The position numbers and the translations under genes were made by a program. A stretch of 64,000 nucleotides of DNA from the NCBI GenBank assembly GCA_002356515.1, contig AP017605.1, forward strand, positions 2,046,001-2,110,000, given 5' to 3'. Shown piece after piece: positions 1 to 64,000 of this stretch. Each line of letters opens with the position of its first letter. Within the stretch, counting starts at the first letter, position 1. The notes beneath the pieces are model-generated. The model did no database searches. It was not told where the DNA came from and saw nothing but the letters and a program-made list of their open reading frames with translations. The DNA is from Mesorhizobium loti (GTDB lineage Bacteria > Pseudomonadota > Alphaproteobacteria > Rhizobiales > Rhizobiaceae).

Positions 1-1
1 T

Positions 2-748
2 CTCAAGTCTCTCTATCTCGGTGCTGCGGCTCTTGCAGTGGTGTTCGGCGCGCCCCCCGCTTTCGCGCAGCCGGCCCAAAATGTGATTTTGGTCCATGGC
101 GCGTTGGTCGATGGCAGCGGCTGGAGGGGTGTTTATGAGCGCCTGGTAGCCAAGGGCTTGAAAGTTACGGTCGTTCAGGAACCGAACACTTCGCTGGCGG
201 ATGACGTTCAGGCGGTTCACCGCGCTATCGAGCAGCAAAATGGGCCGGTTGTCCTCGTCGGCCACAGCTATGGTGGTCAGATCATCACCGAAGCCGGCAT
301 CGACGCGAAGGTTTCGGCACTTGTCTATGTCGCGGCCATCGTTCCGGATGTTGGCGAGGGCGTAGGCGATGTGTTTGAGAAGTGGCCGAGCCCGACCGCG
401 GACGCGTTCAAGCCGACTTCTGACGGCTTCCTGCTGTTCGATCCCGCGAAGTTCCGAGCGGGATTCGCCGCTGACCTGCCCAAGGCCGAGACGGATTTCA
501 TGACTAACTCGCAGGTGCCGGTTTCGGCGAAGATCCTCGGAACCAAGACGCAGCACGCGGCCTGGAAGACCAAGCCGAGCTACGGCATCGTGGCCGGGCT
601 GGACATGGCTGTCGGCGCCGAGGCGGAGCGGTCTATGTACAAGCGGGCAAGTGCGAAGGTCACCGAGGTGCCCGGTGCCAGCCATGCGGTTTATATCTCG
701 CATCCGCTCGAAGTCGCCGATGTCATCGCGGAAGCGGCGAGCAAATGA
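2..748 (+). CDS. alpha/beta hydrolase, secreted (5' end cut by window)
   Basis: The reading frame is already open at base 2, so the true start lies before the window; the GTG at 38 would fall inside the signal peptide. The visible N-terminus is a hydrophobic stretch ending in AFAQ, a typical export signal. The mature part has the alpha/beta-hydrolase pattern: the VHGA oxyanion strand, then the nucleophile elbow GHSYGG encoded near 260-277, and a late SHAVYISHP segment that should carry the catalytic histidine. About 248 residues are visible, close to the family size of 250-270. The substrate cannot be told from sequence. The genes that follow on the same strand are also small oxidoreductases and hydrolases. 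Confidence 0.85.
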   Translation, partial: LKSLYLGAAALAVVFGAPPAFAQPAQNVILVHGALVDGSGWRGVYERLVAKGLKVTVVQEPNTSLADDVQAVHRAIEQQNGPVVLVGHSYGGQIITEAGIDAKVSALVYVAAIVPDVGEGVGDVFEKWPSPTADAFKPTSDGFLLFDPAKFRAGFAADLPKAETDFMTNSQVPVSAKILGTKTQHAAWKTKPSYGIVAGLDMAVGAEAERSMYKRASAKVTEVPGASHAVYISHPLEVADVIAEAASK

Positions 749-762
749 AGCCGATGCCCTGA

Positions 763-1005
763 TGTTCAGGCTCAGGGCTGCGGAAAGTTTCGTGGCCCAT
801 GCGCCGAAGCCACCGCTGTGGCTTCGGCATCGCGACCGGCCAACTCATCGGTGCGGGTCTCCCGATTCTTGAAGCTGTCCACGAGGAGCTCAGCAAAGCT
901 GTCTCGGCGGGCCTCGGGGAGAAGGACTGGTCGATCATGGCCGACATGACGGTTCGTGGCGGCGACAGCTTTGCGTCGTCTGAAAACAACTCGGAGAAGA
1001 AGTAA
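763..1005 (+). pseudogene. C-terminal fragment of a 3-hydroxyisobutyrate-dehydrogenase-type gene
   Basis: The frame is open from just after a TGA at 760 to the TAA at 1005 and encodes about 80 residues. The part from GQLIGAGLPILEAV onward, followed by an amphipathic helix and GLGEKDWSIMAD, resembles the end of the all-helical C-terminal domain of beta-hydroxyacid dehydrogenases (6PGDH/HIBADH fold), where the pattern AxGLPxPLxxA...AxxxGxGxxDxSA is usual. The NAD-binding domain and most of the helical domain are missing, so this is probably a deletion relic. The next gene starts right at its stop. A short ATG ORF (799) exists within it, but I do not think it is functional. The call rests on memory of the family pattern. 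Confidence 0.45.
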
Positions 1006-1829
1006 TGAAAACTTGGCTCATCACAGGCTGCTCAAGCGGCTTCGGCCAGCGGCTCGCGCTCGCCGCAGCACAGCGCGGCGACCGGGTGATCGCGACTGCC
1101 CGCAATGTCAAGACGATCGAGGAAATGGCCGAGCCTTTCGGCGACCGCATGATCACCTTGCCGCTCGATGTGACCGATGCTGCGGCAGCCGAGGCAGCGG
1201 TCGCAAAGGCGGTCGAGACATTCGGTGGGTTTGACGTGCTCGTGAACAATGCCGGCTACGCGCTATTCGGCGCGATCGAGGAAGGCAGGCCCGAGGAATA
1301 TCGGCCGATGTTCGAGGTAAACGTCTTCGGCCTGATCGAAACCACCAGAGCCGCGCTCCCCGTCCTACGACGTTCGGGGGGAACGATCGTCAACATGTCG
1401 TCCGGCGCGGGCATCGAGGGCCGCGGCGGCGGAGGCTATTACCACGCCGCCAAATTCGCCGTGGAAGGGATTTCCGAGGCGCTCGCCGGCGAGCTGGAGC
1501 CGTTCGGCATCCGCGTGCTGATCGTCGAGCCTGGGCCGTTTCGCACCGATTTTCTTGGCCGTTCGATCACGATGGCGGCCAACGAGATGCCGGAATACGC
1601 CGCGAGCTCGCGCAAGCACTATCGCGAAACCAACAATGGCAATCAGGCGGGCGATCCCGACAAGGCGATCGCGGTGATCCTGCAGGCAGTCGACGCCGAT
1701 GACGCCCCGCTTCATCTGCCGCTCGGCCCGATCGCGCACTCGATCGCTGAGCGAAAGCTGGCTGCATTCCGCAGCGATATCGACGCCTGGCGTGACGTCT
1801 CGATCGCCACCGATTTCGGCCAGCCCTAA
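1005..1829 (+). CDS. short-chain dehydrogenase/reductase (SDR)
   Basis: This is a 274-residue classical SDR, a cytosolic NAD(P)-dependent oxidoreductase. The cofactor motif TGCSSGFG is at residues 7-14, NNAG at 81-84, the catalytic serine region MSSGAG near 131-136 and the YxxxK pair at Y146 and K150. The first strand ends in R33 after a TAR segment, which favours NADP(H). The start ATG is preceded by GAGAAGAAGTA, a usable ribosome binding site, and overlaps the stop of the upstream relic by one base. The PGPFRTDF segment after the active site is typical of the SDR subgroup often annotated as oxidoreductase with unknown substrate. Nothing in the neighbourhood names the substrate. Confidence 0.92.
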   Translation: MKTWLITGCSSGFGQRLALAAAQRGDRVIATARNVKTIEEMAEPFGDRMITLPLDVTDAAAAEAAVAKAVETFGGFDVLVNNAGYALFGAIEEGRPEEYRPMFEVNVFGLIETTRAALPVLRRSGGTIVNMSSGAGIEGRGGGGYYHAAKFAVEGISEALAGELEPFGIRVLIVEPGPFRTDFLGRSITMAANEMPEYAASSRKHYRETNNGNQAGDPDKAIAVILQAVDADDAPLHLPLGPIAHSIAERKLAAFRSDIDAWRDVSIATDFGQP

Positions 1830-1879
1830 GCGCTGGCCGCGAGCTCTCTTTGAACGTCAGCTTCGATTGGAAAGCGATC

Positions 1880-2728
1880 ATGATCGCAACTTTGAAGGGG
1901 TTTACCCAGCAACTGGTGCCGGTGAATGGCATCAAGATCAACGCCGTCACGGGAGGCTCAGGCCCGCCGATCCTTCTGCTTCACGGCTGGCCGGAAACAT
2001 GGTGGGAATGGCACCATGTGATGCCGCTGCTGGCCGAGCATTTCAGCGTGGTGGCCATGGATCTGCGCGGCGCGGGCTTTTCCGACTGCCCGCTTGACGG
2101 CTATGACAAGGCCACGATGGCGCGTGACGCACACGAGGTCATGATTGCCCTTGGGCATGAGCGCTACGCTGTTTGCGGCCATGACATTGGCGGAATGGTG
2201 GCATTGCCGCAGGCCGCCATTTATCGGGAGGCAGTAACTCACTTAGCCGTCCTCGACGTTCCGCTTCCCGGCTGGACGCAATGGGAGGCGACTACTGCAA
2301 GGATTTGGCACTTCAGCTTCCATATGAACCGGGATCTGCCCGAGCGCCTGATCCACGGCCGTGAATATGACTATGTTTCGGCCTTCATGGCAGAGCGGTT
2401 CTACGATCACAGCACCTTCAATCCGGCTGACATCGAGATCTACGCCAAGGCGATGGCGCTTCCTGGCCGCACGCGCGGCGGCATGGAATGGTATCGCACC
2501 CTCGCCGCCGATCATGCGGCTGCGCTCGAGTACAAGAAGCGGCCGCTCGAGATACCGGTGCTTGGCCTGGGTGGGGACCAGCGCTTCGGTCCGCAGATGG
2601 TCCCCATGCTCAAGGAGTTCGCGAGCAATGTGACGGGCGGCTCGATTGCGCGGTGCAGCCACTATGTCGCGGACGAGCGGCCGGACGAAGTGGGGGCCGC
2701 TCTGATCGATTTCCTCAAGGCCAATTGA
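1880..2728 (+). CDS. alpha/beta hydrolase with Asp nucleophile (epoxide hydrolase / dehalogenase type)
   Basis: The protein has 282 residues. The HGWP motif at 35-38 and the nucleophile elbow GHDIGG with Asp102 place it in the epoxide hydrolase/haloalkane dehalogenase branch of the alpha/beta hydrolases, where the Asp forms a covalent ester. HGWP and the WWEWHHVMP stretch favour epoxide-hydrolase-like proteins. The late CSHYVADERPDEV segment supplies the catalytic His. I chose the ATG at 1880 because it has GGAAAG five bases upstream; a TTG at 1850 is in frame but would add an unusual leader. It follows the SDR gene after 50 bases and may be cotranscribed. The true substrate is unknown. Confidence 0.88.
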   Translation: MIATLKGFTQQLVPVNGIKINAVTGGSGPPILLLHGWPETWWEWHHVMPLLAEHFSVVAMDLRGAGFSDCPLDGYDKATMARDAHEVMIALGHERYAVCGHDIGGMVALPQAAIYREAVTHLAVLDVPLPGWTQWEATTARIWHFSFHMNRDLPERLIHGREYDYVSAFMAERFYDHSTFNPADIEIYAKAMALPGRTRGGMEWYRTLAADHAAALEYKKRPLEIPVLGLGGDQRFGPQMVPMLKEFASNVTGGSIARCSHYVADERPDEVGAALIDFLKAN

Positions 2729-2832
2729 GATTCTGCGATCGCCCCATCGTAGGCCGGGGGATCGCGCCATTGCGGGCGAAGTTGCGCCCACATTTATCGC
2801 GTTCGATCGATTAAATAACAAAGGAAACTGTC

Positions 2833-3363
2833 ATGACCGCACCTGTCATTCACGGCGTCAATCATATCGGCATCACGGTGCCCGACATCGAAGCAGCAAA
2901 ATCGTTCCTGGTGGAAGCTTTCGGCGGCCAGGTGATCTATCAGTCCTTTGGGCCGCAGGATCCGCCGCGGCAGGGACCCGAATTCGAGCGGGCCGTCGGC
3001 GCTTTCCCTGGAACGGTCGTGCGTGCGCAGGCGATGGTCAAGATTGGAACCGGACCTGACATCGAGCTCTTCGAAATGCACGGCCCCGAACAAGCCCAGC
3101 CGGTTCGAGCGAGCGACTTCGGCATTACGCACTTCGGTGTCTACACCGACGACATCGACGCATCGGTCGAGCGCTTCCAGAAGGCGGGAGGCACACCCCT
3201 CACCGCGCCGCGCACTATTCCCTATGCAACCGAGAAAGGTCCTGGAAATAAGGTCTGCTACTGCCGCATGCCATGGGGCACGACGATGGAATTCATCACC
3301 ACGCCGGATCGCATGGCCTATCATGACCAGACGGCTCTGCGCAGGTGGCAGGACGACGACTGA
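2833..3363 (+). CDS. VOC-family protein (glyoxalase/dioxygenase fold)
   Basis: The protein has 176 residues. It begins with HGVNHIGITVPDIEAAKSF, the usual first beta-alpha-beta unit of the vicinal oxygen chelate fold, and has a second module starting at ITHFGVYTDDIDASVERF. His11 in the first module, a Glu in the WGTTMEFIT segment near the end and the second-module His are candidate metal ligands. The family covers glyoxalase I, ring-cleaving dioxygenases and methylmalonyl-CoA epimerase; none can be chosen here. AAGGAAACTGTC before the ATG is a good ribosome binding site. It ends the rightward gene group, and the 193 bases to the next gene hold no ORF that I trust. Confidence 0.85.
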   Translation: MTAPVIHGVNHIGITVPDIEAAKSFLVEAFGGQVIYQSFGPQDPPRQGPEFERAVGAFPGTVVRAQAMVKIGTGPDIELFEMHGPEQAQPVRASDFGITHFGVYTDDIDASVERFQKAGGTPLTAPRTIPYATEKGPGNKVCYCRMPWGTTMEFITTPDRMAYHDQTALRRWQDDD

Positions 3364-3556
3364 GCAGGGCGCAAAAGGGTCTGCAATCAGTTAGGTCGCG
3401 GCGATGCTGACCCTATCGAAGGGCACGAAACGGACTTTCGCTTCTAGGCTGAGCGAGTGTCTGCTTCCGGGTACCGCATGCACGTACTTGAGCGACGGAG
3501 ATGAGGCGCATTGCTGACATCAGCAACCATTTTATTTGAGCCTACGCTGAGCACCC

Positions 3557-4558
3557 TCAAACCACCCGCACCCGCCGCCCAAAACTCCGCATCAGCCCCT
3601 TCGGCAGGAACAGCATCGCCAGGATGATCGTCAGCCCCGATATCACCGGGTGATAATCCGGCACAACAATGCGCGCGAGGTCGAACACCGCATACATGAC
3701 GAAGGCGCCGAGGATCGGGCCGAGCAGCGTGCCGGTGCCGCCGACCACGGTCATCATCAGCGGCAGCAGCATCCAGTCGAGATCGAAGACGGAATCCGGG
3801 CCGACATGGAAGATGTAGTAGGTGTAGAGGCTGCCGGCGATGCCGGCGATGAAGGCGCTGCCGGCGAAGGCGGCGACCTTGACCCTGAGCACATCGATGC
3901 CGTTGGCCGACGCCGCCATCTCGTCGTCGCGCACGGCGATCAGCGCCAGGCCGTAGCGCGAGCGCATCAGCAAGTGGATGGCGAGTGCCGTGCCCACCAT
4001 CAGGCCGAGCCCGACCAGATAGTGCGGCAACAGCGTGTCGAACGTGCCGGCGGGCGCGACGACGCCGAAGGCGCCGCCGGTGAAGTCGCCGCCATTGATG
4101 AACATCACCTTGACGATCTCGCCGAAGCCGAGGGTGCCCAAGGCAAAATAGTCGCCGCGCAGTTTGGACAGAAGCGGCAGGCCGATGATGATGGCGGCCA
4201 CCGCCGCGACCAGCCCGCCCAGCACCATCGTCACCGGATCGAAATAATAGAGGCGCGGGTAGGCATCGTAGAGCGAGCCCCAGAGATAATTGCCGCTCCA
4301 CAGGATCGCGGTGGCGTAGGCGCCGAGCCCGAAGAAGGCATGGTTGCCGAGGCTGATCTGGCCACCGAAGCCGGCGACCAGGTTCCAGCCCTGCGCCATG
4401 ATGGCGTAGATGAAAACGAAGAACAGGAATGAGAAGGCGTAAGAGTCGATCGCGCCGGGCAGCAGCGGCAACAGGGCGAGCGCCGCGATGGCGGCAGCCG
4501 CAATCCACATCCAGGCTTGTCTTGGCCAGGCCCGTTCCAAAAAGGCTTGCTTCAACAT
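3557..4558 (-). CDS. livM: branched-chain amino acid type ABC permease LivM
   Basis: A 333-residue inner-membrane permease with about nine hydrophobic segments. The stretch GWNLVAGFGGQISLGNHAFF is the hallmark of LivM proteins, followed by LRGDYFALGTLGFGEI and the cytoplasmic VRDDEMAASANGID loop that contacts the ATPase. It is the last gene of the leftward unit and starts five bases beyond the livH stop. With LivH it forms the transmembrane path for amino acids, amides or other small carboxylates. Despite the name, the adjacent SDR, SnoaL-like and MoaF-like genes suggest a substrate other than leucine or isoleucine. Confidence 0.93.
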   Translation of the reverse strand: MLKQAFLERAWPRQAWMWIAAAAIAALALLPLLPGAIDSYAFSFLFFVFIYAIMAQGWNLVAGFGGQISLGNHAFFGLGAYATAILWSGNYLWGSLYDAYPRLYYFDPVTMVLGGLVAAVAAIIIGLPLLSKLRGDYFALGTLGFGEIVKVMFINGGDFTGGAFGVVAPAGTFDTLLPHYLVGLGLMVGTALAIHLLMRSRYGLALIAVRDDEMAASANGIDVLRVKVAAFAGSAFIAGIAGSLYTYYIFHVGPDSVFDLDWMLLPLMMTVVGGTGTLLGPILGAFVMYAVFDLARIVVPDYHPVISGLTIILAMLFLPKGLMRSFGRRVRVV

Positions 4559-4563
4559 GGCGC

Positions 4564-5460
4564 TCAAGCCTTCTTGTAGGGCCGGCTGAACAGGCCTTCC
4601 GGCTTGAACATCAGCACCGCCAGGAACACGCCATAGGCGATGGCGTTGGTCCAGCCGCCTGAGATGAAATACTGCACATAGGCCTCGATCAGACCGAGGA
4701 TGATGCCGCCGGCGAGCGCGCCCGCGACATTGCCGATGCCGCCCAGCGCCAGCGCCACCAGCGCCTTGAGGCTGAAGATGAACCCGGCAAACGGGTTGAA
4801 CGGGAATGTGGTCGCCACCGCCACACCGGCCGCGCCTGCGAGCGCAATGCCGATGGCGAAGGCAATGGCGTTGACGCGGTGCGGGCTGATGCCCATCAGC
4901 GTCGCCGCCTCCATGTCCTCGGACGCGGCGCGCACCGCCTTGCCGACAATCGTCTTGCGCAGGAACAGCACCACCAGCCCGGTGCCGGCGAGCGCGATGA
5001 GGAAACCCATCGAGCGGGTGAACGAGGTGCGCACGCCCAGGATCTCGATGCCGCTCGCCGTGTACGAGGTGACCACAGCCGCCGTGTTGCCGCCCCACAC
5101 CACCGTCATCAGGTTCTGGATCAGGAACATCAGGCCGACCGCAATCAGCAACGAGATATTGCGGTCCTCTTCGGCGGCCGCGCGGCGGAACAGGCCCTGA
5201 TAGACCAGCCAGCCGACACCGAGCCCGACCGGCACGACGATCAGCAGCGACAGGAACGGGTCGATGCCCAGCCCGTAGAACAGCGCCCGCACGAAATAGG
5301 CGGCGAGGATGATCATCGCGCCCTGCGCCAGGAAGATCAGCCGCATGGTGCCGAAGATGAGGCTCAAGCCCACGGCGGCGACACCATACATGGCGCCGCC
5401 CAGCGCGCCGTTGAGCGCCAGCTGCAGCAGGATTTCGGGAGGTGGCAGGTTGACCATCAT
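4564..5460 (-). CDS. livH: branched-chain amino acid type ABC permease LivH
   Basis: A 298-residue membrane protein with the LivH pattern: LALNGALGGAMYGVAAVGLS at the start, FGTMRLIFLAQGAMIILAAY in the second segment and the EAA-like loop RAASEDMEAATLMGI. Its ATG overlaps the livF stop as ATGA (5457-5460), a sign of translational coupling. A second in-frame ATG directly follows the first. It partners with LivM to make the permease heterodimer driven by LivG and LivF. Confidence 0.93.
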   Translation of the reverse strand: MMVNLPPPEILLQLALNGALGGAMYGVAAVGLSLIFGTMRLIFLAQGAMIILAAYFVRALFYGLGIDPFLSLLIVVPVGLGVGWLVYQGLFRRAAAEEDRNISLLIAVGLMFLIQNLMTVVWGGNTAAVVTSYTASGIEILGVRTSFTRSMGFLIALAGTGLVVLFLRKTIVGKAVRAASEDMEAATLMGISPHRVNAIAFAIGIALAGAAGVAVATTFPFNPFAGFIFSLKALVALALGGIGNVAGALAGGIILGLIEAYVQYFISGGWTNAIAYGVFLAVLMFKPEGLFSRPYKKA

Positions 5461-6185
5461 TGCACCTCCAACACGCCCATATAGGCCTTCTGGATTTCCG
5501 GGTCGGCGATGAGTTCGGCGCCCGTGCCTTGCATGGCGAGCTCGCCGGTCTTCAGCACGAAGCCATAGTCGGCGACCTTCAGCGCCTGGTGGATGTTCTG
5601 TTCGACCAGGAGGATGGTGACGCCCTGTTTGTGCAAGGTCTCGATCAGCGCGAACATCTGCTGCACCACGATCGGGCTCAGGCCCAGCGACGGCTCGTCG
5701 AGGATGAGCAGCGAGGGATCCGACATGGTGGCGCGCGCGATGGCCAGCATCTGCTGTTCGCCGCCCGAGAGCGAGCCGGCCTTCTGCCCTGCCCGCTCCT
5801 TCAGCCGCGGAAACAGCGTGTAGGCCTTTTCCAGGGACTGTTTGAAGCGCTTCCGCACCTTGGGCTGGAAGGCGCCAAGTTCGAGGTTTTCCAGCACCGT
5901 CATCTGCCGGAACAGGCCGCGCCCTTCCGGCACATGGGCGATGCCCATGCCGGCGATCTCTTCCGGCGCCTTGCCGGCCAGCGGCACGCCCGAAAGAAAG
6001 ATCTCGCCGCGCTTCGGCTTGAGCAGGCCGGAGATGGTTTTCAACAGCGTCGTCTTGCCCGCGCCATTGGCGCCGACGATGGCCACGATCGTGCCGGGGT
6101 CGACATGGATCGACACGCCCCACAGCGCGCCGACATCGCCATAGGCGACTTCGAGGTTTTTCACGTCAAGCAGCCGGTTCGCCAA
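5457..6185 (-). CDS. livF: ABC transporter ATP-binding protein LivF
   Basis: A 242-residue ABC ATPase. Walker A GANGAGKTT is at residues 38-46, the signature LSGGEQQ lies mid-protein and Walker B LLILDEPSLGL follows, with the switch His in LLVEQN being replaced by Gln as is usual in LivF. The C-terminus ends after AYMGVLEVQ, the typical short LivF end. Its start overlaps the livG coding end by 20 bases, so the two ATPases are very probably cotranslated. It powers the LivHM permease from the cytoplasmic side. Confidence 0.95.
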   Translation of the reverse strand: MANRLLDVKNLEVAYGDVGALWGVSIHVDPGTIVAIVGANGAGKTTLLKTISGLLKPKRGEIFLSGVPLAGKAPEEIAGMGIAHVPEGRGLFRQMTVLENLELGAFQPKVRKRFKQSLEKAYTLFPRLKERAGQKAGSLSGGEQQMLAIARATMSDPSLLILDEPSLGLSPIVVQQMFALIETLHKQGVTILLVEQNIHQALKVADYGFVLKTGELAMQGTGAELIADPEIQKAYMGVLEVQ

Positions 6186-6903
6186 GATAGGCCTCGATCA
6201 CTTTGCGGTTGGCGACGATTTCGCGGGGCGTGCCGTCGGCGATCTTCTCGCCATGGTCGAGCACGATCACCCGGCTGCACACTTTCATGATGGCGTCGAC
6301 CTTGTGCTCCACCCACAGGATCGAGACGCCCCGTTCACTGCGCACACGGCGGATGACGTCGACCATGCGCTGGATCTCGGTCGGGTTCAGCCCGGCCATC
6401 GGCTCGTCGAGCAAAAGCAGCGCCGGGCTGGAGGCGACCGCCCGCGCGATCTCCAGCAGGCGGCGGTCGGAGAGCGTCATATGCGCGGTGCGGACATCGC
6501 GTTTTGCGGTCAGCCCCACCAGTTCGAGCGCTTCCTCGGCCGCGGCCGTCGCGTGCTTGACGCGCCCGCCGGCGCCATAGACGGCGCCGACCATGATGTT
6601 CTCGAACGCAGTCATGGTGAGGAAGGTGCGCACCAGCTGGAAGGTGCGCGCGATGCCCAGCCGGCAGATGCGATGCGGTGCCGTGCCGGTGATGTCCTGG
6701 CCACGGAAACGGATGCGCCCTTGGGTGGGCGTGTAGAGCGCGGTGATCAGGTTGAACAGCGTCGACTTGCCGGCGCCATTGGGACCGATCAGCCCGATCA
6801 GTTCGTTAGCGCCGACGGCGATGTCGATGTTGTTGAGCACGACAAGCCCGCCGAACCGCTTCTGGACCGCCTCGAGGCGAAGCAGGGTTTCGTCAGGCTG
6901 CAT
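6166..6903 (-). CDS. livG: ABC transporter ATP-binding protein LivG
   Basis: A 245-residue ABC ATPase with Walker A GPNGAGKST at 40-48 and Walker B LLLLDEPMAGL. The C-terminal helix with GTPREIVANRKVIEAYLG is characteristic of LivG. The signature segment reads TLSDRRLLEIARA, a looser version of the LSGGQ loop; LivG proteins often deviate here, so I do not take it as inactivation. It lies between the substrate-binding protein gene and livF in the leftward unit. Confidence 0.95.
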   Translation of the reverse strand: MQPDETLLRLEAVQKRFGGLVVLNNIDIAVGANELIGLIGPNGAGKSTLFNLITALYTPTQGRIRFRGQDITGTAPHRICRLGIARTFQLVRTFLTMTAFENIMVGAVYGAGGRVKHATAAAEEALELVGLTAKRDVRTAHMTLSDRRLLEIARAVASSPALLLLDEPMAGLNPTEIQRMVDVIRRVRSERGVSILWVEHKVDAIMKVCSRVIVLDHGEKIADGTPREIVANRKVIEAYLGEPAA

Positions 6904-7002
6904 CGTGTCTCCGTTTCTCCAGTTGTCAGATGCTTGATATCGCGGCGGGCGCCTGGCTTCGCAAATCAGACGCCCGCCTCCGCTGCCGCCGTTTTCAATC
7001 GC

Positions 7003-8211
7003 TCAGCGCTTGTCCCAGGCCGGTGCTGGCTTGTAGGTCCAGTTGCCGTCCGGGAAGATCAGCTGGTGCTTGCCTTGCCACCATTGCGTGGCGACGCTGG
7101 GGATCAGCGCAAAGCCGGTCTGGTCGAATTTGAGATCGCCGACCACGGTGTCCTTGAACTCCTGGCCGAAGATCGCGTCGTGGATCGCACCGGCATCGGT
7201 CGAGCCCGCCTTCTCGATCGCCTGCGCCAGCACCTGCGCATTGGCGTAGAAGGCGCCGACGGTGACGGAGTCCTTCTTGAACTCGGCCTCATAACGGTCG
7301 CCGAGCTCCTTGGCGCCGTGGTAGGGGTAGCTCGACGACCAGAAGCCGTCGGTCAGGATGTAGTCGGAATCCGCCCCGAGCGCTTCGTGGAATTCGCCCG
7401 TCCAGGTGCCCTTCCAGCCATGCAGGTAAGGCACGGAGAAGCCGAGCTCCTTCATCTGGCGCAGCAGCGTCACCGTATCGGCCGGCGAGCCGAACACCAG
7501 CATGGCGTCGACATTGGCGGCCTTGAGCTTGGTGATCAGCGCCGAATAGTCGGTGGCGCCGATCGCCCAGGGATCGTCGACGGCAAAGGTGTAGCCATAT
7601 TTCTTGGCCGCCGCTTCGAAGGCGCCGCCAAAACCCTTGCCGTCGGGCGAATCCTCGGAAACCAGCGCCGGGTTCTTCGGCTTCTCATTGGCCGGCAGCT
7701 TGTCCCAGATCTCGAAAGGCACTTCGGCACCCGGCCCCGGATGGAAGAAAAACAGTGCCGAATATTTCAGCTTCAGCGGCTGCCATTCGAACGGAAAGGC
7801 CGTCGTGATCATGTAGAATTTCTTGTACTTCTCCGCGACGATGGCGCCGGCAATGTTCATCGGTCCCGAATGGGTCGACAAGAGCGCATCGACCTTCTGC
7901 ACCTTGATCAGGTTTTCCAGTGCCGAGGCCACCTTGCCTTCCGAGCTTTCGTCGTCGGCCACCACCAGGCGCACCGGCAGTTTCTTGCCGGCCGACTTGA
8001 CCATGATGCCGCCGGCCGTGTTGATGTCGGCGACCGCCTGCTCATAGGCCCATTTCTGCTCCTTGCCGTCGCCGGCCAGCGGCCCGGTCAAGGAGATCGG
8101 CGCGCCGATGACGATCTCGGTGTCGCCGGCATTCGCCGGGCTGGCGTCGCCAAGCGCAATCGCGCTTGTCAGGGCCAGGCCCGCAAGCATTGCCTTCAGA
8201 CTGTTTCCCAT
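7003..8211 (-). CDS. periplasmic amino-acid/amide-type ABC substrate-binding protein (LivK-like)
   Basis: A 402-residue binding protein. The first 28 residues form a signal peptide ending in ANA|G. The mature part begins with EIVIGAPISLTGPLAGDGKE, the standard opening of Leu/Ile/Val-type type I binding proteins, and later has LVVADDESSEGKVASALENL and DAMLVFGSPADTVTLLRQMK. AGGATGAA with GGGAGG before the ATG is a strong ribosome binding site. It delivers the ligand to LivFGHM. The ligand is not evident: the pocket residues do not allow me to choose between amino acids, amides and aromatic acids. Confidence 0.92.
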   Translation of the reverse strand: MGNSLKAMLAGLALTSAIALGDASPANAGDTEIVIGAPISLTGPLAGDGKEQKWAYEQAVADINTAGGIMVKSAGKKLPVRLVVADDESSEGKVASALENLIKVQKVDALLSTHSGPMNIAGAIVAEKYKKFYMITTAFPFEWQPLKLKYSALFFFHPGPGAEVPFEIWDKLPANEKPKNPALVSEDSPDGKGFGGAFEAAAKKYGYTFAVDDPWAIGATDYSALITKLKAANVDAMLVFGSPADTVTLLRQMKELGFSVPYLHGWKGTWTGEFHEALGADSDYILTDGFWSSSYPYHGAKELGDRYEAEFKKDSVTVGAFYANAQVLAQAIEKAGSTDAGAIHDAIFGQEFKDTVVGDLKFDQTGFALIPSVATQWWQGKHQLIFPDGNWTYKPAPAWDKR

Positions 8212-8267
8212 TTCATCCTCCCAGGTTTTTCGATCGGGCGGACACGGTCGTGCCCGGCCGCATGCCC

Positions 8268-8657
8268 TCAGACCGTCGCTGCCGCGACCAGGCTGGTGTC
8301 GGTGAACTGCTCGAAACTGAGCGCCTTGCCGGCCTTCATTTCCCAGACATGGACGACGCGCGCCGACATCGGCTTGCCGGTCTTTTTGTAGACACCCGAA
8401 TAGGTGCCGATGCCGACAATGGTGCTGCCGCCATCGACCAGTTTTTCGAGCTTCAACGCGTAGCCGTCCCACTCCTCGCCGATGCGCTTGAAGACGCCTT
8501 CGATGATGGCGTCGGGGCCGACATAGGTGCCGGCATAGGGAAAGCCGGCCATCTCGGTCCAGGCGGTGCGGCTGGTGACCGGCGCCATCATCGCGGCCAA
8601 ATCCTTGGCGTCGGAGCCGGCATAGTGCGCCTTGATCGCTTCGTAGTTTTTGTTCAT
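8268..8657 (-). CDS. SnoaL/NTF2-like protein
   Basis: A 129-residue protein with the cone-shaped SnoaL/NTF2 pattern: an N-terminal helix (YEAIKAHYAGSDAKDLAAMM), a loop with W and Y residues (TAWTEMAGFPYAGTYVGPDAI), VFKRIGEEWDGYALKLEKL, and two long C-terminal strands ending in ARVVHVWEMKAGKALSFEQF. Members act as small isomerases, hydrolases or binding proteins in catabolic clusters. The position between the MoaF-like gene and the transporter makes a role in metabolising the imported compound likely. The exact reaction is unknown. Confidence 0.8.
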   Translation of the reverse strand: MNKNYEAIKAHYAGSDAKDLAAMMAPVTSRTAWTEMAGFPYAGTYVGPDAIIEGVFKRIGEEWDGYALKLEKLVDGGSTIVGIGTYSGVYKKTGKPMSARVVHVWEMKAGKALSFEQFTDTSLVAAATV

Positions 8658-8674
8658 GGCGTTCCCCCGCGCGG

Positions 8675-9469
8675 TCAGACCGGCGCCTTGTCCTTGTCGT
8701 AGGCGGTCCTGGATTTCTTCTCGATGTGGGCGCCGGCCGGCTTGTTCTCGATCTTGCCCTGGCTGGTCACGCCGAGGAATTTGCCCGTCGAGTGCATGAC
8801 GTCCCAATTGTAGAAGAACAGCGAAGCGACCGGGATGATGAACTCGCGGAAGCCGAACACATACTGGTTTTCGGCGAACTTCCAGGTCGTCGCCAGGTCG
8901 ACATCGCCATGGCCGCGCTGGATGCCGACCAGGTTCTGCCAGGCATAGCGCTCAGAGCTGAGATAGATGTGCTCGTAGACGTGGTTGGGGCTGTATGTGT
9001 AATGCGCGGTGAGCCCGATCAGGTCGCGGGTCGGCGCCGGTGCGATGCCGGTCGGCGCGACATTGGGATCGCCGAGCACGCCGGCCGACCAAATCTGCGC
9101 CACGCGCGGCTCGCCCGGTGCCTCGCCGGCTTCACGCACCCGTTCGCGCACCGACAGCACGCGGCGCGTGCTGGTGTTGACGATGAAGGCCTCGTCCTCA
9201 GTCGACCGGGCCGAGAAGATCATGTTGATGAAGAACACGCTGGAAGCGACTTCCAGCGCCTCGTACCAGTCGGCACCGGCCTCGCTGCCCTCGCTCCACG
9301 CCACCGTGTCGAGCGATGTGAAGGCGAGGTCGATGGTGCGGCCGGTGTCGAGCGTGATCCTGAAAGTCTGGCCGCGCAGCGCATCCGTCGTCGTCAGCCG
9401 GTTGGTGGCGATGCCGGCGGCGAAATCGTCAAAATGCTTCCAGTCCGCCGGTCTGTTCTGATCGTTCAT
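8675..9469 (-). CDS. MoaF-family protein
   Basis: A 264-residue protein. The C-terminal half carries the pattern I recognise from MoaF: HYTYSPNHVYEHIYLSSERY, then WQNLVGIQRGHGDVD, WKFAENQYVFGFRE and a final STGKFLG. The N-terminal half (DALRGQTFRITLDTGRTIDL...) fits the first MoaF beta barrel. MoaF was named from monoamine-regulated or molybdenum-cofactor contexts but has no firmly established biochemical role; the fold is a lipocalin-like barrel. I chose the ATG at 9469 because GGAGAG lies just upstream; a TTG at 9481 is an alternative. It sits between an SDR and a SnoaL-like gene in a transporter operon, which points to metabolism of an imported small molecule. Confidence 0.75.
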   Translation of the reverse strand: MNDQNRPADWKHFDDFAAGIATNRLTTTDALRGQTFRITLDTGRTIDLAFTSLDTVAWSEGSEAGADWYEALEVASSVFFINMIFSARSTEDEAFIVNTSTRRVLSVRERVREAGEAPGEPRVAQIWSAGVLGDPNVAPTGIAPAPTRDLIGLTAHYTYSPNHVYEHIYLSSERYAWQNLVGIQRGHGDVDLATTWKFAENQYVFGFREFIIPVASLFFYNWDVMHSTGKFLGVTSQGKIENKPAGAHIEKKSRTAYDKDKAPV

Positions 9470-9481
9470 CGCACTCTCCAA

Positions 9482-10270
9482 TCAATCCACAAAAGCGAGC
9501 GTCGGTAGATCGACGACGGTGGCGCCGCCATCGACGGTCAGGATCGAACCGTTCATCATCGCCGCCTCGCCCGAGGCGACGAAGCAGATGACGTTGGACA
9601 CTTCTTCCGGTGTCGCCGGCCGGCCAAGCGGCACGTCCTTGGTGACGAGGCGATAGGCCTCGTCGATCGAACCAAGCCCGTGCTTTTCGACGATCACTTC
9701 CATCTGCTCGTCTGCCATGTCGGTCGACACCCAGCCCGGGCAGATGATGTTGGTGCGCACGCCCTTGCGGCCATAGTCGCGCGCCAGCGATTTGCCGAAG
9801 CCGATGCAGGCATGTTTCATGGTGACGTAACCGGCAGCATTCGGCCCGGCGAACAGACCGGCGATCGAGGCGACGACGACGATGTTGCCCTTCTGTGCAA
9901 TGAGATCCGGCAGGCATTCGCGGGCGCAGACGAAGGCGGTGTCGAGATTGGTGCGCGTCGCCAGGCTCCAGGTCTCGTCGCTCATCGAAATGGTCGGGCC
10001 GACGCCATGGCCGCCGGCATTGGCGACGAGGATGTCGACCGGTCCGATCTCGTCATGCACTTCGGCAAGAGCGGCCCGCACCGCTTGCGGATCAGCGGCA
10101 TCGCCCTGCACCACCAGCCCGCCAATGTCTTTGGTTACGGCCTCCAGCGGCTCGCGCCGCCGGCCCATCAGCACCACCTTGGCGCCGTCCGCCGCCATGC
10201 GCCTGGCGACCGCCGCACCGATGCCGGTGCCACCGCCGGTGATAAAGGCCGTCTTTCCAAGAAATCGCAT
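9482..10270 (-). CDS. short-chain dehydrogenase/reductase (SDR), first gene of the liv-type operon
   Basis: A 262-residue classical SDR: TGGGTGIG at 11-18, the NAG motif in VANAGGHG, a VVVASIAG serine region, YVTMK as the YxxxK catalytic pair, PGWVSTDM after the active site and a C-terminal TVDGG. The G-R-R-R segment after the second strand suggests NADP preference. It is the promoter-proximal gene of the eight-gene leftward unit; only 12 bases separate it from the MoaF-like gene. A 45-bp sequence repeated elsewhere in the window lies 74 bases upstream. It probably oxidises or reduces the compound brought in by the transporter. Confidence 0.92.
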   Translation of the reverse strand: MRFLGKTAFITGGGTGIGAAVARRMAADGAKVVLMGRRREPLEAVTKDIGGLVVQGDAADPQAVRAALAEVHDEIGPVDILVANAGGHGVGPTISMSDETWSLATRTNLDTAFVCARECLPDLIAQKGNIVVVASIAGLFAGPNAAGYVTMKHACIGFGKSLARDYGRKGVRTNIICPGWVSTDMADEQMEVIVEKHGLGSIDEAYRLVTKDVPLGRPATPEEVSNVICFVASGEAAMMNGSILTVDGGATVVDLPTLAFVD

Positions 10271-10343
10271 GGTTCCATCCCGATTGCTGAGCGCGCCGGC
10301 TATGCGCCGATCTTCGCTGGGGATAGTGCGGCATCCCCGATTT

Positions 10344-10388
10344 GGCGTCTTGTCCGAGCGGGAACTTTGTTTTGACTGAGCGCGCACT
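10344..10388. repeat. 45-bp direct repeat, copy 1
   Basis: Bases 10344-10388 (starting GGCGTCTTGTCCGAGCGGGA and ending GAGCGCGCACT) are identical to 12079-12123 and in the same orientation. This copy lies upstream of the leftward SDR gene and downstream of the YceI gene. I see no flanking target duplication or coding potential. Confidence 0.85.
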
Positions 10389-10412
10389 TCGCGCCTGTCT
10401 GATGAAGTGCCA

Positions 10413-10430
10413 CGCGACCTCTCGGTCGCG
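10413..10430. terminator. hairpin downstream of the YceI gene
   Basis: CGCGACC and GGTCGCG form a perfect 7-bp stem around a TCTC loop, 28 bases past the stop of the leftward YceI gene. There is no T-run after it, so it may be a processing or Rho-associated hairpin rather than a classical intrinsic terminator. Confidence 0.35.
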
Positions 10431-10458
10431 CGGCGGCCACCCGCCAACTGCCGGCGGC

Positions 10459-11040
10459 CTATTTCTTCACCGCTTCGAGATCGATGACGATGTCGACATC
10501 GGGGCCAAGGCCGAAACCGGCAGCGGCCTTGGCCATCGGGAAGTCCGCGGTGCTGACCTTGCCGGTGGCGGTGAACGCCGCCTTGGTCAGTGTCGCATCC
10601 CATGGTGCCGGCGCCTCGTTGACCAGCGTCACGTCGAGCGTGATCTCCTTCGACACGCCGCTAATGGTGAGGTTGCCGGTGACCTTGCCGGCCTTGTCGC
10701 TGACCTTTTCGACCTTGGTGCTTTCAAACGAGATCGCCGGGAATTCGGCCGCGTTGAAGAAGTCGGGGCCTTTCAGATCGTTGTCGCGCTGGTCATAGGC
10801 GGTGTGCACCGAGCCGACATCGAGCTCGGCCTTGACGCTGCTCTTCGACGGATCGGCCTTGTCCATCACGATGGCGCCCTTCACCGCGTCGAACTGGCCA
10901 TGCGCGGTGCCATAGATGCCGTGCTTGATGGTGAAGGTGACCCAGGCGTGCTGGCCGTCGATTTCGTAATTCTCGGCGTGAGCCGCCGATGCGAATGCAC
11001 ACATCGAGGCAAAGGCAAAAGCGGCCGTCAGTTTTCTCAT
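10459..11040 (-). CDS. YceI-family periplasmic lipid-binding-type protein
   Basis: A 193-residue protein with a 22-residue signal peptide ending in AHA|EN. The mature domain starts YEIDGQHAWVTFTIKH and contains DNDLKGPDFFNAAEFPAISF, the conserved YceI segment, ending with DVDIVIDLEAVKK. YceI proteins form an elongated beta barrel that binds isoprenoid-type lipids such as polyprenyl chains in known structures; cellular roles vary. GGAGAG upstream supports the start. It is separated from the leftward membrane-protein gene by 55 bases and may be cotranscribed with it. Confidence 0.93.
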   Translation of the reverse strand: MRKLTAAFAFASMCAFASAAHAENYEIDGQHAWVTFTIKHGIYGTAHGQFDAVKGAIVMDKADPSKSSVKAELDVGSVHTAYDQRDNDLKGPDFFNAAEFPAISFESTKVEKVSDKAGKVTGNLTISGVSKEITLDVTLVNEAPAPWDATLTKAAFTATGKVSTADFPMAKAAAGFGLGPDVDIVIDLEAVKK

Positions 11041-11095
11041 CGTCACGTAACTCTCCCTATTGTTGGTTGTCCCATTGTGGTCGTCATTGTCTGGC

Positions 11096-11995
11096 TCAGG
11101 AAAAGCCAAGCGCGGCTCCGTGCGGCGCAAACAGGAGCGCCGTCAGGATGGCCAATATCGCCGGACTGGCGATCAGCAGACCGGCAACCAGCGGCCGCAA
11201 TGGCCGGGCGCCGGGAACAAGACCCTGCAGCGGGCCGGGCACCGAAGCGGCCACGGCGAGCGGCAAGGGCGAAAGCATGAGCGCCACCGGATTGGCCTTC
11301 GGTGCCAGCAGGGCCACCTGGATCAGCACGGTGGCGGCGGCAAAGACGAGCATCAGCCCGGTGCCCTTGCTCCAGCCGGTGGCCGCGCCGCCGCGCAGCA
11401 CCGCGATGTACTGGACGAGGCACCAGCCGCCGGCGAGCGCGGCCAGCGATCCCAGCAATTGCCCGGTGACGATCGAGGCGCCGAGCACCGAGATGATGGC
11501 GCCGGCCAGGCACATGGCGAGCATGGCGGCGGGCGCCAGGAACGGCTCTTCAACTGGAGGCGATGGCGAGGCTTTCAGAGACAGCAGCATAGCGACGCCG
11601 ACGATTGCCAGCAGGCCGGCAATGAGGGCGGCGATCATCTGCAGGTCAAGCGAACCGCCGGCAAGGCGGCGCCAGCCAAGCCACAGCAACGCGGCCGCAA
11701 GGGCGGCGGCGACAAGCTTGCCCGCCACCGCAGAGCTGAGCGGGCGCTCGGGCAACAGGCCCGCGACGATCCCGGCAAAGGCAAGATAGATCAGCTTCTG
11801 GCTGGCGGCGACTGGCGGCACCACCGGTGGGCCAAGCGTGTCCCAGTAGAAGAACAGCAGCAGCGCGGCCGCCACCAGCGAGAGCACGGGCGAGAACGGT
11901 GGCAGGGCAAGCCGCGCCAGCAGCGCCATGACCATGCCCAGAACAAGCGGCAGCGCCGCCGTGGTGACCATCGGATTGCCCAGCAATGCGCTCAA
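11096..11995 (-). CDS. polytopic membrane protein, unknown function
   Basis: A protein of about 299 residues made almost wholly of hydrophobic segments, with roughly nine candidate membrane helices and short loops. I do not recognise the family. The TTG at 11995 is preceded by AGAGG at a good distance; the ATG at 11971 (291 residues) is the alternative. It runs leftward before the YceI gene, and the second copy of the 45-bp repeat lies 84 bases upstream, about the same offset as the first copy has to the SDR gene. A link with cytochrome b561-type or urate-oxidase-type membrane modules cannot be supported: no paired histidines are evident. Confidence 0.65.
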   Translation of the reverse strand: MSALLGNPMVTTAALPLVLGMVMALLARLALPPFSPVLSLVAAALLLFFYWDTLGPPVVPPVAASQKLIYLAFAGIVAGLLPERPLSSAVAGKLVAAALAAALLWLGWRRLAGGSLDLQMIAALIAGLLAIVGVAMLLSLKASPSPPVEEPFLAPAAMLAMCLAGAIISVLGASIVTGQLLGSLAALAGGWCLVQYIAVLRGGAATGWSKGTGLMLVFAAATVLIQVALLAPKANPVALMLSPLPLAVAASVPGPLQGLVPGARPLRPLVAGLLIASPAILAILTALLFAPHGAALGFS

Positions 11996-12078
11996 TGGCC
12001 GATACCTCTTTGACACCTGGCAGGCTCGCGCAAAACGCGCGGCTTGATGCGACCTTGATCTAGGCCAACCGATCGCAA

Positions 12079-12123
12079 GGCGTCTTGTCCGAGCGGGAAC
12101 TTTGTTTTGACTGAGCGCGCACT
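12079..12123. repeat. 45-bp direct repeat, copy 2
   Basis: Identical to 10344-10388. It lies in the divergent gap between the leftward membrane-protein gene (start 11995) and the rightward aldehyde dehydrogenase (start 12205). Just after it, CGGCTT-G-AAGCCG forms a small inverted repeat. Confidence 0.85.
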
Positions 12124-12204
12124 CGTGCCGCCTTCGGCTTGAAGCCGGCGGATACGCTCCATAACCCTCGGCACAACTGTTCATCAGCAATCGAGGAGGA
12201 TGGC

Positions 12205-13707
12205 GTGAACGAGAGAATTGTGCCGCCGATCAGCGCAGCCGCCGCCGCTTTCCTGGCGCGTTTGCACCGGCCCTTCATCAATGGCCGTTTCGTCGACGGG
12301 GTTTCCGGTGAAGGCCTTGCTGTCGATGACTCCGCCTCCGGCGAGATCGTCGCCCGCGTCCCCGAAAGCGGTCCCGAACTTGTCGACCAGGCTGTGCGCG
12401 CCGCGCGTGCCGCGCTCGAAGGCCCCTGGGCCTCGATGCGGCCGGTCGACCGTCAGAACCTCATGCTGAAACTCGCCGATGCCGTCGAGGCCGACGCCGA
12501 TCTGCTCGCCGAAATCGAGAGCATCGAGAACGGCAAGTCGCTCGGCGTCGCGCGCATGTTGAGTGCCGGCGGCACCGTCGACTGGCTGCGCTATTATGCC
12601 GGCTGGGCGACCAAGATCGAGGGCTCGACTTTCCAGGTGTCCATCCCCGTGCCTCCAGGCGCCAAACACCAGGCGATGACGGTGATGGAACCGGTCGGCG
12701 TCGTCGGCGCCATCGTGCCGTGGAATTTTCCGCTGCTGATCGGCATGTGGAAGATCGCGCCAGCGCTGGCCTGCGGCTGCACGGTGGTGCTGAAGCCGCC
12801 GCAGGAAACCCCGCTCGGCCTGCTGAGGCTCGCAGAATTGATCGAAGCGGTCGGCTTCCCGCCCGGCGTCGTCAACATCGTCACCGGCAGCGGCGCCGTC
12901 ACCGGCGAAGCGCTGATCCGCCATCCCGGCATCGACAAATTAACCTTCACCGGCTCGACGGAAGTCGGCAAACGCGTCGGCCATGCTGCCGTCGATCGTG
13001 TTGCCCGCTTCACGCTGGAGCTCGGCTCGAAATCGCCGATGATCCTGCTTGCCGATATGGAAGAAGGCATCGAGCCGCTCATCGCCGGGCTCGGCATGTT
13101 CTTCAACCAGGGCCAGGTCTGCACCTCGGCCTCGCGGCTCCTGATCGAGAAGTCGATCTACGATCGCACGCTGGCACGGCTGGCCGAGATCGCCGACGGC
13201 ATGACGCTGGGTGCCGGCCGCGATGCTGACGCCCAGATCAATCCGCTGGTCTCGGCCAAGCATCGGAGAAGCGTCGAAGGCTTTATCGAGCGTGGCCTGG
13301 CGGCGGGCGGCGAGCGGGTCAGCGGCGCGCGGCCGGTGCCGGCCAGGGGCCACTATGTGGCGCCGACCATCCTGCACAATGTCCGGCCCGACATGGAAAT
13401 CGCCAGCGAGGAAGTGTTCGGGCCGGTGGTGGCGGCAATGCCGGTCACCGATCTCGACGAGGCGATCCGCATCGCCAACGACACGCGCTATGGCCTGTCG
13501 GCCTCGATCTGGACCCGCGACATGGGCAAGGCGATGACCGCCATCCACGGCCTCAAGGCCGGCACGGTGTGGGTCAATTCGCACAACACGCTCGACCCCG
13601 CGGCACCGTTCGGCGGCTTCAAGCAGTCCGGCATCGGCCGCGAGCATGGCCGTGCCGCCGTCGACGGCTATCTCGAAACCAAGACCGTCATCATGCGGTA
13701 TGCCTGA
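12205..13707 (+). CDS. NAD(P)-dependent aldehyde dehydrogenase
   Basis: A 500-residue ALDH. The general base Glu272 is in LELGSKSP and the catalytic Cys306 in GQVCTS; the VPWNFPLL cofactor segment and FTGSTEVGK are intact, and the end PFGGFKQSGIGREHG is typical of the betaine-aldehyde/phenylacetaldehyde-type branch. The GTG start at 12205 has AGGAGG upstream; an in-frame ATG at 12139 lacks one. Its stop overlaps the start of the next gene, a GMC flavoprotein. Alcohol oxidation by a GMC enzyme followed by an ALDH mirrors BetA/BetB, so an alcohol-to-acid route is likely, but the substrate is not proven. Confidence 0.93.
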   Translation: MNERIVPPISAAAAAFLARLHRPFINGRFVDGVSGEGLAVDDSASGEIVARVPESGPELVDQAVRAARAALEGPWASMRPVDRQNLMLKLADAVEADADLLAEIESIENGKSLGVARMLSAGGTVDWLRYYAGWATKIEGSTFQVSIPVPPGAKHQAMTVMEPVGVVGAIVPWNFPLLIGMWKIAPALACGCTVVLKPPQETPLGLLRLAELIEAVGFPPGVVNIVTGSGAVTGEALIRHPGIDKLTFTGSTEVGKRVGHAAVDRVARFTLELGSKSPMILLADMEEGIEPLIAGLGMFFNQGQVCTSASRLLIEKSIYDRTLARLAEIADGMTLGAGRDADAQINPLVSAKHRRSVEGFIERGLAAGGERVSGARPVPARGHYVAPTILHNVRPDMEIASEEVFGPVVAAMPVTDLDEAIRIANDTRYGLSASIWTRDMGKAMTAIHGLKAGTVWVNSHNTLDPAAPFGGFKQSGIGREHGRAAVDGYLETKTVIMRYA

Positions 13708-15298
13708 CACGATGAGCGCAGTTTACGACTACATCATCGCCGGCGCCGGCTCGGCCGGCTGCACGCTGGCCAACCGGCTGGTCTCTGCTGGCAAGCGCGT
13801 GCTGGTGGTCGAGGCCGGCCCGGCCGACAACACCAAGCTGATCGACATGCCCGCCACCTTCGCCAAGGTGATCGGCACGGCGCGCAGCTGGATCTACGAA
13901 TCCGAGCCGGAACCCAGCGTCGGCGGACGCCGGCTGCCGGTGCCGCAAGGCCGCACGCTCGGCGGTGGCTCCTCGATCAACGCCATGCTCTACATCAGGG
14001 GCCAGCCGCAGGATTATGATGGCTGGCGCGACCTCGGCTGCCCCGGCTGGGGCTGGGACGAGGTGCTGCCGGTGTTCCGGCGGCTGGAACGCAACGAGCG
14101 CCTGGCCGGTGAGCGCCACGGCACCGAGGGACCGCTGCCGGTCTCCGATCCGCGTCACCGCCATCCGTTGTCTCTGGCCTATATCAAGGCCGCGCAGCAG
14201 GCCGGCTATCGCTACAATGACGACTTCAACGGCGCTGCTCAGGAAGGCGTCGGCTTCTACCAGACGACCACGGCGAATGGGGAAAGACAGTCGGCGGCAA
14301 AGGTGTTTCTGCGGCCGCTGGCCGGCAATGCCAACCTAACCGTCATCACCGATGCGCTGGTCACCGGCGTGACCCTGGAAAACGGTGCCGCCAGCGGCCT
14401 CGCCTACACCACCTCCGACGGCCAAAGCCATGCGGCGACGGCAAAGGCCGAAGTGATTCTCACGGCTGGCGCGCTGGCGACGCCAAAACTGATGATGCTG
14501 TCGGGTCTCGGCCCCGCTGAACATCTGGCCGGGCTCGGCATTCCCGTCTTCCGCGACATGCCCGCGATCGGCCGCGACCTGCAGGACCATGTCGCCGCCC
14601 CGGTCTATGCGCTGACGCGTCAGCCGATCTCGCTGCTGGGCGAGGATCGTGGCCTGAAGGCACTGCGCCACGGCCTGCAGTACCTGATGTTCCGCACCGG
14701 CCTGCTCACCTCCAATGTCGTCGAGAGCGGCGGCTTCTTCGACACCGATGGCGATGGCCGGCCCGATATCCAGTTCCACGTCCTGCCTGTGATGATCGAA
14801 AGCGCAGAACACGGCTCGATCGAACGCCACGGCATGGAGCTCAACCCGTGTGTGCTGCGGCCAAAATCGCGCGGCACCGTCAACCTGCGCTCGCGCGACG
14901 CGGCCGACCCGATCCGCTTCACCGCCGGCTTCCTGTCCGACGCGGACGATCTTGCCTTGCTGCTCGCCGGCATGAAGATCGCCCGCACCATCCTGCGCCA
15001 GCCCGCACTTCGGGCGGTGGTGGCCGAGGAGTTGTCGCCCGGCGAGGCCGCCGACCTTTCCGACCAGGCGATATCGGACCACATCCTCGAACACGCCAAG
15101 ACCGTCTATCACCCCTGCGGCACCTGCCGCATGGGCAGCGACGACGACGCCGTGGTCGACCCGCAACTGCGCGTGCGCGGCGTCCCGCGCCTGCGCATCT
15201 GCGACGCCTCGATCATGCCAAGGCTGATCAGCGGCAACACCAACGCCCCGGTGATCATGATCGCCGACCGCTGCGCCGATTTTATTCTCGGCGGGTAA
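13700..15298 (+). CDS. GMC-family FAD oxidoreductase (choline-dehydrogenase-like)
   Basis: A 532-residue flavoprotein. The FAD-binding GAGSAG is at 15-20, the GMC signature region GRTLGGGSSINAMLYIRG follows, the second signature GALATPKLMMLSGLGP is mid-protein, and the active-site His lies in YHPCGTCRMG with the Asn of SGNTNAP near the end. These residues abstract hydride from an alcohol. The start at 13700 overlaps the ALDH stop (13705-13707); an ATG at 13712 is also possible. Pairing with the ALDH suggests sequential oxidation of an alcohol to its acid. It could be choline-like, polyethylene glycol or another alcohol. Confidence 0.92.
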   Translation: MPDTMSAVYDYIIAGAGSAGCTLANRLVSAGKRVLVVEAGPADNTKLIDMPATFAKVIGTARSWIYESEPEPSVGGRRLPVPQGRTLGGGSSINAMLYIRGQPQDYDGWRDLGCPGWGWDEVLPVFRRLERNERLAGERHGTEGPLPVSDPRHRHPLSLAYIKAAQQAGYRYNDDFNGAAQEGVGFYQTTTANGERQSAAKVFLRPLAGNANLTVITDALVTGVTLENGAASGLAYTTSDGQSHAATAKAEVILTAGALATPKLMMLSGLGPAEHLAGLGIPVFRDMPAIGRDLQDHVAAPVYALTRQPISLLGEDRGLKALRHGLQYLMFRTGLLTSNVVESGGFFDTDGDGRPDIQFHVLPVMIESAEHGSIERHGMELNPCVLRPKSRGTVNLRSRDAADPIRFTAGFLSDADDLALLLAGMKIARTILRQPALRAVVAEELSPGEAADLSDQAISDHILEHAKTVYHPCGTCRMGSDDDAVVDPQLRVRGVPRLRICDASIMPRLISGNTNAPVIMIADRCADFILGG

Positions 15299-15389
15299 AG
15301 CGACTGCTCAATCCTTGGCGTTCCCCGCCTGCGCCAGAACGCCGAGCAACTGGCCGTATTGTCGATCGAAAACAGCACACGCCCGCTGA

Positions 15390-15491
15390 CGCTCCGATGG
15401 CCGCCAGCTGCTGTCCCTGGTGCCGGTCATAGTGCTAAGCCTGCTCACGCAGCGCTTCATCGTCGATGCGCCGCGCGAAAAAGCAGGGACC
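15390..15491 (+). pseudogene. probable relic of the C-terminus of a sugar ABC permease
   Basis: In the frame of the following kinase, the 34 codons before its ATG read as RQLLSLVPVIVLSLLTQRFIV plus a short tail. A hydrophobic helix that ends in QRxxV before the terminus is the usual end of MalG/UgpE-type permeases (for example ...PVLVLFLLFQRYFVRG). The frame is closed upstream by a TGA at 15387, so only the tail survives. I infer a deletion that removed the rest of a CUT1 transporter while keeping the tail joined to the kinase gene. Chance similarity of a hydrophobic stretch is a real alternative. Confidence 0.4.
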
Positions 15492-16304
15492 ATGAGCACA
15501 GTCATCGTTGTCGGCCACATCAACTACGACCAGGTCTGGTCGCTGTCCTCGCCCCTCGCCTCTGGCGCGCGCATCGTCTATTCCAGCCGCAGCGTCCGGC
15601 TCGGCGGTGGCGGCTTCCACACAGGCACCCAACTGGCGAAGCTCGGCAACCATGTCCGGCTGATCAGCAATCTGATGGACGACGACCATGGCCGGGCAGC
15701 GCTCGCCACATTGCAGGCGAGCGGCATCGATACCGGCTACGTCACCCTATGGGCCGGCGAAACCCGGTTCACCGAAATCCTGCTCGAGCCGAATGGCGAG
15801 CGCACCATTTTGAACCCCGGCGGCCAGATGCGCCCGCCCTTCGCCGCACCGGAACCTGTCAGCGGCGACGCCGCCTATCTCAACGCCCTGGTGCTCGATG
15901 CCGGCCTCGTTGCCTCGCTGCGGACGATCCCGCTGGTCATTTCGCAATTTCCGCTGCGCAGCGCCTCGCCGCGCCCGGCCGACATCGTTATCGGATCGCG
16001 CGCCGATTTTCCCGGCGAGGACACGCGAGCGATCTGGGAGCGAGCTTCACTCATTGCCGGGCCACGGCTGAAGACACTGGTGCTGACCGACGGAATGCGG
16101 CCGATCTCGCTCTATGACGGCAAGGCGCTCAACCACGTCACGCCGCTGAAGCAGGTTTCCGTACCCGACACGATCGGCGCCGGCGACTGTTTTACCGGGA
16201 TTTTCCTGCATGGCCTGCTGCAGGGGCTGAGCCTTGAGCTTTCCGCCGAACAGGCCAGCCAGCAAACCGCCGAATGGCTGTCACAACGATCCCGTGCCGG
16301 CTGA
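15492..16304 (+). CDS. PfkB-family carbohydrate/nucleoside kinase
   Basis: A 270-residue ribokinase-fold protein. The N-terminus VIVVGHINYDQVW and the RLGGGGFHTGTQLAKLG segment form the sugar-binding part, and DTIGAGDCF at 226-234 is the PfkB signature 2 with catalytic base Asp232 and the anion hole. It would phosphorylate a sugar or nucleoside with ATP in the cytosol. I start it at the ATG at 15492; the frame extends upstream without a stop to 15390, but that part looks like a permease relic. It lies before phnM with a 225-base gap. Confidence 0.88.
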   Translation: MSTVIVVGHINYDQVWSLSSPLASGARIVYSSRSVRLGGGGFHTGTQLAKLGNHVRLISNLMDDDHGRAALATLQASGIDTGYVTLWAGETRFTEILLEPNGERTILNPGGQMRPPFAAPEPVSGDAAYLNALVLDAGLVASLRTIPLVISQFPLRSASPRPADIVIGSRADFPGEDTRAIWERASLIAGPRLKTLVLTDGMRPISLYDGKALNHVTPLKQVSVPDTIGAGDCFTGIFLHGLLQGLSLELSAEQASQQTAEWLSQRSRAG

Positions 16305-16341
16305 GGCAGGCGGTCCGGCAAGGCCGGCCTTTCATGAAAAT

Positions 16342-16359
16342 GTCATAAAAATCAAATGG
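16342..16359 (+). promoter_or_regulatory. weak Pho-box-like sequence before phnM
   Basis: TGTCATAAAAATCAAATG resembles a PhoB box in its first half (TGTCAT plus an A-rich spacer), while the second half-site is degenerate. Phosphonate genes of rhizobia are known PhoB targets, which is why I list it, but one good half-site is thin evidence. Confidence 0.22.
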
Positions 16360-16529
16360 AAACCGGCATTCGGGTGAACTAGAAAACATGTCCTGGAGAG
16401 ATCGTGACCGGGGCGGCGGCAAGCCGGCGCAATCGTCGCCATGGTCGGTGTCCTCCGTCACCCATGATGTCGCCGACCTTGTCGCCCGTAAAATCCATGC
16501 TGAAACCGCTTCCTTGCAAGAGACATGAC

Positions 16530-17756
16530 ATGTGGCTGAGTGATTTCGAAATCGTCCTGCGCGACCGCGTCATCCCAAGCGGCGCGATCAGGATCGAAAA
16601 CGGCAGGATCGCCGATATCCGCGACAAGCCTGTCGAGCATGCCGACATAGAGGGTGGCGGCCGCCTGCTGCTGCCCGGCTTCATCGACATGCATGGCGAC
16701 ATGGTGGAAAGGGAAGTCGAGCCGCGCATCGGCGTGCACGTGCCGATGCCGATCGGCATTGCCGAACTCGACAAGAAGCTCGCCTCCTGCGGCATCACCA
16801 CCGCCTACGCCGCGCTCTCCTTCATCGGCGCCAGCGTCACCAGCGGCGTGCTGCGCTCGGAAGATCACACATCAGCAATCATCGACACCATTGCCGGGAT
16901 GAAGGACGAATTGCTGGTCGACCATCGCATTCATGCCCGCTTCGAAGTGACCTTCACCCCGGCGATTCCCAGGCTGCAAAAGCTGATGGATGCCGGCAGG
17001 CTGCATTTGATCTCGCTGATGGATCACACGCCCGGACAGGGGCAGTACCGCGACGTCGAACTCTACATCGCCCGCATCGCCAAGGAACGCGGCATGTCCG
17101 TTGCCGCGGCCTCCGAGGTCGTCGGCAAGCGCATGGCCGGTCGCAACGGCCAGGGTGATGTGCTGAATGCGCTGCAGGACCTGTCGGCGTGTGCGCAAGC
17201 CGCCGGCATCGTGCTCGCCTCGCATGACGACGACACGCTGGAAAAGGTGGAACTGGTCCACGGCCTGGGTACCGCGCTCTCGGAATTCCCGGTGACGCTG
17301 GAAGCCGCACAGGAAGCCCGCAGGCTTGGTATGCACACCGCCATGGGCGCGCCCAACGCGCTGCGTGGCGAGTCCTATTCCGGCAATCTTTCCGCCCGCC
17401 AGGCCTATGAGGCCGGGCTGCTCGACATGCTGGCCAGCGACTATCACCCGGCCTCGATCCTGCCCGCGATAATCGGCCTGGCGGAACTGCGGGACGATGG
17501 CCTCGCGGCGGCGGCCGCACTGACCAGCGCCAATCCGGCCACGGCGCTCGGCCTCACCGATCGCGGCGCCATCGAGCCCGGCCTTCTGGCGGATCTCGTC
17601 GTGGCCGACCGTCATCCCGTGCCACGCGTGCGCGCCACCTTCCGCGCCGGTCGCATGATCTACAGCGATGGCACGCTTGCACAGGCGGGGAAAGCAGAGC
17701 GCCTTGCCCTCGCCGTGGCTGAACGGGTACCGGCTGCCTCCAGGGAAAGCGCGTAG
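16530..17756 (+). CDS. phnM: PhnM-type alpha-D-ribose 1-methylphosphonate 5-triphosphate diphosphatase
   Basis: A 408-residue amidohydrolase-superfamily protein. The metal-binding HxD motif is H55/D57 in GFIDMHGD, HDDD occurs in ASHDDDTLEK and the late metal Asp is in LASDYHPAS. MDHTPGQGQYRD and the GAPNALRG segment are PhnM-like. In the C-P lyase pathway PhnM cleaves diphosphate from the ribosyl-phosphonate triphosphate intermediate. None of the other C-P lyase genes is in the window. The ATG at 16530 gives the usual PhnM start; a GTG at 16404 with GGAGAG upstream would add 42 residues. A related amidohydrolase with another substrate is possible. Confidence 0.82.
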   Translation: MWLSDFEIVLRDRVIPSGAIRIENGRIADIRDKPVEHADIEGGGRLLLPGFIDMHGDMVEREVEPRIGVHVPMPIGIAELDKKLASCGITTAYAALSFIGASVTSGVLRSEDHTSAIIDTIAGMKDELLVDHRIHARFEVTFTPAIPRLQKLMDAGRLHLISLMDHTPGQGQYRDVELYIARIAKERGMSVAAASEVVGKRMAGRNGQGDVLNALQDLSACAQAAGIVLASHDDDTLEKVELVHGLGTALSEFPVTLEAAQEARRLGMHTAMGAPNALRGESYSGNLSARQAYEAGLLDMLASDYHPASILPAIIGLAELRDDGLAAAAALTSANPATALGLTDRGAIEPGLLADLVVADRHPVPRVRATFRAGRMIYSDGTLAQAGKAERLALAVAERVPAASRESA

Positions 17757-17764
17757 TGCTTTCC

Positions 17765-17870
17765 TCAGAGAATTGCGTCAAAACAAAGAGATAGAGCAAC
17801 AGCAATTCTAGGAAGGTATGAGCGGTTTTCCCGGGAAAAGTGTGAAACGGCTTTCGCACAGAAGTTGCAT
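17765..17870. repeat. rearranged copy of the GCAATTCC/GGAATTGC intergenic repeat family
   Basis: The stretch holds pieces also seen at 33007-33060 and 58317-58378: GAATTGCGTCAAAACAAAGA, AGCAATTCTAGGAA, GCGGTTTTCC and GGAAAAGTGTGAAACGG. Their order differs, as if two copies were joined and shuffled. It lies just after phnM. Confidence 0.7.
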
Positions 17871-18071
17871 CTAAACGTCGAGCACGACCATCATGCCGCG
17901 CACTTCGGCCATTTCCAGCAGCATGTCCTGCAGCGTTTCGACGGTCAGCGCCGCACCGGTTACGGTCAGCAGCTCGGTGATACTCTCTCTCATGGAAATG
18001 ACCGCAACTCCGGTTTTCTCGGAAAGCAGTCGTCCAATGGCTGCACGGATCTGGGCATTCTGGTCAGGCAT
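17871..18071 (-). CDS. small conserved-looking protein, unknown function
   Basis: A 66-residue protein of helix-strand character with no cysteines, no signal peptide and no family that I recognise. Support for it being a gene comes from the strong ribosome binding site AGGGGGAATC directly before the ATG, a protein-like alternation of hydrophobic residues (LLTVTGAALTVETLQDMLL) and an acidic, then strand-like end (GMMVVLDV). Its stop abuts the repeat element after phnM. No neighbour on the same strand lies near, so it is probably monocistronic. Confidence 0.55.
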   Translation of the reverse strand: MPDQNAQIRAAIGRLLSEKTGVAVISMRESITELLTVTGAALTVETLQDMLLEMAEVRGMMVVLDV

Positions 18072-18794
18072 GATTCCCCCTTCATGCTGGATGACGGTAT
18101 AAGTTTTTCCCCAACGGTATGCTTTTTCGCAACTTCTGCGAGCTTTAGCCTAGGCTTGCAAGCCGTCTGGGTAGGTCTGATCTCCATTATTTGTCCGACA
18201 GTTGCCCAGCGACGACAGTAACGGCGGCGCCCACGGCTTGCCGACCACTTCCATGACCGCAAGCAGAGCGGCACTTCGTGCCGACTGAGCCCAATGAGGG
18301 TCTTGTGTTGCCCCGTTACCGGCAATTCCGCGGATATGTCGAAAATGGAATACGTGCCTGTCGGCTCGTTCAAAATCTCAAAGCGGTCCGATGCAAACCT
18401 CTCCGTCCCCTCGGGAGCCCTGTTACGCACGCCCCCATCAGAGGTTGCATGAGGGTGGACGTTTTTGCGGCAGTGAACCGCAGACCGCACGGCATGCGCC
18501 CCGACAGAACCGCCCATGGCGCCATGGAAATCACTTCGCACCATTTTAAATCTTGACGCGTGTCAATTTTTTATAAAACATGCGCAAACGCTGATGGGGC
18601 TAGGTCAGCGCTCTGGGAGGAGAAATGCCTGGCATGGAAAAGGTCCCGACCGGGTCCGTTGTCCGCGAGACGTTCGGCGCTCGCTGGGCCGCAGGCCGCG
18701 CGGCGTTGCCAATGCCGGCATGGCTCTCGCAGCCACGGGCATCCGTGGGCTTGCCGATGAGACACATCAAACAAACAAGAAGCGGAGGAACAAA
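18072..18794. other. 723-base gene-poor region before the sugar transporter
   Basis: No gene here is convincing. On the minus strand about 18250-18420 reads as RFEILNEPTGTYSIFDISAE and GQHKTLIGLSRHE, which looks like a real small rhizobial protein but has no clear start and an odd downstream end, so it may be a broken gene. On the plus strand an ATG at 18625 with GGGAGGAGAA before it opens 63 codons that overlap the transporter gene start by 22 bases; its product is unlike known proteins. The palindrome at 18553-18566 is listed separately. Confidence 0.5.
18553..18566. promoter_or_regulatory. palindromic operator-like site before the sugar ABC operon
   Basis: TTGACGCGTGTCAA has perfect 5-base arms (TTGAC/GTCAA) around GCGT and is followed by a T-rich and TATAAA segment (18572-18577). 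Such sites before ribose-type transporter genes are often bound by LacI- or GntR-type regulators. No regulator gene is adjacent. Confidence 0.4.
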
Positions 18795-19784
18795 ATGCGC
18801 ATCTTCAAGGGCCTGACGCTTGGCGCGGGCCTGCTGGCGACAATCGTCTCAACGCCGTCTTATGCCGAGGACGCGGCCAAGGTCGCGGCCATCGTCAAAG
18901 GCCTCGACAACCCCTTCTTCCAGACCATGCAGCAAGGCATCGAGGAGCAAGGCAAGGCCAGCGGCGTCAATGTCAGCGTCCAGGCCGCCGCCAATATGGG
19001 CGATGCCACCGGCCAGGCCGACCGCCTGACCGCCATGGCCATGCAGGACTTCGATTGCTATCTGGTCAACCCGATCAGCGTCTCCAACCTCGTCCAGGCG
19101 CTGGTGCCGGTCGCCCAGAAGAAGAAGCCGATCGTCAACATCGACTCGACCATCGACGCCGGACAGGCCAAGGCCGCCGGCTTTGCCGTCTCGACCTATA
19201 TCGGCACCGACAACGTCGCCGCCGGCGCGCTGGCCGGCGAGGAAATGCTGAAGCTGGTGCCGAAGGGCGGCAAGGTCGCGCTGATTGCCGGCATCGTCGG
19301 CGATGTCGGCTCCAATGCCCGCATCAAGGGCTTCAAGCAGGCCGTCGAAGGCAAGCTGGAGGTCGTCGTGATGGTCAGCGCCGACTGGGATCGCGAGAAG
19401 GCACTGACCGCCGCCACCGATATCCTCGCCGCGCATCCGGATCTCGCCGGCTTCTTTGCCGCCAACGACATCATGGCGCTCGGCGTCGAACGCGCGGTGC
19501 AGACCTCGGGCAAGGACGTCAAGGTGATCGGCCTCGACGGCATCGTCGACGCGCTGAAGTCCATCGCGGCAGGCGAACTCACGGCCACCGTGGCGCAATA
19601 TCCCTATGTCGTCGGCGCCATGGGCGTCGAGGCATGCAAGGCCGCGGTGATGGGCAAGGAGCTGCCCGCCAACGTGCCGGCGCCGGTGCTGCTGATCAAC
19701 AAGGCCAATGCCGACGCCTCGCTGAAGAATTTTCCGCGCCCCGGCGGCGATTATCCCGATCCGCTGCGCGAGCTGTTGAAGTGA
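18795..19784 (+). CDS. ribose-type sugar ABC substrate-binding protein
   Basis: A 329-residue periplasmic binding protein. The signal peptide ends in SYA|ED at residue 24. The mature part follows the RbsB-like pattern: VKGLDNPFFQTMQQGIEEQG, then CYLVNPISVSNLVQAL, GGKVALIAGIVGDVGSNARI and FFAANDIMALGVERAV with VKVIGLDGI. GCGGAGGAACAAA precedes the ATG. It is the first gene of an operon with permease and ATPase genes overlapping by four bases each. The ligand is probably a monosaccharide, polyol or related polar compound; the downstream MocA-type dehydrogenase would fit an inositol- or sugar-like ligand. Confidence 0.93.
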   Translation: MRIFKGLTLGAGLLATIVSTPSYAEDAAKVAAIVKGLDNPFFQTMQQGIEEQGKASGVNVSVQAAANMGDATGQADRLTAMAMQDFDCYLVNPISVSNLVQALVPVAQKKKPIVNIDSTIDAGQAKAAGFAVSTYIGTDNVAAGALAGEEMLKLVPKGGKVALIAGIVGDVGSNARIKGFKQAVEGKLEVVVMVSADWDREKALTAATDILAAHPDLAGFFAANDIMALGVERAVQTSGKDVKVIGLDGIVDALKSIAAGELTATVAQYPYVVGAMGVEACKAAVMGKELPANVPAPVLLINKANADASLKNFPRPGGDYPDPLRELLK

Positions 19785-20785
19785 GCAATTCCACAGACAA
19801 CGCGCCCGTCGCCCATTCGGCGGGCGCGGCGGAGGAGAGCCGCCCCTCCCTGTCGGCTCTCCTCCTGGATCCGTCCTTCTGGGCCGACTGGGCGTCCGTC
19901 GTCGGCCTGGTAGGTCTCGTCATCGTCTTCGGCATCGCCCAGCCGGTCTTTCTCAGCGTCGCCAACCTGCAGGCATTGCTGCTGGCGTCGGCGATCCTGG
20001 TCGTGTTGTCGATCGGCCAGACCTTTGTGGTCGCGACATCAGGCATCGACCTGTCGCTGGCAGCGGCCGTCATGCTCGGCGCCATCATCCTCGGCCTCGT
20101 CAATGCGGCAGGCTACGGCATCGTCATCGCCTGCGTGCTGGGGGTGCTGGCCACCAGCGCCATCGGCTTCCTCAACGGCCTCATCATCACCGTTGGAAGA
20201 ATCCCCGACTTCGTCGTGACGCTCGGCACGCTGTCGGCCATCACCGGGCTTGGCCTGATCCTGTCAGGCGGCGAACCCACCATGGTCGGCTCGACCTTCC
20301 TGCTGAAGCTCGCTTCGGGTTCGTTCGGGCCGTTCGGCTATCCGGTCTGGGTGGCGATAGCGGCGGTGGTCGTGGCGCATATCGCGCTCTACCACACGCG
20401 CTTCGGTGTCCATCTGCTGGCGACAGGCGGCCAGGTCGAGAGTGCCGGCGCGCTCGGCATCCGCACCAACCGCGTCAAGATCGCCGCCTACACCATTTCG
20501 GGTTTCTGCGCCGGCCTCGCCGCCATTCTTCTGGTCGCCCGCATCGGCTCGGCCGAACCGCTGATCAACACCAGCCTGCTCTTGAATTCCGTGGCGGCGG
20601 TGGTGCTGGGCGGCGTCAGCCTGTTCGGCGGCCGCGCCAGCATATTGGGTCCGGCCATCGGCGCGCTGATGCTCACCGCGCTGGTCAACGGCCTGACGCT
20701 GCTCAGCGTCTCGGCCTTCTATCAACCGCTTGCCGTGGGCGCCATCGTGGTGCTGGCGGCGCTGATCATGCGGTACCAGAAATGA
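19781..20785 (+). CDS. ribose-type sugar ABC permease
   Basis: A 334-residue membrane protein starting with GTG inside the preceding stop (GTGA). An N-terminal cytosolic tail of about 40 residues is followed by eight to ten hydrophobic segments. TFVVATSGIDLSLAAAVMLG and RIPDFVVTLGTLSAITG are the conserved RbsC-type motifs, and LATGGQVESAGALGIRTNRVK is the EAA-like loop that docks to the ATPase. A homodimer would form the channel. Confidence 0.93.
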   Translation: MSNSTDNAPVAHSAGAAEESRPSLSALLLDPSFWADWASVVGLVGLVIVFGIAQPVFLSVANLQALLLASAILVVLSIGQTFVVATSGIDLSLAAAVMLGAIILGLVNAAGYGIVIACVLGVLATSAIGFLNGLIITVGRIPDFVVTLGTLSAITGLGLILSGGEPTMVGSTFLLKLASGSFGPFGYPVWVAIAAVVVAHIALYHTRFGVHLLATGGQVESAGALGIRTNRVKIAAYTISGFCAGLAAILLVARIGSAEPLINTSLLLNSVAAVVLGGVSLFGGRASILGPAIGALMLTALVNGLTLLSVSAFYQPLAVGAIVVLAALIMRYQK

Positions 20786-21546
20786 GCGCCGTCATCCCCT
20801 TCCCTGCCTCCGACACGATCATCGCCTGCGACGGCCTGAGCAAGCATTTCGGCGGCGTGCGCGCCTTCACCGATGTTGCCTTCCAGGCGCGCCGCGGCGA
20901 GGTCACCGCCATCATCGGCGACAATGGCGCCGGCAAGTCGACGCTGATCCGCTGCCTGGTCGGCGTGCATGTGCCGGATGCCGGCTCGATCGTTTTCGAT
21001 GGCCGGGAACATCCCTTCTCCAATCCGGACGGGGCGCGCAAGGCCGGCATCGAGACGGTGCACCAGAACCTGGCGCTGATCGACGAACTGACGGTGGCGC
21101 AGAACCTGTTCCTCAACCGCGAGCTCGTGCGCCGCATCGGCCCCTTCGCCTTCCTCGACCGCAGGGCGATGAAACGCGAGGCCCGCTCCATGCTGTCGCG
21201 CCTGTCGATCAACGTGCCGTCGATCAACCAGCGTGTGCGCCGCCTGTCGGGCGGCCAGCGCCAGGCGATCTCGATCTGCCGTGCCGTCGGCTCCGGCGCC
21301 AAGCTGGTGGTGATGGACGAACCGACGGCAGCGCTCGGCGTGCAGGAGACCGCCAATGTCGAAGCGCTGATCCGGCGTCTGCGCGAGCAGTCCGTCTCGG
21401 TCATCCTGGTCAGCCACAATTTCGATCAGGTGCGGCGCCTGTCCGACCAGATCTGGGTGATGCGGGCGGGAAAGATGGCGGCGACCGTGCGCGCCTCGGA
21501 AACCACGGGCAACGAACTCGTCGCGCTGGTCACCGGCGCGGCGTGA
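20782..21546 (+). CDS. sugar ABC transporter ATP-binding protein
   Basis: A 254-residue single-domain ATPase: Walker A GDNGAGKST at 46-54, Q-loop HQNLALIDELTVAQN, signature LSGGQRQ, Walker B LVVMDEPTAAL and switch His in VILVSHN. RbsA proteins usually carry two fused ATPase domains of about 500 residues; this is the single-domain form common in rhizobial ribose-type systems. It overlaps the permease stop as ATGA. Confidence 0.95.
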   Translation: MSAVIPFPASDTIIACDGLSKHFGGVRAFTDVAFQARRGEVTAIIGDNGAGKSTLIRCLVGVHVPDAGSIVFDGREHPFSNPDGARKAGIETVHQNLALIDELTVAQNLFLNRELVRRIGPFAFLDRRAMKREARSMLSRLSINVPSINQRVRRLSGGQRQAISICRAVGSGAKLVVMDEPTAALGVQETANVEALIRRLREQSVSVILVSHNFDQVRRLSDQIWVMRAGKMAATVRASETTGNELVALVTGAA

Positions 21547-21618
21547 TCCGCCCAATCGTAGAACCATTGCTGGCCGCAAGCTCGGCCAGCATCAGACTTG
21601 AAATCAAGGAGTTTGCGA

Positions 21619-22707
21619 GTGGCACCACTTCGTGTCGGGCTTGTGGGTCTTGGAGAGGTCGCGCAGTCGATCCATCTGCCTGTTCTGGCTGACCAGCGCG
21701 ACCGTTGGCGGATCGCGGGCGTCTATGACGTCTCGCCAAGCCTGGTGGCGCTCGTCACCTCGGAATATGCCGGGGTAAAAGCCTTCGACACGGCCGAGGC
21801 GCTGATCAATTCGCCTGATATCGACGTGGTCTTCGTGCTGTCGTCCGACGACACCCACAGCCGCTTCGTGCGCGCGGCCATGCAAGCCGACAAGCACATC
21901 CTGCTGGAAAAGCCCGCTTGCCTGACGGTCCGCGAGATCGACGAATTGCTGACGCTGATGCCGTCCTACCGGAAAACCCTCTTCGTCGGCTACATGCGCC
22001 GCTACGCGCCGGCCTATCTGGCGGCCCGGGACGAGCTACCCGCGCACGCCGACATCACCCATGTCCGCATCTTCGACCTGATCTCGGAAGGCCGGCATTT
22101 CCTGAAGAAAAGCCAGAACATCCTCTACCCCAACGACATCGATCCTGCCCTTCTGGCGCGCGGCGCCAAGGAGCGTGACGCGCTGATCCGCGAGGTGGTC
22201 GGCGCCGACGCGCCTGCCGACCTGGTGCGCGCCTATCGCGGGCTGACGGCGCTGTCCTCGCACCACATTTCGGCCATGCGCGGGCTCATCGGCGAGCCTG
22301 TCGGTGTCGTTGCCGCGCACCGCACCAATGGCGGCGCCAACACGTCGGTCACCTTCGACTACGGCCATTTCGCTTGTCTCTATGACGCGGTGGTCGACGA
22401 TCTCGGCCTGTTCGACGCCATGATAGAAGTGCGCTCCAACACCAGGCGCGTGCGCATCATCTACGACACGCCCTATATCCGCAGCCTGCCGACGCGGCTC
22501 GAAGTGACCGACGCCGGCCCGCTCGGCCCGGTGACGAAAAGCTTCGGTCCGCTCTATGGCGACGCCTTCTCCAACGAGCTGGAGATTTTCCACCGCCATA
22601 TCGCTGAAGGCACCAAACCGCTGACCGACCTCGCCGACTCGCGCCGCGACCTGGCGCTGATGGCCGGGATCATCGAGAAGATGAAGGAGAGCCGCACAGG
22701 CGCCTGA
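21619..22707 (+). CDS. Gfo/Idh/MocA-family NAD(P)-dependent dehydrogenase
   Basis: A 362-residue protein starting at a GTG with AAGGAG upstream. The N-terminal Rossmann motif is GLVGLGE at 7-13, the family EKP motif lies at 97-99 and the second domain is a mixed alpha/beta catalytic part. Members oxidise sugars, inositols or derived compounds, or make and break glycosides by transient oxidation. Its place 72 bases after the sugar transporter ATPase suggests that it acts on the imported compound. A hairpin follows its stop. Confidence 0.9.
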   Translation: MAPLRVGLVGLGEVAQSIHLPVLADQRDRWRIAGVYDVSPSLVALVTSEYAGVKAFDTAEALINSPDIDVVFVLSSDDTHSRFVRAAMQADKHILLEKPACLTVREIDELLTLMPSYRKTLFVGYMRRYAPAYLAARDELPAHADITHVRIFDLISEGRHFLKKSQNILYPNDIDPALLARGAKERDALIREVVGADAPADLVRAYRGLTALSSHHISAMRGLIGEPVGVVAAHRTNGGANTSVTFDYGHFACLYDAVVDDLGLFDAMIEVRSNTRRVRIIYDTPYIRSLPTRLEVTDAGPLGPVTKSFGPLYGDAFSNELEIFHRHIAEGTKPLTDLADSRRDLALMAGIIEKMKESRTGA

Positions 22708-22732
22708 GCCTGCCGGCAAGGTACCGGCAGGC
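22708..22732 (+). terminator. hairpin after the MocA-type gene
   Basis: GCCTGCCGG and CCGGCAGGC pair perfectly over nine bases around a seven-base loop, four bases after the TGA. No T-run follows, so it may stop or protect the transporter mRNA without being a classical intrinsic terminator. It separates the transporter operon from the amidase gene. Confidence 0.5.
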
Positions 22733-22826
22733 GCAACACGTTCCGGCAAAGACTGCTGATTGGCCCTTGCCGAAGCCGGCGGCCTCGCTCATCCATGGCA
22801 CGACAGACAACAGCCTGGAACCAGCG

Positions 22827-24845
22827 ATGACCGACGCCAGCCTTCATCTCGTCGAAGCAACGATCGAGCAATTGCGCCGCGCTCTCGATGAAGGCACGGT
22901 CACCAGCGTCGAACTGGTCGCGGCGTATCTCAGGCGCATCGCGCATTTCGACCGGCATGGCATCAGCCTCAACGCCGTCCCGGTGCTCAACCCCGACATG
23001 TTCAAGGAGGCCGCCGCTTCCGACCAACGGCGGCTCGATGGTGCCCTGCTCGGGCCGCTCGACGGCATCCCCTACACCGCCAAGGACAGCTACAAGGTCA
23101 AAGGCCTGACGGTCGCGTCCGGCTCGCCGGCTTTCGAGCATCTCGTCGCCAATGAGGACGCCTTCACCATTGCCCGGCTGCGCGCCGGCGGCGCGGTGCT
23201 GATCGGCCTCACCAACATGCCGCCCATGGCCAATGGCGGCATGCAGCGTGGCGTCTACGGCCGCGCCGAAAGCCCCTACGATGCCGACTATCTGACCGCT
23301 GCCTTCGCATCCGGTTCGTCCAACGGCTCCGGCACGGCGACAGCGGCCAGCTTCTGCGCCTTCGGGCTCGGCGAGGAGACCTGGTCGTCCGGCCGCGCCC
23401 CGGCCACCAACAACGCGCTTGTCGCCTACACACCGTCGCGTGGCGTCATCTCGGTGCGCGGCAACTGGCCATTGGTGCCGACCATGGATGTCGTGGTGCC
23501 GCACGCGCGGACCATGCCCGACATGCTGGAGCTGCTCGACGTGATTGTCGCCGACGATCCGGAAACAAGAGGCGATTTCTGGCGCGCACAGCCCTGGGTC
23601 GCCTTGCCGAGGAGCTCCGAGGTACGGCCGCAACGCTATGCCGATCTGGCGCTTGCCGGATCGTTGAAAGGCAAACGGCTCGGCGTGCCAAGAATGTATA
23701 TCGGCAGAGACACCGAAGCCGACCGGCCGATCGAAACCCGCGCCTCGGTGCTGGCGCTGTGGGAACAGGCGGCGGCCGATCTCAAGCGGCTTGGCGCCGA
23801 AGTGGTGGAAGTCGATTTTCCCGTCGTCTCCAACTACGAGCGCGACCGTCCCGGCGCCCGCACGATGGTCGAGCGCGGCCTGGTGCCGAAAGAATTCGCC
23901 GACCGCGAAATATGGGATCTCTGCATCTGGGGCTGGGACGATTTCTTGCGCGCCAATGCCGATCCTGGCATCCCCGGTCTCGCCTCGGTCGACGGCCCGA
24001 AAATCTTCCCGAAGCCGCCGGGCACGCTGCCCGACCGCTATGAAGGCGGCTTCGACCTGAAGGAGTATGTCGAGCGCGCCAAGTCAGGCGTCACGCCCTT
24101 CAAGGCTATCCCGACCATTGCAGAGGGCCTGAAGGGGCTGGAAGCGACACGGCGCATCGATTTCGAGGACTGGCTCGACGCGCAAGGCATCGACGCCGTT
24201 GTGCTGCCCGCCGCCGCCGATGTCGGGCCGGCCGATGCCGATGTCAACGAGGCGTCCGCCGCGCTTGCCTGGCGCAATGGCACCTGGGTCGCCAACGGCA
24301 ATCTGGTCTGGCGCCATTTCGGCATCCCGACCGTCACCGTGCCGATGGGCACGATGGCCGACATCGGCATGCCGGTCGGCCTGACCTTCGCCGGCAAGGC
24401 CTATGATGACGAAAGACTGCTGCGCATGGCCGGCGATTACGAGCGCGCCACCCAGCGCCGCACGAGCCCGCCGCGCACGCCGGAACTGGCCGATGATGTG
24501 TTTTCGGGGCGGCACGTGCGGGCCGGCCACGGCAGGTTGCCGCCACTGGCAATCGCGCTGGTCGCCGAGACGCGCTCTTCCGGCGATCAGGACGAGATCG
24601 CGATAACGCTCGACCTTGCGGCCGAGGCGGAGAGCGCCACTGTCAAGGTGCACGTCAACGGAGAAGCCGTCGCGATGCAGCGAGCCGGCGCGCACTTCAG
24701 CGGAAGCGCCTTCGTTCCAGCCGCCGAGCACAAGCGGTTCCACAGCGTCTGGCGCGGCTCTTATGGCTCAATCGTGACGGCGGTGGTGCGGCTGGAGGAT
24801 GGACGCACAGCCGGTGCCTATCTTGTCACCGGCGGGATTGGATGA
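22827..24845 (+). CDS. amidase-signature hydrolase with a C-terminal extension
   Basis: A 672-residue protein. The first 540 residues or so are an amidase-signature enzyme: catalytic Lys86 in TAKDSYKVKG, the cis-Ser region GSSNGSG at 163-169 and the nucleophile region TWSSGR with Ser187/Ser188, so the Ser-Ser-Lys triad appears complete. The usual GTDxGGS around the nucleophile is changed to GEETWSSG. About 130 residues are added after the normal amidase end; they read like a beta-rich accessory domain (IAITLDLAAEAESATVKVHV). It hydrolyses an amide or ester of unknown identity. Cotranscription with the transporter is possible despite the hairpin upstream. Confidence 0.88.
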   Translation: MTDASLHLVEATIEQLRRALDEGTVTSVELVAAYLRRIAHFDRHGISLNAVPVLNPDMFKEAAASDQRRLDGALLGPLDGIPYTAKDSYKVKGLTVASGSPAFEHLVANEDAFTIARLRAGGAVLIGLTNMPPMANGGMQRGVYGRAESPYDADYLTAAFASGSSNGSGTATAASFCAFGLGEETWSSGRAPATNNALVAYTPSRGVISVRGNWPLVPTMDVVVPHARTMPDMLELLDVIVADDPETRGDFWRAQPWVALPRSSEVRPQRYADLALAGSLKGKRLGVPRMYIGRDTEADRPIETRASVLALWEQAAADLKRLGAEVVEVDFPVVSNYERDRPGARTMVERGLVPKEFADREIWDLCIWGWDDFLRANADPGIPGLASVDGPKIFPKPPGTLPDRYEGGFDLKEYVERAKSGVTPFKAIPTIAEGLKGLEATRRIDFEDWLDAQGIDAVVLPAAADVGPADADVNEASAALAWRNGTWVANGNLVWRHFGIPTVTVPMGTMADIGMPVGLTFAGKAYDDERLLRMAGDYERATQRRTSPPRTPELADDVFSGRHVRAGHGRLPPLAIALVAETRSSGDQDEIAITLDLAAEAESATVKVHVNGEAVAMQRAGAHFSGSAFVPAAEHKRFHSVWRGSYGSIVTAVVRLEDGRTAGAYLVTGGIG

Positions 24846-24854
24846 GCGCCGGGA

Positions 24855-25268
24855 CTAGGAAGGCAGCGAAGCCAGCCATTCTTCCCAAAATTCCTGTTGC
24901 ATATGGACGAAAACCGGAACCACGTCGACGCCATCATCAAATATGTCGACCAGATCGGTCTCCTTGGGAAATTGCCCCGTCTTCACCTTGCAGGCTATCA
25001 ATCCGCGACTTTTTTCCATTACGGTATTTTCCGGATAAACATTGGCACTTGCTCCGTAACAGAAGGGTATCAAGCCATCGACTTCGAGTGCCTGGCGGAT
25101 TTGGAACAGAGCCTCGAAAAAGTCTTCCTCTTCGGCCTCGATTACCTTGTCCCGATAGCTGCATTTCAGACTGCAGGCAGCGCCGCTCACGTGCAGCGTG
25201 AACACGGCTTGCTCGTCGTCACCAACGGAACCTGCGCCGATGAGAAAAACTGTACGGTGATGGTCCAT
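24855..25268 (-). CDS. orphan protein in low-GC DNA, unknown function
   Basis: A 137-residue acidic protein of no family that I recognise. It contains an EAEEEDFFEALFQIRQALE helix and ends FWEEWLASLPS; two CS pairs occur near residues 33-38. The ATG has GAGGGGGATGAG upstream. Two rows that I counted (24961-25080) are about 47-48 percent GC, well below the flanking genes, which points to recent acquisition. It follows the FRP-like gene after 90 bases on the same strand. The size and acidity would suit an immunity-type protein, but no toxin gene is next to it, so I assign no function. Confidence 0.65.
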   Translation of the reverse strand: MDHHRTVFLIGAGSVGDDEQAVFTLHVSGAACSLKCSYRDKVIEAEEEDFFEALFQIRQALEVDGLIPFCYGASANVYPENTVMEKSRGLIACKVKTGQFPKETDLVDIFDDGVDVVPVFVHMQQEFWEEWLASLPS

Positions 25269-25358
25269 CTCATCCCCCTCGCCATTCGACGGGATGGTAG
25301 TGCGATACCGGCCGCTTTTCCAGCATGGCAGGGATCGGGACGCGGCCGCCCTCCGTCG

Positions 25359-25703
25359 TCATCCGCTGGCCGAGCGTCTCGCTGTAAAGGCAAGGTCCCG
25401 CCGAATGGCGTCCCATTTGTCCTGGGACAGACCGGCAAGCAGCTTTTCGTCGAGATGGCCTAATCGAATGAGATGGGCAAGAACGTAGATCAGCTGCGAA
25501 TAGCGGTAATCGAACATCCGATCGATATCCCGCCGCTCTTCACGAAGATAGTCTTCCAGCTCCCACATTTCGGAGGGCTGCGTCACCGCACTCGCCTTGC
25601 GCTTGAATTCGGCCATCGTCTTTGCGAGCGCGGCCTCAAGAGCCATATCGAAGGCATGACGGGCGAGCTTCTTTTCGGAAGCAGACCAACTGAAACCATT
25701 CAT
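25359..25703 (-). CDS. fluorescence-recovery-protein-like (FRP-like) helical protein
   Basis: A 114-residue all-helical protein. From memory of the cyanobacterial FRP sequence, the pattern matches along its full length: WS at residues 6-7, A...F..A.E..L in helix one, MWELEDYLREERRDID in the middle, then DYRYSQLIYVLAHLI, G.LDE..LAGLS.DK near the end. In cyanobacteria FRP binds the orange carotenoid protein and speeds its return to the inactive state; no OCP or photosynthesis gene is in this window. The ATG has AAGGAG well placed. In a non-photosynthetic bacterium the partner and role are unknown. Confidence 0.72.
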   Translation of the reverse strand: MNGFSWSASEKKLARHAFDMALEAALAKTMAEFKRKASAVTQPSEMWELEDYLREERRDIDRMFDYRYSQLIYVLAHLIRLGHLDEKLLAGLSQDKWDAIRRDLAFTARRSASG

Positions 25704-25765
25704 TGGATATCTCCTTAGATGCCCTGTGAATTCAGCCCAAGATTTTCATAAAACCACGCCTGCTG

Positions 25766-26413
25766 CTACCCCCGCGCCGCCCAGAGCAAACCGCGCTCGA
25801 CAATCAGCGCCATCTCCGGCACCGCGAACTCATCCGCCGTGTGCCCAAGCGAACTGTAAAACACCCTCCCCGCGCCATATCTTCGCTTCCAGACGACCGG
25901 CATAACGACGCCGCCAATGCCCGGAAAATGCGCGTCGCTGAAGGTCGTCGTCGCCAGCACCTCGTTGCTCGGGTCGACATGCATGTAATACTGCTCCGAC
26001 CGATAGGCGAAATCGCTGATACCCTTGGTGATCGGGTCGTCCGGTTGTGTGATCACCACACGATAGTCGATGATGTTGCCGGGATGCGCGACCCACTGGC
26101 CGCCGGTCATGAACTGATAGTCGGGCTCGTTGCGGAAACTGTCGCCCATCGTGCCGTGAAAACCGCCAAGCCCGCTTCCTGCGCGAACCGCCTGCGTCAG
26201 GTTCTGCAGCTCGGCCTTCTCGATCGTCGACATGGTGATGACCGGCACGATGAGATCGAAGGAAGGCAGTTCCGGATCGGCGAACATCGCCGTGCCCTGG
26301 CCCAGCGTGACATCGAACCCGTTGCGCTGAAGCAGCGCGCGGATGAAATTGGCGCTGCGTTCCGGCGTGTGGCCTTCCCAGCCGCCCCAGGCAATCAGGG
26401 CCTTCTTTGGCAT
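25766..26413 (-). CDS. ThuA-like protein (glutamine-amidotransferase-like fold)
   Basis: A 215-residue protein of the ThuA family, named after a trehalose-utilisation gene of rhizobia. Recognisable parts are ALIAWGGWEGHTPE, the VRAGSGLGGFHGTMGDSF segment, QWVAHPGNI, a DEQYY-like SEQYYMHVDP motif and the end VFYSSLGHTADEF. The fold resembles class I glutamine amidotransferases but without their catalytic Cys. AGGAGG lies eight bases before the ATG. Family members accompany sugar oxidation genes, often beside MocA-type dehydrogenases; here such a gene lies 3 kb away. Confidence 0.88.
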   Translation of the reverse strand: MPKKALIAWGGWEGHTPERSANFIRALLQRNGFDVTLGQGTAMFADPELPSFDLIVPVITMSTIEKAELQNLTQAVRAGSGLGGFHGTMGDSFRNEPDYQFMTGGQWVAHPGNIIDYRVVITQPDDPITKGISDFAYRSEQYYMHVDPSNEVLATTTFSDAHFPGIGGVVMPVVWKRRYGAGRVFYSSLGHTADEFAVPEMALIVERGLLWAARG

Positions 26414-26466
26414 GCCATGAACCTCCTGAATCGCCCGCCGCGATCGATGGTTACACGGCGCGGCGG

Positions 26467-27489
26467 TCAGCGCCAGCCCAGGGCCGGCGCGACATGCGTC
26501 AGGATCGCCTCGATGACATGGGCGTTGTAGTCGACGCCGAGCTGGTTGGGCACGGTGAGCAGCAGCGTGTCGGCTTCGGCGATCGCCTCGTCCTGCGCCA
26601 GCTCCTTGATCAGCACGTCAGGCTCGGCGGCGTAGCTGCGGCCGAAGATCGCCCTGGTATTCTCCTCGATGAAGCCGATCTGGTCGCGGCTTTCATTGCC
26701 GCGGCCGAAATAGGCGCGGTCGCGGTCATCGACCAGCGCGAAGATGCTGCGGCTGACCGAAACGCGCGGCTCGCGCTCGTGGCCGGCCGCCTTCCAGGCC
26801 TCGCGATAGATGCGGATCTGCTCGGCCTGCTGGATGTGGAAGGGCTTGCCGCTCTCGTCGAATTTGAGCGTCGAGCTCTGCAGATTCATGCCGAGCTTGG
26901 CCGCCCATTCCGAGGTGGCGTTGGTGGCCGCGCCCCACCAGATGCGCTCACGCAGGCCTTCCGAATGCGGCTCGAGCCGAAGCAGCCCGGGCGGGTTGGG
27001 GAACATCGGCCGCGGATTGGGCTGGCCAAAACCTTCGCCGCGCAGCGTGTCGAGGAAAACCTCGGCGTGATGCCGCGCCATGTCGGCGTCGCTTTTGCCT
27101 TCCGGCGGCTGGTAGCCGAAATAGCGCCAGCCATCGATGACCTGCTCGGGCGAGCCACGGCTGATGCCGAGCTGCAGGCGCCCGCCGGCGATGATGTCGG
27201 CGGCACCCGCATCCTCGGCCATGTAGAGCGGATTCTCATAGCGCATGTCGATGACCGCCGTGCCGATCTCGATGCGGCTGGTCTTGGCCCCGACAGCCGC
27301 CAGCAGCGGGAATGGCGAGGCGAGCTGGCGGGCAAAGTGGTGCACGCGGAAATAGGCGCCGTCCGCGCCGAGCTGTTCGGCCGCGACGGCGAGATCGATG
27401 GACTGCAGCAGCGCGTCAGAGGCCGAGCGCACCTGCGATTGCGACGAGGGCGTCCAGTGCCCGAACGAGAGGAAACCGATTTTTTTCAT
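26467..27489 (-). CDS. luciferase-like (LLM class) flavin-dependent monooxygenase
   Basis: A 340-residue TIM-barrel protein of the bacterial luciferase family. It starts IGFLSFGHWTPS, has AEQLGADGAYFRVHHFARQL in the second unit, RIEIGTAVIDMRYENPLYMAEDAGAAD in the third and LQLGISRGSPEQVIDGW in the centre. Such enzymes use reduced flavin and oxygen to oxidise small organic molecules. The gene is divergent from the CoA transferase gene and 53 bases upstream of the ThuA-like gene on the same strand. The substrate is unknown. Confidence 0.88.
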   Translation of the reverse strand: MKKIGFLSFGHWTPSSQSQVRSASDALLQSIDLAVAAEQLGADGAYFRVHHFARQLASPFPLLAAVGAKTSRIEIGTAVIDMRYENPLYMAEDAGAADIIAGGRLQLGISRGSPEQVIDGWRYFGYQPPEGKSDADMARHHAEVFLDTLRGEGFGQPNPRPMFPNPPGLLRLEPHSEGLRERIWWGAATNATSEWAAKLGMNLQSSTLKFDESGKPFHIQQAEQIRIYREAWKAAGHEREPRVSVSRSIFALVDDRDRAYFGRGNESRDQIGFIEENTRAIFGRSYAAEPDVLIKELAQDEAIAEADTLLLTVPNQLGVDYNAHVIEAILTHVAPALGWR

Positions 27490-27590
27490 GGCCCTGAAGT
27501 ATATGCGGGCGGCACGTGCTTCAATGCCAAAACAGCGGGGTTACACACCGTCGCCTTGCGCGATACTCAGGAGTCGCCGTGGAGGGTCGA

Positions 27591-28688
<1,098 letters not shown>

Positions 28689-28777
28689 AATCGGCGAGAT
28701 TTAGCCTGCTGGAAATCCACCATTGGCTGCCGGGAATTGGCCTGACACTGGCTTGAGCCGACCTCCGAGCGGGCCAG

Positions 28778-29074
28778 CTACTTCCCGCAATGGTGATCGT
28801 TGATCTTGTTTATCGCATTCGCGTCCGGCCCCACCCGATTGTAGGAGCAGGCGCCGGCGGCGGTGGTGAACAGCTGCTGGTCATAGTAGCGCGGGCCGCC
28901 GAACAGGAAGCCGATGAGATCGTCATCGGCGGGAACATAGCGTTCCGGCTCGGCCTGATTGTAGTAGTGGTTCTGAGTGTGGTGGCGGTGCTTGGCCCCG
29001 GCGGATGCCGGCGCGGTCATGCCGCAGGCCGTCGCCAGGGCAAGAGCGCAGATCGCAAAGCGTTTCGTCGTCAT
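28778..29074 (-). CDS. small secreted protein, unknown function
   Basis: A 98-residue protein with an export signal of about 26 residues ending in ASA. The mature part starts with a His-rich KHRHHTQNHYYNQ stretch and carries two Cys (ACSYNR and DHHCGK) that could form a disulphide. Periplasmic or surface location is likely; His clusters could bind metal, which is inference only. The ATG at 29074 has AGGAGGG before it. Confidence 0.7.
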   Translation of the reverse strand: MTTKRFAICALALATACGMTAPASAGAKHRHHTQNHYYNQAEPERYVPADDDLIGFLFGGPRYYDQQLFTTAAGACSYNRVGPDANAINKINDHHCGK

Positions 29075-29200
29075 CGGCAACACCCTCCTGGCCGTTCACG
29101 CTTCCTATATAGGCAAAAATCGCCGGCCGGACAAAGGTTCCCTGGCAAGGGTTCACCTGCCCCGCGATTTGCATGCCTCACCTGAATATCGGCATACCCC

Positions 29201-30697
29201 TCAGTCGGTCTGGATCCAGACTGACTTGGTCTCCAGATACTCATGCAGATGCTCGATGCCGCCTTCGCGGCCGTAGCCGGACATCTTCATGCCGCCGAAC
29301 GGCACCGCCGGGTCGATGGCGTGGTACATGTTGACCCAGACCGAGCCGGCCTTGATGAGGCGTGCCAGCTTGTGCGCGGTGCCGAGATGCGTGGTGAAGA
29401 TGCCGGCCGCCAGCCCATAGGGCGTCGCATTGGCGCGCGTGACCGCCTCGTCCAGCGTGTCGAAGGGCATGGCGGAAATGACCGGCCCGAAAATCTCCTC
29501 GCGCGCGATGGTCATCTTGTCGGACACCGCGCCGAAGACGGTCGGCGCGATGAAATTGCCACCATCGTAGAGTTCGCCCGTCAGCCGCGATCCGCCGGCG
29601 ACCAGTTCCGCGCCCTCGTCGTTGCCGGCCTTGATGTAGCCCTCCACCTTGCCGGCCTGCCTGGCATTGATCAGCGGCCCGATTTCGGTCTCCGCCTCGA
29701 TGCCGTGGCCGATGCGCAGCTTGCCGGCGAATTCGGCGACCCGGCGCACGAATTCGTCGTGGATTTCGCGCGCCACGAACAGCCGCGAACCGGCAATGCA
29801 GATCTGGCCCGAATGCACGAACACCGCCATTGCCGCGACCGGAACCGCCTTGTCGATGTCGGCGTCGCGGCAGACGATGATCGGTGACTTGCCGCCGAGC
29901 TCCAGCGACACGCGCTTGAGATTGGTGACCCCTGCCCGCGCAATCGCTTGTCCGGTCAGCGTCGAGCCGGTGAAGACGATCTTGTTGACGTCGGGATGTT
30001 CGGCAAGCCGCGCGCCGGCCTCGGCGCCAGTGCCGGTGACGATGTTGACGACGCCGTCGGGCACGCCGGCCTCCTGCATCAGCCTGGCGATCAGCAGCGG
30101 CGTCAGCGAGGCATCCTCGGAAGGTTTCAGGACGATGGTGCAGCCGGTGGCGAGCGCCGGCGCGATCTTCCAGATCGAGGCGGCGGTCGGCGCATTCCAG
30201 GGAATGATCGCGCCGACGACGCCGACCGGCTCGCGCCTAGTGAAGGAGACGATCTCTCCGGGAATGGAATTGTCGATCGCCTCGCCATGCAGCGCCGTCG
30301 CCATGCCGCCATAGAAGCGCAGCATGCCGATGACGCGGCGCCGGTTGGCCAGCGTGCGCGTGATCGGCAGGCCCATGTCGAGCGTGTCGGAAACGCTGAG
30401 CTCTTCCCAATGCGTCTCGAACAGATCGGCGATGCGCAACAGCACGCACTGCCGCTCATAGGGCGAGAATTTCGACCATGGGCCTTCGAAGGCCGCGCGT
30501 GCGGCGGCCACCGCTGCATCGATGTCGGCGGCCCCGCCGCGCGGCACCGTCGCCAGCACCTCGCCTGTCGCAGGGTTGAGCGCCTGCATCACCTCACCGG
30601 ACTGTGCCGCAACCCACTTGCCGCCGATGAACATCGGCCGGAATTCGCCGTGGTAGAGCGTCGCGGCCTTCGCCCTCGGGTCGAAATTCAGCGTCAT
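29201..30697 (-). CDS. NAD-dependent aldehyde dehydrogenase
   Basis: A 498-residue ALDH. FIGGKWVAAQSGE opens the cofactor domain, IPWNAPTAASIWKIAPAL binds NAD, FTGSTLTG follows, Glu lies in LELGGKSP and the catalytic Cys in SGQICIAG; the end VPFGGMKMSGYGREGG is typical of betaine-aldehyde-like enzymes. GAGGAGGA precedes the ATG. It is divergent from the TMADH-like gene, and the operator-like palindrome at 30861-30886 lies in their shared gap. Demethylation of N-methyl groups releases aldehydes, which would fit an ALDH here, but it could also act on a longer aldehyde. Confidence 0.92.
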   Translation of the reverse strand: MTLNFDPRAKAATLYHGEFRPMFIGGKWVAAQSGEVMQALNPATGEVLATVPRGGAADIDAAVAAARAAFEGPWSKFSPYERQCVLLRIADLFETHWEELSVSDTLDMGLPITRTLANRRRVIGMLRFYGGMATALHGEAIDNSIPGEIVSFTRREPVGVVGAIIPWNAPTAASIWKIAPALATGCTIVLKPSEDASLTPLLIARLMQEAGVPDGVVNIVTGTGAEAGARLAEHPDVNKIVFTGSTLTGQAIARAGVTNLKRVSLELGGKSPIIVCRDADIDKAVPVAAMAVFVHSGQICIAGSRLFVAREIHDEFVRRVAEFAGKLRIGHGIEAETEIGPLINARQAGKVEGYIKAGNDEGAELVAGGSRLTGELYDGGNFIAPTVFGAVSDKMTIAREEIFGPVISAMPFDTLDEAVTRANATPYGLAAGIFTTHLGTAHKLARLIKAGSVWVNMYHAIDPAVPFGGMKMSGYGREGGIEHLHEYLETKSVWIQTD

Positions 30698-30860
30698 CGC
30701 GTCCTCCTCACGAATTCCGCCGCGACTATTACTCCCGCCACCGGCGACCTCAAACAAGGAAAGCTAAAAGGGCGTTCAGATAATCGGACTGTGCAATCCG
30801 AGCGCCGCCTGAGCCACGCCAACGCTTTGGGCCATTGCGTTCTGCAATATCACAGAATAT

Positions 30861-30886
30861 GCTTGTTGTACGATCGTTCAACAAGC
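30861..30886. promoter_or_regulatory. palindromic operator before the TMADH-like gene (site 1)
   Basis: Eight-base arms GCTTGTTG and CAACAAGC flank the core TACGATCGTT; 12 of 13 pairs match. It lies 17 bases before the ATG at 30904. The inner 22 bases equal the reverse complement of the site at 46044-46065 except at one base near the centre. The size and symmetry fit a TetR/BetI-type operator. Confidence 0.75.
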
Positions 30887-30903
30887 GTTTTTGCGAAGCC
30901 CCA

Positions 30904-33006
30904 ATGACCTGCAATCCCCGCTACGAAATCCTGTTCGAGCCGATGCGCATCGGACCGGTCACCGCGCCGAACCGCTTCTACCAGGTGCCGCATGCCAGCG
31001 GCATGACCAACGCCCTTCCAAGGGTGCGTGCGGCCTTTCGCGAAGCCAAGGCCGAGGGCGGGTGGGGCGTGATCTGCACCGGCGCCTGTTCGATCGACCC
31101 GAGCTCGGACGACGCGCCGCTGCCTTTCGCCACGCTGTGGGACGACAACGACATCCGCGCCCATGCACTGATGACGGAAGCCGTGCACCGCCATGGCTCG
31201 CTGGCCGGCGTGGAGCTCTGGCACGGCGGCGCGTCCGTCATGAACAGAACAAGCCGGCTGCCGCCGCTGTCGCCCTCGGGAATTCCCTGGATGGCCACGC
31301 ATGTCGGCTTCATGGGCAATCTGCGGCCGAAGACCATGGACAAGGCCGACATAAAAGAGGTGCTGCGATGCCAGGCCGAGGCGGCGCGCAAGGCGCGCAC
31401 CGCCGGCTTCGACATCGTCTACGTCTATGCCGGCATGGGCTATCTCGGCTACGAATTCCTGCTTCCGGAATACAATCATCGCACCGACGAGTACGGCGGA
31501 TTGATCGAGAATCGCGTGCGCTTCGTGCGCGAGATGATCGAGGTCACCAGGGATGCCGTCGGTAAGGATTGCGGCGTCGCCCTGCGCGTCAGCCTCGAAG
31601 AATTGCGCGGCCGGCCCGGCCGCAACCAGCCTTCTGAAGCACACGAACTGATCGAGCTCCTGGCCGACCTGCCCGACCTGTTCGACGTCAAGATGGATTC
31701 CAGCCCGACCGACTGTTCGGCCTCACGCTTCACCGGTGAAGGGAGCCACGAGCCAGTAATCGATTTCGTCAAGTCGCTGACGAAAAAGCCGGTGGTTGGC
31801 GTCGGCCGCTTCACCTCGCCCGACACCATGGTGTCGCAGATCAAGCGCGGCGTGCTCGACTTCATCGGCGGCGCGCGGCCCTCCATCGCCGACCCCTTCC
31901 TGCCGGCCAAGATCCGCGAGGGCCGCGAGGCCGAAATCCGCGAATGCATCGGCTGCAACATCTGCATTTCCAGCTGGCATGACGGCGTGCCGGTGCGCTG
32001 CACCCAGAACCCGACCGCCGGGGAGGAATGGCGGCGCGGCTGGCATCCCGAACGCGTCGAGCGCACCGACAGGCCGGAACGCATCCTGATTGTCGGCGGC
32101 GGGCCGGCCGGGCTCGAATGCGCGTTGACGCTTGGCCGTCGCGGCCATGAGGTGACGCTCGCCGACAGCAGCCGCAGCTTCGGCGGACGGCTGACCTTCG
32201 AGAAGACGCTGCCCGGCCTGTCGGCCTGGAACCGCGTCGTCGAGTACCGCCTCGGGCGCCTGAGCGAAATGGGCAATGTCTTGCTCTATCCCGAGAGTGT
32301 TTTGGGCGTGGACGAGATCATCGATCTCGCCCCGGAGCGCGTGGTGCTGGCGACCGGCGCGCGCTGGACCAACATGCTCTATTCCTCGCTCGAGATTCCG
32401 GTCGGCCGGCTCGACCATCCCCACGTATTCACACCTGACGACATCGCCGCCGGCCGGCTCCCGCAGGGACCGACATTGGTCTTCGATTTCGACAATTACT
32501 ACATGGGCGGCGTGCTGACCGAGTTCCTGGCGGGACAAGGTATTCCGGTCAGCTACGTCACCCCGGCCGGCCAGGCGTCGGCCTGGACGATCATGACCAA
32601 CGAGCTGCCGCTGGTGCATCGCGCGCTGGCACGGCGCAAGGTGCCGGTGACGACGCTGCATTTCCTGAAATCCTTCGATGGCGAGACGGCGACGCTGGCG
32701 CATCTGTTTACCGGCGAGGAGAGCAGCATTGCCTGCCGCTCGGTGCTGATCGTTGGACTGCGCTTGCCACGCAACGAACTGTTCGAAGCGCTGACAGAAC
32801 GGGCGGACGCACTCGCGGCCGCCGGCATCCGCAGCGTCGATCGCATCGGCGACACGCTGGCCCCCGGCGCCATCGCCCACGCCGTGCACAGCGGCCACAA
32901 GCTCGCGCAAGAGATCGGCGCAAAAACCCGCTGGCAGCCCTACCGCCGCGACACGCCGATCGTCGATGCGGTGACGGATTTCGATATGCGCACAGCCGCT
33001 GAATAG
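30904..33006 (+). CDS. trimethylamine-dehydrogenase-like FMN/4Fe-4S/FAD-type oxidoreductase
   Basis: A 700-residue protein of the old-yellow-enzyme plus NAD(P)/FAD-like domain type. The barrel runs to about residue 340, with NRFYQVPH at 23-30 and GVGRFTSPDTM. The iron-sulphur motif CIGCNIC...CTQN keeps all four Cys of TMADH. A Rossmann domain starts at ILIVGGGPAGLE. Compared with Methylophilus TMADH (recalled numbering), the FMN-linking Cys30 is Ala31 and the substrate-bowl Tyr60 is Ala61. So FMN is probably not covalently bound and trimethylamine is probably not the substrate. N-methylproline demethylase StcD is a related alternative. It lies directly before the MttB-family gene. Confidence 0.88.
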   Translation: MTCNPRYEILFEPMRIGPVTAPNRFYQVPHASGMTNALPRVRAAFREAKAEGGWGVICTGACSIDPSSDDAPLPFATLWDDNDIRAHALMTEAVHRHGSLAGVELWHGGASVMNRTSRLPPLSPSGIPWMATHVGFMGNLRPKTMDKADIKEVLRCQAEAARKARTAGFDIVYVYAGMGYLGYEFLLPEYNHRTDEYGGLIENRVRFVREMIEVTRDAVGKDCGVALRVSLEELRGRPGRNQPSEAHELIELLADLPDLFDVKMDSSPTDCSASRFTGEGSHEPVIDFVKSLTKKPVVGVGRFTSPDTMVSQIKRGVLDFIGGARPSIADPFLPAKIREGREAEIRECIGCNICISSWHDGVPVRCTQNPTAGEEWRRGWHPERVERTDRPERILIVGGGPAGLECALTLGRRGHEVTLADSSRSFGGRLTFEKTLPGLSAWNRVVEYRLGRLSEMGNVLLYPESVLGVDEIIDLAPERVVLATGARWTNMLYSSLEIPVGRLDHPHVFTPDDIAAGRLPQGPTLVFDFDNYYMGGVLTEFLAGQGIPVSYVTPAGQASAWTIMTNELPLVHRALARRKVPVTTLHFLKSFDGETATLAHLFTGEESSIACRSVLIVGLRLPRNELFEALTERADALAAAGIRSVDRIGDTLAPGAIAHAVHSGHKLAQEIGAKTRWQPYRRDTPIVDAVTDFDMRTAAE

Positions 33007-33060
33007 GAGCAATTCCAGGAAAAGTGTGAAGCGGTTTTCCCACAGGAATTGCGTCAAACA
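33007..33060. repeat. intergenic stem-loop repeat, copy inside an operon
   Basis: GCAATTCC (33009-33016) pairs with GGAATTGC (33045-33052), and inside it GGAAAA (33018-33023) pairs with TTTTCC (33035-33040), giving a nested hairpin with a GTGTGAAGCGG loop. The same element occurs at 58317-58378 and, shuffled, at 17765-17870. It lies between the flavoprotein stop and the MttB-family start and could set their relative mRNA stability. Confidence 0.8.
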
Positions 33061-33077
33061 GGGAGGTCTAGAAGGCC

Positions 33078-34616
33078 ATGGAACGCATTGCCGCACGTCG
33101 CAGACCCGGCCGCCCGCAGCGCGAGATCGGCGGCATCGAGCAGCGGCCGTGGAAGCAGCTGACGCGACCCTACGCGCCGATCGAGATCCTGTCGGCCGAC
33201 CATGTCCAGACGATCCACGAAATGGGTCTCACCATTCTCGAGGAAATCGGCATGCGCGTGCTGCAGCCGCGGGCGCGGCAGCTCTATCGCTCGGCCGGCT
33301 GCGATGTCGACGAAGGCGAGATGCGGGTGCGCTTCGACCGCGCCATGGTGATGGAGCGCGTCGCCATGGCGCCGTCATCCTTCGAGCTGCGCGCCCGCAA
33401 TCCTGCCAAGAACGTCAAGGTCGGCGGACGGCACTGCATCCTGTCATCGGTCGGCGGCCCGGCCTATGTCATGGACAATGATCGCGGCCGCCGCCCCGGC
33501 ACCTATGCCGAGATGTGCGACTATCTGAAACTGATCCAGTCGTTCAACGTGCTGCACCAGGAAGGCGGCGGCCCGTTCGAGCCGCTCGACCTGCACCAGA
33601 ACACGCGCCATCTCGACCTCTACTATGCCGAGATCACCTTGCTCGACAAGAACTGGCAGCCGCAAACCCTCGGTCAGGGCCGCGCCATCGACGCGCTGGA
33701 AATGGTGGCGATTTCGCTCGGCACCACGCGCGAAAACCTTGCACGGGAGATGCCGGTCTTCACCGGCATCATCAACACCAACTCACCGCTACAGCTCGAC
33801 GAGCCGATGGCCGAAGGTCTGATCGCGCTGGCCGAGCATGGCCAGGTCAATGTCATCACGCCCTTCACGCTGGCCGGCGCGATGAGCCCGGTGACGCTTG
33901 CCGGCGCGCTGTCGCAGCAGCATGCCGAGGCGCTGGCCGGCATCGTCCTGACCCAGATCGTGCGCCCCGGCGTGCCGGTCATGTATGGCGGCTTCACCTC
34001 CAATGTCGACATGAAGACCGGCGCGCCGGCCTTCGGCACGCCCGAATACACGCAGGCCGCGCAGATCACCGGCCAACTCTGCCGGCTGATCGGCGTGCCG
34101 TTCCGCTCCAGCAATGTCACCGCCGCCAATTCGGTCGACGCGCAGGCCGCCTATGAGAGCGCGATGTCGTTGTGGGGCTGCCTGATGGGCGGCGCCAACC
34201 TGGTGCTGCATGCCGCCGGCTGGCTCGGCGGTGGGCTGACCGCGTCGTTCGAGAAACTGGTCATCGACGCCGAGATGCTGCAGATGATGTCGGCCTATTT
34301 CGACCCGCCCGTGGTCGACATCGACACGCTGGCGCTGGAAGCGGTGCGCGAGGTCGGCCCCGCCGGGCATTTCTTCGGCGCGGCACACACCATGCAGCGC
34401 TACGAGCGCGCCTTCTATTCGCCGCTGGTGTCGAACTGGGACAATTACGACACCTGGATCGAGCGCGGCCAGGTCACGGCGCGCGAGCGCGCCAATGTCG
34501 TGTGGAAACGCATGGTCGCCGAATACGAGCAGCCGCCGATCGATCCCGGCATAGACGAGGCGCTGCGCGACTATATGGAGCGGCGCAAGCGCGAGGGCGG
34601 TTGTCCGTTGAATTGA
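33078..34616 (+). CDS. MttB-family trimethylamine/quaternary-amine methyltransferase (non-pyrrolysine)
   Basis: A 512-residue TIM-barrel protein of the MttB family. Recognisable parts are LSADHVQTIHEMGLTILEEIG at the start, HEEGG-like HQEGGGPFEPLDLHQNTRHL, TPFTLAGAMSPVTLAGAL, the GVPVMYGGFTSNVDMKTGAP segment and ESAMSLWGCLMGGANLVLHAAGWL. There is no in-frame TAG, so it lacks the pyrrolysine of archaeal trimethylamine enzymes. Characterised non-pyrrolysine members (MtgB and relatives) transfer methyl groups from glycine betaine, proline betaine or carnitine to a corrinoid protein. No corrinoid protein gene is in the window. It follows the TMADH-like gene and is probably cotranscribed. Confidence 0.92.
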   Translation: MERIAARRRPGRPQREIGGIEQRPWKQLTRPYAPIEILSADHVQTIHEMGLTILEEIGMRVLQPRARQLYRSAGCDVDEGEMRVRFDRAMVMERVAMAPSSFELRARNPAKNVKVGGRHCILSSVGGPAYVMDNDRGRRPGTYAEMCDYLKLIQSFNVLHQEGGGPFEPLDLHQNTRHLDLYYAEITLLDKNWQPQTLGQGRAIDALEMVAISLGTTRENLAREMPVFTGIINTNSPLQLDEPMAEGLIALAEHGQVNVITPFTLAGAMSPVTLAGALSQQHAEALAGIVLTQIVRPGVPVMYGGFTSNVDMKTGAPAFGTPEYTQAAQITGQLCRLIGVPFRSSNVTAANSVDAQAAYESAMSLWGCLMGGANLVLHAAGWLGGGLTASFEKLVIDAEMLQMMSAYFDPPVVDIDTLALEAVREVGPAGHFFGAAHTMQRYERAFYSPLVSNWDNYDTWIERGQVTARERANVVWKRMVAEYEQPPIDPGIDEALRDYMERRKREGGCPLN

Positions 34617-34685
34617 GGGGCAACCTTCGAGGGAGGAACCGGGCAGGACAGGCCGTGGCAGGCCTCCTGGCCTCGTCGCCAGGCG

Positions 34686-35309
34686 CTACAGGCGCGATCG
34701 CTCGGCGGCGGCCGCTTCATCCGACATCGCAATGCGCATTCCAGGCCTGACGATGGCGGGATCGTAGCTCTTGCGGGCGAAGACTTCCCGCACCAGCGGC
34801 GCGAAGAAATCCAGCGGCCGTGTGGGATAGTCCGGATCGAAGCTCGACTGGTCCCATTTCTCGCAGAACTCGGCGCAGTCGTCGAAATAGGCGCTGTTCC
34901 TGAAGGCATCCCGCTTGTGCGGGTTCGCACCGACATGCTCGCCATAGTAGATCAGCTGGAAATCGCCATGCTTTTCCACCACCCAGGCGCATTGCTCGCG
35001 CACGAACGGACGCAGGATGGCGGCCGCGTATTCGTCATGATTGTAGGGCGCATAAATATCGCCGATGTCATGCAGCAGCGCCGACACCACCCAGTCGATA
35101 TCGGCGCCGGCATTCCAGGCGCGCGTCGCGGCCTGCAGCGAATGGCCGAGCCGCGTCACCTTGTAGCCCGATAGAGATTTTTCGAGTTCGACCATAGCCG
35201 CCAGAAGCCGGTCGGCCGTGCCGGTGGCGTATTCGGTCTCATGTTCGGTGAGGAAGGCATAGTCCTCGCGGTCGCCATCCTTCATCTGGGTGAACTTCAC
35301 GGTTTCCAT
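34686..35309 (-). CDS. HD-domain protein, possible PhnZ/TmpB-type diiron oxygenase
   Basis: A 207-residue HD-domain protein. Candidate metal ligands are His56 (GHSLQA), His80-Asp81 (ALLHDIGD), His91, His114 (VEKHGDF) and a later Asp in the WDQSSFDPDYP region. The spacing H-24-HD-n-H-23-H resembles PhnZ and TmpB, HD proteins that use a mixed-valence diiron site to oxidise phosphonates, including a trimethylammonio-phosphonate in the TmpB case. An ordinary phosphohydrolase is the alternative. It is the last gene of the leftward unit with the Rieske and amidohydrolase genes; GGAG precedes the ATG. Confidence 0.75.
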   Translation of the reverse strand: METVKFTQMKDGDREDYAFLTEHETEYATGTADRLLAAMVELEKSLSGYKVTRLGHSLQAATRAWNAGADIDWVVSALLHDIGDIYAPYNHDEYAAAILRPFVREQCAWVVEKHGDFQLIYYGEHVGANPHKRDAFRNSAYFDDCAEFCEKWDQSSFDPDYPTRPLDFFAPLVREVFARKSYDPAIVRPGMRIAMSDEAAAAERSRL

Positions 35310-35342
35310 CGTCCGGACTCCAAAATTTGCGGCACGCGGCGA

Positions 35343-35720
35343 TCAGCGGCGCATTTCGAGATAGATGTCGTCGCCGTCGACATGAACGGGAAAGGTGCGC
35401 GCCCTGAGTTTCTCGTCGACAAGGCATTTGCCGGAGCGGATGTCGAACTCCCATCCATGCCAGGCGCAGCGGATGATCTCTCCGGCGCGCTCATAGACGA
35501 ATTCCGCCTTGTCCGTTTGCCGGTTGGTGCCCGACACCGGCCCCTCGCAGAGATGGCCTGCGCGATGCGGGCAGATGTTGAGCAGCGCGGCGTAGCCGTC
35601 CTCGAGCTGGAATATGCCGACGCGGATGCGGCCGATGGTGACGATCGTGGGCTTGCCGACGGCGACCTGGGCGGCCTTGCAGGCAAAGGTCAGCGCCGGA
35701 GCGGTTGCGGCGGCGCTCAT
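35343..35720 (-). CDS. Rieske [2Fe-2S] ferredoxin-like protein
   Basis: A 125-residue single-domain Rieske protein. The cluster ligands are Cys50 and His52 in CPHRAGHLC and Cys85 and His88 in CAWHGWEFD. The length and lack of a catalytic domain fit an electron-transfer ferredoxin for an oxygenase. Its start overlaps the amidohydrolase stop (TGATG). The HD-domain protein encoded 33 bases downstream is a candidate partner; no reductase gene is adjacent. Confidence 0.9.
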   Translation of the reverse strand: MSAAATAPALTFACKAAQVAVGKPTIVTIGRIRVGIFQLEDGYAALLNICPHRAGHLCEGPVSGTNRQTDKAEFVYERAGEIIRCAWHGWEFDIRSGKCLVDEKLRARTFPVHVDGDDIYLEMRR

Positions 35721-36805
35721 CAGGCGACCCTCGCGGCCGCGGCCGGAGCCTCGATGCGCTTGTAGACCTCCAGCGCATTCAGCCCCATCACCTTGTCGCG
35801 CCAGGCCGGTGGGATGTGCAGATTCGTCGGCGCGTCGAAATCCCAGTGCGGATAGTCGGAGGCGAAAAGCAGCGTGTTCTGGCCGTCCATGTGCTCCAGC
35901 GTTTCCCACAGATGCCTGACGTTCTGGGGCTGCTCCAACGGCTGGGTGCTGAAGCGGATGTTGCGGCGGCAATATTCCGACGGCAGCATCTTCAGCCACG
36001 GCGTCTCCTTGCGCAGCGCCTTGAAATTGGCATCGAGCCGCCACATCAGCGAAGGCACCCACGACACGCCGCACTCGATGACGACGAAATAGAGGTCGGG
36101 ATATTTCTCGAACACGCCGTTGGAGATCATGCTGACCACATGGGTCATCGCCGGCTGGGCGAGCAAGGCGTGCGTTTCCCAATAATAGGCAGTCGGGCCG
36201 CTGGCGATCGCGTTGTGGTTGACGCCGCCTTGGCCGCCGAAATGAATGGCGAAGGGCAGCCCGACCTCGGCGCAGGCTTCGTAGATCGGATGGTAGAAGG
36301 GATCGCCATAGGGGCGCTGCGAGCCGTGGCTGGCCAGCACCTGGACGATGTCCTTGTGGCCGCCGAGACGCCGGATCTCGGCTGCGGCGCCATGGGGGTC
36401 GGTCGGCGAAATGATGATCGATCCCTTGAAGCGGTTGTCCTTCGGCAGCCACCAGTCGATCATGTAATCATTGTAGGCTTTCACCAGTGCGTTGGCATAG
36501 TGATAGTTGGCCAGGGTCGAGGCTTCCAAAGGCTCGTCGGCGGTGAGGATCGCCACATCGATGTCATAGAGATCGAGGTGCTTCTCCTTCATGATCAGGT
36601 AATTGTCATCCTCGGTTTCCGGACGGATGTCGTGCCGCGAGAACCCCTCCGGGTGCAGCCATGGACGGTGGCCGTGCGGAAAGCTTCCCCTCGGCCCGGG
36701 CTTCTCGCCGCGCACCAGGAAATCGCGCCAGTAGGGTTCGAGATACGGCAGCAGCACCTCGGCGCTCGACCAGTAATTGTGAACGTCGGTGTCGACGATG
36801 AACAT
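35720..36805 (-). CDS. amidohydrolase-2 family metal-dependent hydrolase
   Basis: A 361-residue protein of the amidohydrolase_2 (decarboxylase/hydrolase) family. VDTDVHNYW at the start supplies the DxH metal site, GLPFAIHFGGQGG the central His and LLFASDYPHWDFDAP the late metal Asp. Relatives decarboxylate aromatic acids or hydrolyse C-C and C-N bonds. The ATG at 36805 gives the usual start. It is the first gene of a three-gene leftward operon and is divergent from a LysR gene, a layout that usually means LysR control. Confidence 0.9.
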   Translation of the reverse strand: MFIVDTDVHNYWSSAEVLLPYLEPYWRDFLVRGEKPGPRGSFPHGHRPWLHPEGFSRHDIRPETEDDNYLIMKEKHLDLYDIDVAILTADEPLEASTLANYHYANALVKAYNDYMIDWWLPKDNRFKGSIIISPTDPHGAAAEIRRLGGHKDIVQVLASHGSQRPYGDPFYHPIYEACAEVGLPFAIHFGGQGGVNHNAIASGPTAYYWETHALLAQPAMTHVVSMISNGVFEKYPDLYFVVIECGVSWVPSLMWRLDANFKALRKETPWLKMLPSEYCRRNIRFSTQPLEQPQNVRHLWETLEHMDGQNTLLFASDYPHWDFDAPTNLHIPPAWRDKVMGLNALEVYKRIEAPAAAARVA

Positions 36806-36972
36806 GGATGTCTTGCCTGCCGCTGGGTGGGATGAGGAGTTGCGGCAACCCTGCGCTTCCAAGGCAGGGCCGGCAACGCAGCCAGCGGCGGGATGTTGAT
36901 CGAAGAATCCGATTACCCGTTGTCGGACCGGGCCGAAAAGCGTTAGCGATTGCAGGGAATTCCTGGCGCTGG

Positions 36973-37827
36973 ATGGCCGAGATGCAGATCGAACTCTTGG
37001 ACACGTTCCTCGACCTTATCGAAACCCGCAACTTCAACAGGACGGCGGAGCGCCTTGGCATCACCCAGTCGACCGTTTCGAGCCGCATCCGCACGCTCGA
37101 GACATTGCTCGACAAGCAGCTCTTCATCCGCGGCAAGAGCGGCACGGAACCGACCGTCGCCGGCCTGAGGTTCGAGGAGCATGCGCGCGCGGTCAGGCTG
37201 CGCTGGCTCGACGCCCGCCGCGAAATCCAGACGGTCGGCAAGTTCGACCGGCTGATCCGCATCGGCATCCAGTTCGAGCTCTACGAACGCGTGCTGGGAG
37301 GATGGCTGGAATGGGTGCGGGCGACGATGCCCAAACTGGCGATCTATGTCGAGATCGACTACTCCAACCAGATGATCCTCGATCTCACCACCGGCAGCCT
37401 CGATCTGGCGGTGCTCTATTCGCCGCAGCACCTGCCGGACATGCATTACGAGCAGATCGCCGAGGAGAATTTCGTCATGGTGTCGACGCGCGGCGTTGCC
37501 TTCGGCGCGGTCACGCCGGCCGACTATATCCGGGCCAACTATTCGGCCTTCTTCAACCGCGCCCACAGGCAGATGCTGCCGGAGCTTGAAAACAGCCCGG
37601 TCTCGACCGGAAATGGCGGCGCTGTCGCCTATCTCTTGCGAAGTCGGGGCGGGACCGCTTTCGTCACCGAGACGGTGGCGACCAGGTTGCGGCAGGAGGG
37701 CGTGGCGGAATTCGTCGCCGATGCGCCGAAGATTTCACATCCCATCTATTCGGCCGTCCATGTCAGGCACCATCATTCCCACACCCATATTCGCCTGCTC
37801 AAGGCGCTCAAGCAGATGACCGCATAG
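36973..37827 (+). CDS. LysR-family transcriptional regulator
   Basis: A 284-residue LysR protein. The winged helix-turn-helix is FNRTAERLGITQSTVSSRIR near residues 20-39, then TLETLLDKQLFIRGK, and an effector domain with the segments LAIYVEIDYSN and FVMVSTRGVAFG. The 167-base divergent gap to the amidohydrolase gene makes that operon the likely target. I start it at the ATG at 36973; the ATG three codons later is equally possible and no good ribosome binding site decides between them. Confidence 0.92.
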   Translation: MAEMQIELLDTFLDLIETRNFNRTAERLGITQSTVSSRIRTLETLLDKQLFIRGKSGTEPTVAGLRFEEHARAVRLRWLDARREIQTVGKFDRLIRIGIQFELYERVLGGWLEWVRATMPKLAIYVEIDYSNQMILDLTTGSLDLAVLYSPQHLPDMHYEQIAEENFVMVSTRGVAFGAVTPADYIRANYSAFFNRAHRQMLPELENSPVSTGNGGAVAYLLRSRGGTAFVTETVATRLRQEGVAEFVADAPKISHPIYSAVHVRHHHSHTHIRLLKALKQMTA

Positions 37828-37894
37828 AGGCTGTCCAGGACGCAAGGAGGGCTGAGGCAGCCTCGGCAAGGTGCGAAGCAGCGCTGCCTTGCAT

Positions 37895-38575
37895 TCAACC
37901 GTCCCGCAGCGGCCCCACCTGCGCTTCGAGCATCTCAAACCCCGCCGCCTCCGCCGCCTGCGGCGTCACCACGCTTTCATCGAGGCACCATTCGAGCCAG
38001 AGCCCGTCGACCAAAGCGATGAAATTGCGCGCCAGCGACGGAGCGTCGACTTGCCTGCCGCGTGGCACCGCGACCGCCGCGATGTCCTCGGCGAGTTCCG
38101 CCCGATAGGCATCGTAGAGTTCGCGGTGCGCTTCCTTGAGGCGCGGGTTGACGGCGATCTCGCCCCACAGCGACAGCCAGATCAAAAGGTTCTCGCGGCT
38201 GAAATATTCGGGCGAGAAATTGGAATGCACCAAAGCGGCCAGCGATGCCTCCGGCGGCCAGTCGGATGCCTCGGCACGGCGGCGCTTGGCTTCGGCGATC
38301 TGGTTGTTGACGCTGGCGTAGAGCGAGGATTTGTAGACCTCGACCAGCAATCCATCGAGGCTTTCGAAATGATGGTTTATGAGGCCGCGCGAAACACCGG
38401 CCTCCTTGCAGATACGGTCGATGGTGAAGGCGCCGATGCCGCCGACCGACAGGCAGCGTGTCGCCGCCTCGATCAGCATGGAACGGCGCACGTCGGCCTG
38501 TTCGCGGCTGAAGCGCGGCGGAGCCTTTTTCGCGCCGCGCTTCCTTTTTGCATCTTCTGCCTGGGCTTCCGTCAT
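37895..38575 (-). CDS. TetR-family regulator, BetI-like
   Basis: A 226-residue regulator. The N-terminal basic stretch precedes a TetR helix-turn-helix (FTIDRICKEAGVSRGLINHH). The ligand domain has a FSRENLLIWLSLWGEIAVNP segment and LVDGLWLEWCLDE, the pattern I know from BetI and RutR-like proteins; BetI senses choline. It lies 46 bases after the SBP gene at the end of the leftward transporter operon, so it would be made with that operon. The two palindromes at 30861-30886 and 46036-46073 are its best candidate sites, which would make the operon self-controlled. Confidence 0.88.
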   Translation of the reverse strand: MTEAQAEDAKRKRGAKKAPPRFSREQADVRRSMLIEAATRCLSVGGIGAFTIDRICKEAGVSRGLINHHFESLDGLLVEVYKSSLYASVNNQIAEAKRRRAEASDWPPEASLAALVHSNFSPEYFSRENLLIWLSLWGEIAVNPRLKEAHRELYDAYRAELAEDIAAVAVPRGRQVDAPSLARNFIALVDGLWLEWCLDESVVTPQAAEAAGFEMLEAQVGPLRDG

Positions 38576-38621
38576 GCAACCCAGCTAATCGATTATGCCC
38601 TTCCTGTCCATGAAAGCGCGT

Positions 38622-40184
38622 TCAGGCCTTCTTCTTGAACAGCACCGGATTGGGATGGCCATCGGGATAGATGACCGGGTCGAATGCGGTTTTGTGGATA
38701 GCGACCAGCGGCTGATGGCAGATGAAGACGAAACCGCCGGACTGCTCCATCAGATCCTCCATGCGGTTGGACAAGACGATGCGCTTGGCCTCGTCGCTTT
38801 CCGCCACCAGCTGCTGATAGCTGGTCTCGAATTCCGCACTGTCGAAGCCCGACCAATTGTAGGCGCCGATCTGGTCGGGGCGGAACCAGACCAGGTTTTC
38901 CGACGGGTCGATGCCGCCGGCAAAATCCATCAGCGCCAGGTCGATGTTCTTGTAGCCATCGCCCTGCGTCTTGTCGCCGACGCCCCAGAAGGCGGCCTCG
39001 TCATAGGGCTGGATCTCGACCTTGATGCCGGCCTGCTCAAGGCTGGCCTGGATGATCTGCGCGGTCGCGGTGCGGATGGAATCGTTCATCACCGTCAGCG
39101 TCAGCGACAGATCGCTGACGCCGGCTTCAGTGAGTAGCGCGGCCGACTTCTCATAGTCGGGCGCCGCGATCAGATTGGAGGCGCGCGCGAATTTGGTGCC
39201 GGGCTGGACGACGCCGGTGGAGCGCTTGGTCAGGTCGTCATAGACGCCGGTGAGGATCTGCCCGACATCGACGCCATACTGCACGGCTTGCCGCACCTTC
39301 AAATCCTTGAGCCGCGGGCTCAACTGGTTGATGGTCAGCCAGACATAACGGGTCGACTGCGCCTCGATCAGGTTTGTGTCCGCCGGCGGCTTCTCCTTGA
39401 CGGCCTTGGTCGCCGAAATGGCGATCTTGGTGTAGTCGAAGGCATCGGCCTCGTAGGCAAGCTGGGCCGCCTGGTCGTCGGTGACGATATAGATCTCGAC
39501 CTTCGAAAAGTCCGGCTTCGGTCCCGGCCAATCCGGATTGGCCGTCAGCGTCACCTTCTGCTTCTGCTGCCAGTCCGAGAAGAGATAGGGCCCGCAGGTC
39601 GCCGGCGGCTGCGTGGTGAATTTGCCGCCCGCCTTCTCGGTGCCGGCGCGGCTGATGATGTGGCCGCCATAGTAAGGCAGGCTGGTGACGAAGATCGGCT
39701 GGTAAGGTTCCTTCAGATGGATGATGCCGGATCTGGCGTCGACGACCTCGACACGATCGAGTTTCTCGAACTGATAGGCCCAGGGCGATGCCAGCGCCTT
39801 ATCGGCAATCCGCTCGAAGGAGAATTTCACGTCATCTGCCGTGACCGCGCCGAAACCACCAGACCATTTCAGCCCGTCGATCAAGGTGAAGGCGATGGTT
39901 TTCGGGTCTTTCTGCTCCAGCTTTTCCGCGCCCCACAGCGACCAGGGCGAGCCTTTGCGGATGTCGCCGAAATGGTTGAGCGAGACATAGATGCCGCGCA
40001 TCATGACATCCTCGATGCCACCATTCATGAAGGCGGGATCGAGGCATTGCAGATCGCCCTCCATGCGGATGCGCAGCGTGTCGCCGGCGGCCGACCAGGC
40101 AAAGCTCGGCTTCATCGCCAGGCCGGCGCTCAGCACGCCGGCCGCTTTCAGGAATGCACGTCTATCCATGGACCATTCTGTCAT
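38622..40184 (-). CDS. peptide/opine-type ABC substrate-binding protein, Tat-exported
   Basis: A 520-residue family-5 binding protein. DRRAFLKAAG near the start is a twin-arginine signal followed by a short hydrophobic stretch ending ASAAG-like. LRIRMEGDLQCLDPAF, VTADDVKFSFERI and PYYGGHIISRAG follow the DppA/OppA layout, with NPDWPGPKPDFSKVEI later on. AAGGGGAAA precedes the ATG at 40184; the ATG at 40169 is possible. Family-5 proteins bind peptides, opines, nickel or glycosides; this one sits with a BetI-like regulator, so a quaternary-amine derivative is plausible. One base separates it from the upstream ATPase gene. Confidence 0.93.
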   Translation of the reverse strand: MTEWSMDRRAFLKAAGVLSAGLAMKPSFAWSAAGDTLRIRMEGDLQCLDPAFMNGGIEDVMMRGIYVSLNHFGDIRKGSPWSLWGAEKLEQKDPKTIAFTLIDGLKWSGGFGAVTADDVKFSFERIADKALASPWAYQFEKLDRVEVVDARSGIIHLKEPYQPIFVTSLPYYGGHIISRAGTEKAGGKFTTQPPATCGPYLFSDWQQKQKVTLTANPDWPGPKPDFSKVEIYIVTDDQAAQLAYEADAFDYTKIAISATKAVKEKPPADTNLIEAQSTRYVWLTINQLSPRLKDLKVRQAVQYGVDVGQILTGVYDDLTKRSTGVVQPGTKFARASNLIAAPDYEKSAALLTEAGVSDLSLTLTVMNDSIRTATAQIIQASLEQAGIKVEIQPYDEAAFWGVGDKTQGDGYKNIDLALMDFAGGIDPSENLVWFRPDQIGAYNWSGFDSAEFETSYQQLVAESDEAKRIVLSNRMEDLMEQSGGFVFICHQPLVAIHKTAFDPVIYPDGHPNPVLFKKKA

Positions 40185-40185
40185 C

Positions 40186-41214
40186 TCAGTTTCCCCTTTG
40201 GTTTGCGGAAGCGCGTGAGAAGGCTTCCCGTTCTTGCCCGCCTGTCTCCAGCGGGAAATGGCAGCGCACCATCCGGTCGGCGCCCATCGGCCGATAGGCC
40301 GGCGCCTCGGTCCTGCAACGCTCGCGCGCGATCGGGCAGCGCGTGTGGAACTCGCAGCCCGAGGGCCGCCGGAACACGCTCGGAATCTCGCCGGTGACGG
40401 CCGGGGTCTGGCTGCGCCGTCGCGGATCGGGGATCGGCTCGGACTGGATGAGCGTCGCGGTGTAGGGATGCATCGGCGCCGAAAACACATCCTGCGTTGG
40501 ACCCGTTTCGACCAGCCGGCCGAGATACATGATGGCCAGCCGGTCGCTGACATGGCGGATCATGGCCAGGTTGTGGGTGACGATCATGGCGGCGAAACCC
40601 AGTTCGCGCTTCAGCTCGCCGATGAGGTTGAGCACATCGCCTTGCACCGAGACATCGAGGCCGGCTGTCGGCTCGTCGGCGAGCAGCAGATGCGGCTTCA
40701 TCGCCAAAGCGCGAGCCACGCCGACGCGGCGCGCCTGGCCGCCCGACAGCTCATGCGGAAAGCGGTCGACGAAGGAAGCGGGCAATCCGACCAGCGCCAG
40801 CAGCGCCTTGGCCGCGGCGCGGCGGTCCGGCATCGGCACGCCCTGAATGATCTGTGGCTCGGTGAGCAGCGTGCCGATGCGCAGGCGCGGGCTGAGCGAG
40901 GCGACCGGATCCTGGAACATCATCGCCGAACGCCGGCGCATGGCGCGGAAATCGGCCGGCGTCGCCACATCCCTGCCCTCGAAGACGATGCGGCCGGCGG
41001 CGGCCCGGATGAGCCCGAGAATGGTGCGCGCCAGCGTCGTCTTGCCGGAGCCGGATTCGCCGACCAGCCCGAGCGTCTCGCCCGGCATCAGCGACAACGT
41101 CACGCCGTCGATGACATTGAAGCCCGGCAGCGGGAACGGATTGATCAGCCGGCTGAGCAAGCCGCCGCGCACGAAGCTCACGGAGAGGTCTTCCACGGCG
41201 AGCAGCGGGTTCAT
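40186..41214 (-). CDS. peptide-type ABC ATP-binding protein (DppF-like)
   Basis: A 342-residue ATPase with Walker A GESGSGKTT, signature LSGGQARRVGVARAL, Walker B LLLADEPTAGL and the switch His in MIVTHN. The C-terminal oligopeptide-type extension carries CEFHTRCPIARERC, a Cys pattern found in DppD/F/OppF C-termini that can hold an iron-sulphur cluster in some members. It overlaps the DppD-like stop by four bases. It is the second ATPase of the transporter. Confidence 0.94.
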   Translation of the reverse strand: MNPLLAVEDLSVSFVRGGLLSRLINPFPLPGFNVIDGVTLSLMPGETLGLVGESGSGKTTLARTILGLIRAAAGRIVFEGRDVATPADFRAMRRRSAMMFQDPVASLSPRLRIGTLLTEPQIIQGVPMPDRRAAAKALLALVGLPASFVDRFPHELSGGQARRVGVARALAMKPHLLLADEPTAGLDVSVQGDVLNLIGELKRELGFAAMIVTHNLAMIRHVSDRLAIMYLGRLVETGPTQDVFSAPMHPYTATLIQSEPIPDPRRRSQTPAVTGEIPSVFRRPSGCEFHTRCPIARERCRTEAPAYRPMGADRMVRCHFPLETGGQEREAFSRASANQRGN

Positions 41215-42176
41215 GGCGTCACCGCATGGCAGCGCGCGACATGGGTCGCGGCGAGCCTCACCAGCGGTGGCGCGATGGAAGCGCATGGTGCGAAGGCGCG
41301 GTCGCAGCGCGGGACGTAGACGCATCCCGACGGCTGCAGGGTCAGGCTGGGCAGGGAGCCCGGAATGGTCGGCAGCCTGTCCAGCCGCTCATGGAAACGG
41401 GCGGGGTCGCAGGCGAGCAGCGCTTGCGTGTAGGGATGCCTGGCATCGTGGAAGATCGCATCGACCTCACCGCCCTCGACCACCTCGCCGGCATACATGA
41501 CATAGACCCGGTCGCAGAGTTCGGCGATGACGCCGAGATGGTGCGAAACGACGATGATGATGCCGTTATACTCGCGCCGCAGTTCGCGCAGCAGATGGAT
41601 GATCTGCGCCTCCATGGTGACGTCGAGCGCCGTCGTCGGCTCGTCGGCGATGAGAAGGCCGGGATCGGTCAGCAGCGCGGCGGCAATGGCGACGCGCTGG
41701 CGCATGCCGCCGGACAGTTCGTGCGGGAAGCTGCGCATGCGCCGTTCGGCATCGGCAATGCCGACGCGGCCAAGCATGGCGGCGATGCGCGCCCGCTTCT
41801 GCGCCCGGCCAAGATCCTTGCGGTGGTGCTGGAAATCGACGAGCTGGTCGCCGATGGTCAGCACCGGGTTGAACGCCGTCATCGGATCCTGGCTGACCAG
41901 CGCGATCTCGTCGCCGCGCAGCAGCCGCTGGCGATGCGCGTCGAGCTTGGCCAGGTCGACGCCGTTGTAGCGGATCGACCCGTCGATGCGGGCATTGGCC
42001 GGCAGAAGATTCGCCAGTGCGGTGACCAGCGTGGACTTGCCGCAGCCGCTCTCGCCGACAATGCCGATGACCTCGCCGGGATGCGCCTCGATATCGACAT
42101 GGCGCAGCGCATGCACCGCGCCATGCGGCGTCTCGTAGCGGACGCTGAGATCGCTGGCGGCGAGCGAGCCAGTCAT
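41211..42176 (-). CDS. peptide-type ABC ATP-binding protein (DppD-like)
   Basis: A 321-residue ATPase with Walker A GESGCGKST, the Q-loop VSQDPMTAFNPVL, signature LSGGMRQR, Walker B LLIADEPTTALDV and switch His in IVVSHH. The C-terminus has VYVPRCDRAFAPC, the Cys-containing extension of this subfamily. It overlaps the DppC-like permease by four bases (ATGA) at one end and the DppF-like gene at the other, so all are tightly coupled. Confidence 0.94.
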   Translation of the reverse strand: MTGSLAASDLSVRYETPHGAVHALRHVDIEAHPGEVIGIVGESGCGKSTLVTALANLLPANARIDGSIRYNGVDLAKLDAHRQRLLRGDEIALVSQDPMTAFNPVLTIGDQLVDFQHHRKDLGRAQKRARIAAMLGRVGIADAERRMRSFPHELSGGMRQRVAIAAALLTDPGLLIADEPTTALDVTMEAQIIHLLRELRREYNGIIIVVSHHLGVIAELCDRVYVMYAGEVVEGGEVDAIFHDARHPYTQALLACDPARFHERLDRLPTIPGSLPSLTLQPSGCVYVPRCDRAFAPCASIAPPLVRLAATHVARCHAVTP

Positions 42177-43060
42177 GCCGGCCTCCGCAATTGCAGGCGC
42201 GGATCGAGATAGTCGCGCAGGCCTTCGCCGAGAAAGGTGAAGCCGAGAGTCGCCAACACCAGCGGCAGCCCGCCGAAAATGACCATGAACGGTGCCGAGC
42301 GGATCGAAGTGTAACCGTCATAGAGAATCGAGCCCCAGGACGGCGTCGGCGGACGGACGCCAAGACCGAGGAAACTCAGGCCGGCCTCGACCATGATGAC
42401 CACCGGGATATCCATCGACAGAAGGATGATCAGCGGTCCCACCACATTGGGCAGAAGGTGGATGAAGATGATGCGCGCGGCACTGGCATCGATCAGCCGC
42501 TCGGCGAGGATATAGTCGCTGTTCTTCAGCGCCAGCGTCTGCGCCCGGATCAGCCTGGCGTAGCTTGGAAACGAGGTCGCGGCGATGACGATGATCAGCG
42601 TGCCGGTGCCGGCGCCGAGCACGGTGATGATGGCGAGCGCGAACATGATCATCGGCAGCGAATTCAGGCTGTCGAAGCTCAGCACCAGCATGGCGTCGAG
42701 CCAGCGCGGGCCATAGCCGGCGATCAGGCCGAGCATCAGGCCGATGGCGCCGGCAATGGCCACCGACACCATGGCGATGGTGAGTGCCGTGCGCGCGCCG
42801 TAGATGACGCGCGACAGGAGATCGCGGCCGAGATGATCGGTGCCGAACCAATGCTCCGCCGACGGCGGCTGCAACTTGTGCAGCACGTCGATCTTGACCG
42901 GCGAATAGGGCGCCAGCCACGGCGCGAAAATGGCGGTGACGAGGAAGCTTGTGACCAGGATCAGCGCCACGCAAGTGAACGGATCGGCAAGCAGCGCGCG
43001 CAGCAGCACAAAGCGTTGTCGGCCCGGAACGGACAGCGAGGCATCAGCCACGGAAGACAT
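42173..43060 (-). CDS. peptide-type ABC permease (DppC-like)
   Basis: A 295-residue membrane protein. The N-terminal first helix is followed by HWFGTDHLGRDLLSRVIYGART, the diagnostic DppC/OppC segment. A second motif, LILAERLIDASAARIIFIHLLPN, is the EAA loop. Six membrane segments are expected. It starts within the DppB-like coding end (17-base overlap). Confidence 0.94.
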   Translation of the reverse strand: MSSVADASLSVPGRQRFVLLRALLADPFTCVALILVTSFLVTAIFAPWLAPYSPVKIDVLHKLQPPSAEHWFGTDHLGRDLLSRVIYGARTALTIAMVSVAIAGAIGLMLGLIAGYGPRWLDAMLVLSFDSLNSLPMIMFALAIITVLGAGTGTLIIVIAATSFPSYARLIRAQTLALKNSDYILAERLIDASAARIIFIHLLPNVVGPLIILLSMDIPVVIMVEAGLSFLGLGVRPPTPSWGSILYDGYTSIRSAPFMVIFGGLPLVLATLGFTFLGEGLRDYLDPRLQLRRPA

Positions 43061-43994
43061 CGCGCACCCTCGGATCGAGCCGTGCGATCAACAGATCGGC
43101 GGCAATGGTGATGGAGACATAGATTGCGGTCATGATCAGCACCGTGCCCATGACGACGGGATAATTGCGGGTGTTGACGGCGTCGGTGATCAGCTTGCCG
43201 ATGCCGGGCCGGGCAAACACCGCCTCGACGAAGACGGCGCTGGACAGGATGCTGCCGAGGCCGACGGCGACCAGCGAGATGGTCGGGATGATGGCGATGC
43301 GCAGCGCGTATTTGGAGACGATCTTCCACTCCGGCAAACCAAACGAGCGCGCGGTGCGGATGTGCGGCTCGCCCATCACCTCCATCATCGAGGCGCGCAC
43401 CATGCGGGCGATATAGCCGATCCAGCCCAGCGCGATCGCTGCCGCGGGCATGACCAGCGCCTTGGCCTGGCTGGCGAAGTCACCAGCCTCGCCGGCGCCG
43501 ATGGCCGGCAGCCAGCGCAGCGTCACGGCGAACAGCAGCAGCGAATAGATGGCGACGACAAAGGACGGCACGGCGATGACGCCGACCGAGAGCACGCCGA
43601 TGACGGCATCGGCCGCCGTGCCGCGCCGCATCACCGACAGGCAACCCAAGGGAACGCCGATGAGGAGCGCGACGGCCAGCGCGGTCAGGCCGAGGATCAG
43701 CGTGTTGGGCAGCGCTTCAAGGACCAGCATCGAGACGGGCCGGTTCGACCAGACGTCATAGCCGAGATTGCCGGTCAGCGCGTTGCGGAAGAATTCGATG
43801 ATCTGCCACCAGACCGGCTGGTCGAGCCCCATGCGCTCGATCAGCAGCCGCTTCAGTTCCGGCGTGGCGCGCGGACCAAGCGCCACGGTCGCGGGGTCAC
43901 CCGGCACCAGGAAGACGGCCGCATACATCGCAATCATGACGAGGACGAGGATCAGGAGGCCGAGACCGATGCGCTTCACTGCATATGCGAGCAT
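43044..43994 (-). CDS. peptide-type ABC permease (DppB-like)
   Basis: A 316-residue membrane protein. It starts with MLAYAVKRIGLGLLILVLVM, the usual first helix of DppB/OppB, and contains LGLDQPVWWQIIEFFRNALTG and the EAA-like loop VRASMMEVMGEPHIRTARSFG. GAGGAGGGAGG before the ATG is a strong ribosome binding site. It follows the hydrolase gene after 18 bases. Confidence 0.94.
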   Translation of the reverse strand: MLAYAVKRIGLGLLILVLVMIAMYAAVFLVPGDPATVALGPRATPELKRLLIERMGLDQPVWWQIIEFFRNALTGNLGYDVWSNRPVSMLVLEALPNTLILGLTALAVALLIGVPLGCLSVMRRGTAADAVIGVLSVGVIAVPSFVVAIYSLLLFAVTLRWLPAIGAGEAGDFASQAKALVMPAAAIALGWIGYIARMVRASMMEVMGEPHIRTARSFGLPEWKIVSKYALRIAIIPTISLVAVGLGSILSSAVFVEAVFARPGIGKLITDAVNTRNYPVVMGTVLIMTAIYVSITIAADLLIARLDPRVRDVFRG

Positions 43995-44012
43995 GGCCTC
44001 CCTCCTCTTTCC

Positions 44013-46022
44013 TCAGGCGAAATCGCGCCTGATGCGCTGACTTGCCGAGGCGCTGTGGACGAGCGTGCCCCGTTCTCGCGCCTCGAGCCGCCAACTCAGG
44101 TTGAAATGGGTCTCGTCTGCCGTCAGTTCGGTGACTGCGGTCGCTTCGGTGTCGGCGTCGCCACTGGCGATCGCCCAGCGATATTCGGTGACGAGTTTCG
44201 CCGACAACGGATCGTCGGCACGGATGCTCATCGTGTCGCAGTTGGCCGAGGACACGGTGATGCCGCGATCGTCAAAGCGTCGGCGTCCATGGTCGGAGGT
44301 CAGCGCGATGGTCTGCACGCCCGAGCCGACATCCTCGGTGACGATGCGGCGGTCGAAGCCCTCTTCCAGCGTCGTGGTCGGAACCGGCGGCGCGGTTTCA
44401 GCCGGCTCGAAACGGACATCGCGATCGCGTTCCGACGGCGGCCGCACCGGCAGCATCACCGTGCTGTCACCGGCCACGACCGATAGCGTCGCCAATTTGG
44501 GTTGCGGCCACAGGATCGGCCAGTGCTGGTTGGCCAGCGCCAGCCGGATGCGATGGCCCTTGGGCACGGTGCGGGCGAAATCGTTGAGCTTCAGCCGCAC
44601 GCGAAACGGCGTTCCGACCGGACACGGGGTGGGATGCTCATGGCTGTCGCGGTGGCTGAGATTGAGCACGCCATAAGTCATAAGCGCCGAAGTGCCGTCG
44701 GGATAGACATCGCAGAGTCGGGCGGCGAGATTGACATGCGGCTGGTCGACGCTGATCAGCAGATCAAGCTCGGGCGCGCCGAGCAAGGTCAGGTCATCGT
44801 CGAGCGGCAACGTGTCGAAGCCCAGCGCCATCCCGTCCTCGCGGCGCTGGTCGATGGGCATGTCAGGACAGGAGCCTCCATAGCCGCCCCAGCGGCCGCA
44901 ATCACGGCCGGCGGTGGCTGGCGAGCGGACGGACAGCGTGGCACCCGGTACTGCCTGACCACTGAGACCGGTGGCGTTCAGATGCAAGGCGCGGCGCTCG
45001 ATGCGCGGCGATGGCCACTGGTCCTCGGCGGCCCAGTCGCCGGCATGGTCAGGCAGATAATAAGGCTGCGGGCGTTCCTCGCCGGTGATCCAGACGCGGT
45101 AGAGCGGCTCATCCATGATGCCGGTGTCTTCGCCGACGAGCCAGTGGCGCCACCAGCGCAGCGCCTCCTGCAGATAGCCGATCAGCGGCCCCGGCGCGCC
45201 GCGGCAGGGATAGGCATGCGACCACGGCCCGACGATGCCGAGTTTTGGACCCGGCAGATGTTCGAGCAGGCGCGGCACGAAGTTGGAATAGCTGTCCTCC
45301 CAGCCGCAGACAGCCATCACGGCGCATTCGATTGCGGAATGATCCTCGCAAACGGAGCCTTGTCGCCAGTAATCGTCGCGGCGCTGATGCGCGAGCCAGA
45401 CCTCCGACAGCGAACGTGTCGCTCCGAGCCGGTTCATCCACATGGCGCGCCAGGCATCGCCGACGATCTGTGGGTCGGGCGCCATCGCCTTCTTCACCAG
45501 CATGAAGTTCGACCACATCTCCTGCTCGGTCAGCAGCGCGCCGCCCATATAGTGGATGTCGTCGGCGTAGCGGTCGTCGGTGGCGCAGTTTGTGATGATG
45601 GCTTTCAGGGCCGGTGGCCGCCGCGCCGCGACCTGCAGCGCGTTGAAGCCGCCCCAGGAAATGCCGGTCATGCCGACATTGCCGTTGCACCAGGGCTGGG
45701 CCGCCAGATGAGCGATGATCTCGCAGGCGTCTTCCTGTTCGCGCGGCAGATATTCGTCGGCGAGATCGCCGTGGGAATCGCCCGAACCCCTGATGTCGAT
45801 GCGCGCGCAGGCAATGCCGTGACCGGCAAGCCAGGGGTGGATGTCGATGTCGCGCGCCACCGTGCCGTCGCGGCGGCGGTAAGGCACCATCTCGACGACG
45901 ACCGGCACCTTGCCCTCTGTGCGCGGACGCCAAAGCGTCGCGGCAATGCGGGTGCCGTCGGCCAGCGCGATCCACAGCGGATCCACGGTTTCGACAGCAA
46001 AGGGAAACTCGGTTCGTACCAC
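44013..46022 (-). CDS. CocE/NonD-type alpha/beta hydrolase
   Basis: A protein of about 669 residues resembling CocE esterases and X-prolyl dipeptidyl peptidases. WIALADGTRIAATLWRP opens the catalytic domain, GMTGISWGGFNA holds the nucleophile Ser, and GPWSHAYP the catalytic His; the last third is the jelly-roll domain of this family. No signal peptide is visible, so it is probably cytosolic and acts after import. The GTG at 46022 is the best start, 14 bases inside the palindrome at 46036-46073; no strong ribosome binding site is seen. As first gene of the transporter operon it likely cleaves an imported ester or amide. Confidence 0.87.
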   Translation of the reverse strand: MVRTEFPFAVETVDPLWIALADGTRIAATLWRPRTEGKVPVVVEMVPYRRRDGTVARDIDIHPWLAGHGIACARIDIRGSGDSHGDLADEYLPREQEDACEIIAHLAAQPWCNGNVGMTGISWGGFNALQVAARRPPALKAIITNCATDDRYADDIHYMGGALLTEQEMWSNFMLVKKAMAPDPQIVGDAWRAMWMNRLGATRSLSEVWLAHQRRDDYWRQGSVCEDHSAIECAVMAVCGWEDSYSNFVPRLLEHLPGPKLGIVGPWSHAYPCRGAPGPLIGYLQEALRWWRHWLVGEDTGIMDEPLYRVWITGEERPQPYYLPDHAGDWAAEDQWPSPRIERRALHLNATGLSGQAVPGATLSVRSPATAGRDCGRWGGYGGSCPDMPIDQRREDGMALGFDTLPLDDDLTLLGAPELDLLISVDQPHVNLAARLCDVYPDGTSALMTYGVLNLSHRDSHEHPTPCPVGTPFRVRLKLNDFARTVPKGHRIRLALANQHWPILWPQPKLATLSVVAGDSTVMLPVRPPSERDRDVRFEPAETAPPVPTTTLEEGFDRRIVTEDVGSGVQTIALTSDHGRRRFDDRGITVSSANCDTMSIRADDPLSAKLVTEYRWAIASGDADTEATAVTELTADETHFNLSWRLEARERGTLVHSASASQRIRRDFA

Positions 46023-46361
46023 GGCAGGTACCCGTAAATGCTCTTGTTGAACGTTCGTACAACAAGAGCATTTGCAGCGCAATCCCGCTTCACCTTTTTG
46101 ATGTCGAAAGCGAACCGTTCTTCGACGGCCATGCGGCGGCGTTAGACTTTCAGGTCGGGGAGAAGCCGGTCCATCATCAACCCCAGGACACCCAGCGGGC
46201 ATGGCTTCGCCATCGAACCGCATCCACGAACGGTCCGAAGGCTCTGCAGAAATCGGATAGCCGGACCTACTTTTTTCATCTTGCAAATTTTGTTTCTTGG
46301 CATCTGCTGTTACTTGGCGTCGCATGCCAGCGGCAGCTGTGCCTTCAATCAGGAACTTCCG
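46023..46361. other. 339-base divergent gap between hydrolase and aminotransferase genes
   Basis: It holds the long palindrome at 46036-46073 next to the hydrolase start. The remainder carries no ORF that I trust. An AT-richer patch at 46268-46300 (T-run, then TTGCAAATTTTGTT) before the aminotransferase could be its promoter, but no standard spacing is met. Confidence 0.5.
46036..46073. promoter_or_regulatory. long palindromic operator before the hydrolase-transporter operon (site 2)
   Basis: Fourteen-base perfect arms, AAATGCTCTTGTTG and CAACAAGAGCATTT, flank the core AACGTTCGTA. The inner 22 bases are the reverse complement of those in the site at 30861-30886 apart from one base. It ends 13 bases before the GTG start of the hydrolase gene, so bound repressor would block transcription start or ribosome access. 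Confidence 0.78.
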
Positions 46362-47576
46362 ATGACGATCCAGAGCAAATTCAGCGGCCTCGGCACCGAT
46401 GCCGCACCCGGACAGGAGGTCCGCCAGCTGGCCGGCGGCATCGACACGATGTTGCGCGGTGACGCGATCGGCGGGCGGCCGGTGGACTTTTCGCATGGCG
46501 ACGTCGACGCATTCACGCCGACGCCCGGCTCGTTCGAGGTCTTTTCAGCCGGTGTCGATGCCGGCGGCAAGCAGGCCTACACCGAATATCGCGGCGATCT
46601 CGGCATTCGCGAAGAACTCGCCGGGCGGCTCGCAGGTTTCACCGGAGCGCCTGTTGATGCCCGTGACGGAATGATCATCACGCCCGGCACCCAGGGTGCC
46701 CTGTTCCTGGCCGTCGCCTCGACCGTGTCGCGGGGCGACAAGGTGGCGATCGTCCAGCCCGATTATTTTGCCAACCGCAAACTGGTGGAATTCTGCGAAG
46801 GCGAAATGCTGCCCGTGCGCATGGACTATGCGACGGCCGAAGGCCGCTCGGGCCTCGACCTCAGCCAGCTGGAAGATGCGTTCAAATCGGGCGCCAAAAT
46901 CTTCCTGTTCTCGAACCCCAACAACCCGGCAGGCGTCGTCTACTCCCGCGAAGAGATCGAGACGATTGCCGCTCTGGCAAGCCGGTACAACGCCACCGTC
47001 ATCGTCGATCAGCTCTACGCCCGTCTCCTCTACGCAGGCGTGGACTACACCCACTTGCGCGCGCAACAGCTGGATGCGGAAAACATCGTCACCATCATGG
47101 GACCGTCCAAGACGGAATCGCTCAGCGGCTATCGGCTTGGGGTGGCTTTCGGGTCGAAAGAAATCATTGCCCGGATGGAGAAGCTGCAGGCGATCGTGTC
47201 GCTACGCGCCGGCGGCTATAGCCAGGCCGTTCTGCGCACATGGTTCGACGAACCGACCGGCTGGATGGAGCAGCGCATTCGCCAGCACCAGGCGATCCGC
47301 GATGATCTTTTGAAGGTTTTCCGCGCGACGCAAGGCATCCAGGTCCGCACGACCGAAGCGGGCAGCTACATTTTTCCGGCCCTGCCCCGTCTGTCCGTCA
47401 CAGCTGGTGATTTTGTCCGCATCCTGCGCCTGCAGGCAGGCGTCATCGTGACGCCTGGAACGGAGTTCAGCCCGTTCTCCGAAAGCAGCGTGCGCCTGAA
47501 CTTTTCGCAGGACCACGCCGCCGCCGTTGCCGCCTGCGAGCGCCTGGTGGCTCTCGCCGACCGGTACCGCGCATAA
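46362..47576 (+). CDS. class I/II PLP-dependent aminotransferase
   Basis: A 404-residue fold-type I aminotransferase. The cofactor Lys lies in GPSKTESLSGYRLGVAF, LFSNPNNPAGVVYS is the conserved NPNNPTG segment and VIVDQLYARLLY holds the Asp (usually D-x-x-Y) that pairs with the pyridine nitrogen. VRLNFS near the end holds the substrate-carboxylate Arg. It lies between the hydrolase-transporter operon and the sarcosine oxidase genes, with which it converges. The substrate is unknown; an amino acid made in the same pathway would fit. Confidence 0.92.
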   Translation: MTIQSKFSGLGTDAAPGQEVRQLAGGIDTMLRGDAIGGRPVDFSHGDVDAFTPTPGSFEVFSAGVDAGGKQAYTEYRGDLGIREELAGRLAGFTGAPVDARDGMIITPGTQGALFLAVASTVSRGDKVAIVQPDYFANRKLVEFCEGEMLPVRMDYATAEGRSGLDLSQLEDAFKSGAKIFLFSNPNNPAGVVYSREEIETIAALASRYNATVIVDQLYARLLYAGVDYTHLRAQQLDAENIVTIMGPSKTESLSGYRLGVAFGSKEIIARMEKLQAIVSLRAGGYSQAVLRTWFDEPTGWMEQRIRQHQAIRDDLLKVFRATQGIQVRTTEAGSYIFPALPRLSVTAGDFVRILRLQAGVIVTPGTEFSPFSESSVRLNFSQDHAAAVAACERLVALADRYRA

Positions 47577-47615
47577 GCAGCGGAACGACCCGCGCGGGAA
47601 CCAGGCGGGGCCGAA

Positions 47616-48290
47616 CTATTCAGCGGCGTGAAGAGCCGCGAATTGAAAGCCGGAATTCGTCCCCGCCGCGGTCTCCGTCAGGACATCCAGCGCAAACGCC
47701 GCCGAGGCGATGTCGATGAAGATGTCGTAGGACACCGCACCGAACCGGTCGAAGCGGGCCACCACCGCGTCCAGATGCAAGGCGCGGGTCTGCGCGAGAT
47801 CGCCGGGCTTCAGGCTTTCCGGCCTCAGGTCGGCCATCGAAATCCGCCGCATCAGCGCGGGCGCCGCGGGGCCCGATATCACGAACCACGCCCACCCTTC
47901 GTCGCGATAGGCGTCATATCCCTTGGAGGAAAGCTCACTGTCGTGCCAGGCCTTGCGCAGGTCGCGCAACCGCGCACCGCCGACGCCGGGAGGTGCGGCC
48001 AGCAGCACCTCCTGCTGGCCAAGTCGCAGCACGGATGTACCGCAAGACAAGGTAAGGGCGGTGTTCACCGCCTCCGGCAGGGACAGGCCTGCTTCAGCGA
48101 GCCAGGCAAGCGTACCGGGGCCACGCAGCCCGAAGCGTTCGGTGTGCGTGCAATCGAAAACGACGTTCTCATTGGCTCTGAGGGGACCATCCTTCCGGCT
48201 CAGGCGGTGGGCGATGGCATTGCGGCGTAAGCTCGGATCGACATGGCCGGAATGCCCGATCGATGTCCCGCTATGGCTGATCGGGGCCAT
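47616..48290 (-). CDS. soxG: sarcosine oxidase gamma subunit
   Basis: A 224-residue protein of the SoxG family, identified mainly from its place after soxA and from segments such as GLRGPGTLAWLAEAG, WFVISGPAAPALMRRIS and FGAVSYDIFIDIASAAFALDVL, which resemble the folate-binding GcvT-like fold. The gamma subunit completes the heterotetramer that oxidises sarcosine to glycine and passes the C1 unit to tetrahydrofolate. One base separates its ATG from the soxA stop. Confidence 0.87.
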   Translation of the reverse strand: MAPISHSGTSIGHSGHVDPSLRRNAIAHRLSRKDGPLRANENVVFDCTHTERFGLRGPGTLAWLAEAGLSLPEAVNTALTLSCGTSVLRLGQQEVLLAAPPGVGGARLRDLRKAWHDSELSSKGYDAYRDEGWAWFVISGPAAPALMRRISMADLRPESLKPGDLAQTRALHLDAVVARFDRFGAVSYDIFIDIASAAFALDVLTETAAGTNSGFQFAALHAAE

Positions 48291-48291
48291 C

Positions 48292-51186
48292 CTACATCTC
48301 CTGCCGTTTGTTCTCTGGATCATAGAAAGGCGTGGGCACCACGTTGGCCCGCACTTCCTTGCCGCACAGGCCGCGTATACGGAGGCTGGATCCTGGCGTC
48401 GCGTCGCGCGGGTCGGCATAGGCCAGCCCGATCCATTTGCCCAGTGTCGGCGAAAAGCAGGTCGAGGTGACGAAGCCCACCGGGCGTCCGTCCCGGAACA
48501 CGAGGCAGGATTCCGCCAGCCGGATGCCGTGGCCGTCGGGCAGTTCGAAGCCGCAAAGCTTGCGCTTCAGGCCCAGCCTGCCGCGTGCCTCGATGGCAGT
48601 CTTGCCGACATATCGGACCTTGGCTTTCGACAGCGCCCATCCCATGCCGAGCTCGTCCGGCGTCGACAGCGCGTCGGTATCCTGGCCGATGATGATGTGC
48701 CCCTTTTCCAGACGGAGGATGCGCGAGGCTTCCAGCCCATAGGGCTGCAGACCATAAGGCGCCCCCACCTCCAGCAGTTTTCGCCAAAGCGCCGCGCCGA
48801 AGGATTGCGGCACGTGCAGCTCATAGCTCAGCTCGCCGGTGAAGCCGATGCGCATGATGCGGACCGGACACCCGCCGATCACGCCGCCGCGGCCGTTGAG
48901 ATAGGGAAAACCGTCCGGAGAGAGATCGATGTCGCCGCCCAGCGCCTCGAGCACCTTGCGCGCCGAAGGGCCGGTGACATTGATGGCGGCGAAGGCGGCG
49001 GTGACGTTCTGGATATCGACCCGCATGCCCCATTGCGTGTTCGCGAACAGCATGTCGGTGAAGACGCGGGCGACGGCGCCGGTGGTGGCGGTCACGTAGA
49101 ATTCGCTCTCGGACAGGCGGAAAGCCACGCCGTCATCGATGACCGATCCCATGTCGTTCAGCATCAGGCAGTAGCGCACGCGCCCCACCGGCTGCCTGGC
49201 ATGCGCCATCGTATAGATGCGGTCGAGGAAAGCGCCGGCATCCGGCCCCCGGATCGCCAGCTTGCCCAGGGTCGAGACATCAAGCATGCCGACCTTATTG
49301 CGCACCAGCGTGACCTCGTCGGAGATCGTCTTGCGGACATCGCGATCTCCGCCGTAATGCAGCGGTCGCCACCACGCGCCGACCGGTGTCAGCTTCGCTG
49401 CGCCCGCAACATGTTCGGCGTGGATTGCCGTATGCCGGTACGGCACATGGTTCGGGCCGGCCAGCAGTCCCAGTTTCTCCGGACCGAAGGGCGGCCGCGA
49501 TGTGGTGATGCCAACCTCGCCCACCGTGCGGCCCGTTTCCGCCGCGACGATCCTGGCCGTTGCCAAGGCGGAATGCCGTCCCTGCGACGGCCCCATGCCG
49601 ACAGTGGAATAGCGCTTCACCAGCTCAAGGTCGCTATAGCCGTCGCTGACGGCGTTCTTGATGTCCTTGACCTGCAGGTCCTCGTCGAAATCCACGAAGT
49701 CCCGCCCCTTGACGTGGGCGGAGAGCGGCTGAAAATGGTTCATCCCTGCCGCGCCGGTATCCGGGATGACAGCCGGCAAGTCGACATCATGACCCACCCC
49801 GCGCACCGCGGCCGCGCCCGCGATCTCGCCGCTGCGCAGCACCGAGCTCAGCTCGAAATAGCCTGCCGCGGAACCGGCGACATGAAATGCCTCCGGCAGA
49901 TTGCTCAGCACGAATTGCCGGCTGGTCTCGTCAAATCCGAGCTTCGCGCCGGCATGCAGCGGCAGCTGGTAAGACGGCGTGTAGCCGGCGGCGACGACGA
50001 GATGATCGCACTCCAGCAGCTCCGTGCCATGCTCGGGCGTGCTGAAGCGGATGGCTCGGACATGGCGATTGCCCGCGCTCCCCAACGCTTCCGTCACGGT
50101 GACATTCCAGATGATCCGGACGCCGCGCTCGACGAGGTGTTTCGCGATGGGATTGCCGGACGCATCGGCAGTGGGGTCGAGAACGGCGACCAGCGGCACG
50201 CCTGCGTCGAGAAGGTCGAGGGCCGCGAGATATCCGTCCCGGTTGCCGGCAAAGACCACGGCGCGCCGGCCAGGGCGAACCGCATAGTGGCGCATCAGCC
50301 TCTGCGCCGCCGACGACAGGAGGATGCCCGGCAGGTCGTTGTTGCGGAACACCAAGGGCTGTTCATGCGACCCCGCGGCCACCACGACCTGTTTGGCGCG
50401 AACACGGTAGAGCGTCTCGCCCTGCAGCACCGGAAGCCAGTTGTCGGCGAACCAGCCATTGCAGGTCGCATTGGTCAGCACCCGCAGATTGCCGAGCTTT
50501 TCGGCAGCGTCGCGCAGAGCCTGCAAAGTCGCCTCCGCCTCTGCCGTCTCGAGCCCGAAGCGCGCATAGGTCAATGCGCCGCCGATTTCCGGGTTCAAAT
50601 CGACCAGCAGCACCTGCGCACCCGCCTCGGCGGCCTTGATGGCGGCCGAAAGCCCGGCCGGGCCAGCGCCGACGACCAGCACGTCGGTGTGCAGATTTTC
50701 CCTGATGTAATGGCCATGACCGGCGGCTGGATCGACCTTGCCGAGACCGGCCGATCTGCGGATCATCGGCTCCCAGAATTTGAGCCAGCTCTTCGCGCCG
50801 GGGCCAAAGAAGCTGCGATAGTAGAACCCGACCGGCATGAAACGGCCCAGCCTGTCGAGCACGGCACCGCGGTCGCGCTCGGCGGTTCCGTTGACGTTCT
50901 GGGCCGTGACCTTCAACCCTTCGGCGATCGGCCGCAGATCGGCCCGCACATTCGGCTCGTCCGGCAGTTGCACCAGCGTGTTGGCGTCCTGCCCGGCCAT
51001 GGTCAGGATGCCGCGAGGACGGTGGTACTTGAAGGAGCGCGACAGGATCCAGCGATCGCTGCCGGCCATGGCCGAGGCAATGCAGTCGCCGGCGAAACCT
51101 TCGAGCGTTCGGCGGTCGAAATCAAAACGGATTTTCCGGGTGCGATCGAGGCGCGATCCCCAGGGATGCGGCAGCCGTTCGGTCAT
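48292..51186 (-). CDS. soxA: sarcosine oxidase alpha subunit
   Basis: A 964-residue protein of full family length. Order of domains: an N-terminal 2Fe-2S-ferredoxin-like part (SRSFKYHRPRGILTMAGQDAN), an NAD-binding Rossmann domain (VLVVGAGPAGLSAAIKAAE) and a C-terminal GcvT-like folate domain (from GAWWRPLHYGG, with GKLAIRGPDAGAFLDRIYT and IGFTGELSYELHVP). In the heterotetramer the C-terminal part binds tetrahydrofolate and captures the formaldehyde-level carbon. Dimethylglycine or another N-methyl amino acid dehydrogenase of the same build is an alternative. Confidence 0.93.
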   Translation of the reverse strand: MTERLPHPWGSRLDRTRKIRFDFDRRTLEGFAGDCIASAMAGSDRWILSRSFKYHRPRGILTMAGQDANTLVQLPDEPNVRADLRPIAEGLKVTAQNVNGTAERDRGAVLDRLGRFMPVGFYYRSFFGPGAKSWLKFWEPMIRRSAGLGKVDPAAGHGHYIRENLHTDVLVVGAGPAGLSAAIKAAEAGAQVLLVDLNPEIGGALTYARFGLETAEAEATLQALRDAAEKLGNLRVLTNATCNGWFADNWLPVLQGETLYRVRAKQVVVAAGSHEQPLVFRNNDLPGILLSSAAQRLMRHYAVRPGRRAVVFAGNRDGYLAALDLLDAGVPLVAVLDPTADASGNPIAKHLVERGVRIIWNVTVTEALGSAGNRHVRAIRFSTPEHGTELLECDHLVVAAGYTPSYQLPLHAGAKLGFDETSRQFVLSNLPEAFHVAGSAAGYFELSSVLRSGEIAGAAAVRGVGHDVDLPAVIPDTGAAGMNHFQPLSAHVKGRDFVDFDEDLQVKDIKNAVSDGYSDLELVKRYSTVGMGPSQGRHSALATARIVAAETGRTVGEVGITTSRPPFGPEKLGLLAGPNHVPYRHTAIHAEHVAGAAKLTPVGAWWRPLHYGGDRDVRKTISDEVTLVRNKVGMLDVSTLGKLAIRGPDAGAFLDRIYTMAHARQPVGRVRYCLMLNDMGSVIDDGVAFRLSESEFYVTATTGAVARVFTDMLFANTQWGMRVDIQNVTAAFAAINVTGPSARKVLEALGGDIDLSPDGFPYLNGRGGVIGGCPVRIMRIGFTGELSYELHVPQSFGAALWRKLLEVGAPYGLQPYGLEASRILRLEKGHIIIGQDTDALSTPDELGMGWALSKAKVRYVGKTAIEARGRLGLKRKLCGFELPDGHGIRLAESCLVFRDGRPVGFVTSTCFSPTLGKWIGLAYADPRDATPGSSLRIRGLCGKEVRANVVPTPFYDPENKRQEM

Positions 51187-51187
51187 C

Positions 51188-51439
51188 TCAGGCAGGCTTT
51201 CGATTGGGGAGATAAGTGGCCAGGATCTGGTCGCTGACGGTATGGCGTTCGGCGATCAGCATGGTGTTGGACGGTGTGTGCCGCCACCACTCCCGCATCA
51301 CGCCAAGCGGGTTCTCGGCGTAGAACAGGGCGTCGATCAGTTGCTCGGGCTCATCGGCGCTGGCCGCGCGGACCGGTCCGAGATACTGGAATTCGGTGAT
51401 GTTGCGTGGCCCGTTCACCGGGCAGGTCAAAAGCTTCAT
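51188..51439 (-). CDS. soxD: sarcosine oxidase delta subunit, zinc site apparently lost
   Basis: An 83-residue SoxD protein with the family pattern CPxxGPRNxxEFxYxG, and REWWRHTPSNTML in the second half. In the known delta subunit zinc is held by C6, C9, H59 and C63; here the first motif reads CPVNG, with Asn for the second Cys, and HTPSN has Asn for the later Cys. So the zinc site seems absent. An in-frame GTG at 51448 is the alternative start. It lies 12 bases after the soxB stop. Confidence 0.88.
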   Translation of the reverse strand: MKLLTCPVNGPRNITEFQYLGPVRAASADEPEQLIDALFYAENPLGVMREWWRHTPSNTMLIAERHTVSDQILATYLPNRKPA

Positions 51440-51451
51440 CGGGAACACTCG

Positions 51452-52693
51452 TCAGTGGCTGGCGGCCGTGGCGCCCATTTCGTTCAGCAGCGCGAAGCTG
51501 TCGAACCGGCTGAGGTCGAATGGTTTCAGGACATCGGGCACGCGCCCGGTGGCGATGGTCTCGGCCATGCGCTTGCCGGCCACGGGCGTCGCCTTGAAGC
51601 CCCAGGTCCCCCAGCCGCAGTCCAGCCAGTAGTTCCGCAACGGCGAGGCGCCCATGATCGGGCTGTAATCCGGCGTCATGTCGGTAATCCCCGCCCATTG
51701 CCGCAGCAGCTTGACCTTGTGCAGGAAGGGGAAGAGGTGCAGCGCGCCTTCGGCGAGATGTTCCTTCTGGTCGAGCGTCGAGCGCGTCGAGGCCAGTTGG
51801 TAGGGATCTGAGCCGCCGCCGATGACGATCTCGCCACGCGAGGACTGCACCAGGTAGGTGTGCAGATTGGCGGATGAGACGAGGATGTCGAGGAACGGCT
51901 TCAGCGGCTGCGTCACCATCGCCTGCAGCGGGAAGCAGCGGATCGGCAGCCGGATGCCCGCCATGGCGGCGACCTGGCCATTGAGTCCGCCGACGGCCTG
52001 CAGCACCTGGCCTGCGGCAATCGTGCCGCGGTTCGTCCTGACATGGGTGACCCGGTCGCCCGCCTGCTCGAAGCCGATCACCTCGGTGCGCTGGTGGATC
52101 TCCACGCCGCGCGCGCCGGCATGCCTGGCATAGCCCCAGGCCACGGCATCATGGCGGGCAGTGCCGCCATCGGCATGCCAGAGCCCGCCCATCACCTCGT
52201 GCTGACCGCCAAGATCGAGGTTGAGATGCGGGCAAAGTTCCTTCACCGTCTGGACATCGACCACTTCGATCCTTGTGCCCATATGCTTGCCCATCTCGGC
52301 ACGCAGATGGAAACTGCGCAGCGTCGCCTCGGAATGCGCGAGCGTCAGCTGCCCGCGCTGCGAAAACATGACGTTGAAGCCGAGATCCCGCGACATCGTC
52401 TCGAACAGCTCGACGCCTTCCTTGTAGAAGCGGACCGATTCCTCGGTCATGTAATTGGAGCGGATCGTGGTGGTGTTGCGCGCCGTGTTGCCACCGGCGA
52501 GATAGCCCTTTTCGAGCACGGCGACGTTGCGGATGCCATGCACATTGGACAAATAGTAAGCCGCCGCGAGACCATGACCGCCGCCGCCGATGATCACCAC
52601 ATCGTAGGATCGTTTCAGGTCTGGCGTCGGAGGGATGTCGCGAAAGGGAACATGCCTGGAACGCAGGCCGTATTTCAGCAGAGAGAAAGGCAT
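51452..52693 (-). CDS. soxB: sarcosine oxidase beta subunit
   Basis: A 413-residue DAO-type flavoprotein. The FAD-binding motif GGGGHGLAAAYYL and the VLEKGYLAGGNTARNTT segment are typical of SoxB, where an FMN is also covalently bound at the alpha-beta interface. WAGITDMTPDYSPIMG near the end is family-typical. It oxidises the N-methyl group at FAD. As first gene of the leftward soxBDAG order, it is divergent from a LysR gene. Confidence 0.95.
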   Translation of the reverse strand: MPFSLLKYGLRSRHVPFRDIPPTPDLKRSYDVVIIGGGGHGLAAAYYLSNVHGIRNVAVLEKGYLAGGNTARNTTTIRSNYMTEESVRFYKEGVELFETMSRDLGFNVMFSQRGQLTLAHSEATLRSFHLRAEMGKHMGTRIEVVDVQTVKELCPHLNLDLGGQHEVMGGLWHADGGTARHDAVAWGYARHAGARGVEIHQRTEVIGFEQAGDRVTHVRTNRGTIAAGQVLQAVGGLNGQVAAMAGIRLPIRCFPLQAMVTQPLKPFLDILVSSANLHTYLVQSSRGEIVIGGGSDPYQLASTRSTLDQKEHLAEGALHLFPFLHKVKLLRQWAGITDMTPDYSPIMGASPLRNYWLDCGWGTWGFKATPVAGKRMAETIATGRVPDVLKPFDLSRFDSFALLNEMGATAASH

Positions 52694-52785
52694 GGTTTCC
52701 TGCGGTTCAGCGGCTGGGAATGGACGTCAGAAAACCCGCCACGCGGACCTGGCGCAAGAAATCGTTCTTTACCCAGTGACCTCGT

Positions 52786-52804
52786 TTTCGTAATGCATGA
52801 GAAA
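52786..52804. promoter_or_regulatory. LysR-type T-N11-A box in the sox/LysR gap
   Basis: TTTC-N11-GAAA fits the LysR box (T-N11-A with dyad ends). A wider inverted repeat GACCTC (52778-52783) / GAGGTC (52812-52817) frames it. It lies between divergent soxB and the LysR gene and overlaps the ribosome-binding area of the latter, as expected for autoregulation. Confidence 0.42.
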
Positions 52805-52822
52805 CCTGAATGAGGTCTCTCC

Positions 52823-53710
52823 ATGCGAAACCTGCCGCATCTCATTTACCTGGAAGCCTTTGAAGCGGCGGCGCGGCATCTGAGCTTCACCCGGGCCGCC
52901 GAGGAGTTGAATTGCACCCAGGCGGCAATCAGCCAACGGGTGCGGGCGCTGGAGCAATTCTTCGCCCGGCCGCTGTTCCACCGGCGCAGCAATGGCCTGG
53001 AACTCACCGAAGTCGGCACGGCCTATCTGCCGGGAATAGCCGAGGCTCTGGATCGGGCCGAGGCGGCGACCGAAGGGATGCTGGGCGCGCAGGCGCAGAC
53101 CAGCGTGACGGTTTCAGCTCCGCTCAGCTTCGTCACGCTGTGGCTCGCACAGCACCTGGCTGGTTTCTCCGCTGCCCATCCGCGCATCGAGGTGCGGCTG
53201 AACAGCACGATCTGGACCGACCCCAATGTGGAACTGGCGGATCTCAGCATTCTGGCGCTCGATCCGCTGCAGCCTGTATCGGGTGCCGTGCAACTGGGAC
53301 AAGAGCGGCTGATGCTTCTCTGCGATCCCGAGACTGGCCGCCAAGCCGCAGCGAAGCCCAGTGCGAACTGGCTCAACGCCGCCCGGCTCATCTATGTGCA
53401 GGGCAGGATGCAGCTGCTGGACCTTTGGGCGAAGAAGGAAAACATCGGCATCGCGCCGCAACAGGCGCCGATCAAGGCCGACAATGCGGCAGCGGCATTG
53501 GAGATAGCCGCATGCGCCGGCGGCATCACCGCCGTCATGTCGACCTATGCGGCAAGCTACCTGGCCTCGGGGCGGCTGGTGGCGCCGTTCGGCCCGGGGG
53601 AAATCCTGCCCGTTGCCCTGCATGCGGTGCCCAATCAACAGCGCCGCCTCTCGCGGTCCGCGACGCTGTTCCTGCAATGGCTGTCAGGGGAGATACCATT
53701 CCACCGCTAG
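52823..53710 (+). CDS. LysR-family regulator, GcvA-like
   Basis: A 295-residue LysR protein of the GcvA type: LPHLIYLEAFEAAARHLSFT, then the helix-turn-helix RAAEELNCTQAAISQRVRAL and FFARPLFHRRSNGLELTE. GcvA-type regulators control glycine and one-carbon genes, which suits the divergent soxBDAG operon. The stop overlaps, by four bases, the region before the leftward DUF1127 gene's tail end. Confidence 0.93.
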   Translation: MRNLPHLIYLEAFEAAARHLSFTRAAEELNCTQAAISQRVRALEQFFARPLFHRRSNGLELTEVGTAYLPGIAEALDRAEAATEGMLGAQAQTSVTVSAPLSFVTLWLAQHLAGFSAAHPRIEVRLNSTIWTDPNVELADLSILALDPLQPVSGAVQLGQERLMLLCDPETGRQAAAKPSANWLNAARLIYVQGRMQLLDLWAKKENIGIAPQQAPIKADNAAAALEIAACAGGITAVMSTYAASYLASGRLVAPFGPGEILPVALHAVPNQQRRLSRSATLFLQWLSGEIPFHR

Positions 53711-53723
53711 ATCGAGCATTGCT

Positions 53724-53879
53724 TCAACGGCGCCGGCTCGCGTAGCGGGCATGTTGGCGGATCTCCGAACGGGAAATGCCGGCATCCGCCAGAGTGCTGT
53801 CCGGAACCCGCCGCAAGCTTGCAAGCGTCTGGCGATAGACAAGCCAGCGGGTAAAGCGGTCTCGAAGTTCGTACAACAT
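53724..53879 (-). CDS. DUF1127 small protein
   Basis: A 51-residue Arg-rich protein. RFTRWLVYRQTLASLRRVPDS followed by LADAGISRSEIRQHARYASR is the DUF1127 pattern. Rhizobial and Rhodobacter DUF1127 proteins are tied to stress and small-RNA control, and one (CcaF1) was reported to bind RNA. AAGGAG is eight bases before the ATG, and a 7-bp GC hairpin lies immediately before that ribosome binding site. It converges with the GcvA-like gene. Confidence 0.88.
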   Translation of the reverse strand: MLYELRDRFTRWLVYRQTLASLRRVPDSTLADAGISRSEIRQHARYASRRR

Positions 53880-53892
53880 GATCGTCTCCTTG

Positions 53893-53911
53893 GCGCGGGG
53901 AATGCCCGCGC
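53893..53911 (-). promoter_or_regulatory. 5'-UTR hairpin at the DUF1127 ribosome binding site
   Basis: Read on the minus strand, GCGCGGG and CCCGCGC form a 7-bp GC stem around a five-base loop and end two bases before AAGGAG of the DUF1127 gene. Such a fixed stem next to the Shine-Dalgarno site may affect ribosome loading or serve as a processing site. Confidence 0.45.
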
Positions 53912-54112
53912 GTTTGGCTAATCGAAAACGCAAAGTATCTATGCAAAGCGCATGCATGATCGAAAGGATTGCACTGGCTTTCCGGCCAACCGGGGTGCCT
54001 GCCAGTGTCCCGCCAAGCGGGATTGTCCAATGCCGCCAACACCCGGATACTTGCGCATCACGCCCGCTTCGCGCTACAGCCAAGGTCGCAAGGCATTTTT
54101 CATTTCTGCAAA

Positions 54113-54982
54113 ATGGATATTGGCTGGGACGATCTTCGGCTGTTTCTCGACGTTGCGCGGCTGGGTGGCCTGAGCGCGGCGACGACAACCACGCGCCTCA
54201 GCGCAGCCACGCTTGGACGACGCGTCACCGCGCTCGAGAAGCAGATCGGCGAACCGCTGTTCGTGCGTCAGCAGACCGGCTATCGGCTGACCCCGGTCGG
54301 GGAAGAACTGCTGCGGCGCGCCGAGGACGTCGAGGCGGCGATGCAATCGCTGACCCGCTGGCGCGAAGGCACCCTGCCCGACCGCATTGTCCGCGTCTCG
54401 GCCGGGCCATGGACCTCGGCTTTCATATCAGCCCATATCGGCGAGGTCTGGACGGTCGATGACGGCATAAGGGTGGAGTTCGTCACCACCACCGGCCGGG
54501 TCGACATCGGTCGCCGTGCCGCCGACATCGGCATCCGCAGCGAGCGGCCGACCGAGCAGTGGCTGGCAGGCCGGCAGAGCGGCAAGGTCGCCCACGCGCT
54601 TTATTCCGGACGCCACCTCGTCAACGGCATCGCCGCCGGCCTGTTCGTCGGCGTCACCGGCGAAGGCGCAAACATCGCTTCGGCGCGCTGGCTGCAAGCC
54701 CATCACGGCGACCGCATTGCCGTGCGCGGCAACAACACCCATTCGGTGCGCGAACTGGTGGCCGCCGGCGCCGGCCTTTCGGTCTTTCCTTGCTTCGTCG
54801 GCGACAGCGATCCACGGCTGGTCCGCGTCGCCCAGCCCATCCCCGAACTCGAAACCGACCAATGGATCGTCACTCATCACGAGGAACGCCATTCCCCACC
54901 GGTCCGAAAAGTCGCCGGCCGGATTGCCGCCTTGATGCAAGCGCACCAGCCGCTGTTTCGCGGCGAGACGCCGATCCGGTAA
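54113..54982 (+). CDS. LysR-family regulator
   Basis: A 289-residue LysR protein. WDDLRLFLDVARLGGLSAATT leads into the helix-turn-helix TTRLSAATLGRRVTALEKQ, and IGEPLFVRQQTGYRLTPVG follows. No metabolic gene is divergently coupled to it, so its target is unknown. The ATG at 54113 gives the normal LysR length; only a weak purine patch precedes it. Confidence 0.9.
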   Translation: MDIGWDDLRLFLDVARLGGLSAATTTTRLSAATLGRRVTALEKQIGEPLFVRQQTGYRLTPVGEELLRRAEDVEAAMQSLTRWREGTLPDRIVRVSAGPWTSAFISAHIGEVWTVDDGIRVEFVTTTGRVDIGRRAADIGIRSERPTEQWLAGRQSGKVAHALYSGRHLVNGIAAGLFVGVTGEGANIASARWLQAHHGDRIAVRGNNTHSVRELVAAGAGLSVFPCFVGDSDPRLVRVAQPIPELETDQWIVTHHEERHSPPVRKVAGRIAALMQAHQPLFRGETPIR

Positions 54983-55117
54983 GCCTCAGGCGATGAGCCG
55001 GCCCACAATGCCGATTTCGCGCGCAGGTGGCTATCAGGTTCAGACGGGTGGCGGCCGCCTTGCGCCGGGCTTTCTGGACCTTGACCAGCATCGCCAGGGC
55101 CCGCCTGCGGGGCTGAA

Positions 55118-56020
55118 CTAGCCGAGAGTTTGACTGGCCAGCGCATAGGTTACCGGCGCGGTTGCACCGCCGACGGCAAAATCGGTGAGGCGTTTGCCCA
55201 TCGACATGGTGAGCACCGTATCGAAGACCGGCATTCCACTGTGCGACAGAAAGGCTGCGAATTCGCCATTGTCCATGTGGGTGTCGATCCGCAGGAAAGA
55301 CCCCGAATGGTCGGCCACGTGCGGCCGGACGACCGCCACGGCATCTGCATCGCTTTGCGCCACGACCGGCCCCACGACATGGCCCCGCCCGAACGGCCGG
55401 CAGAGCGCGAAAGCGATCAGCGTATCGCCCCTGAAAAGCCCATAGCCGGCCGAGTGCGCGAAAAGCTTTTCGATGAGTGCCGTCCGCCTCACCCCAAACC
55501 CGGCCGCATCGAGCGCGATCACGGCAGGAATATCGCTTGCGTCCAAAATCCGCACATCGCCTCGAATATTTGCCGGCCTGCCCGTCGTCTGCAAGCGGGC
55601 GATGCCCTGGCATTGATAAACGGTCTTCTCCGGCTGGAAGTCGAGCGACAGATAGAGCCGCCTTGCCGCGCGCGTGGCATTGAGGCGCAGATCGCGCCCG
55701 GCGACCTTCTCGAAGACCCGCTTCATCAGCCATTGCCCCGCCCCCAGCGTCTGCAGTCGCGGCGAGGTGATGACCATCCCCACAGTGGCGAAATCGGCGC
55801 CATGCGCGAACCACATGGCCGAACCGAGAACCCGGCCGATCTCGTCGAGCGCCACGAACCCCTCTCCCGATTCACGCAGGAATTGCCAGTCCTCGGCGCG
55901 ATGCGGCCATCCCACGGCGAGCGAGTGCGCGTGCAAGCGGTCCAGTTCGACGCCTTCGATGTCGCCGATCCGCATCGAGAAAGTGTCGATTTTCAAGCTT
56001 CCGGACGGCTTCAAGTCCAT
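55118..56020 (-). CDS. GNAT-family acetyltransferase, double-domain type
   Basis: A 300-residue protein. The N-terminal half is GNAT-like: FVALDEIGRVLGSAMWFAHG, then VGMVITSPRLQTLGAGQWLMKRVFEKVAGRDLRL, where RLQTLGAG matches the acetyl-CoA-binding Q/RxxGxG/A loop, and ATRAARRLYLSLDFQP, the usual last unit. The C-terminal half (from DIPAVIALDAAGFGVRR) resembles the second GNAT-like domain (GNAT_acetyltr_2/DUF1248-like). AGGGGC precedes the ATG at 56020; an ATG at 55975 would also do. It is divergent from the ArgE-like gene. Confidence 0.85.
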   Translation of the reverse strand: MDLKPSGSLKIDTFSMRIGDIEGVELDRLHAHSLAVGWPHRAEDWQFLRESGEGFVALDEIGRVLGSAMWFAHGADFATVGMVITSPRLQTLGAGQWLMKRVFEKVAGRDLRLNATRAARRLYLSLDFQPEKTVYQCQGIARLQTTGRPANIRGDVRILDASDIPAVIALDAAGFGVRRTALIEKLFAHSAGYGLFRGDTLIAFALCRPFGRGHVVGPVVAQSDADAVAVVRPHVADHSGSFLRIDTHMDNGEFAAFLSHSGMPVFDTVLTMSMGKRLTDFAVGGATAPVTYALASQTLG

Positions 56021-56138
56021 GCCCCTAAAAGATTGTCGTACCGGGCGCGACACACTGATGGCCACCCTTTGCCCACCAACGCTAAACGAGCGGACCGGTA
56101 CGATTAGCTCGAAAGCCGCGCAGCAACGCAAGATTCAA

Positions 56139-56152
56139 CTGAAACATTTCAG
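56139..56152. promoter_or_regulatory. small palindrome in the GNAT/argE divergent gap
   Basis: CTGAAACATTTCAG has perfect six-base arms around CA. It lies between divergent genes at a suitable place for a shared operator. No regulator is adjacent, and a palindrome of this size can occur by chance. Confidence 0.3.
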
Positions 56153-56258
56153 CTTTCGGCATGCAATCGCGAAAGAATGCACACACTCTCTCCGGAAATC
56201 TAGCAGCATATGGTCGACGGCACCGATCCCGGCGAACCCGAACGTTTTGAGGGCTGGA

Positions 56259-57383
56259 ATGGACGTCTTCGACATCCTCGATCGTCTCGTCGCCTTTCCA
56301 TCGGTGGCCGGCAAACCGAACGGCGATATCGCCGGCTGGATCGAGGCCTATCTCGCGGAACACGCAACCCAGGTCACCGTGCTTCCAGGGCCGGAAGGCG
56401 ATCGTTCCAATCTTTTCGCGACGATCGGCCCCGCCACTGTCCCGGGCTACATCCTGTCCGGCCATATGGACGTTGTTCCCGCCAGCGAACCGCAATGGAG
56501 TTCGAACCCTTTCGCGCTGCGCCGCGACGGCGAACGGCTCTACGGACGTGGCACCACGGACATGAAGGGGTTTCTTGCCGCGGTGCTCGCTGCCGTGCCT
56601 GCGTTGGCGCGGCTGCGCCTTGCCAGGCCAATCCACCTCGCCTTCTCCTATGACGAGGAAGTGGGATGCCGCGGCGTGCCGCATCTGATCGCCCGCCTTC
56701 CCGAACTTTGCGCGAGGCCGCTCGGCGTCATCGTCGGCGAGCCGAGCGGCATGCGTGCCGTGCGCGGCCATAAGGGCAAGGCAGCCGCCCGCGTGGTCAT
56801 CAACGGACGCTCCGGCCATTCCTCCCGACCCGATCTTGGGCTCAACGCCATCCATGCCATGGCCACTGCGCTGAGCGCGGCCGTGAGCGAAGCCGAGCGG
56901 CTGACACACGGTCCGTTCGACGCTGCCTTCGAGCCGCCCTACTCTTCGTTGCAGGCGGGCGTCGTGTCGGGCGGACATCAGGTCAACATCATCCCCGGCA
57001 CCTGCAGTCTGGACCTGGAGGCACGCGCCATACCCGGCATAGACCCGACAAGCCTGCTCGCACCCGTCAAGGCGCGGGCCGAGGCCCTTGCGGCCGATGG
57101 CTTTTGTATCGAGTGGACACCGATAAGCGCCTATCCGGCGATGTCGCTGCCGCCGGACGCGCCACTTGCGGGACTGCTGCACACCTTGACTGGCGAGGTG
57201 CCGCTTGCCGCCGTCAGCTACGGCACGGAGGCCGGGCTTTACCAAGCCGTGGGGCTCGATGCGATCATCTGCGGACCCGGCGACATCGACCGCGCCCACA
57301 AGCCGGATGAGTACATTGTCACCAGCGAACTCGCCGCCTGCCAGCGAATGATCGAGACGCTGGGCGCCCGCTGCGCGACGTGA
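56259..57383 (+). CDS. argE: M20 metallopeptidase, acetylornithine-deacetylase-like
   Basis: A 374-residue di-zinc M20 enzyme. His69 and Asp71 in SGHMDVVP, Asp101 in GRGTTDMKG and Glu133-Glu134 in YDEEVGCRG are the metal and catalytic residues; [11 protein letters not shown] starts the dimer domain and [15 protein letters not shown] supplies the last His. This GPGDI-AHxPDE end is characteristic of ArgE. In a catabolic island it may deacylate another N-acyl amino acid. GAGGG lies before the ATG. The GhrA-like gene follows after 10 bases. Confidence 0.9.
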
Positions 57384-57393
57384 GGAAACCGGA

Positions 57394-58317
57394 ATGACAT
57401 TCCTGTTCAATTCCGATGCACGCCGCGGGGCGATCTTCGCCGATGCCTTCGCGAGAGAACTGCCGGACGTCCCCTTCACGATGGATGCCGCAACGGTCGA
57501 TCCCGACGCCGTGCGTTATCTGATCAGCTGGACCGTGCCGGATAACCTTGTCCGCTACGGCAACCTGGAAATCCTGTTTTCCATCGGCGCCGGCGTCGAC
57601 CAGTTTCGCCTCGATGCGGTGCCTGCGAATGTGAAGATCGTACGCATGATCGAGGAAGGCATCGTGCGCATGATGCAGGAATATGTGACGCTTGCCGTGC
57701 TCGCGCTCCACCGCAACCTGCCTGGATATCTGGCACAGCAGCGCGCCGGTGAATGGGCTGATATCGCGCAGCTCCAGGCCGGATCGCGCCGGATCGGCGT
57801 GCTCGGCCTCGGGCAGCTCGGCCAAGCCGTCCTCGACCGCCTGAAGCCCTTCGGCTTCCCGCTCGCCGGATGGAGCCGCTCGCCGCGGCGGATCGAGGGC
57901 GTGACCTGTCATCATGGCGAGCTCGGACTGAAGGAGATGCTCGCCGTCAGCGACATATTGATCTGCCTGCTGCCGCTGACGGAGGAGACGCGCGGTTTTC
58001 TCGATGCCGGCCTGTTTGCGCAACTGCCTGAAGGGGCGGCGCTCGTCCACACCGGCCGGGGGCCGCAGCTCGATCATGAAGCGCTTGTCGCCGCGCTCGA
58101 CAGCGGCCACCTTTCCGCAGCGATGATCGACGTCACCGATCCCGAACCGCTGCCAGCAGGCCATGCGTTCTGGTCGCATCCGAAAATCATCCTGACCCCG
58201 CATGTCGCCAGCGTCACCCAGCCCGCCGGCGCCGCGCAAGCCGTTGTCGAAAACATCCGGCGTTACCGCACCGGTCTTGACCCCATCGGGCTCGTCGACC
58301 GGTCGCGCGGCTATTAG
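57394..58317 (+). CDS. ghrA: D-2-hydroxyacid dehydrogenase, glyoxylate/hydroxypyruvate reductase A type
   Basis: A 307-residue NAD(P)-dependent reductase. [24 protein letters not shown] is the Rossmann segment, the catalytic Arg is in [10 protein letters not shown], the Glu in [15 protein letters not shown] and the His in [11 protein letters not shown]. The lack of the N-terminal GTDN segment and the [10 protein letters not shown] stretch match GhrA. It reduces glyoxylate or hydroxypyruvate. It is probably cotranscribed with the ArgE-like gene upstream; a repeat hairpin lies right after its stop. Confidence 0.87.
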
Positions 58318-58378
58318 AGCAATTCCAGGAAAGTGTGTGCGGTTTTCTGTCCGGAATTGCTTCAAGAACAAAAAGTTA
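58317..58378. repeat. intergenic stem-loop repeat, copy between ghrA and the cupin gene
   Basis: GCAATTCC (58319-58326) pairs with GGAATTGC (58353-58360); GGAAAG and the GCGGTTTTC part match the copy at 33007-33060. It fills nearly the whole gap between two same-strand genes, with the cupin ATG at 58382. Confidence 0.8.
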
Positions 58379-58381
58379 GAC

Positions 58382-58750
58382 ATGAAAGGCCATCCCTTGT
58401 CCCTGCTCAAGACCGTCGATACCAGCCCGACCTTCCCGCCGCGCGAATCCGGGGCGCTGCCCGGACGGCTGATAGCCGGCAACCCCGCTTTCAAAACCTG
58501 GGCGCAGGACGTCGCCAAGGACGATCTCGTCCACACCGGCGTCTGGGAAGCGACCCCGGGTGAGACGCGCTCGATCAAGGGCGAGACTTTCGAGTTCTGC
58601 CACATCCTCTCCGGCGTGATCGAAATCACGCCGGACGGCGGCAAACCGGTGACCTACCGCGCCGGCGACAGCTTCGTGATGAAACCTGGCTTCACCGGGA
58701 TTTGGAAGACCATCGAAACGGTCCGCAAGATCTACGTGACGGTGGGGTAA
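58382..58750 (+). CDS. small cupin protein
   Basis: A 122-residue single cupin barrel. WEATPGETRSIKGETFEFCHILSG and the second motif TYRAGDSFVMKPGFTGIW resemble the DUF861/ureidoglycine-aminohydrolase-like cupins (EutQ-like group), where Glu in place of the usual second His is common. The metal and ligand are unknown. No good ribosome binding site is visible because the repeat element reaches almost to the ATG. Confidence 0.85.
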   Translation: MKGHPLSLLKTVDTSPTFPPRESGALPGRLIAGNPAFKTWAQDVAKDDLVHTGVWEATPGETRSIKGETFEFCHILSGVIEITPDGGKPVTYRAGDSFVMKPGFTGIWKTIETVRKIYVTVG

Positions 58751-58898
58751 CCGGAGCGCGTGAGGCGCCCGCCTCCGCAACAGATTTTGCCGTCGCCCAT
58801 CGCCGGCACGCAACAATCATCCGCGACCGATCGTCGAACGGTGCATGCTGCGCCAGAGCCCGCGCTAGGCTCCTGCAGAACAGTCCAGAGTGGGTGCC

Positions 58899-60362
58899 AT
58901 GGGCCTGAGCTTCGACCCCGATACCGTCTCCCTTCCCGTCGGCCATTTCATTGGCGGCGAGCTGATAGCGGCCGAGGGTGCGATCGAGATGCACCGCCCA
59001 TCGGACGGCAAAGCCTACACCGCCTGTCCGATCGCGGGCCCCGAGGTGATCGACCGTGCGGTGGACAGCGCTAGGGCGGCGCTGAAGTCCAGCAACTGGG
59101 GCAACGTTCGGCCGCGCGAACGGACGAAGGCACTCCAGACCTGGGCCGACCTGATCGAGGCGGAGGCCGAAACGCTGGCGCGGATCGAGGCGCTGAGCTC
59201 GACCCGGCCCGTCGGCCAGCTCATCGCCAGCGACATCGCCATCACCGCCGAGCAAATCCGCTTCTTCGCCGAGTTCGCCGACAAGGAAGGCAGCGAGCTC
59301 GTGCCGACTGACGACGCCACTCTCGGCATGATCATGAGCGAGCCCTATGGCGTGGTCGGCGCGATCACGCCCTGGAATTTTCCGATCTCGATGGCTGGAT
59401 GGAAGCTTGGTCCGGCGCTGGCTGCGGGCAATGCGGTCGTGCTGAAGCCGTCGGAAATGACGCCCTTTTCGGCAGTCTACATGGCACAACTCGCCGTCAG
59501 GGCGGGTCTGCCGGCAGGGCTTGTAAACGTGGTGCTTGGAGACGGTCCGACGACCGGCACGGCACTGACCGGCCATCCCGAGATCGCCAAGGTCAGCTTC
59601 ACCGGCTCGACCCGCGCCGGCTCGGCGATCATGGAGAATGTCGCACGCACCGGCGTCAAGCCGATGACGCTGGAACTCGGCGGCAAGAGCCCGCAGATCG
59701 TCTTTGCTGATGCCGATCTGGACAAGGCGGCGACGGCCATCGCCGGCAGCGTCACCTTCAATGCCGGCCAGGCCTGCGTCGCCGGCACGCGTCTGATCGT
59801 CGAGAGGAGCGTGGCCGAAAGGCTGACGGCCGCGATCCTGGAGAAGATGAAGGCGGTGCGGCCCGGCCCGACCTGGGACGAGGCGACGCAGTATTCGCCC
59901 ATAATCTCGGAACGGCAGCGGGCGCGCGTCGACGGCATCGTGCGGGCCGCGATCGAGGCCGGCGGCGAATGCCTGACCGGCGGCGGCGTCATGGACAGCC
60001 CAGGCTATTTCTACGAACCGACGCTGATCGCCGATGTCGACCAGGCCAATCCGGCGATCGTCGAGGAAATCTTCGGCCCGGTCCTGACCGTCCAGACCTT
60101 CGAGACCGAGGAGGAGGCGCTGGCGCTGTCTTCCCATCCGACCTACGGGCTGGCGTCCGGCCTGTTCACCGCCGACCTGTCCCGCACGATCCGCTTCGCG
60201 CGCAAGCTCGAGGCCGGCACCGTCTGGGTCAACCGCTACAGCCGCTCGCGCGACCATATCCTGCCGACCGGCGGCTACAAGCGCTCCGGCATCGGCAAGG
60301 ATCTCGGCCGCGAGGCCTATCTCGCCAACCGCAGGACCAAGAGCGTCCTGATAAGCCTCTAG
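58899..60362 (+). CDS. NAD(P)-dependent aldehyde dehydrogenase
   Basis: A 487-residue ALDH: FIGGELIAAEGAIEMHRPSDG at the start, ITPWNFPISMAGWKLGPAL, FTGSTRAG, Glu in LELGGKSPQ and catalytic Cys in AGQACVAGTRL. The end is LPTGGYKRSGIGKDLG instead of the common PFGG, placing it near gamma-glutamyl-aminobutyraldehyde or DhaS-like enzymes. A GTG at 58890 is also in frame. The tartrate-type dehydrogenase gene follows after four bases. Confidence 0.92.
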   Translation: MGLSFDPDTVSLPVGHFIGGELIAAEGAIEMHRPSDGKAYTACPIAGPEVIDRAVDSARAALKSSNWGNVRPRERTKALQTWADLIEAEAETLARIEALSSTRPVGQLIASDIAITAEQIRFFAEFADKEGSELVPTDDATLGMIMSEPYGVVGAITPWNFPISMAGWKLGPALAAGNAVVLKPSEMTPFSAVYMAQLAVRAGLPAGLVNVVLGDGPTTGTALTGHPEIAKVSFTGSTRAGSAIMENVARTGVKPMTLELGGKSPQIVFADADLDKAATAIAGSVTFNAGQACVAGTRLIVERSVAERLTAAILEKMKAVRPGPTWDEATQYSPIISERQRARVDGIVRAAIEAGGECLTGGGVMDSPGYFYEPTLIADVDQANPAIVEEIFGPVLTVQTFETEEEALALSSHPTYGLASGLFTADLSRTIRFARKLEAGTVWVNRYSRSRDHILPTGGYKRSGIGKDLGREAYLANRRTKSVLISL

Positions 60363-60366
60363 AGAG

Positions 60367-61416
60367 ATGCCGATGAAGTCCTATTCGATCGCCCTGATCC
60401 CCGGTGACGGCATCGGCCGCGATGTCACCGCCGCCGCATGGACGGTGCTGGAGACCGCAGCCAAACACGCGGGCTTTGCCTTGACCGCAACCGAGTTCCC
60501 CTGGTCCTGCAAATTCTACAAGGAGACTGGCCGCATGATGCCTGAGGACGGCATCGAGACCTTGCGCGGCTTCGACGCCATCCTTCTCGGCGCCGTCGGC
60601 TGGCCGGCGGAGGTGCCGGATTCCGTTTCGCTGCATGGCCTTTTGCTGCCGATCCGCAAGGCATTCGTGCAATACGCCAACATCCGGCCGCACCGCCTGC
60701 TGCCGGGCGTCACAGGACCGCTGCGGGCGGAAGGTTTCGACATATTATGCATCCGCGAGAACACCGAAGGCGAATATTCGGGCGCCGGCGGGCGCGTGCA
60801 TCAAGGCACGCTGGACGAGGTCGCCGTCGAGACCTCGATCTTCACCCGCGCCGGCGTCGAGCGCATCCTGCGCTTCGGCTTCGAACAGGCACGGACAAGG
60901 CGCGGCAAACTGGCCTCCGTCACCAAGTCCAACGCGCAGAAATACTCGATGGTGTTCTGGGACGAGATCACGCGAAAGCTGGCGGCGGACTATCCGGACG
61001 TTGAAGTGACCAGCTATCATGTCGATGCGCTCGCCGCCCGCATGATCATGGCGCCGGAGAGCCTCGACGTGGTCGTCGCCTCCAACCTGTTCGGCGATAT
61101 CCTCACCGACATCGGCGCGGCGATCCAGGGCGGGCTCGGCTACGCCGCCTCGGCCAACATCAATCCCGACCGCTCGGCGCCATCCATGTTCGAACCGGTG
61201 CACGGCTCGGCGCCCGACATCGCGCATCTCGGCATCGCCAATCCGATCGCCACCATCTGGTCCGGCGCCATGATGCTCGATCATCTCGGCGAAAAGGCCG
61301 CGGCCGGCCGCGTCATGAAGGCGGTCGAAGCCGCAACCGCCAGAGGCATGGGCACCATTCCCGGCAAGGACCGTACGGAAGCCATCACCGCCGCCGTCGT
61401 CGCGGCGCTCACCTGA
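60367..61416 (+). CDS. tartrate / D-malate-type dehydrogenase (isopropylmalate dehydrogenase family)
   Basis: A 349-residue beta-decarboxylating dehydrogenase. IALIPGDGIGRDV opens the fold; the REN TEGEYSG segment, the Tyr-Lys catalytic pair region KSNAQKYS and the metal-binding NLFGDILTDIGAAI are intact, and EPVHGSAPDIA binds NAD. The LHGLLLPIRKAFVQYANIRP segment and Leu-rich specificity loop match tartrate dehydrogenase/D-malate dehydrogenase (TtuC/DmlA) better than LeuB. It would oxidise tartrate or D-malate with or without decarboxylation. It sits between two ALDH genes with very short gaps. Confidence 0.88.
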   Translation: MPMKSYSIALIPGDGIGRDVTAAAWTVLETAAKHAGFALTATEFPWSCKFYKETGRMMPEDGIETLRGFDAILLGAVGWPAEVPDSVSLHGLLLPIRKAFVQYANIRPHRLLPGVTGPLRAEGFDILCIRENTEGEYSGAGGRVHQGTLDEVAVETSIFTRAGVERILRFGFEQARTRRGKLASVTKSNAQKYSMVFWDEITRKLAADYPDVEVTSYHVDALAARMIMAPESLDVVVASNLFGDILTDIGAAIQGGLGYAASANINPDRSAPSMFEPVHGSAPDIAHLGIANPIATIWSGAMMLDHLGEKAAAGRVMKAVEAATARGMGTIPGKDRTEAITAAVVAALT

Positions 61417-61433
61417 TTGCAAGGTCGATTTCA

Positions 61434-62891
61434 ATGAAAAACCTCAGAGACAAAAGCCTCTTCCGCGAAGCCGGCCTGATCGGCGGCGAGTGGGTCGCCG
61501 CCGGCTCCGGCAAGACCGTCGATGTCATCGATCCGGCGACGCAGGCGGCCATCGGCACCGTACCGGACATGGCCGGTCTGGAGACCCGTGCGGCCATAGA
61601 GGCCGCTGCGTCCGCCTATGCGGCTTGGAAGAAGAAGACCAACGCCGAGCGCGCTATCCTGCTGGAGGCCTGGCATGGGCTGATGCTGGCGCATCTGGAC
61701 GATCTCGCGCTGATCCTGACCACGGAACAGGGCAAGCCGCTGGACGAGGCCAAAGGCGAGATCCGTTACGGCGCGTCCTTCGTCAAATGGTTCGCCGAGG
61801 AAGCGCGCCGCATCAACGGCCACACCATCCCCTCGCCCACACCAGACCGCCGCATCATCGTGCTGAAGGAGCCGGTGGGCGTTTGCGGCATCATCACGCC
61901 GTGGAATTTTCCCAATGCGATGATCACCCGCAAGGTCGCGCCGGCGCTTGCCGCCGGCTGCACCGTGGTGATCAAGCCGTCCGAGTTCACCCCCTATTCG
62001 GCGCTGGCGCTCGGCGCGCTTGCCGAGCGCGCCGGCATCCCTGCCGGCGTCATCAACATCGTCACCGGCATGCCGACCGAGATCGGCAACGAAATCATGG
62101 CGAACGAGACCGTCCGCAAGATCTCCTTCACCGGCTCGACGCGGGTCGGCTCGCTGCTGATGCGCGGGGCGGCCGACAGCGTGAAGCGGCTCAGCCTCGA
62201 ACTCGGGGGCAACGCCCCCTTCATCGTCTTCGACGACGCCGATCTCGACCTCGCCGTCGAGGGCGCGCTGGTCTCGAAATTCCGCAATGGCGGCCAGACC
62301 TGCGTCTGCGCCAACCGCATCCTCGTTCAGGCCGGTGTCTACGACGCCTTCGCTGCCAAGCTATCCGCTCGCGTCAACGCCATGACGGTGGGGCCGGGCA
62401 CACAGCCCGGCGTCGCCATCGGGCCGATGATCAACATGGCGGCGGTCGAGAAGATCAACCGCCACGTCGAGGACGCGCTCGCCAAGGGTGCTGTAATCAT
62501 CACCGAGAAGCCGGCCTTGCCCGACGGCCCTCAGTATGTCGCGCCGCTGGTGCTGAGCGGCGCCACCAAGGACATGCAGCTCGCCGGCGAAGAGACGTTC
62601 GGCCCGGTCGCGCCGCTTTTCCGGTTCGAGACGGAAGAGGAAGCGATCGCGCTGGCCAATGGCACGCCCTACGGCCTCGCCTCCTACTTCTATACCGAGA
62701 ATCTGCGGCGCGCCTGGCGCGTCGGCGAGGCGCTGGAGTTCGGCATGGTGGGCTTGAACACCGGCTCGGTCTCGATCGAAGTCGCCCCCTTCGGCGGCGT
62801 CAAGCTGTCCGGCCTCGGCCGCGAGGGCGCGCAGGCCGGCATCGAGGAATATCTCGAGATGAAGAGCTTTCACATGGGCGGGCTGGGCTGA
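61434..62891 (+). CDS. gabD: succinate-semialdehyde-dehydrogenase-type ALDH
   Basis: A 485-residue ALDH closest to GabD in pattern: LILTTEQGKPLDEAKGEI, KWFAEEARRINGHTIPSP, ITPWNFPNAMITRKVAPAL, Glu in LELGGNAPF and Cys in GGQTCVCANRI, with the extra Cys two residues later that regulates GabD by disulphide formation in known cases. It would convert succinate semialdehyde to succinate. The gene converges with a DAO-type oxidase; together they would fit amine or GABA breakdown. Confidence 0.88.
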   Translation: MKNLRDKSLFREAGLIGGEWVAAGSGKTVDVIDPATQAAIGTVPDMAGLETRAAIEAAASAYAAWKKKTNAERAILLEAWHGLMLAHLDDLALILTTEQGKPLDEAKGEIRYGASFVKWFAEEARRINGHTIPSPTPDRRIIVLKEPVGVCGIITPWNFPNAMITRKVAPALAAGCTVVIKPSEFTPYSALALGALAERAGIPAGVINIVTGMPTEIGNEIMANETVRKISFTGSTRVGSLLMRGAADSVKRLSLELGGNAPFIVFDDADLDLAVEGALVSKFRNGGQTCVCANRILVQAGVYDAFAAKLSARVNAMTVGPGTQPGVAIGPMINMAAVEKINRHVEDALAKGAVIITEKPALPDGPQYVAPLVLSGATKDMQLAGEETFGPVAPLFRFETEEEAIALANGTPYGLASYFYTENLRRAWRVGEALEFGMVGLNTGSVSIEVAPFGGVKLSGLGREGAQAGIEEYLEMKSFHMGGLG

Positions 62892-62925
62892 GGCAGTTTT
62901 TGCCGAAGCCGGGCCGGATCGGCGA

Positions 62926-64000
62926 TCACTGAATCCGGTCGAGCGCCTTGTAATAGAGCCCGACCATCGGCAGGAACCAGGGCTTGCCGGAATAGCCCGG
63001 AATAGCAGGCCATTCGAGCCCCTTCAGCGGATTGCGGTCCTCGCGGCCGAGCATGGCATCGGCCAGGATCATGCCGAGATGGGTGGAGAGCTGCGCACCG
63101 TGGCCGGAATAGCCCATCGCGAACCACACACCGTCCTGGTAACCGGCGCGCGGAAAACGGTCCTTGGTCATGTCGACCAGCCCGCCCCAGCAATAGTCGA
63201 TCTCGACCTTGGCGAGCTGCGGAAAGATCGCCGCGAGGCCCGCCCGCAGGATCTGTCCGCTCCTGGCGTCGGAGCGCTGGTCCGATGTCGCCGAGAAGCG
63301 TGCGCGGCCGCCGAAGATCAGGCGATTGTCCGGTGACAGCCGGAAGTAGTTGCCGATGTTCATCGAGGTGACGCATGTCCGGTTGCCGGGCATGGTGGCA
63401 GTGATCTCGGCGTCGCTTAGCGGCCGCGTGGCGATGATGAAGCTGCCGACGGAAATGATCCTGCGACGGAAATAGCTGAAGTCAGGCGTGGTGTAGGCGC
63501 CGGTCGCCACCAGCACATTGTCGGCGCTGATGCGGCCGCGCGAAGTGGTCAGCTCATGCCGGCTGCCGGCCTGCTTGTGATCGGTCACCGCCGCGTTTTC
63601 ATAAATGACGGCACCGTGGCGGGTGGCAGAAGTGGCGAGACCCGTCACATAACGCCCCATATGCATCATGGCGCTCTTCTTCGACAGCATCGCGCCATGG
63701 AAGGGCGAGCCGATCTCGGATTTGAGGTCGGCCGCCGTCAGCAGCGCCGTATCCGGATCCACTTCGGCATGGAGGGCCTCGAAGTTGCGGGCGATCGCTT
63801 CGAAATGTTGCGGCTTGGAGGCGAGCTTCAGCTTGCCGGCGCGGCGGAAGTTGCAGTCGATGCCTTCTTCGGCGACCAGCGCCTCGATGGTGTCGACGGA
63901 GTCGTCAAGCGCCCGGTAGAGCGCGATGGCGCGCTCCTTGCCGAGCTCCGCCTTGGCCGAGAGGTAGCTGTGGGCGAGGCCGTTGTTGAGGTGTCCGCCA
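62926..64000 (-). CDS. DAO-family FAD oxidase, gamma-glutamylputrescine-oxidase-like (cut by window end)
   Basis: The frame stays open to base 64000, so the N-terminus with the FAD-binding motif is outside the window. About 357 residues are visible. GGHLNNGLAHSY at the edge resembles the GxxGGQxxNG segment of PuuB/OrdL proteins, followed by LVAEEGIDCNFRRAGKLKLA, SEIGSPFHGAMLSKKSAMMHMGRYVTGLA, VLVATGAYTTP and YCWGGLVDMTKDRFP with the C-terminal GYSGHGAQLSTHLG. Members oxidise gamma-glutamylputrescine or related N-substituted amines to aldehydes. The convergent GabD-like gene would fit such a pathway. Confidence 0.9.
   Translation of the reverse strand, partial: GGHLNNGLAHSYLSAKAELGKERAIALYRALDDSVDTIEALVAEEGIDCNFRRAGKLKLASKPQHFEAIARNFEALHAEVDPDTALLTAADLKSEIGSPFHGAMLSKKSAMMHMGRYVTGLATSATRHGAVIYENAAVTDHKQAGSRHELTTSRGRISADNVLVATGAYTTPDFSYFRRRIISVGSFIIATRPLSDAEITATMPGNRTCVTSMNIGNYFRLSPDNRLIFGGRARFSATSDQRSDARSGQILRAGLAAIFPQLAKVEIDYCWGGLVDMTKDRFPRAGYQDGVWFAMGYSGHGAQLSTHLGMILADAMLGREDRNPLKGLEWPAIPGYSGKPWFLPMVGLYYKALDRIQ

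Follow-up and report, generated by a model that had tools for sequence, protein, structure and literature searches.

Do two nearly identical palindromes in a rhizobial genome, each placed just upstream of a set of catabolic genes, mark the operators of a single regulon, and if so, which protein binds them and which compounds are handled by the genes behind them? This question is raised by a 64,000-nucleotide stretch of Mesorhizobium loti DNA (contig AP017605.1, positions 2,046,001 to 2,110,000), referred to here as the window. In the original prediction, a BetI-like TetR repressor was proposed to act on both palindromes and thus to control the import, cleavage and demethylation of quaternary amines in a closed circuit. 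To our knowledge, many MttB-family and trimethylamine dehydrogenase (TMADH)-like enzymes of soil and plant-associated bacteria are without a known substrate, and one effector screen on one small repressor could point to the substrate of the pathway encoded here. Searches of the open-access literature turned up no paper on the gene set or the operator, which is no proof of absence.

Operators and gene organization

The features of the locus are collected in Table 1. The two palindromes are present where they had been predicted, and their 22-bp cores, TTGTTGTACGATCGTTCAACAA at site A and TTGTTGTACGAACGTTCAACAA at site B (the latter read as reverse complement), differ at one base. As was also anticipated, each site precedes the first gene of its unit: the distance is 19 bp from the end of site A to the ATG at 30904 and 21 bp from the end of site B to the GTG at 46022. 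Behind site B lie seven minus-strand genes, encoding the hydrolase, two permeases, two ATPases, a family-5 binding protein and, as the last gene of the unit, the TetR protein.

Table 1. Operators, inferred promoters and genes of the locus (positions in the window).
Feature	Position	Strand	Details
Inferred promoter A	30835..30863	+	-35 TTGCGT (30835-30840), 17-bp spacer, -10 TATGCT (30858-30863)
Operator A	30861..30886		26-bp palindrome, 22-bp core 30863-30884; overlaps the -10 end of the TMADH-like/MttB promoter and the region where its transcript is expected to start
TMADH/histamine-dehydrogenase-like iron-sulphur flavoprotein	30904..33006	+	700 aa; Oxidored_FMN and Pyr_redox_2
MttB-superfamily methyltransferase	33078..34616	+	512 aa; PF06253 E=7e-194, residues 7-508; without internal stop
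Variable insertion: HD-domain protein, Rieske protein, amidohydrolase, LysR	34686..37827		not a core member
BetI-like TetR (TetR_C_6), proposed repressor	37895..38575	-	last gene of the second unit
Family-5 peptide-type solute-binding protein	38622..40184	-	PF00496; ATG at 40184 or 40169
Peptide-type ABC transporter ATPase, OppF/DppF-like	40186..41214	-	start read from sequence
Peptide-type ABC transporter ATPase, OppD-like	41211..42176	-	
Peptide-type ABC permease	42173..43060	-	OppC_N and BPD_transp_1
Peptide-type ABC permease, OppB/DppB-like	43044..43994	-	
CocE/NonD-type hydrolase, S15 family	44013..46022	-	GTG start; TIGR00976 204.6 bits
Operator B	46036..46073		38-bp palindrome, 22-bp core 46044-46065; before the hydrolase-transporter-TetR unit
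Inferred promoter B	46054..46082	-	-35 TTGCGC (46082-46077), 17-bp spacer, -10 TACGAA (46059-46054)

The pattern TTGTTGWACGWWCGTWCAACAA, searched at up to three mismatches, has exactly two matches in the window, and none of 100 shuffles reached two (mean 0.00). Throughout the 8.45-Mb genome, sites A and B are likewise its only matches at this threshold, and the reversed control pattern gave 0. The outcome that the prediction had named as counting against it, a core occurring at many unrelated places in the genome, is therefore not what was observed. The proposed scan of related genomes, in turn, revealed sites conserved beside orthologous genes in 39 of 146 Mesorhizobium genomes.

With the window included, site A was found before the TMADH-like gene in 39 copies, at a distance of 10-20 bp from its start, and site B before the CocE-type hydrolase gene in 35 copies, at 19-23 bp; the hydrolase start codon is GTG in 33 of these, ATG in one and TTG in one. 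Identity of the 22-mer among copies is 95.6% for A and 98.7% for B, compared with 30-36% for the DNA 33-60 bp upstream. The centre of site A is GATC in 37 of the 39 copies and GATT in the other two, and that of site B is GAAC in 34 of 35; the one-base difference between A and B is a conserved feature. In three copies of site A (L033, L048 and L059) the core is inverted, compatible with binding by a symmetric protein. Outside the core, several columns of the arms score above column shuffles, which can happen among related sequences even without structure.

Promoter elements at the operators

Conserved promoter-like elements accompany both operators and lie at an almost constant distance from them. 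At site A, all 39 copies contain TTGCGT, TTGCGC or TTGTGT, followed after 17 bp by a TAnnnT hexamer, at the end of which the operator begins. At site B, all 35 copies contain TTGC.. and, after the same spacer of 17 bp, TACGAA (34 copies) or TACGGT (one copy), although this -10 element sits inside operator B, so its conservation is not independent of that of the operator. Because the operators overlap conserved promoter elements, steric repression is predicted at both A and B.

Distribution within Mesorhizobium

Sites were scored in the sample of 146 genomes at up to two mismatches unless stated otherwise. They occur in 39 genomes, with two sites in 35 and one site in four, and an ortholog of the TetR protein (at least 81% identity, the next best match reaching 36%) is encoded in 40. 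All 39 site-bearing genomes encode this ortholog at 84% identity or more, and none of the 106 genomes without the ortholog contains a site. The fortieth TetR genome, a MAG (G072) with an 81% identical protein, has two three-mismatch sites at the same two promoters. Relaxing the threshold to three mismatches yields matches in 51 genomes, namely the 40 TetR genomes and 11 of the 106 TetR-less ones, the latter with one match each. A Fisher test (39/1 vs. 0/106) gives p ~1e-34, but this number overstates the evidence in view of the relatedness of the genomes and the linkage of the features. Part of the co-occurrence within the genus reflects inheritance of a single locus that holds sites, TetR and targets together.

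From the 38 other site-bearing genomes, 39 loci were fetched (two from one genome). The four one-site genomes (G016, G133, G136 and G138) carry TetR, MttB, the TMADH-like gene and site A, while both the hydrolase/transporter unit and site B are absent from the locus. A CocE ortholog is encoded in all 35 two-site genomes (in G134 it aligns over residues 198-670 only), and a genome-wide search of the four one-site genomes found only CocE paralogues of 44-45% identity. The presence or absence of the CocE unit thus tracks that of site B, so operator number follows unit number. The four genomes also bear on the idea of a closed, self-limited circuit, which agrees with the position of the TetR gene in the unit behind site B but is not universal: they have no second site at up to two mismatches, so their repressor gene does not stand behind such an operator. 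In G133 and G138, a second match with three mismatches lies somewhere outside the fetched 20-kb loci. Target genes vary as well. In G058, G103 and G137, a flavoprotein variant of 52-53% identity follows site A, and the operator there shows no more than one mismatch.

The TetR protein

The protein encoded at the end of the second unit exceeds the Pfam cut-offs for TetR_N (45.8 bits, cut-off 24) and for TetR_C_6/PF13977 (77.4 bits, cut-off 27). Against the BetI equivalog model TIGR03384 it scores 93.6 bits, below the cut-off of 201.3, and the two operators of this genome precede genes other than the choline-to-betaine genes that stand behind a betI box; judged in this way, the protein is not BetI. 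The description "BetI-like" therefore holds for the TetR_C_6 domain, but neither for the BetI score nor for the operator sequence.

Its predicted structure is an all-helical fold with a mean pLDDT of 87, and the best solved match is 3e7q. The top structural matches include a TetR protein of Saccharomonospora viridis solved with choline, and also with benzamidine and with a ligand whose name begins "N,N-dimethylmet". The choline may reflect crystallisation, since related structures hold other ligands such as benzamidine, and as a candidate effector it is only a lead, drawn from a related structure. Three tryptophans (W133, W137 and W193) are invariant among the 35 sequences compared. Together with the choline-bound relative, they would be compatible with an N-methylated amine as effector; the observation fits this model but does not prove it.

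Similar sites beyond the core of the genus

A scan for relatives of the TetR protein in named genomes gave 57 loci, of which 31 (L125-L155) are more distant. A site at up to three mismatches is present in 11 of these 31 (one of them, L128, is the G072 contig) and no such site was found in the other 20; the loci L149 and L153 start inside the Rieske gene and do not include its promoter. In M. soli (L125) and in L129, the transporter-side site is kept with two and three mismatches, respectively, and the site before the TMADH-like gene has five. In Labrys, whose TetR is 67-68% identical, one site precedes a gene for a family-3 binding protein, which is followed by the TetR gene, and a second site precedes a TMADH-like gene of 51-52% identity. 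Neither MttB nor CocE was seen at the Labrys loci, and no MttB was seen at the Mesorhizobium locus L059 (a MAG), which indicates that a locus need not carry the complete set of genes. In four gammaproteobacterial MAGs whose TetR proteins are 33-36% identical, sites with 0-3 mismatches lie upstream of a gene for a Rieske oxygenase in L150 and of GcvT/amine-oxidase genes in L151, L152 and L154.

Pattern-only scans, performed with no protein query at two mismatches in overlapping samples of the class (385 genomes) and the phylum (398 genomes), matched eight genomes outside the genus. In three of them (G775, G1103 and G1094), the site lies between a Rieske oxygenase gene and a divergent gene for a protein with TetR_N and TetR_C_6 domains that is 32-36% identical to the window TetR. 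In G869 and G565, it lies 27 and 26 bp, respectively, before a Rieske oxygenase gene. The remaining three matches are without such context, two being in the interior of coding frames (G635 and G1213) and one upstream of a gamma-glutamyltranspeptidase gene (G582). For the Rieske proteins of the five matches and of L150, the best NCBIfam match is the glycine betaine monooxygenase GbcA, at 139-165 bits; as the cut-off is 670, these six are GbcA relatives rather than members of that family.

The claim that shared operators define one regulon with the TetR gene is thus sustained by sites unique in the genome, their conservation beside orthologs, an operator number that follows the units, and the BetI-type neighbours of distant sites. 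From this sequence evidence, the two-site regulon is very probably real, and the TetR protein of the window is likely the repressor of both units.

Enzymes and the corrinoid partner

The flavoprotein shares the domain layout of the TMADH/histamine dehydrogenase family and keeps its iron-sulphur cysteine spacing, C-x2-C-x2-C-x11-C. Its best PDB relatives include the histamine dehydrogenases 3k30 and 6de6, followed by TMADH. It differs from TMADH in having an alanine aligned with Cys30, the cysteine that binds FMN covalently in TMADH, and a methionine aligned with His172. Given this alanine, the flavoprotein is unlikely to be a true TMADH. The CocE-type hydrolase exceeds the TIGR00976 cut-off of 66.3 bits, and the Ser, Asp and His motifs are kept in the alignment; it differs from cocaine esterase, a PDB relative that it matches at ~99 bits over 670 aa.

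Trimethylamine methyltransferase is marked by an in-frame TAG codon for pyrrolysine. The reading frame of the MttB homologue is open, and the protein scores 280.6 bits against the trimethylamine methyltransferase model TIGR02369, whose cut-off is 525. Its PDB relatives are 4yyc and the glycine betaine methyltransferase entry 9yce. Corrinoid methyltransferase operons have a dedicated corrinoid protein gene next to MttB, and none adjoins this homologue in the window. The genome encodes nine MttB-family proteins and one B12-binding_2 protein, which is MtgC-like and located ~1 Mb away (C1:1041158). That gene adjoins an MttB paralogue 39% identical to the window protein, and homocysteine-methyltransferase and MTHFR-like genes lie nearby (C1:1.03-1.05 Mb). 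The corrinoid protein MtgC of Ruegeria pomeroyi is reported to be required for both glycine betaine demethylation and methionine synthesis, and the genes are reported to be colocalised in S. meliloti (PMC12478193). With a single corrinoid protein in the genome and this precedent, the window MttB may well use this shared protein.

Proposed mechanism and alternative explanations

We consider it quite probable that the TetR protein binds A and B and represses both promoters, that an N-methylated amine releases it, and that the two units import, cleave and demethylate a conjugate. We infer the following order of steps. As a dimer or a pair of dimers, the protein would bind both operators and cover both promoters, so that transcription of the two units is blocked. 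The effector would be a small amine with N-methyl groups, most likely a quaternary or tertiary one, that arises from the imported compound, and its binding would release the repressor. Unit A would then supply the TMADH-like flavoprotein and the MttB-family methyltransferase, and unit B the hydrolase, the peptide-type ABC importer and the repressor itself. The imported compound, probably an ester or amide conjugate, would be split by the hydrolase. One methyl group would be transferred by MttB from the quaternary nitrogen to the single MtgC-like corrinoid protein, whose gene lies elsewhere in the genome; oxidative removal of a further methyl group would fall to the flavoprotein. A quaternary amine as both effector and substrate is plausible but unproven, based on the choline-bound structural relative and the GbcA-related Rieske targets.

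Among the alternatives, the one that survives best accepts the regulon but not the quaternary amine: the substrate could be, for example, an N-methylated peptide, a histamine-like amine or a secondary or tertiary N-methyl alkaloid, and MttB would act on a different compound. Histamine dehydrogenases are the best named solved relatives of the flavoprotein, and the alanine in place of the TMADH cysteine, the peptide-type importer and the cocaine-esterase-like hydrolase all agree with such a substrate; moreover, the divergent flavoproteins behind site A in three genomes suggest that substrate details may vary. However, MttB-family demethylases with reported substrates use quaternary amines or trimethylamine (PMC12478193; PMC8604678), and elsewhere the same operator type precedes the Rieske genes closest to GbcA. 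We regard this alternative as possible but rather unlikely.

That a different regulator, another TetR or a LysR protein, binds both sites while the linked TetR is a bystander appears very unlikely. The genome offers candidates, with 52 TetR_N matches among the 150 candidates scored and a LysR gene between the two units, but the block containing the latter is absent from 34 of the 39 fetched loci, most of which have both sites. Within the genus, sites at up to two mismatches are confined to genomes with this TetR ortholog, and similar sites adjoin distant TetR_C_6 genes. Slightly less probable still is that the palindromes are not protein operators but form RNA hairpins in a 5' leader that cause attenuation or control translation. 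In several relatives the arms beyond the core co-vary and are still palindromic, as a hairpin would predict, but in many copies they are not palindromic, and the nearly invariant core speaks against a hairpin, since an RNA stem would tolerate compensatory changes there. The expected start sites also fall inside the palindrome, which would leave the left arm untranscribed. Short palindromes can be spread by mobile elements, yet chance or a mobile repeat is practically negligible here, given the shuffles without matches, the 35 genomes with exactly two sites (up to two mismatches) at orthologous promoters, and the 96-99% identity between copies.

Comparison with known systems

The preferred reading, in which the linked TetR represses both units, describes a system that would work like a BetI-type local regulon, with a non-BetI protein and a different operator. 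As in BetI regulons, a repressor with a TetR_C_6 C-terminal domain would locally control genes of amine catabolism and transport from an operator at the promoter. In contrast, the window operator is unlike the R. pomeroyi betI1 palindrome ATTGACG*CGTCAAT (PMC12442346), no bet genes stand behind the two window sites, and Mesorhizobium has two operators with conserved, distinct centres. The MtgBCDE system of R. pomeroyi, which links glycine betaine demethylation to a split methionine synthase, likewise combines PF06253 proteins with one corrinoid protein in an aerobic alphaproteobacterium; unlike it, the window MttB is linked to a TMADH-like gene, a hydrolase and a peptide-type importer.

In 35 of the 146 Mesorhizobium genomes, the operators mark this candidate pathway, which comprises an importer, a hydrolase and a pair of demethylation enzymes, and the case suggests that a regulator-operator pair can be retained while the underlying chemistry is exchanged. 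A wider interpretation is offered tentatively and with rather more doubt than confidence: in both alpha- and gammaproteobacteria, a BetI-like, non-BetI TetR subfamily may have kept the operator type TTGTTGTACG-WW-CGTTCAACAA, with the enzymes under its control swapped among three unrelated N-demethylation chemistries (corrinoid/flavin, with MttB and TMADH-like proteins; Rieske oxygenase with amine oxidase; GcvT-type proteins with amine oxidases). All TetR proteins of this subfamily would then sense related N-methylated metabolites. In Mesorhizobium, the regulon might feed methyl groups from imported conjugated betaines into the single shared corrinoid hub, which would also serve methionine synthesis.

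Neighbouring genes

Further genes of the window were considered as members of the regulon and rejected. The block of HD-domain, Rieske, amidohydrolase and LysR genes is present in just five of the 39 fetched loci; in the window and in four loci (L032, L036, L051 and L067) it separates MttB from TetR, and in L061 it lies outside the unit. The sarcosine-oxidase genes (47616-52693) were also excluded. The ALDH gene (29201-30697) was found at 97% identity or more in at least nine of the 39 loci and the aminotransferase gene (46362-47576) in at least five (L032, L034, L036, L040 and L057), both counts being lower bounds because the loci are 20-kb cuts.

Genes adjoining the regulon

The Mesorhizobium loti genome (G000, contigs C1 and C3; loci L084-L091) carries nine MttB-family genes and one gene for a B12-binding_2 protein, and all nine methyltransferases are possibly served by a single methyl hub. 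The last demethylation step is a role that would fit the sarcosine-oxidase-like genes and their GcvT-like neighbour, though no operator lies upstream of them, and the SoxA-like and SoxB-like products both score below the NCBIfam subfamily cut-offs. In several relatives, other soxA-family genes are found close to the regulon (e.g., loci L063 and L068).

The HD-domain protein is matched weakly by PhnZ/TmpB-type models. Its block is located between the MttB and TetR genes in some relatives, while locus L061 has it outside the unit. The start of the CocE gene adjoining site B in locus L064 may be broken, judging from an alignment that begins only at residue 198.

Coordinates of the features described
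Feature	Position	Strand	Remark
SoxA-like, SoxB-like and GcvT-like genes	window 47616-52693	-	adjoin regulon
HD-domain, Rieske, amidohydrolase and LysR block	window 34686-37827		
Operator A with arms	window 30851-30896		
Operator B with arms	window 46034-46075		
CocE gene	L064 4015-6087		

Variation of the operator

The arms flanking the 22-bp core vary among relatives, yet their palindromy is frequently kept (e.g., GCAAATGCTC..GAGCATTTGC versus TTAAATCGCC..GGCGATTTAA), and such palindromic arms may stem from selection or from template-switch correction. A recurrent palindrome with three mismatches to the operator pattern, TTATTGAATGATCATTCAACAA, occurs in five genomes without the TetR gene (G011, G046, G076, G088 and G098), where it is perhaps the operator of a different regulator. 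At site A of three genomes (L033, L048 and L059), the core is flipped in place, with the same promoter-like elements as elsewhere.
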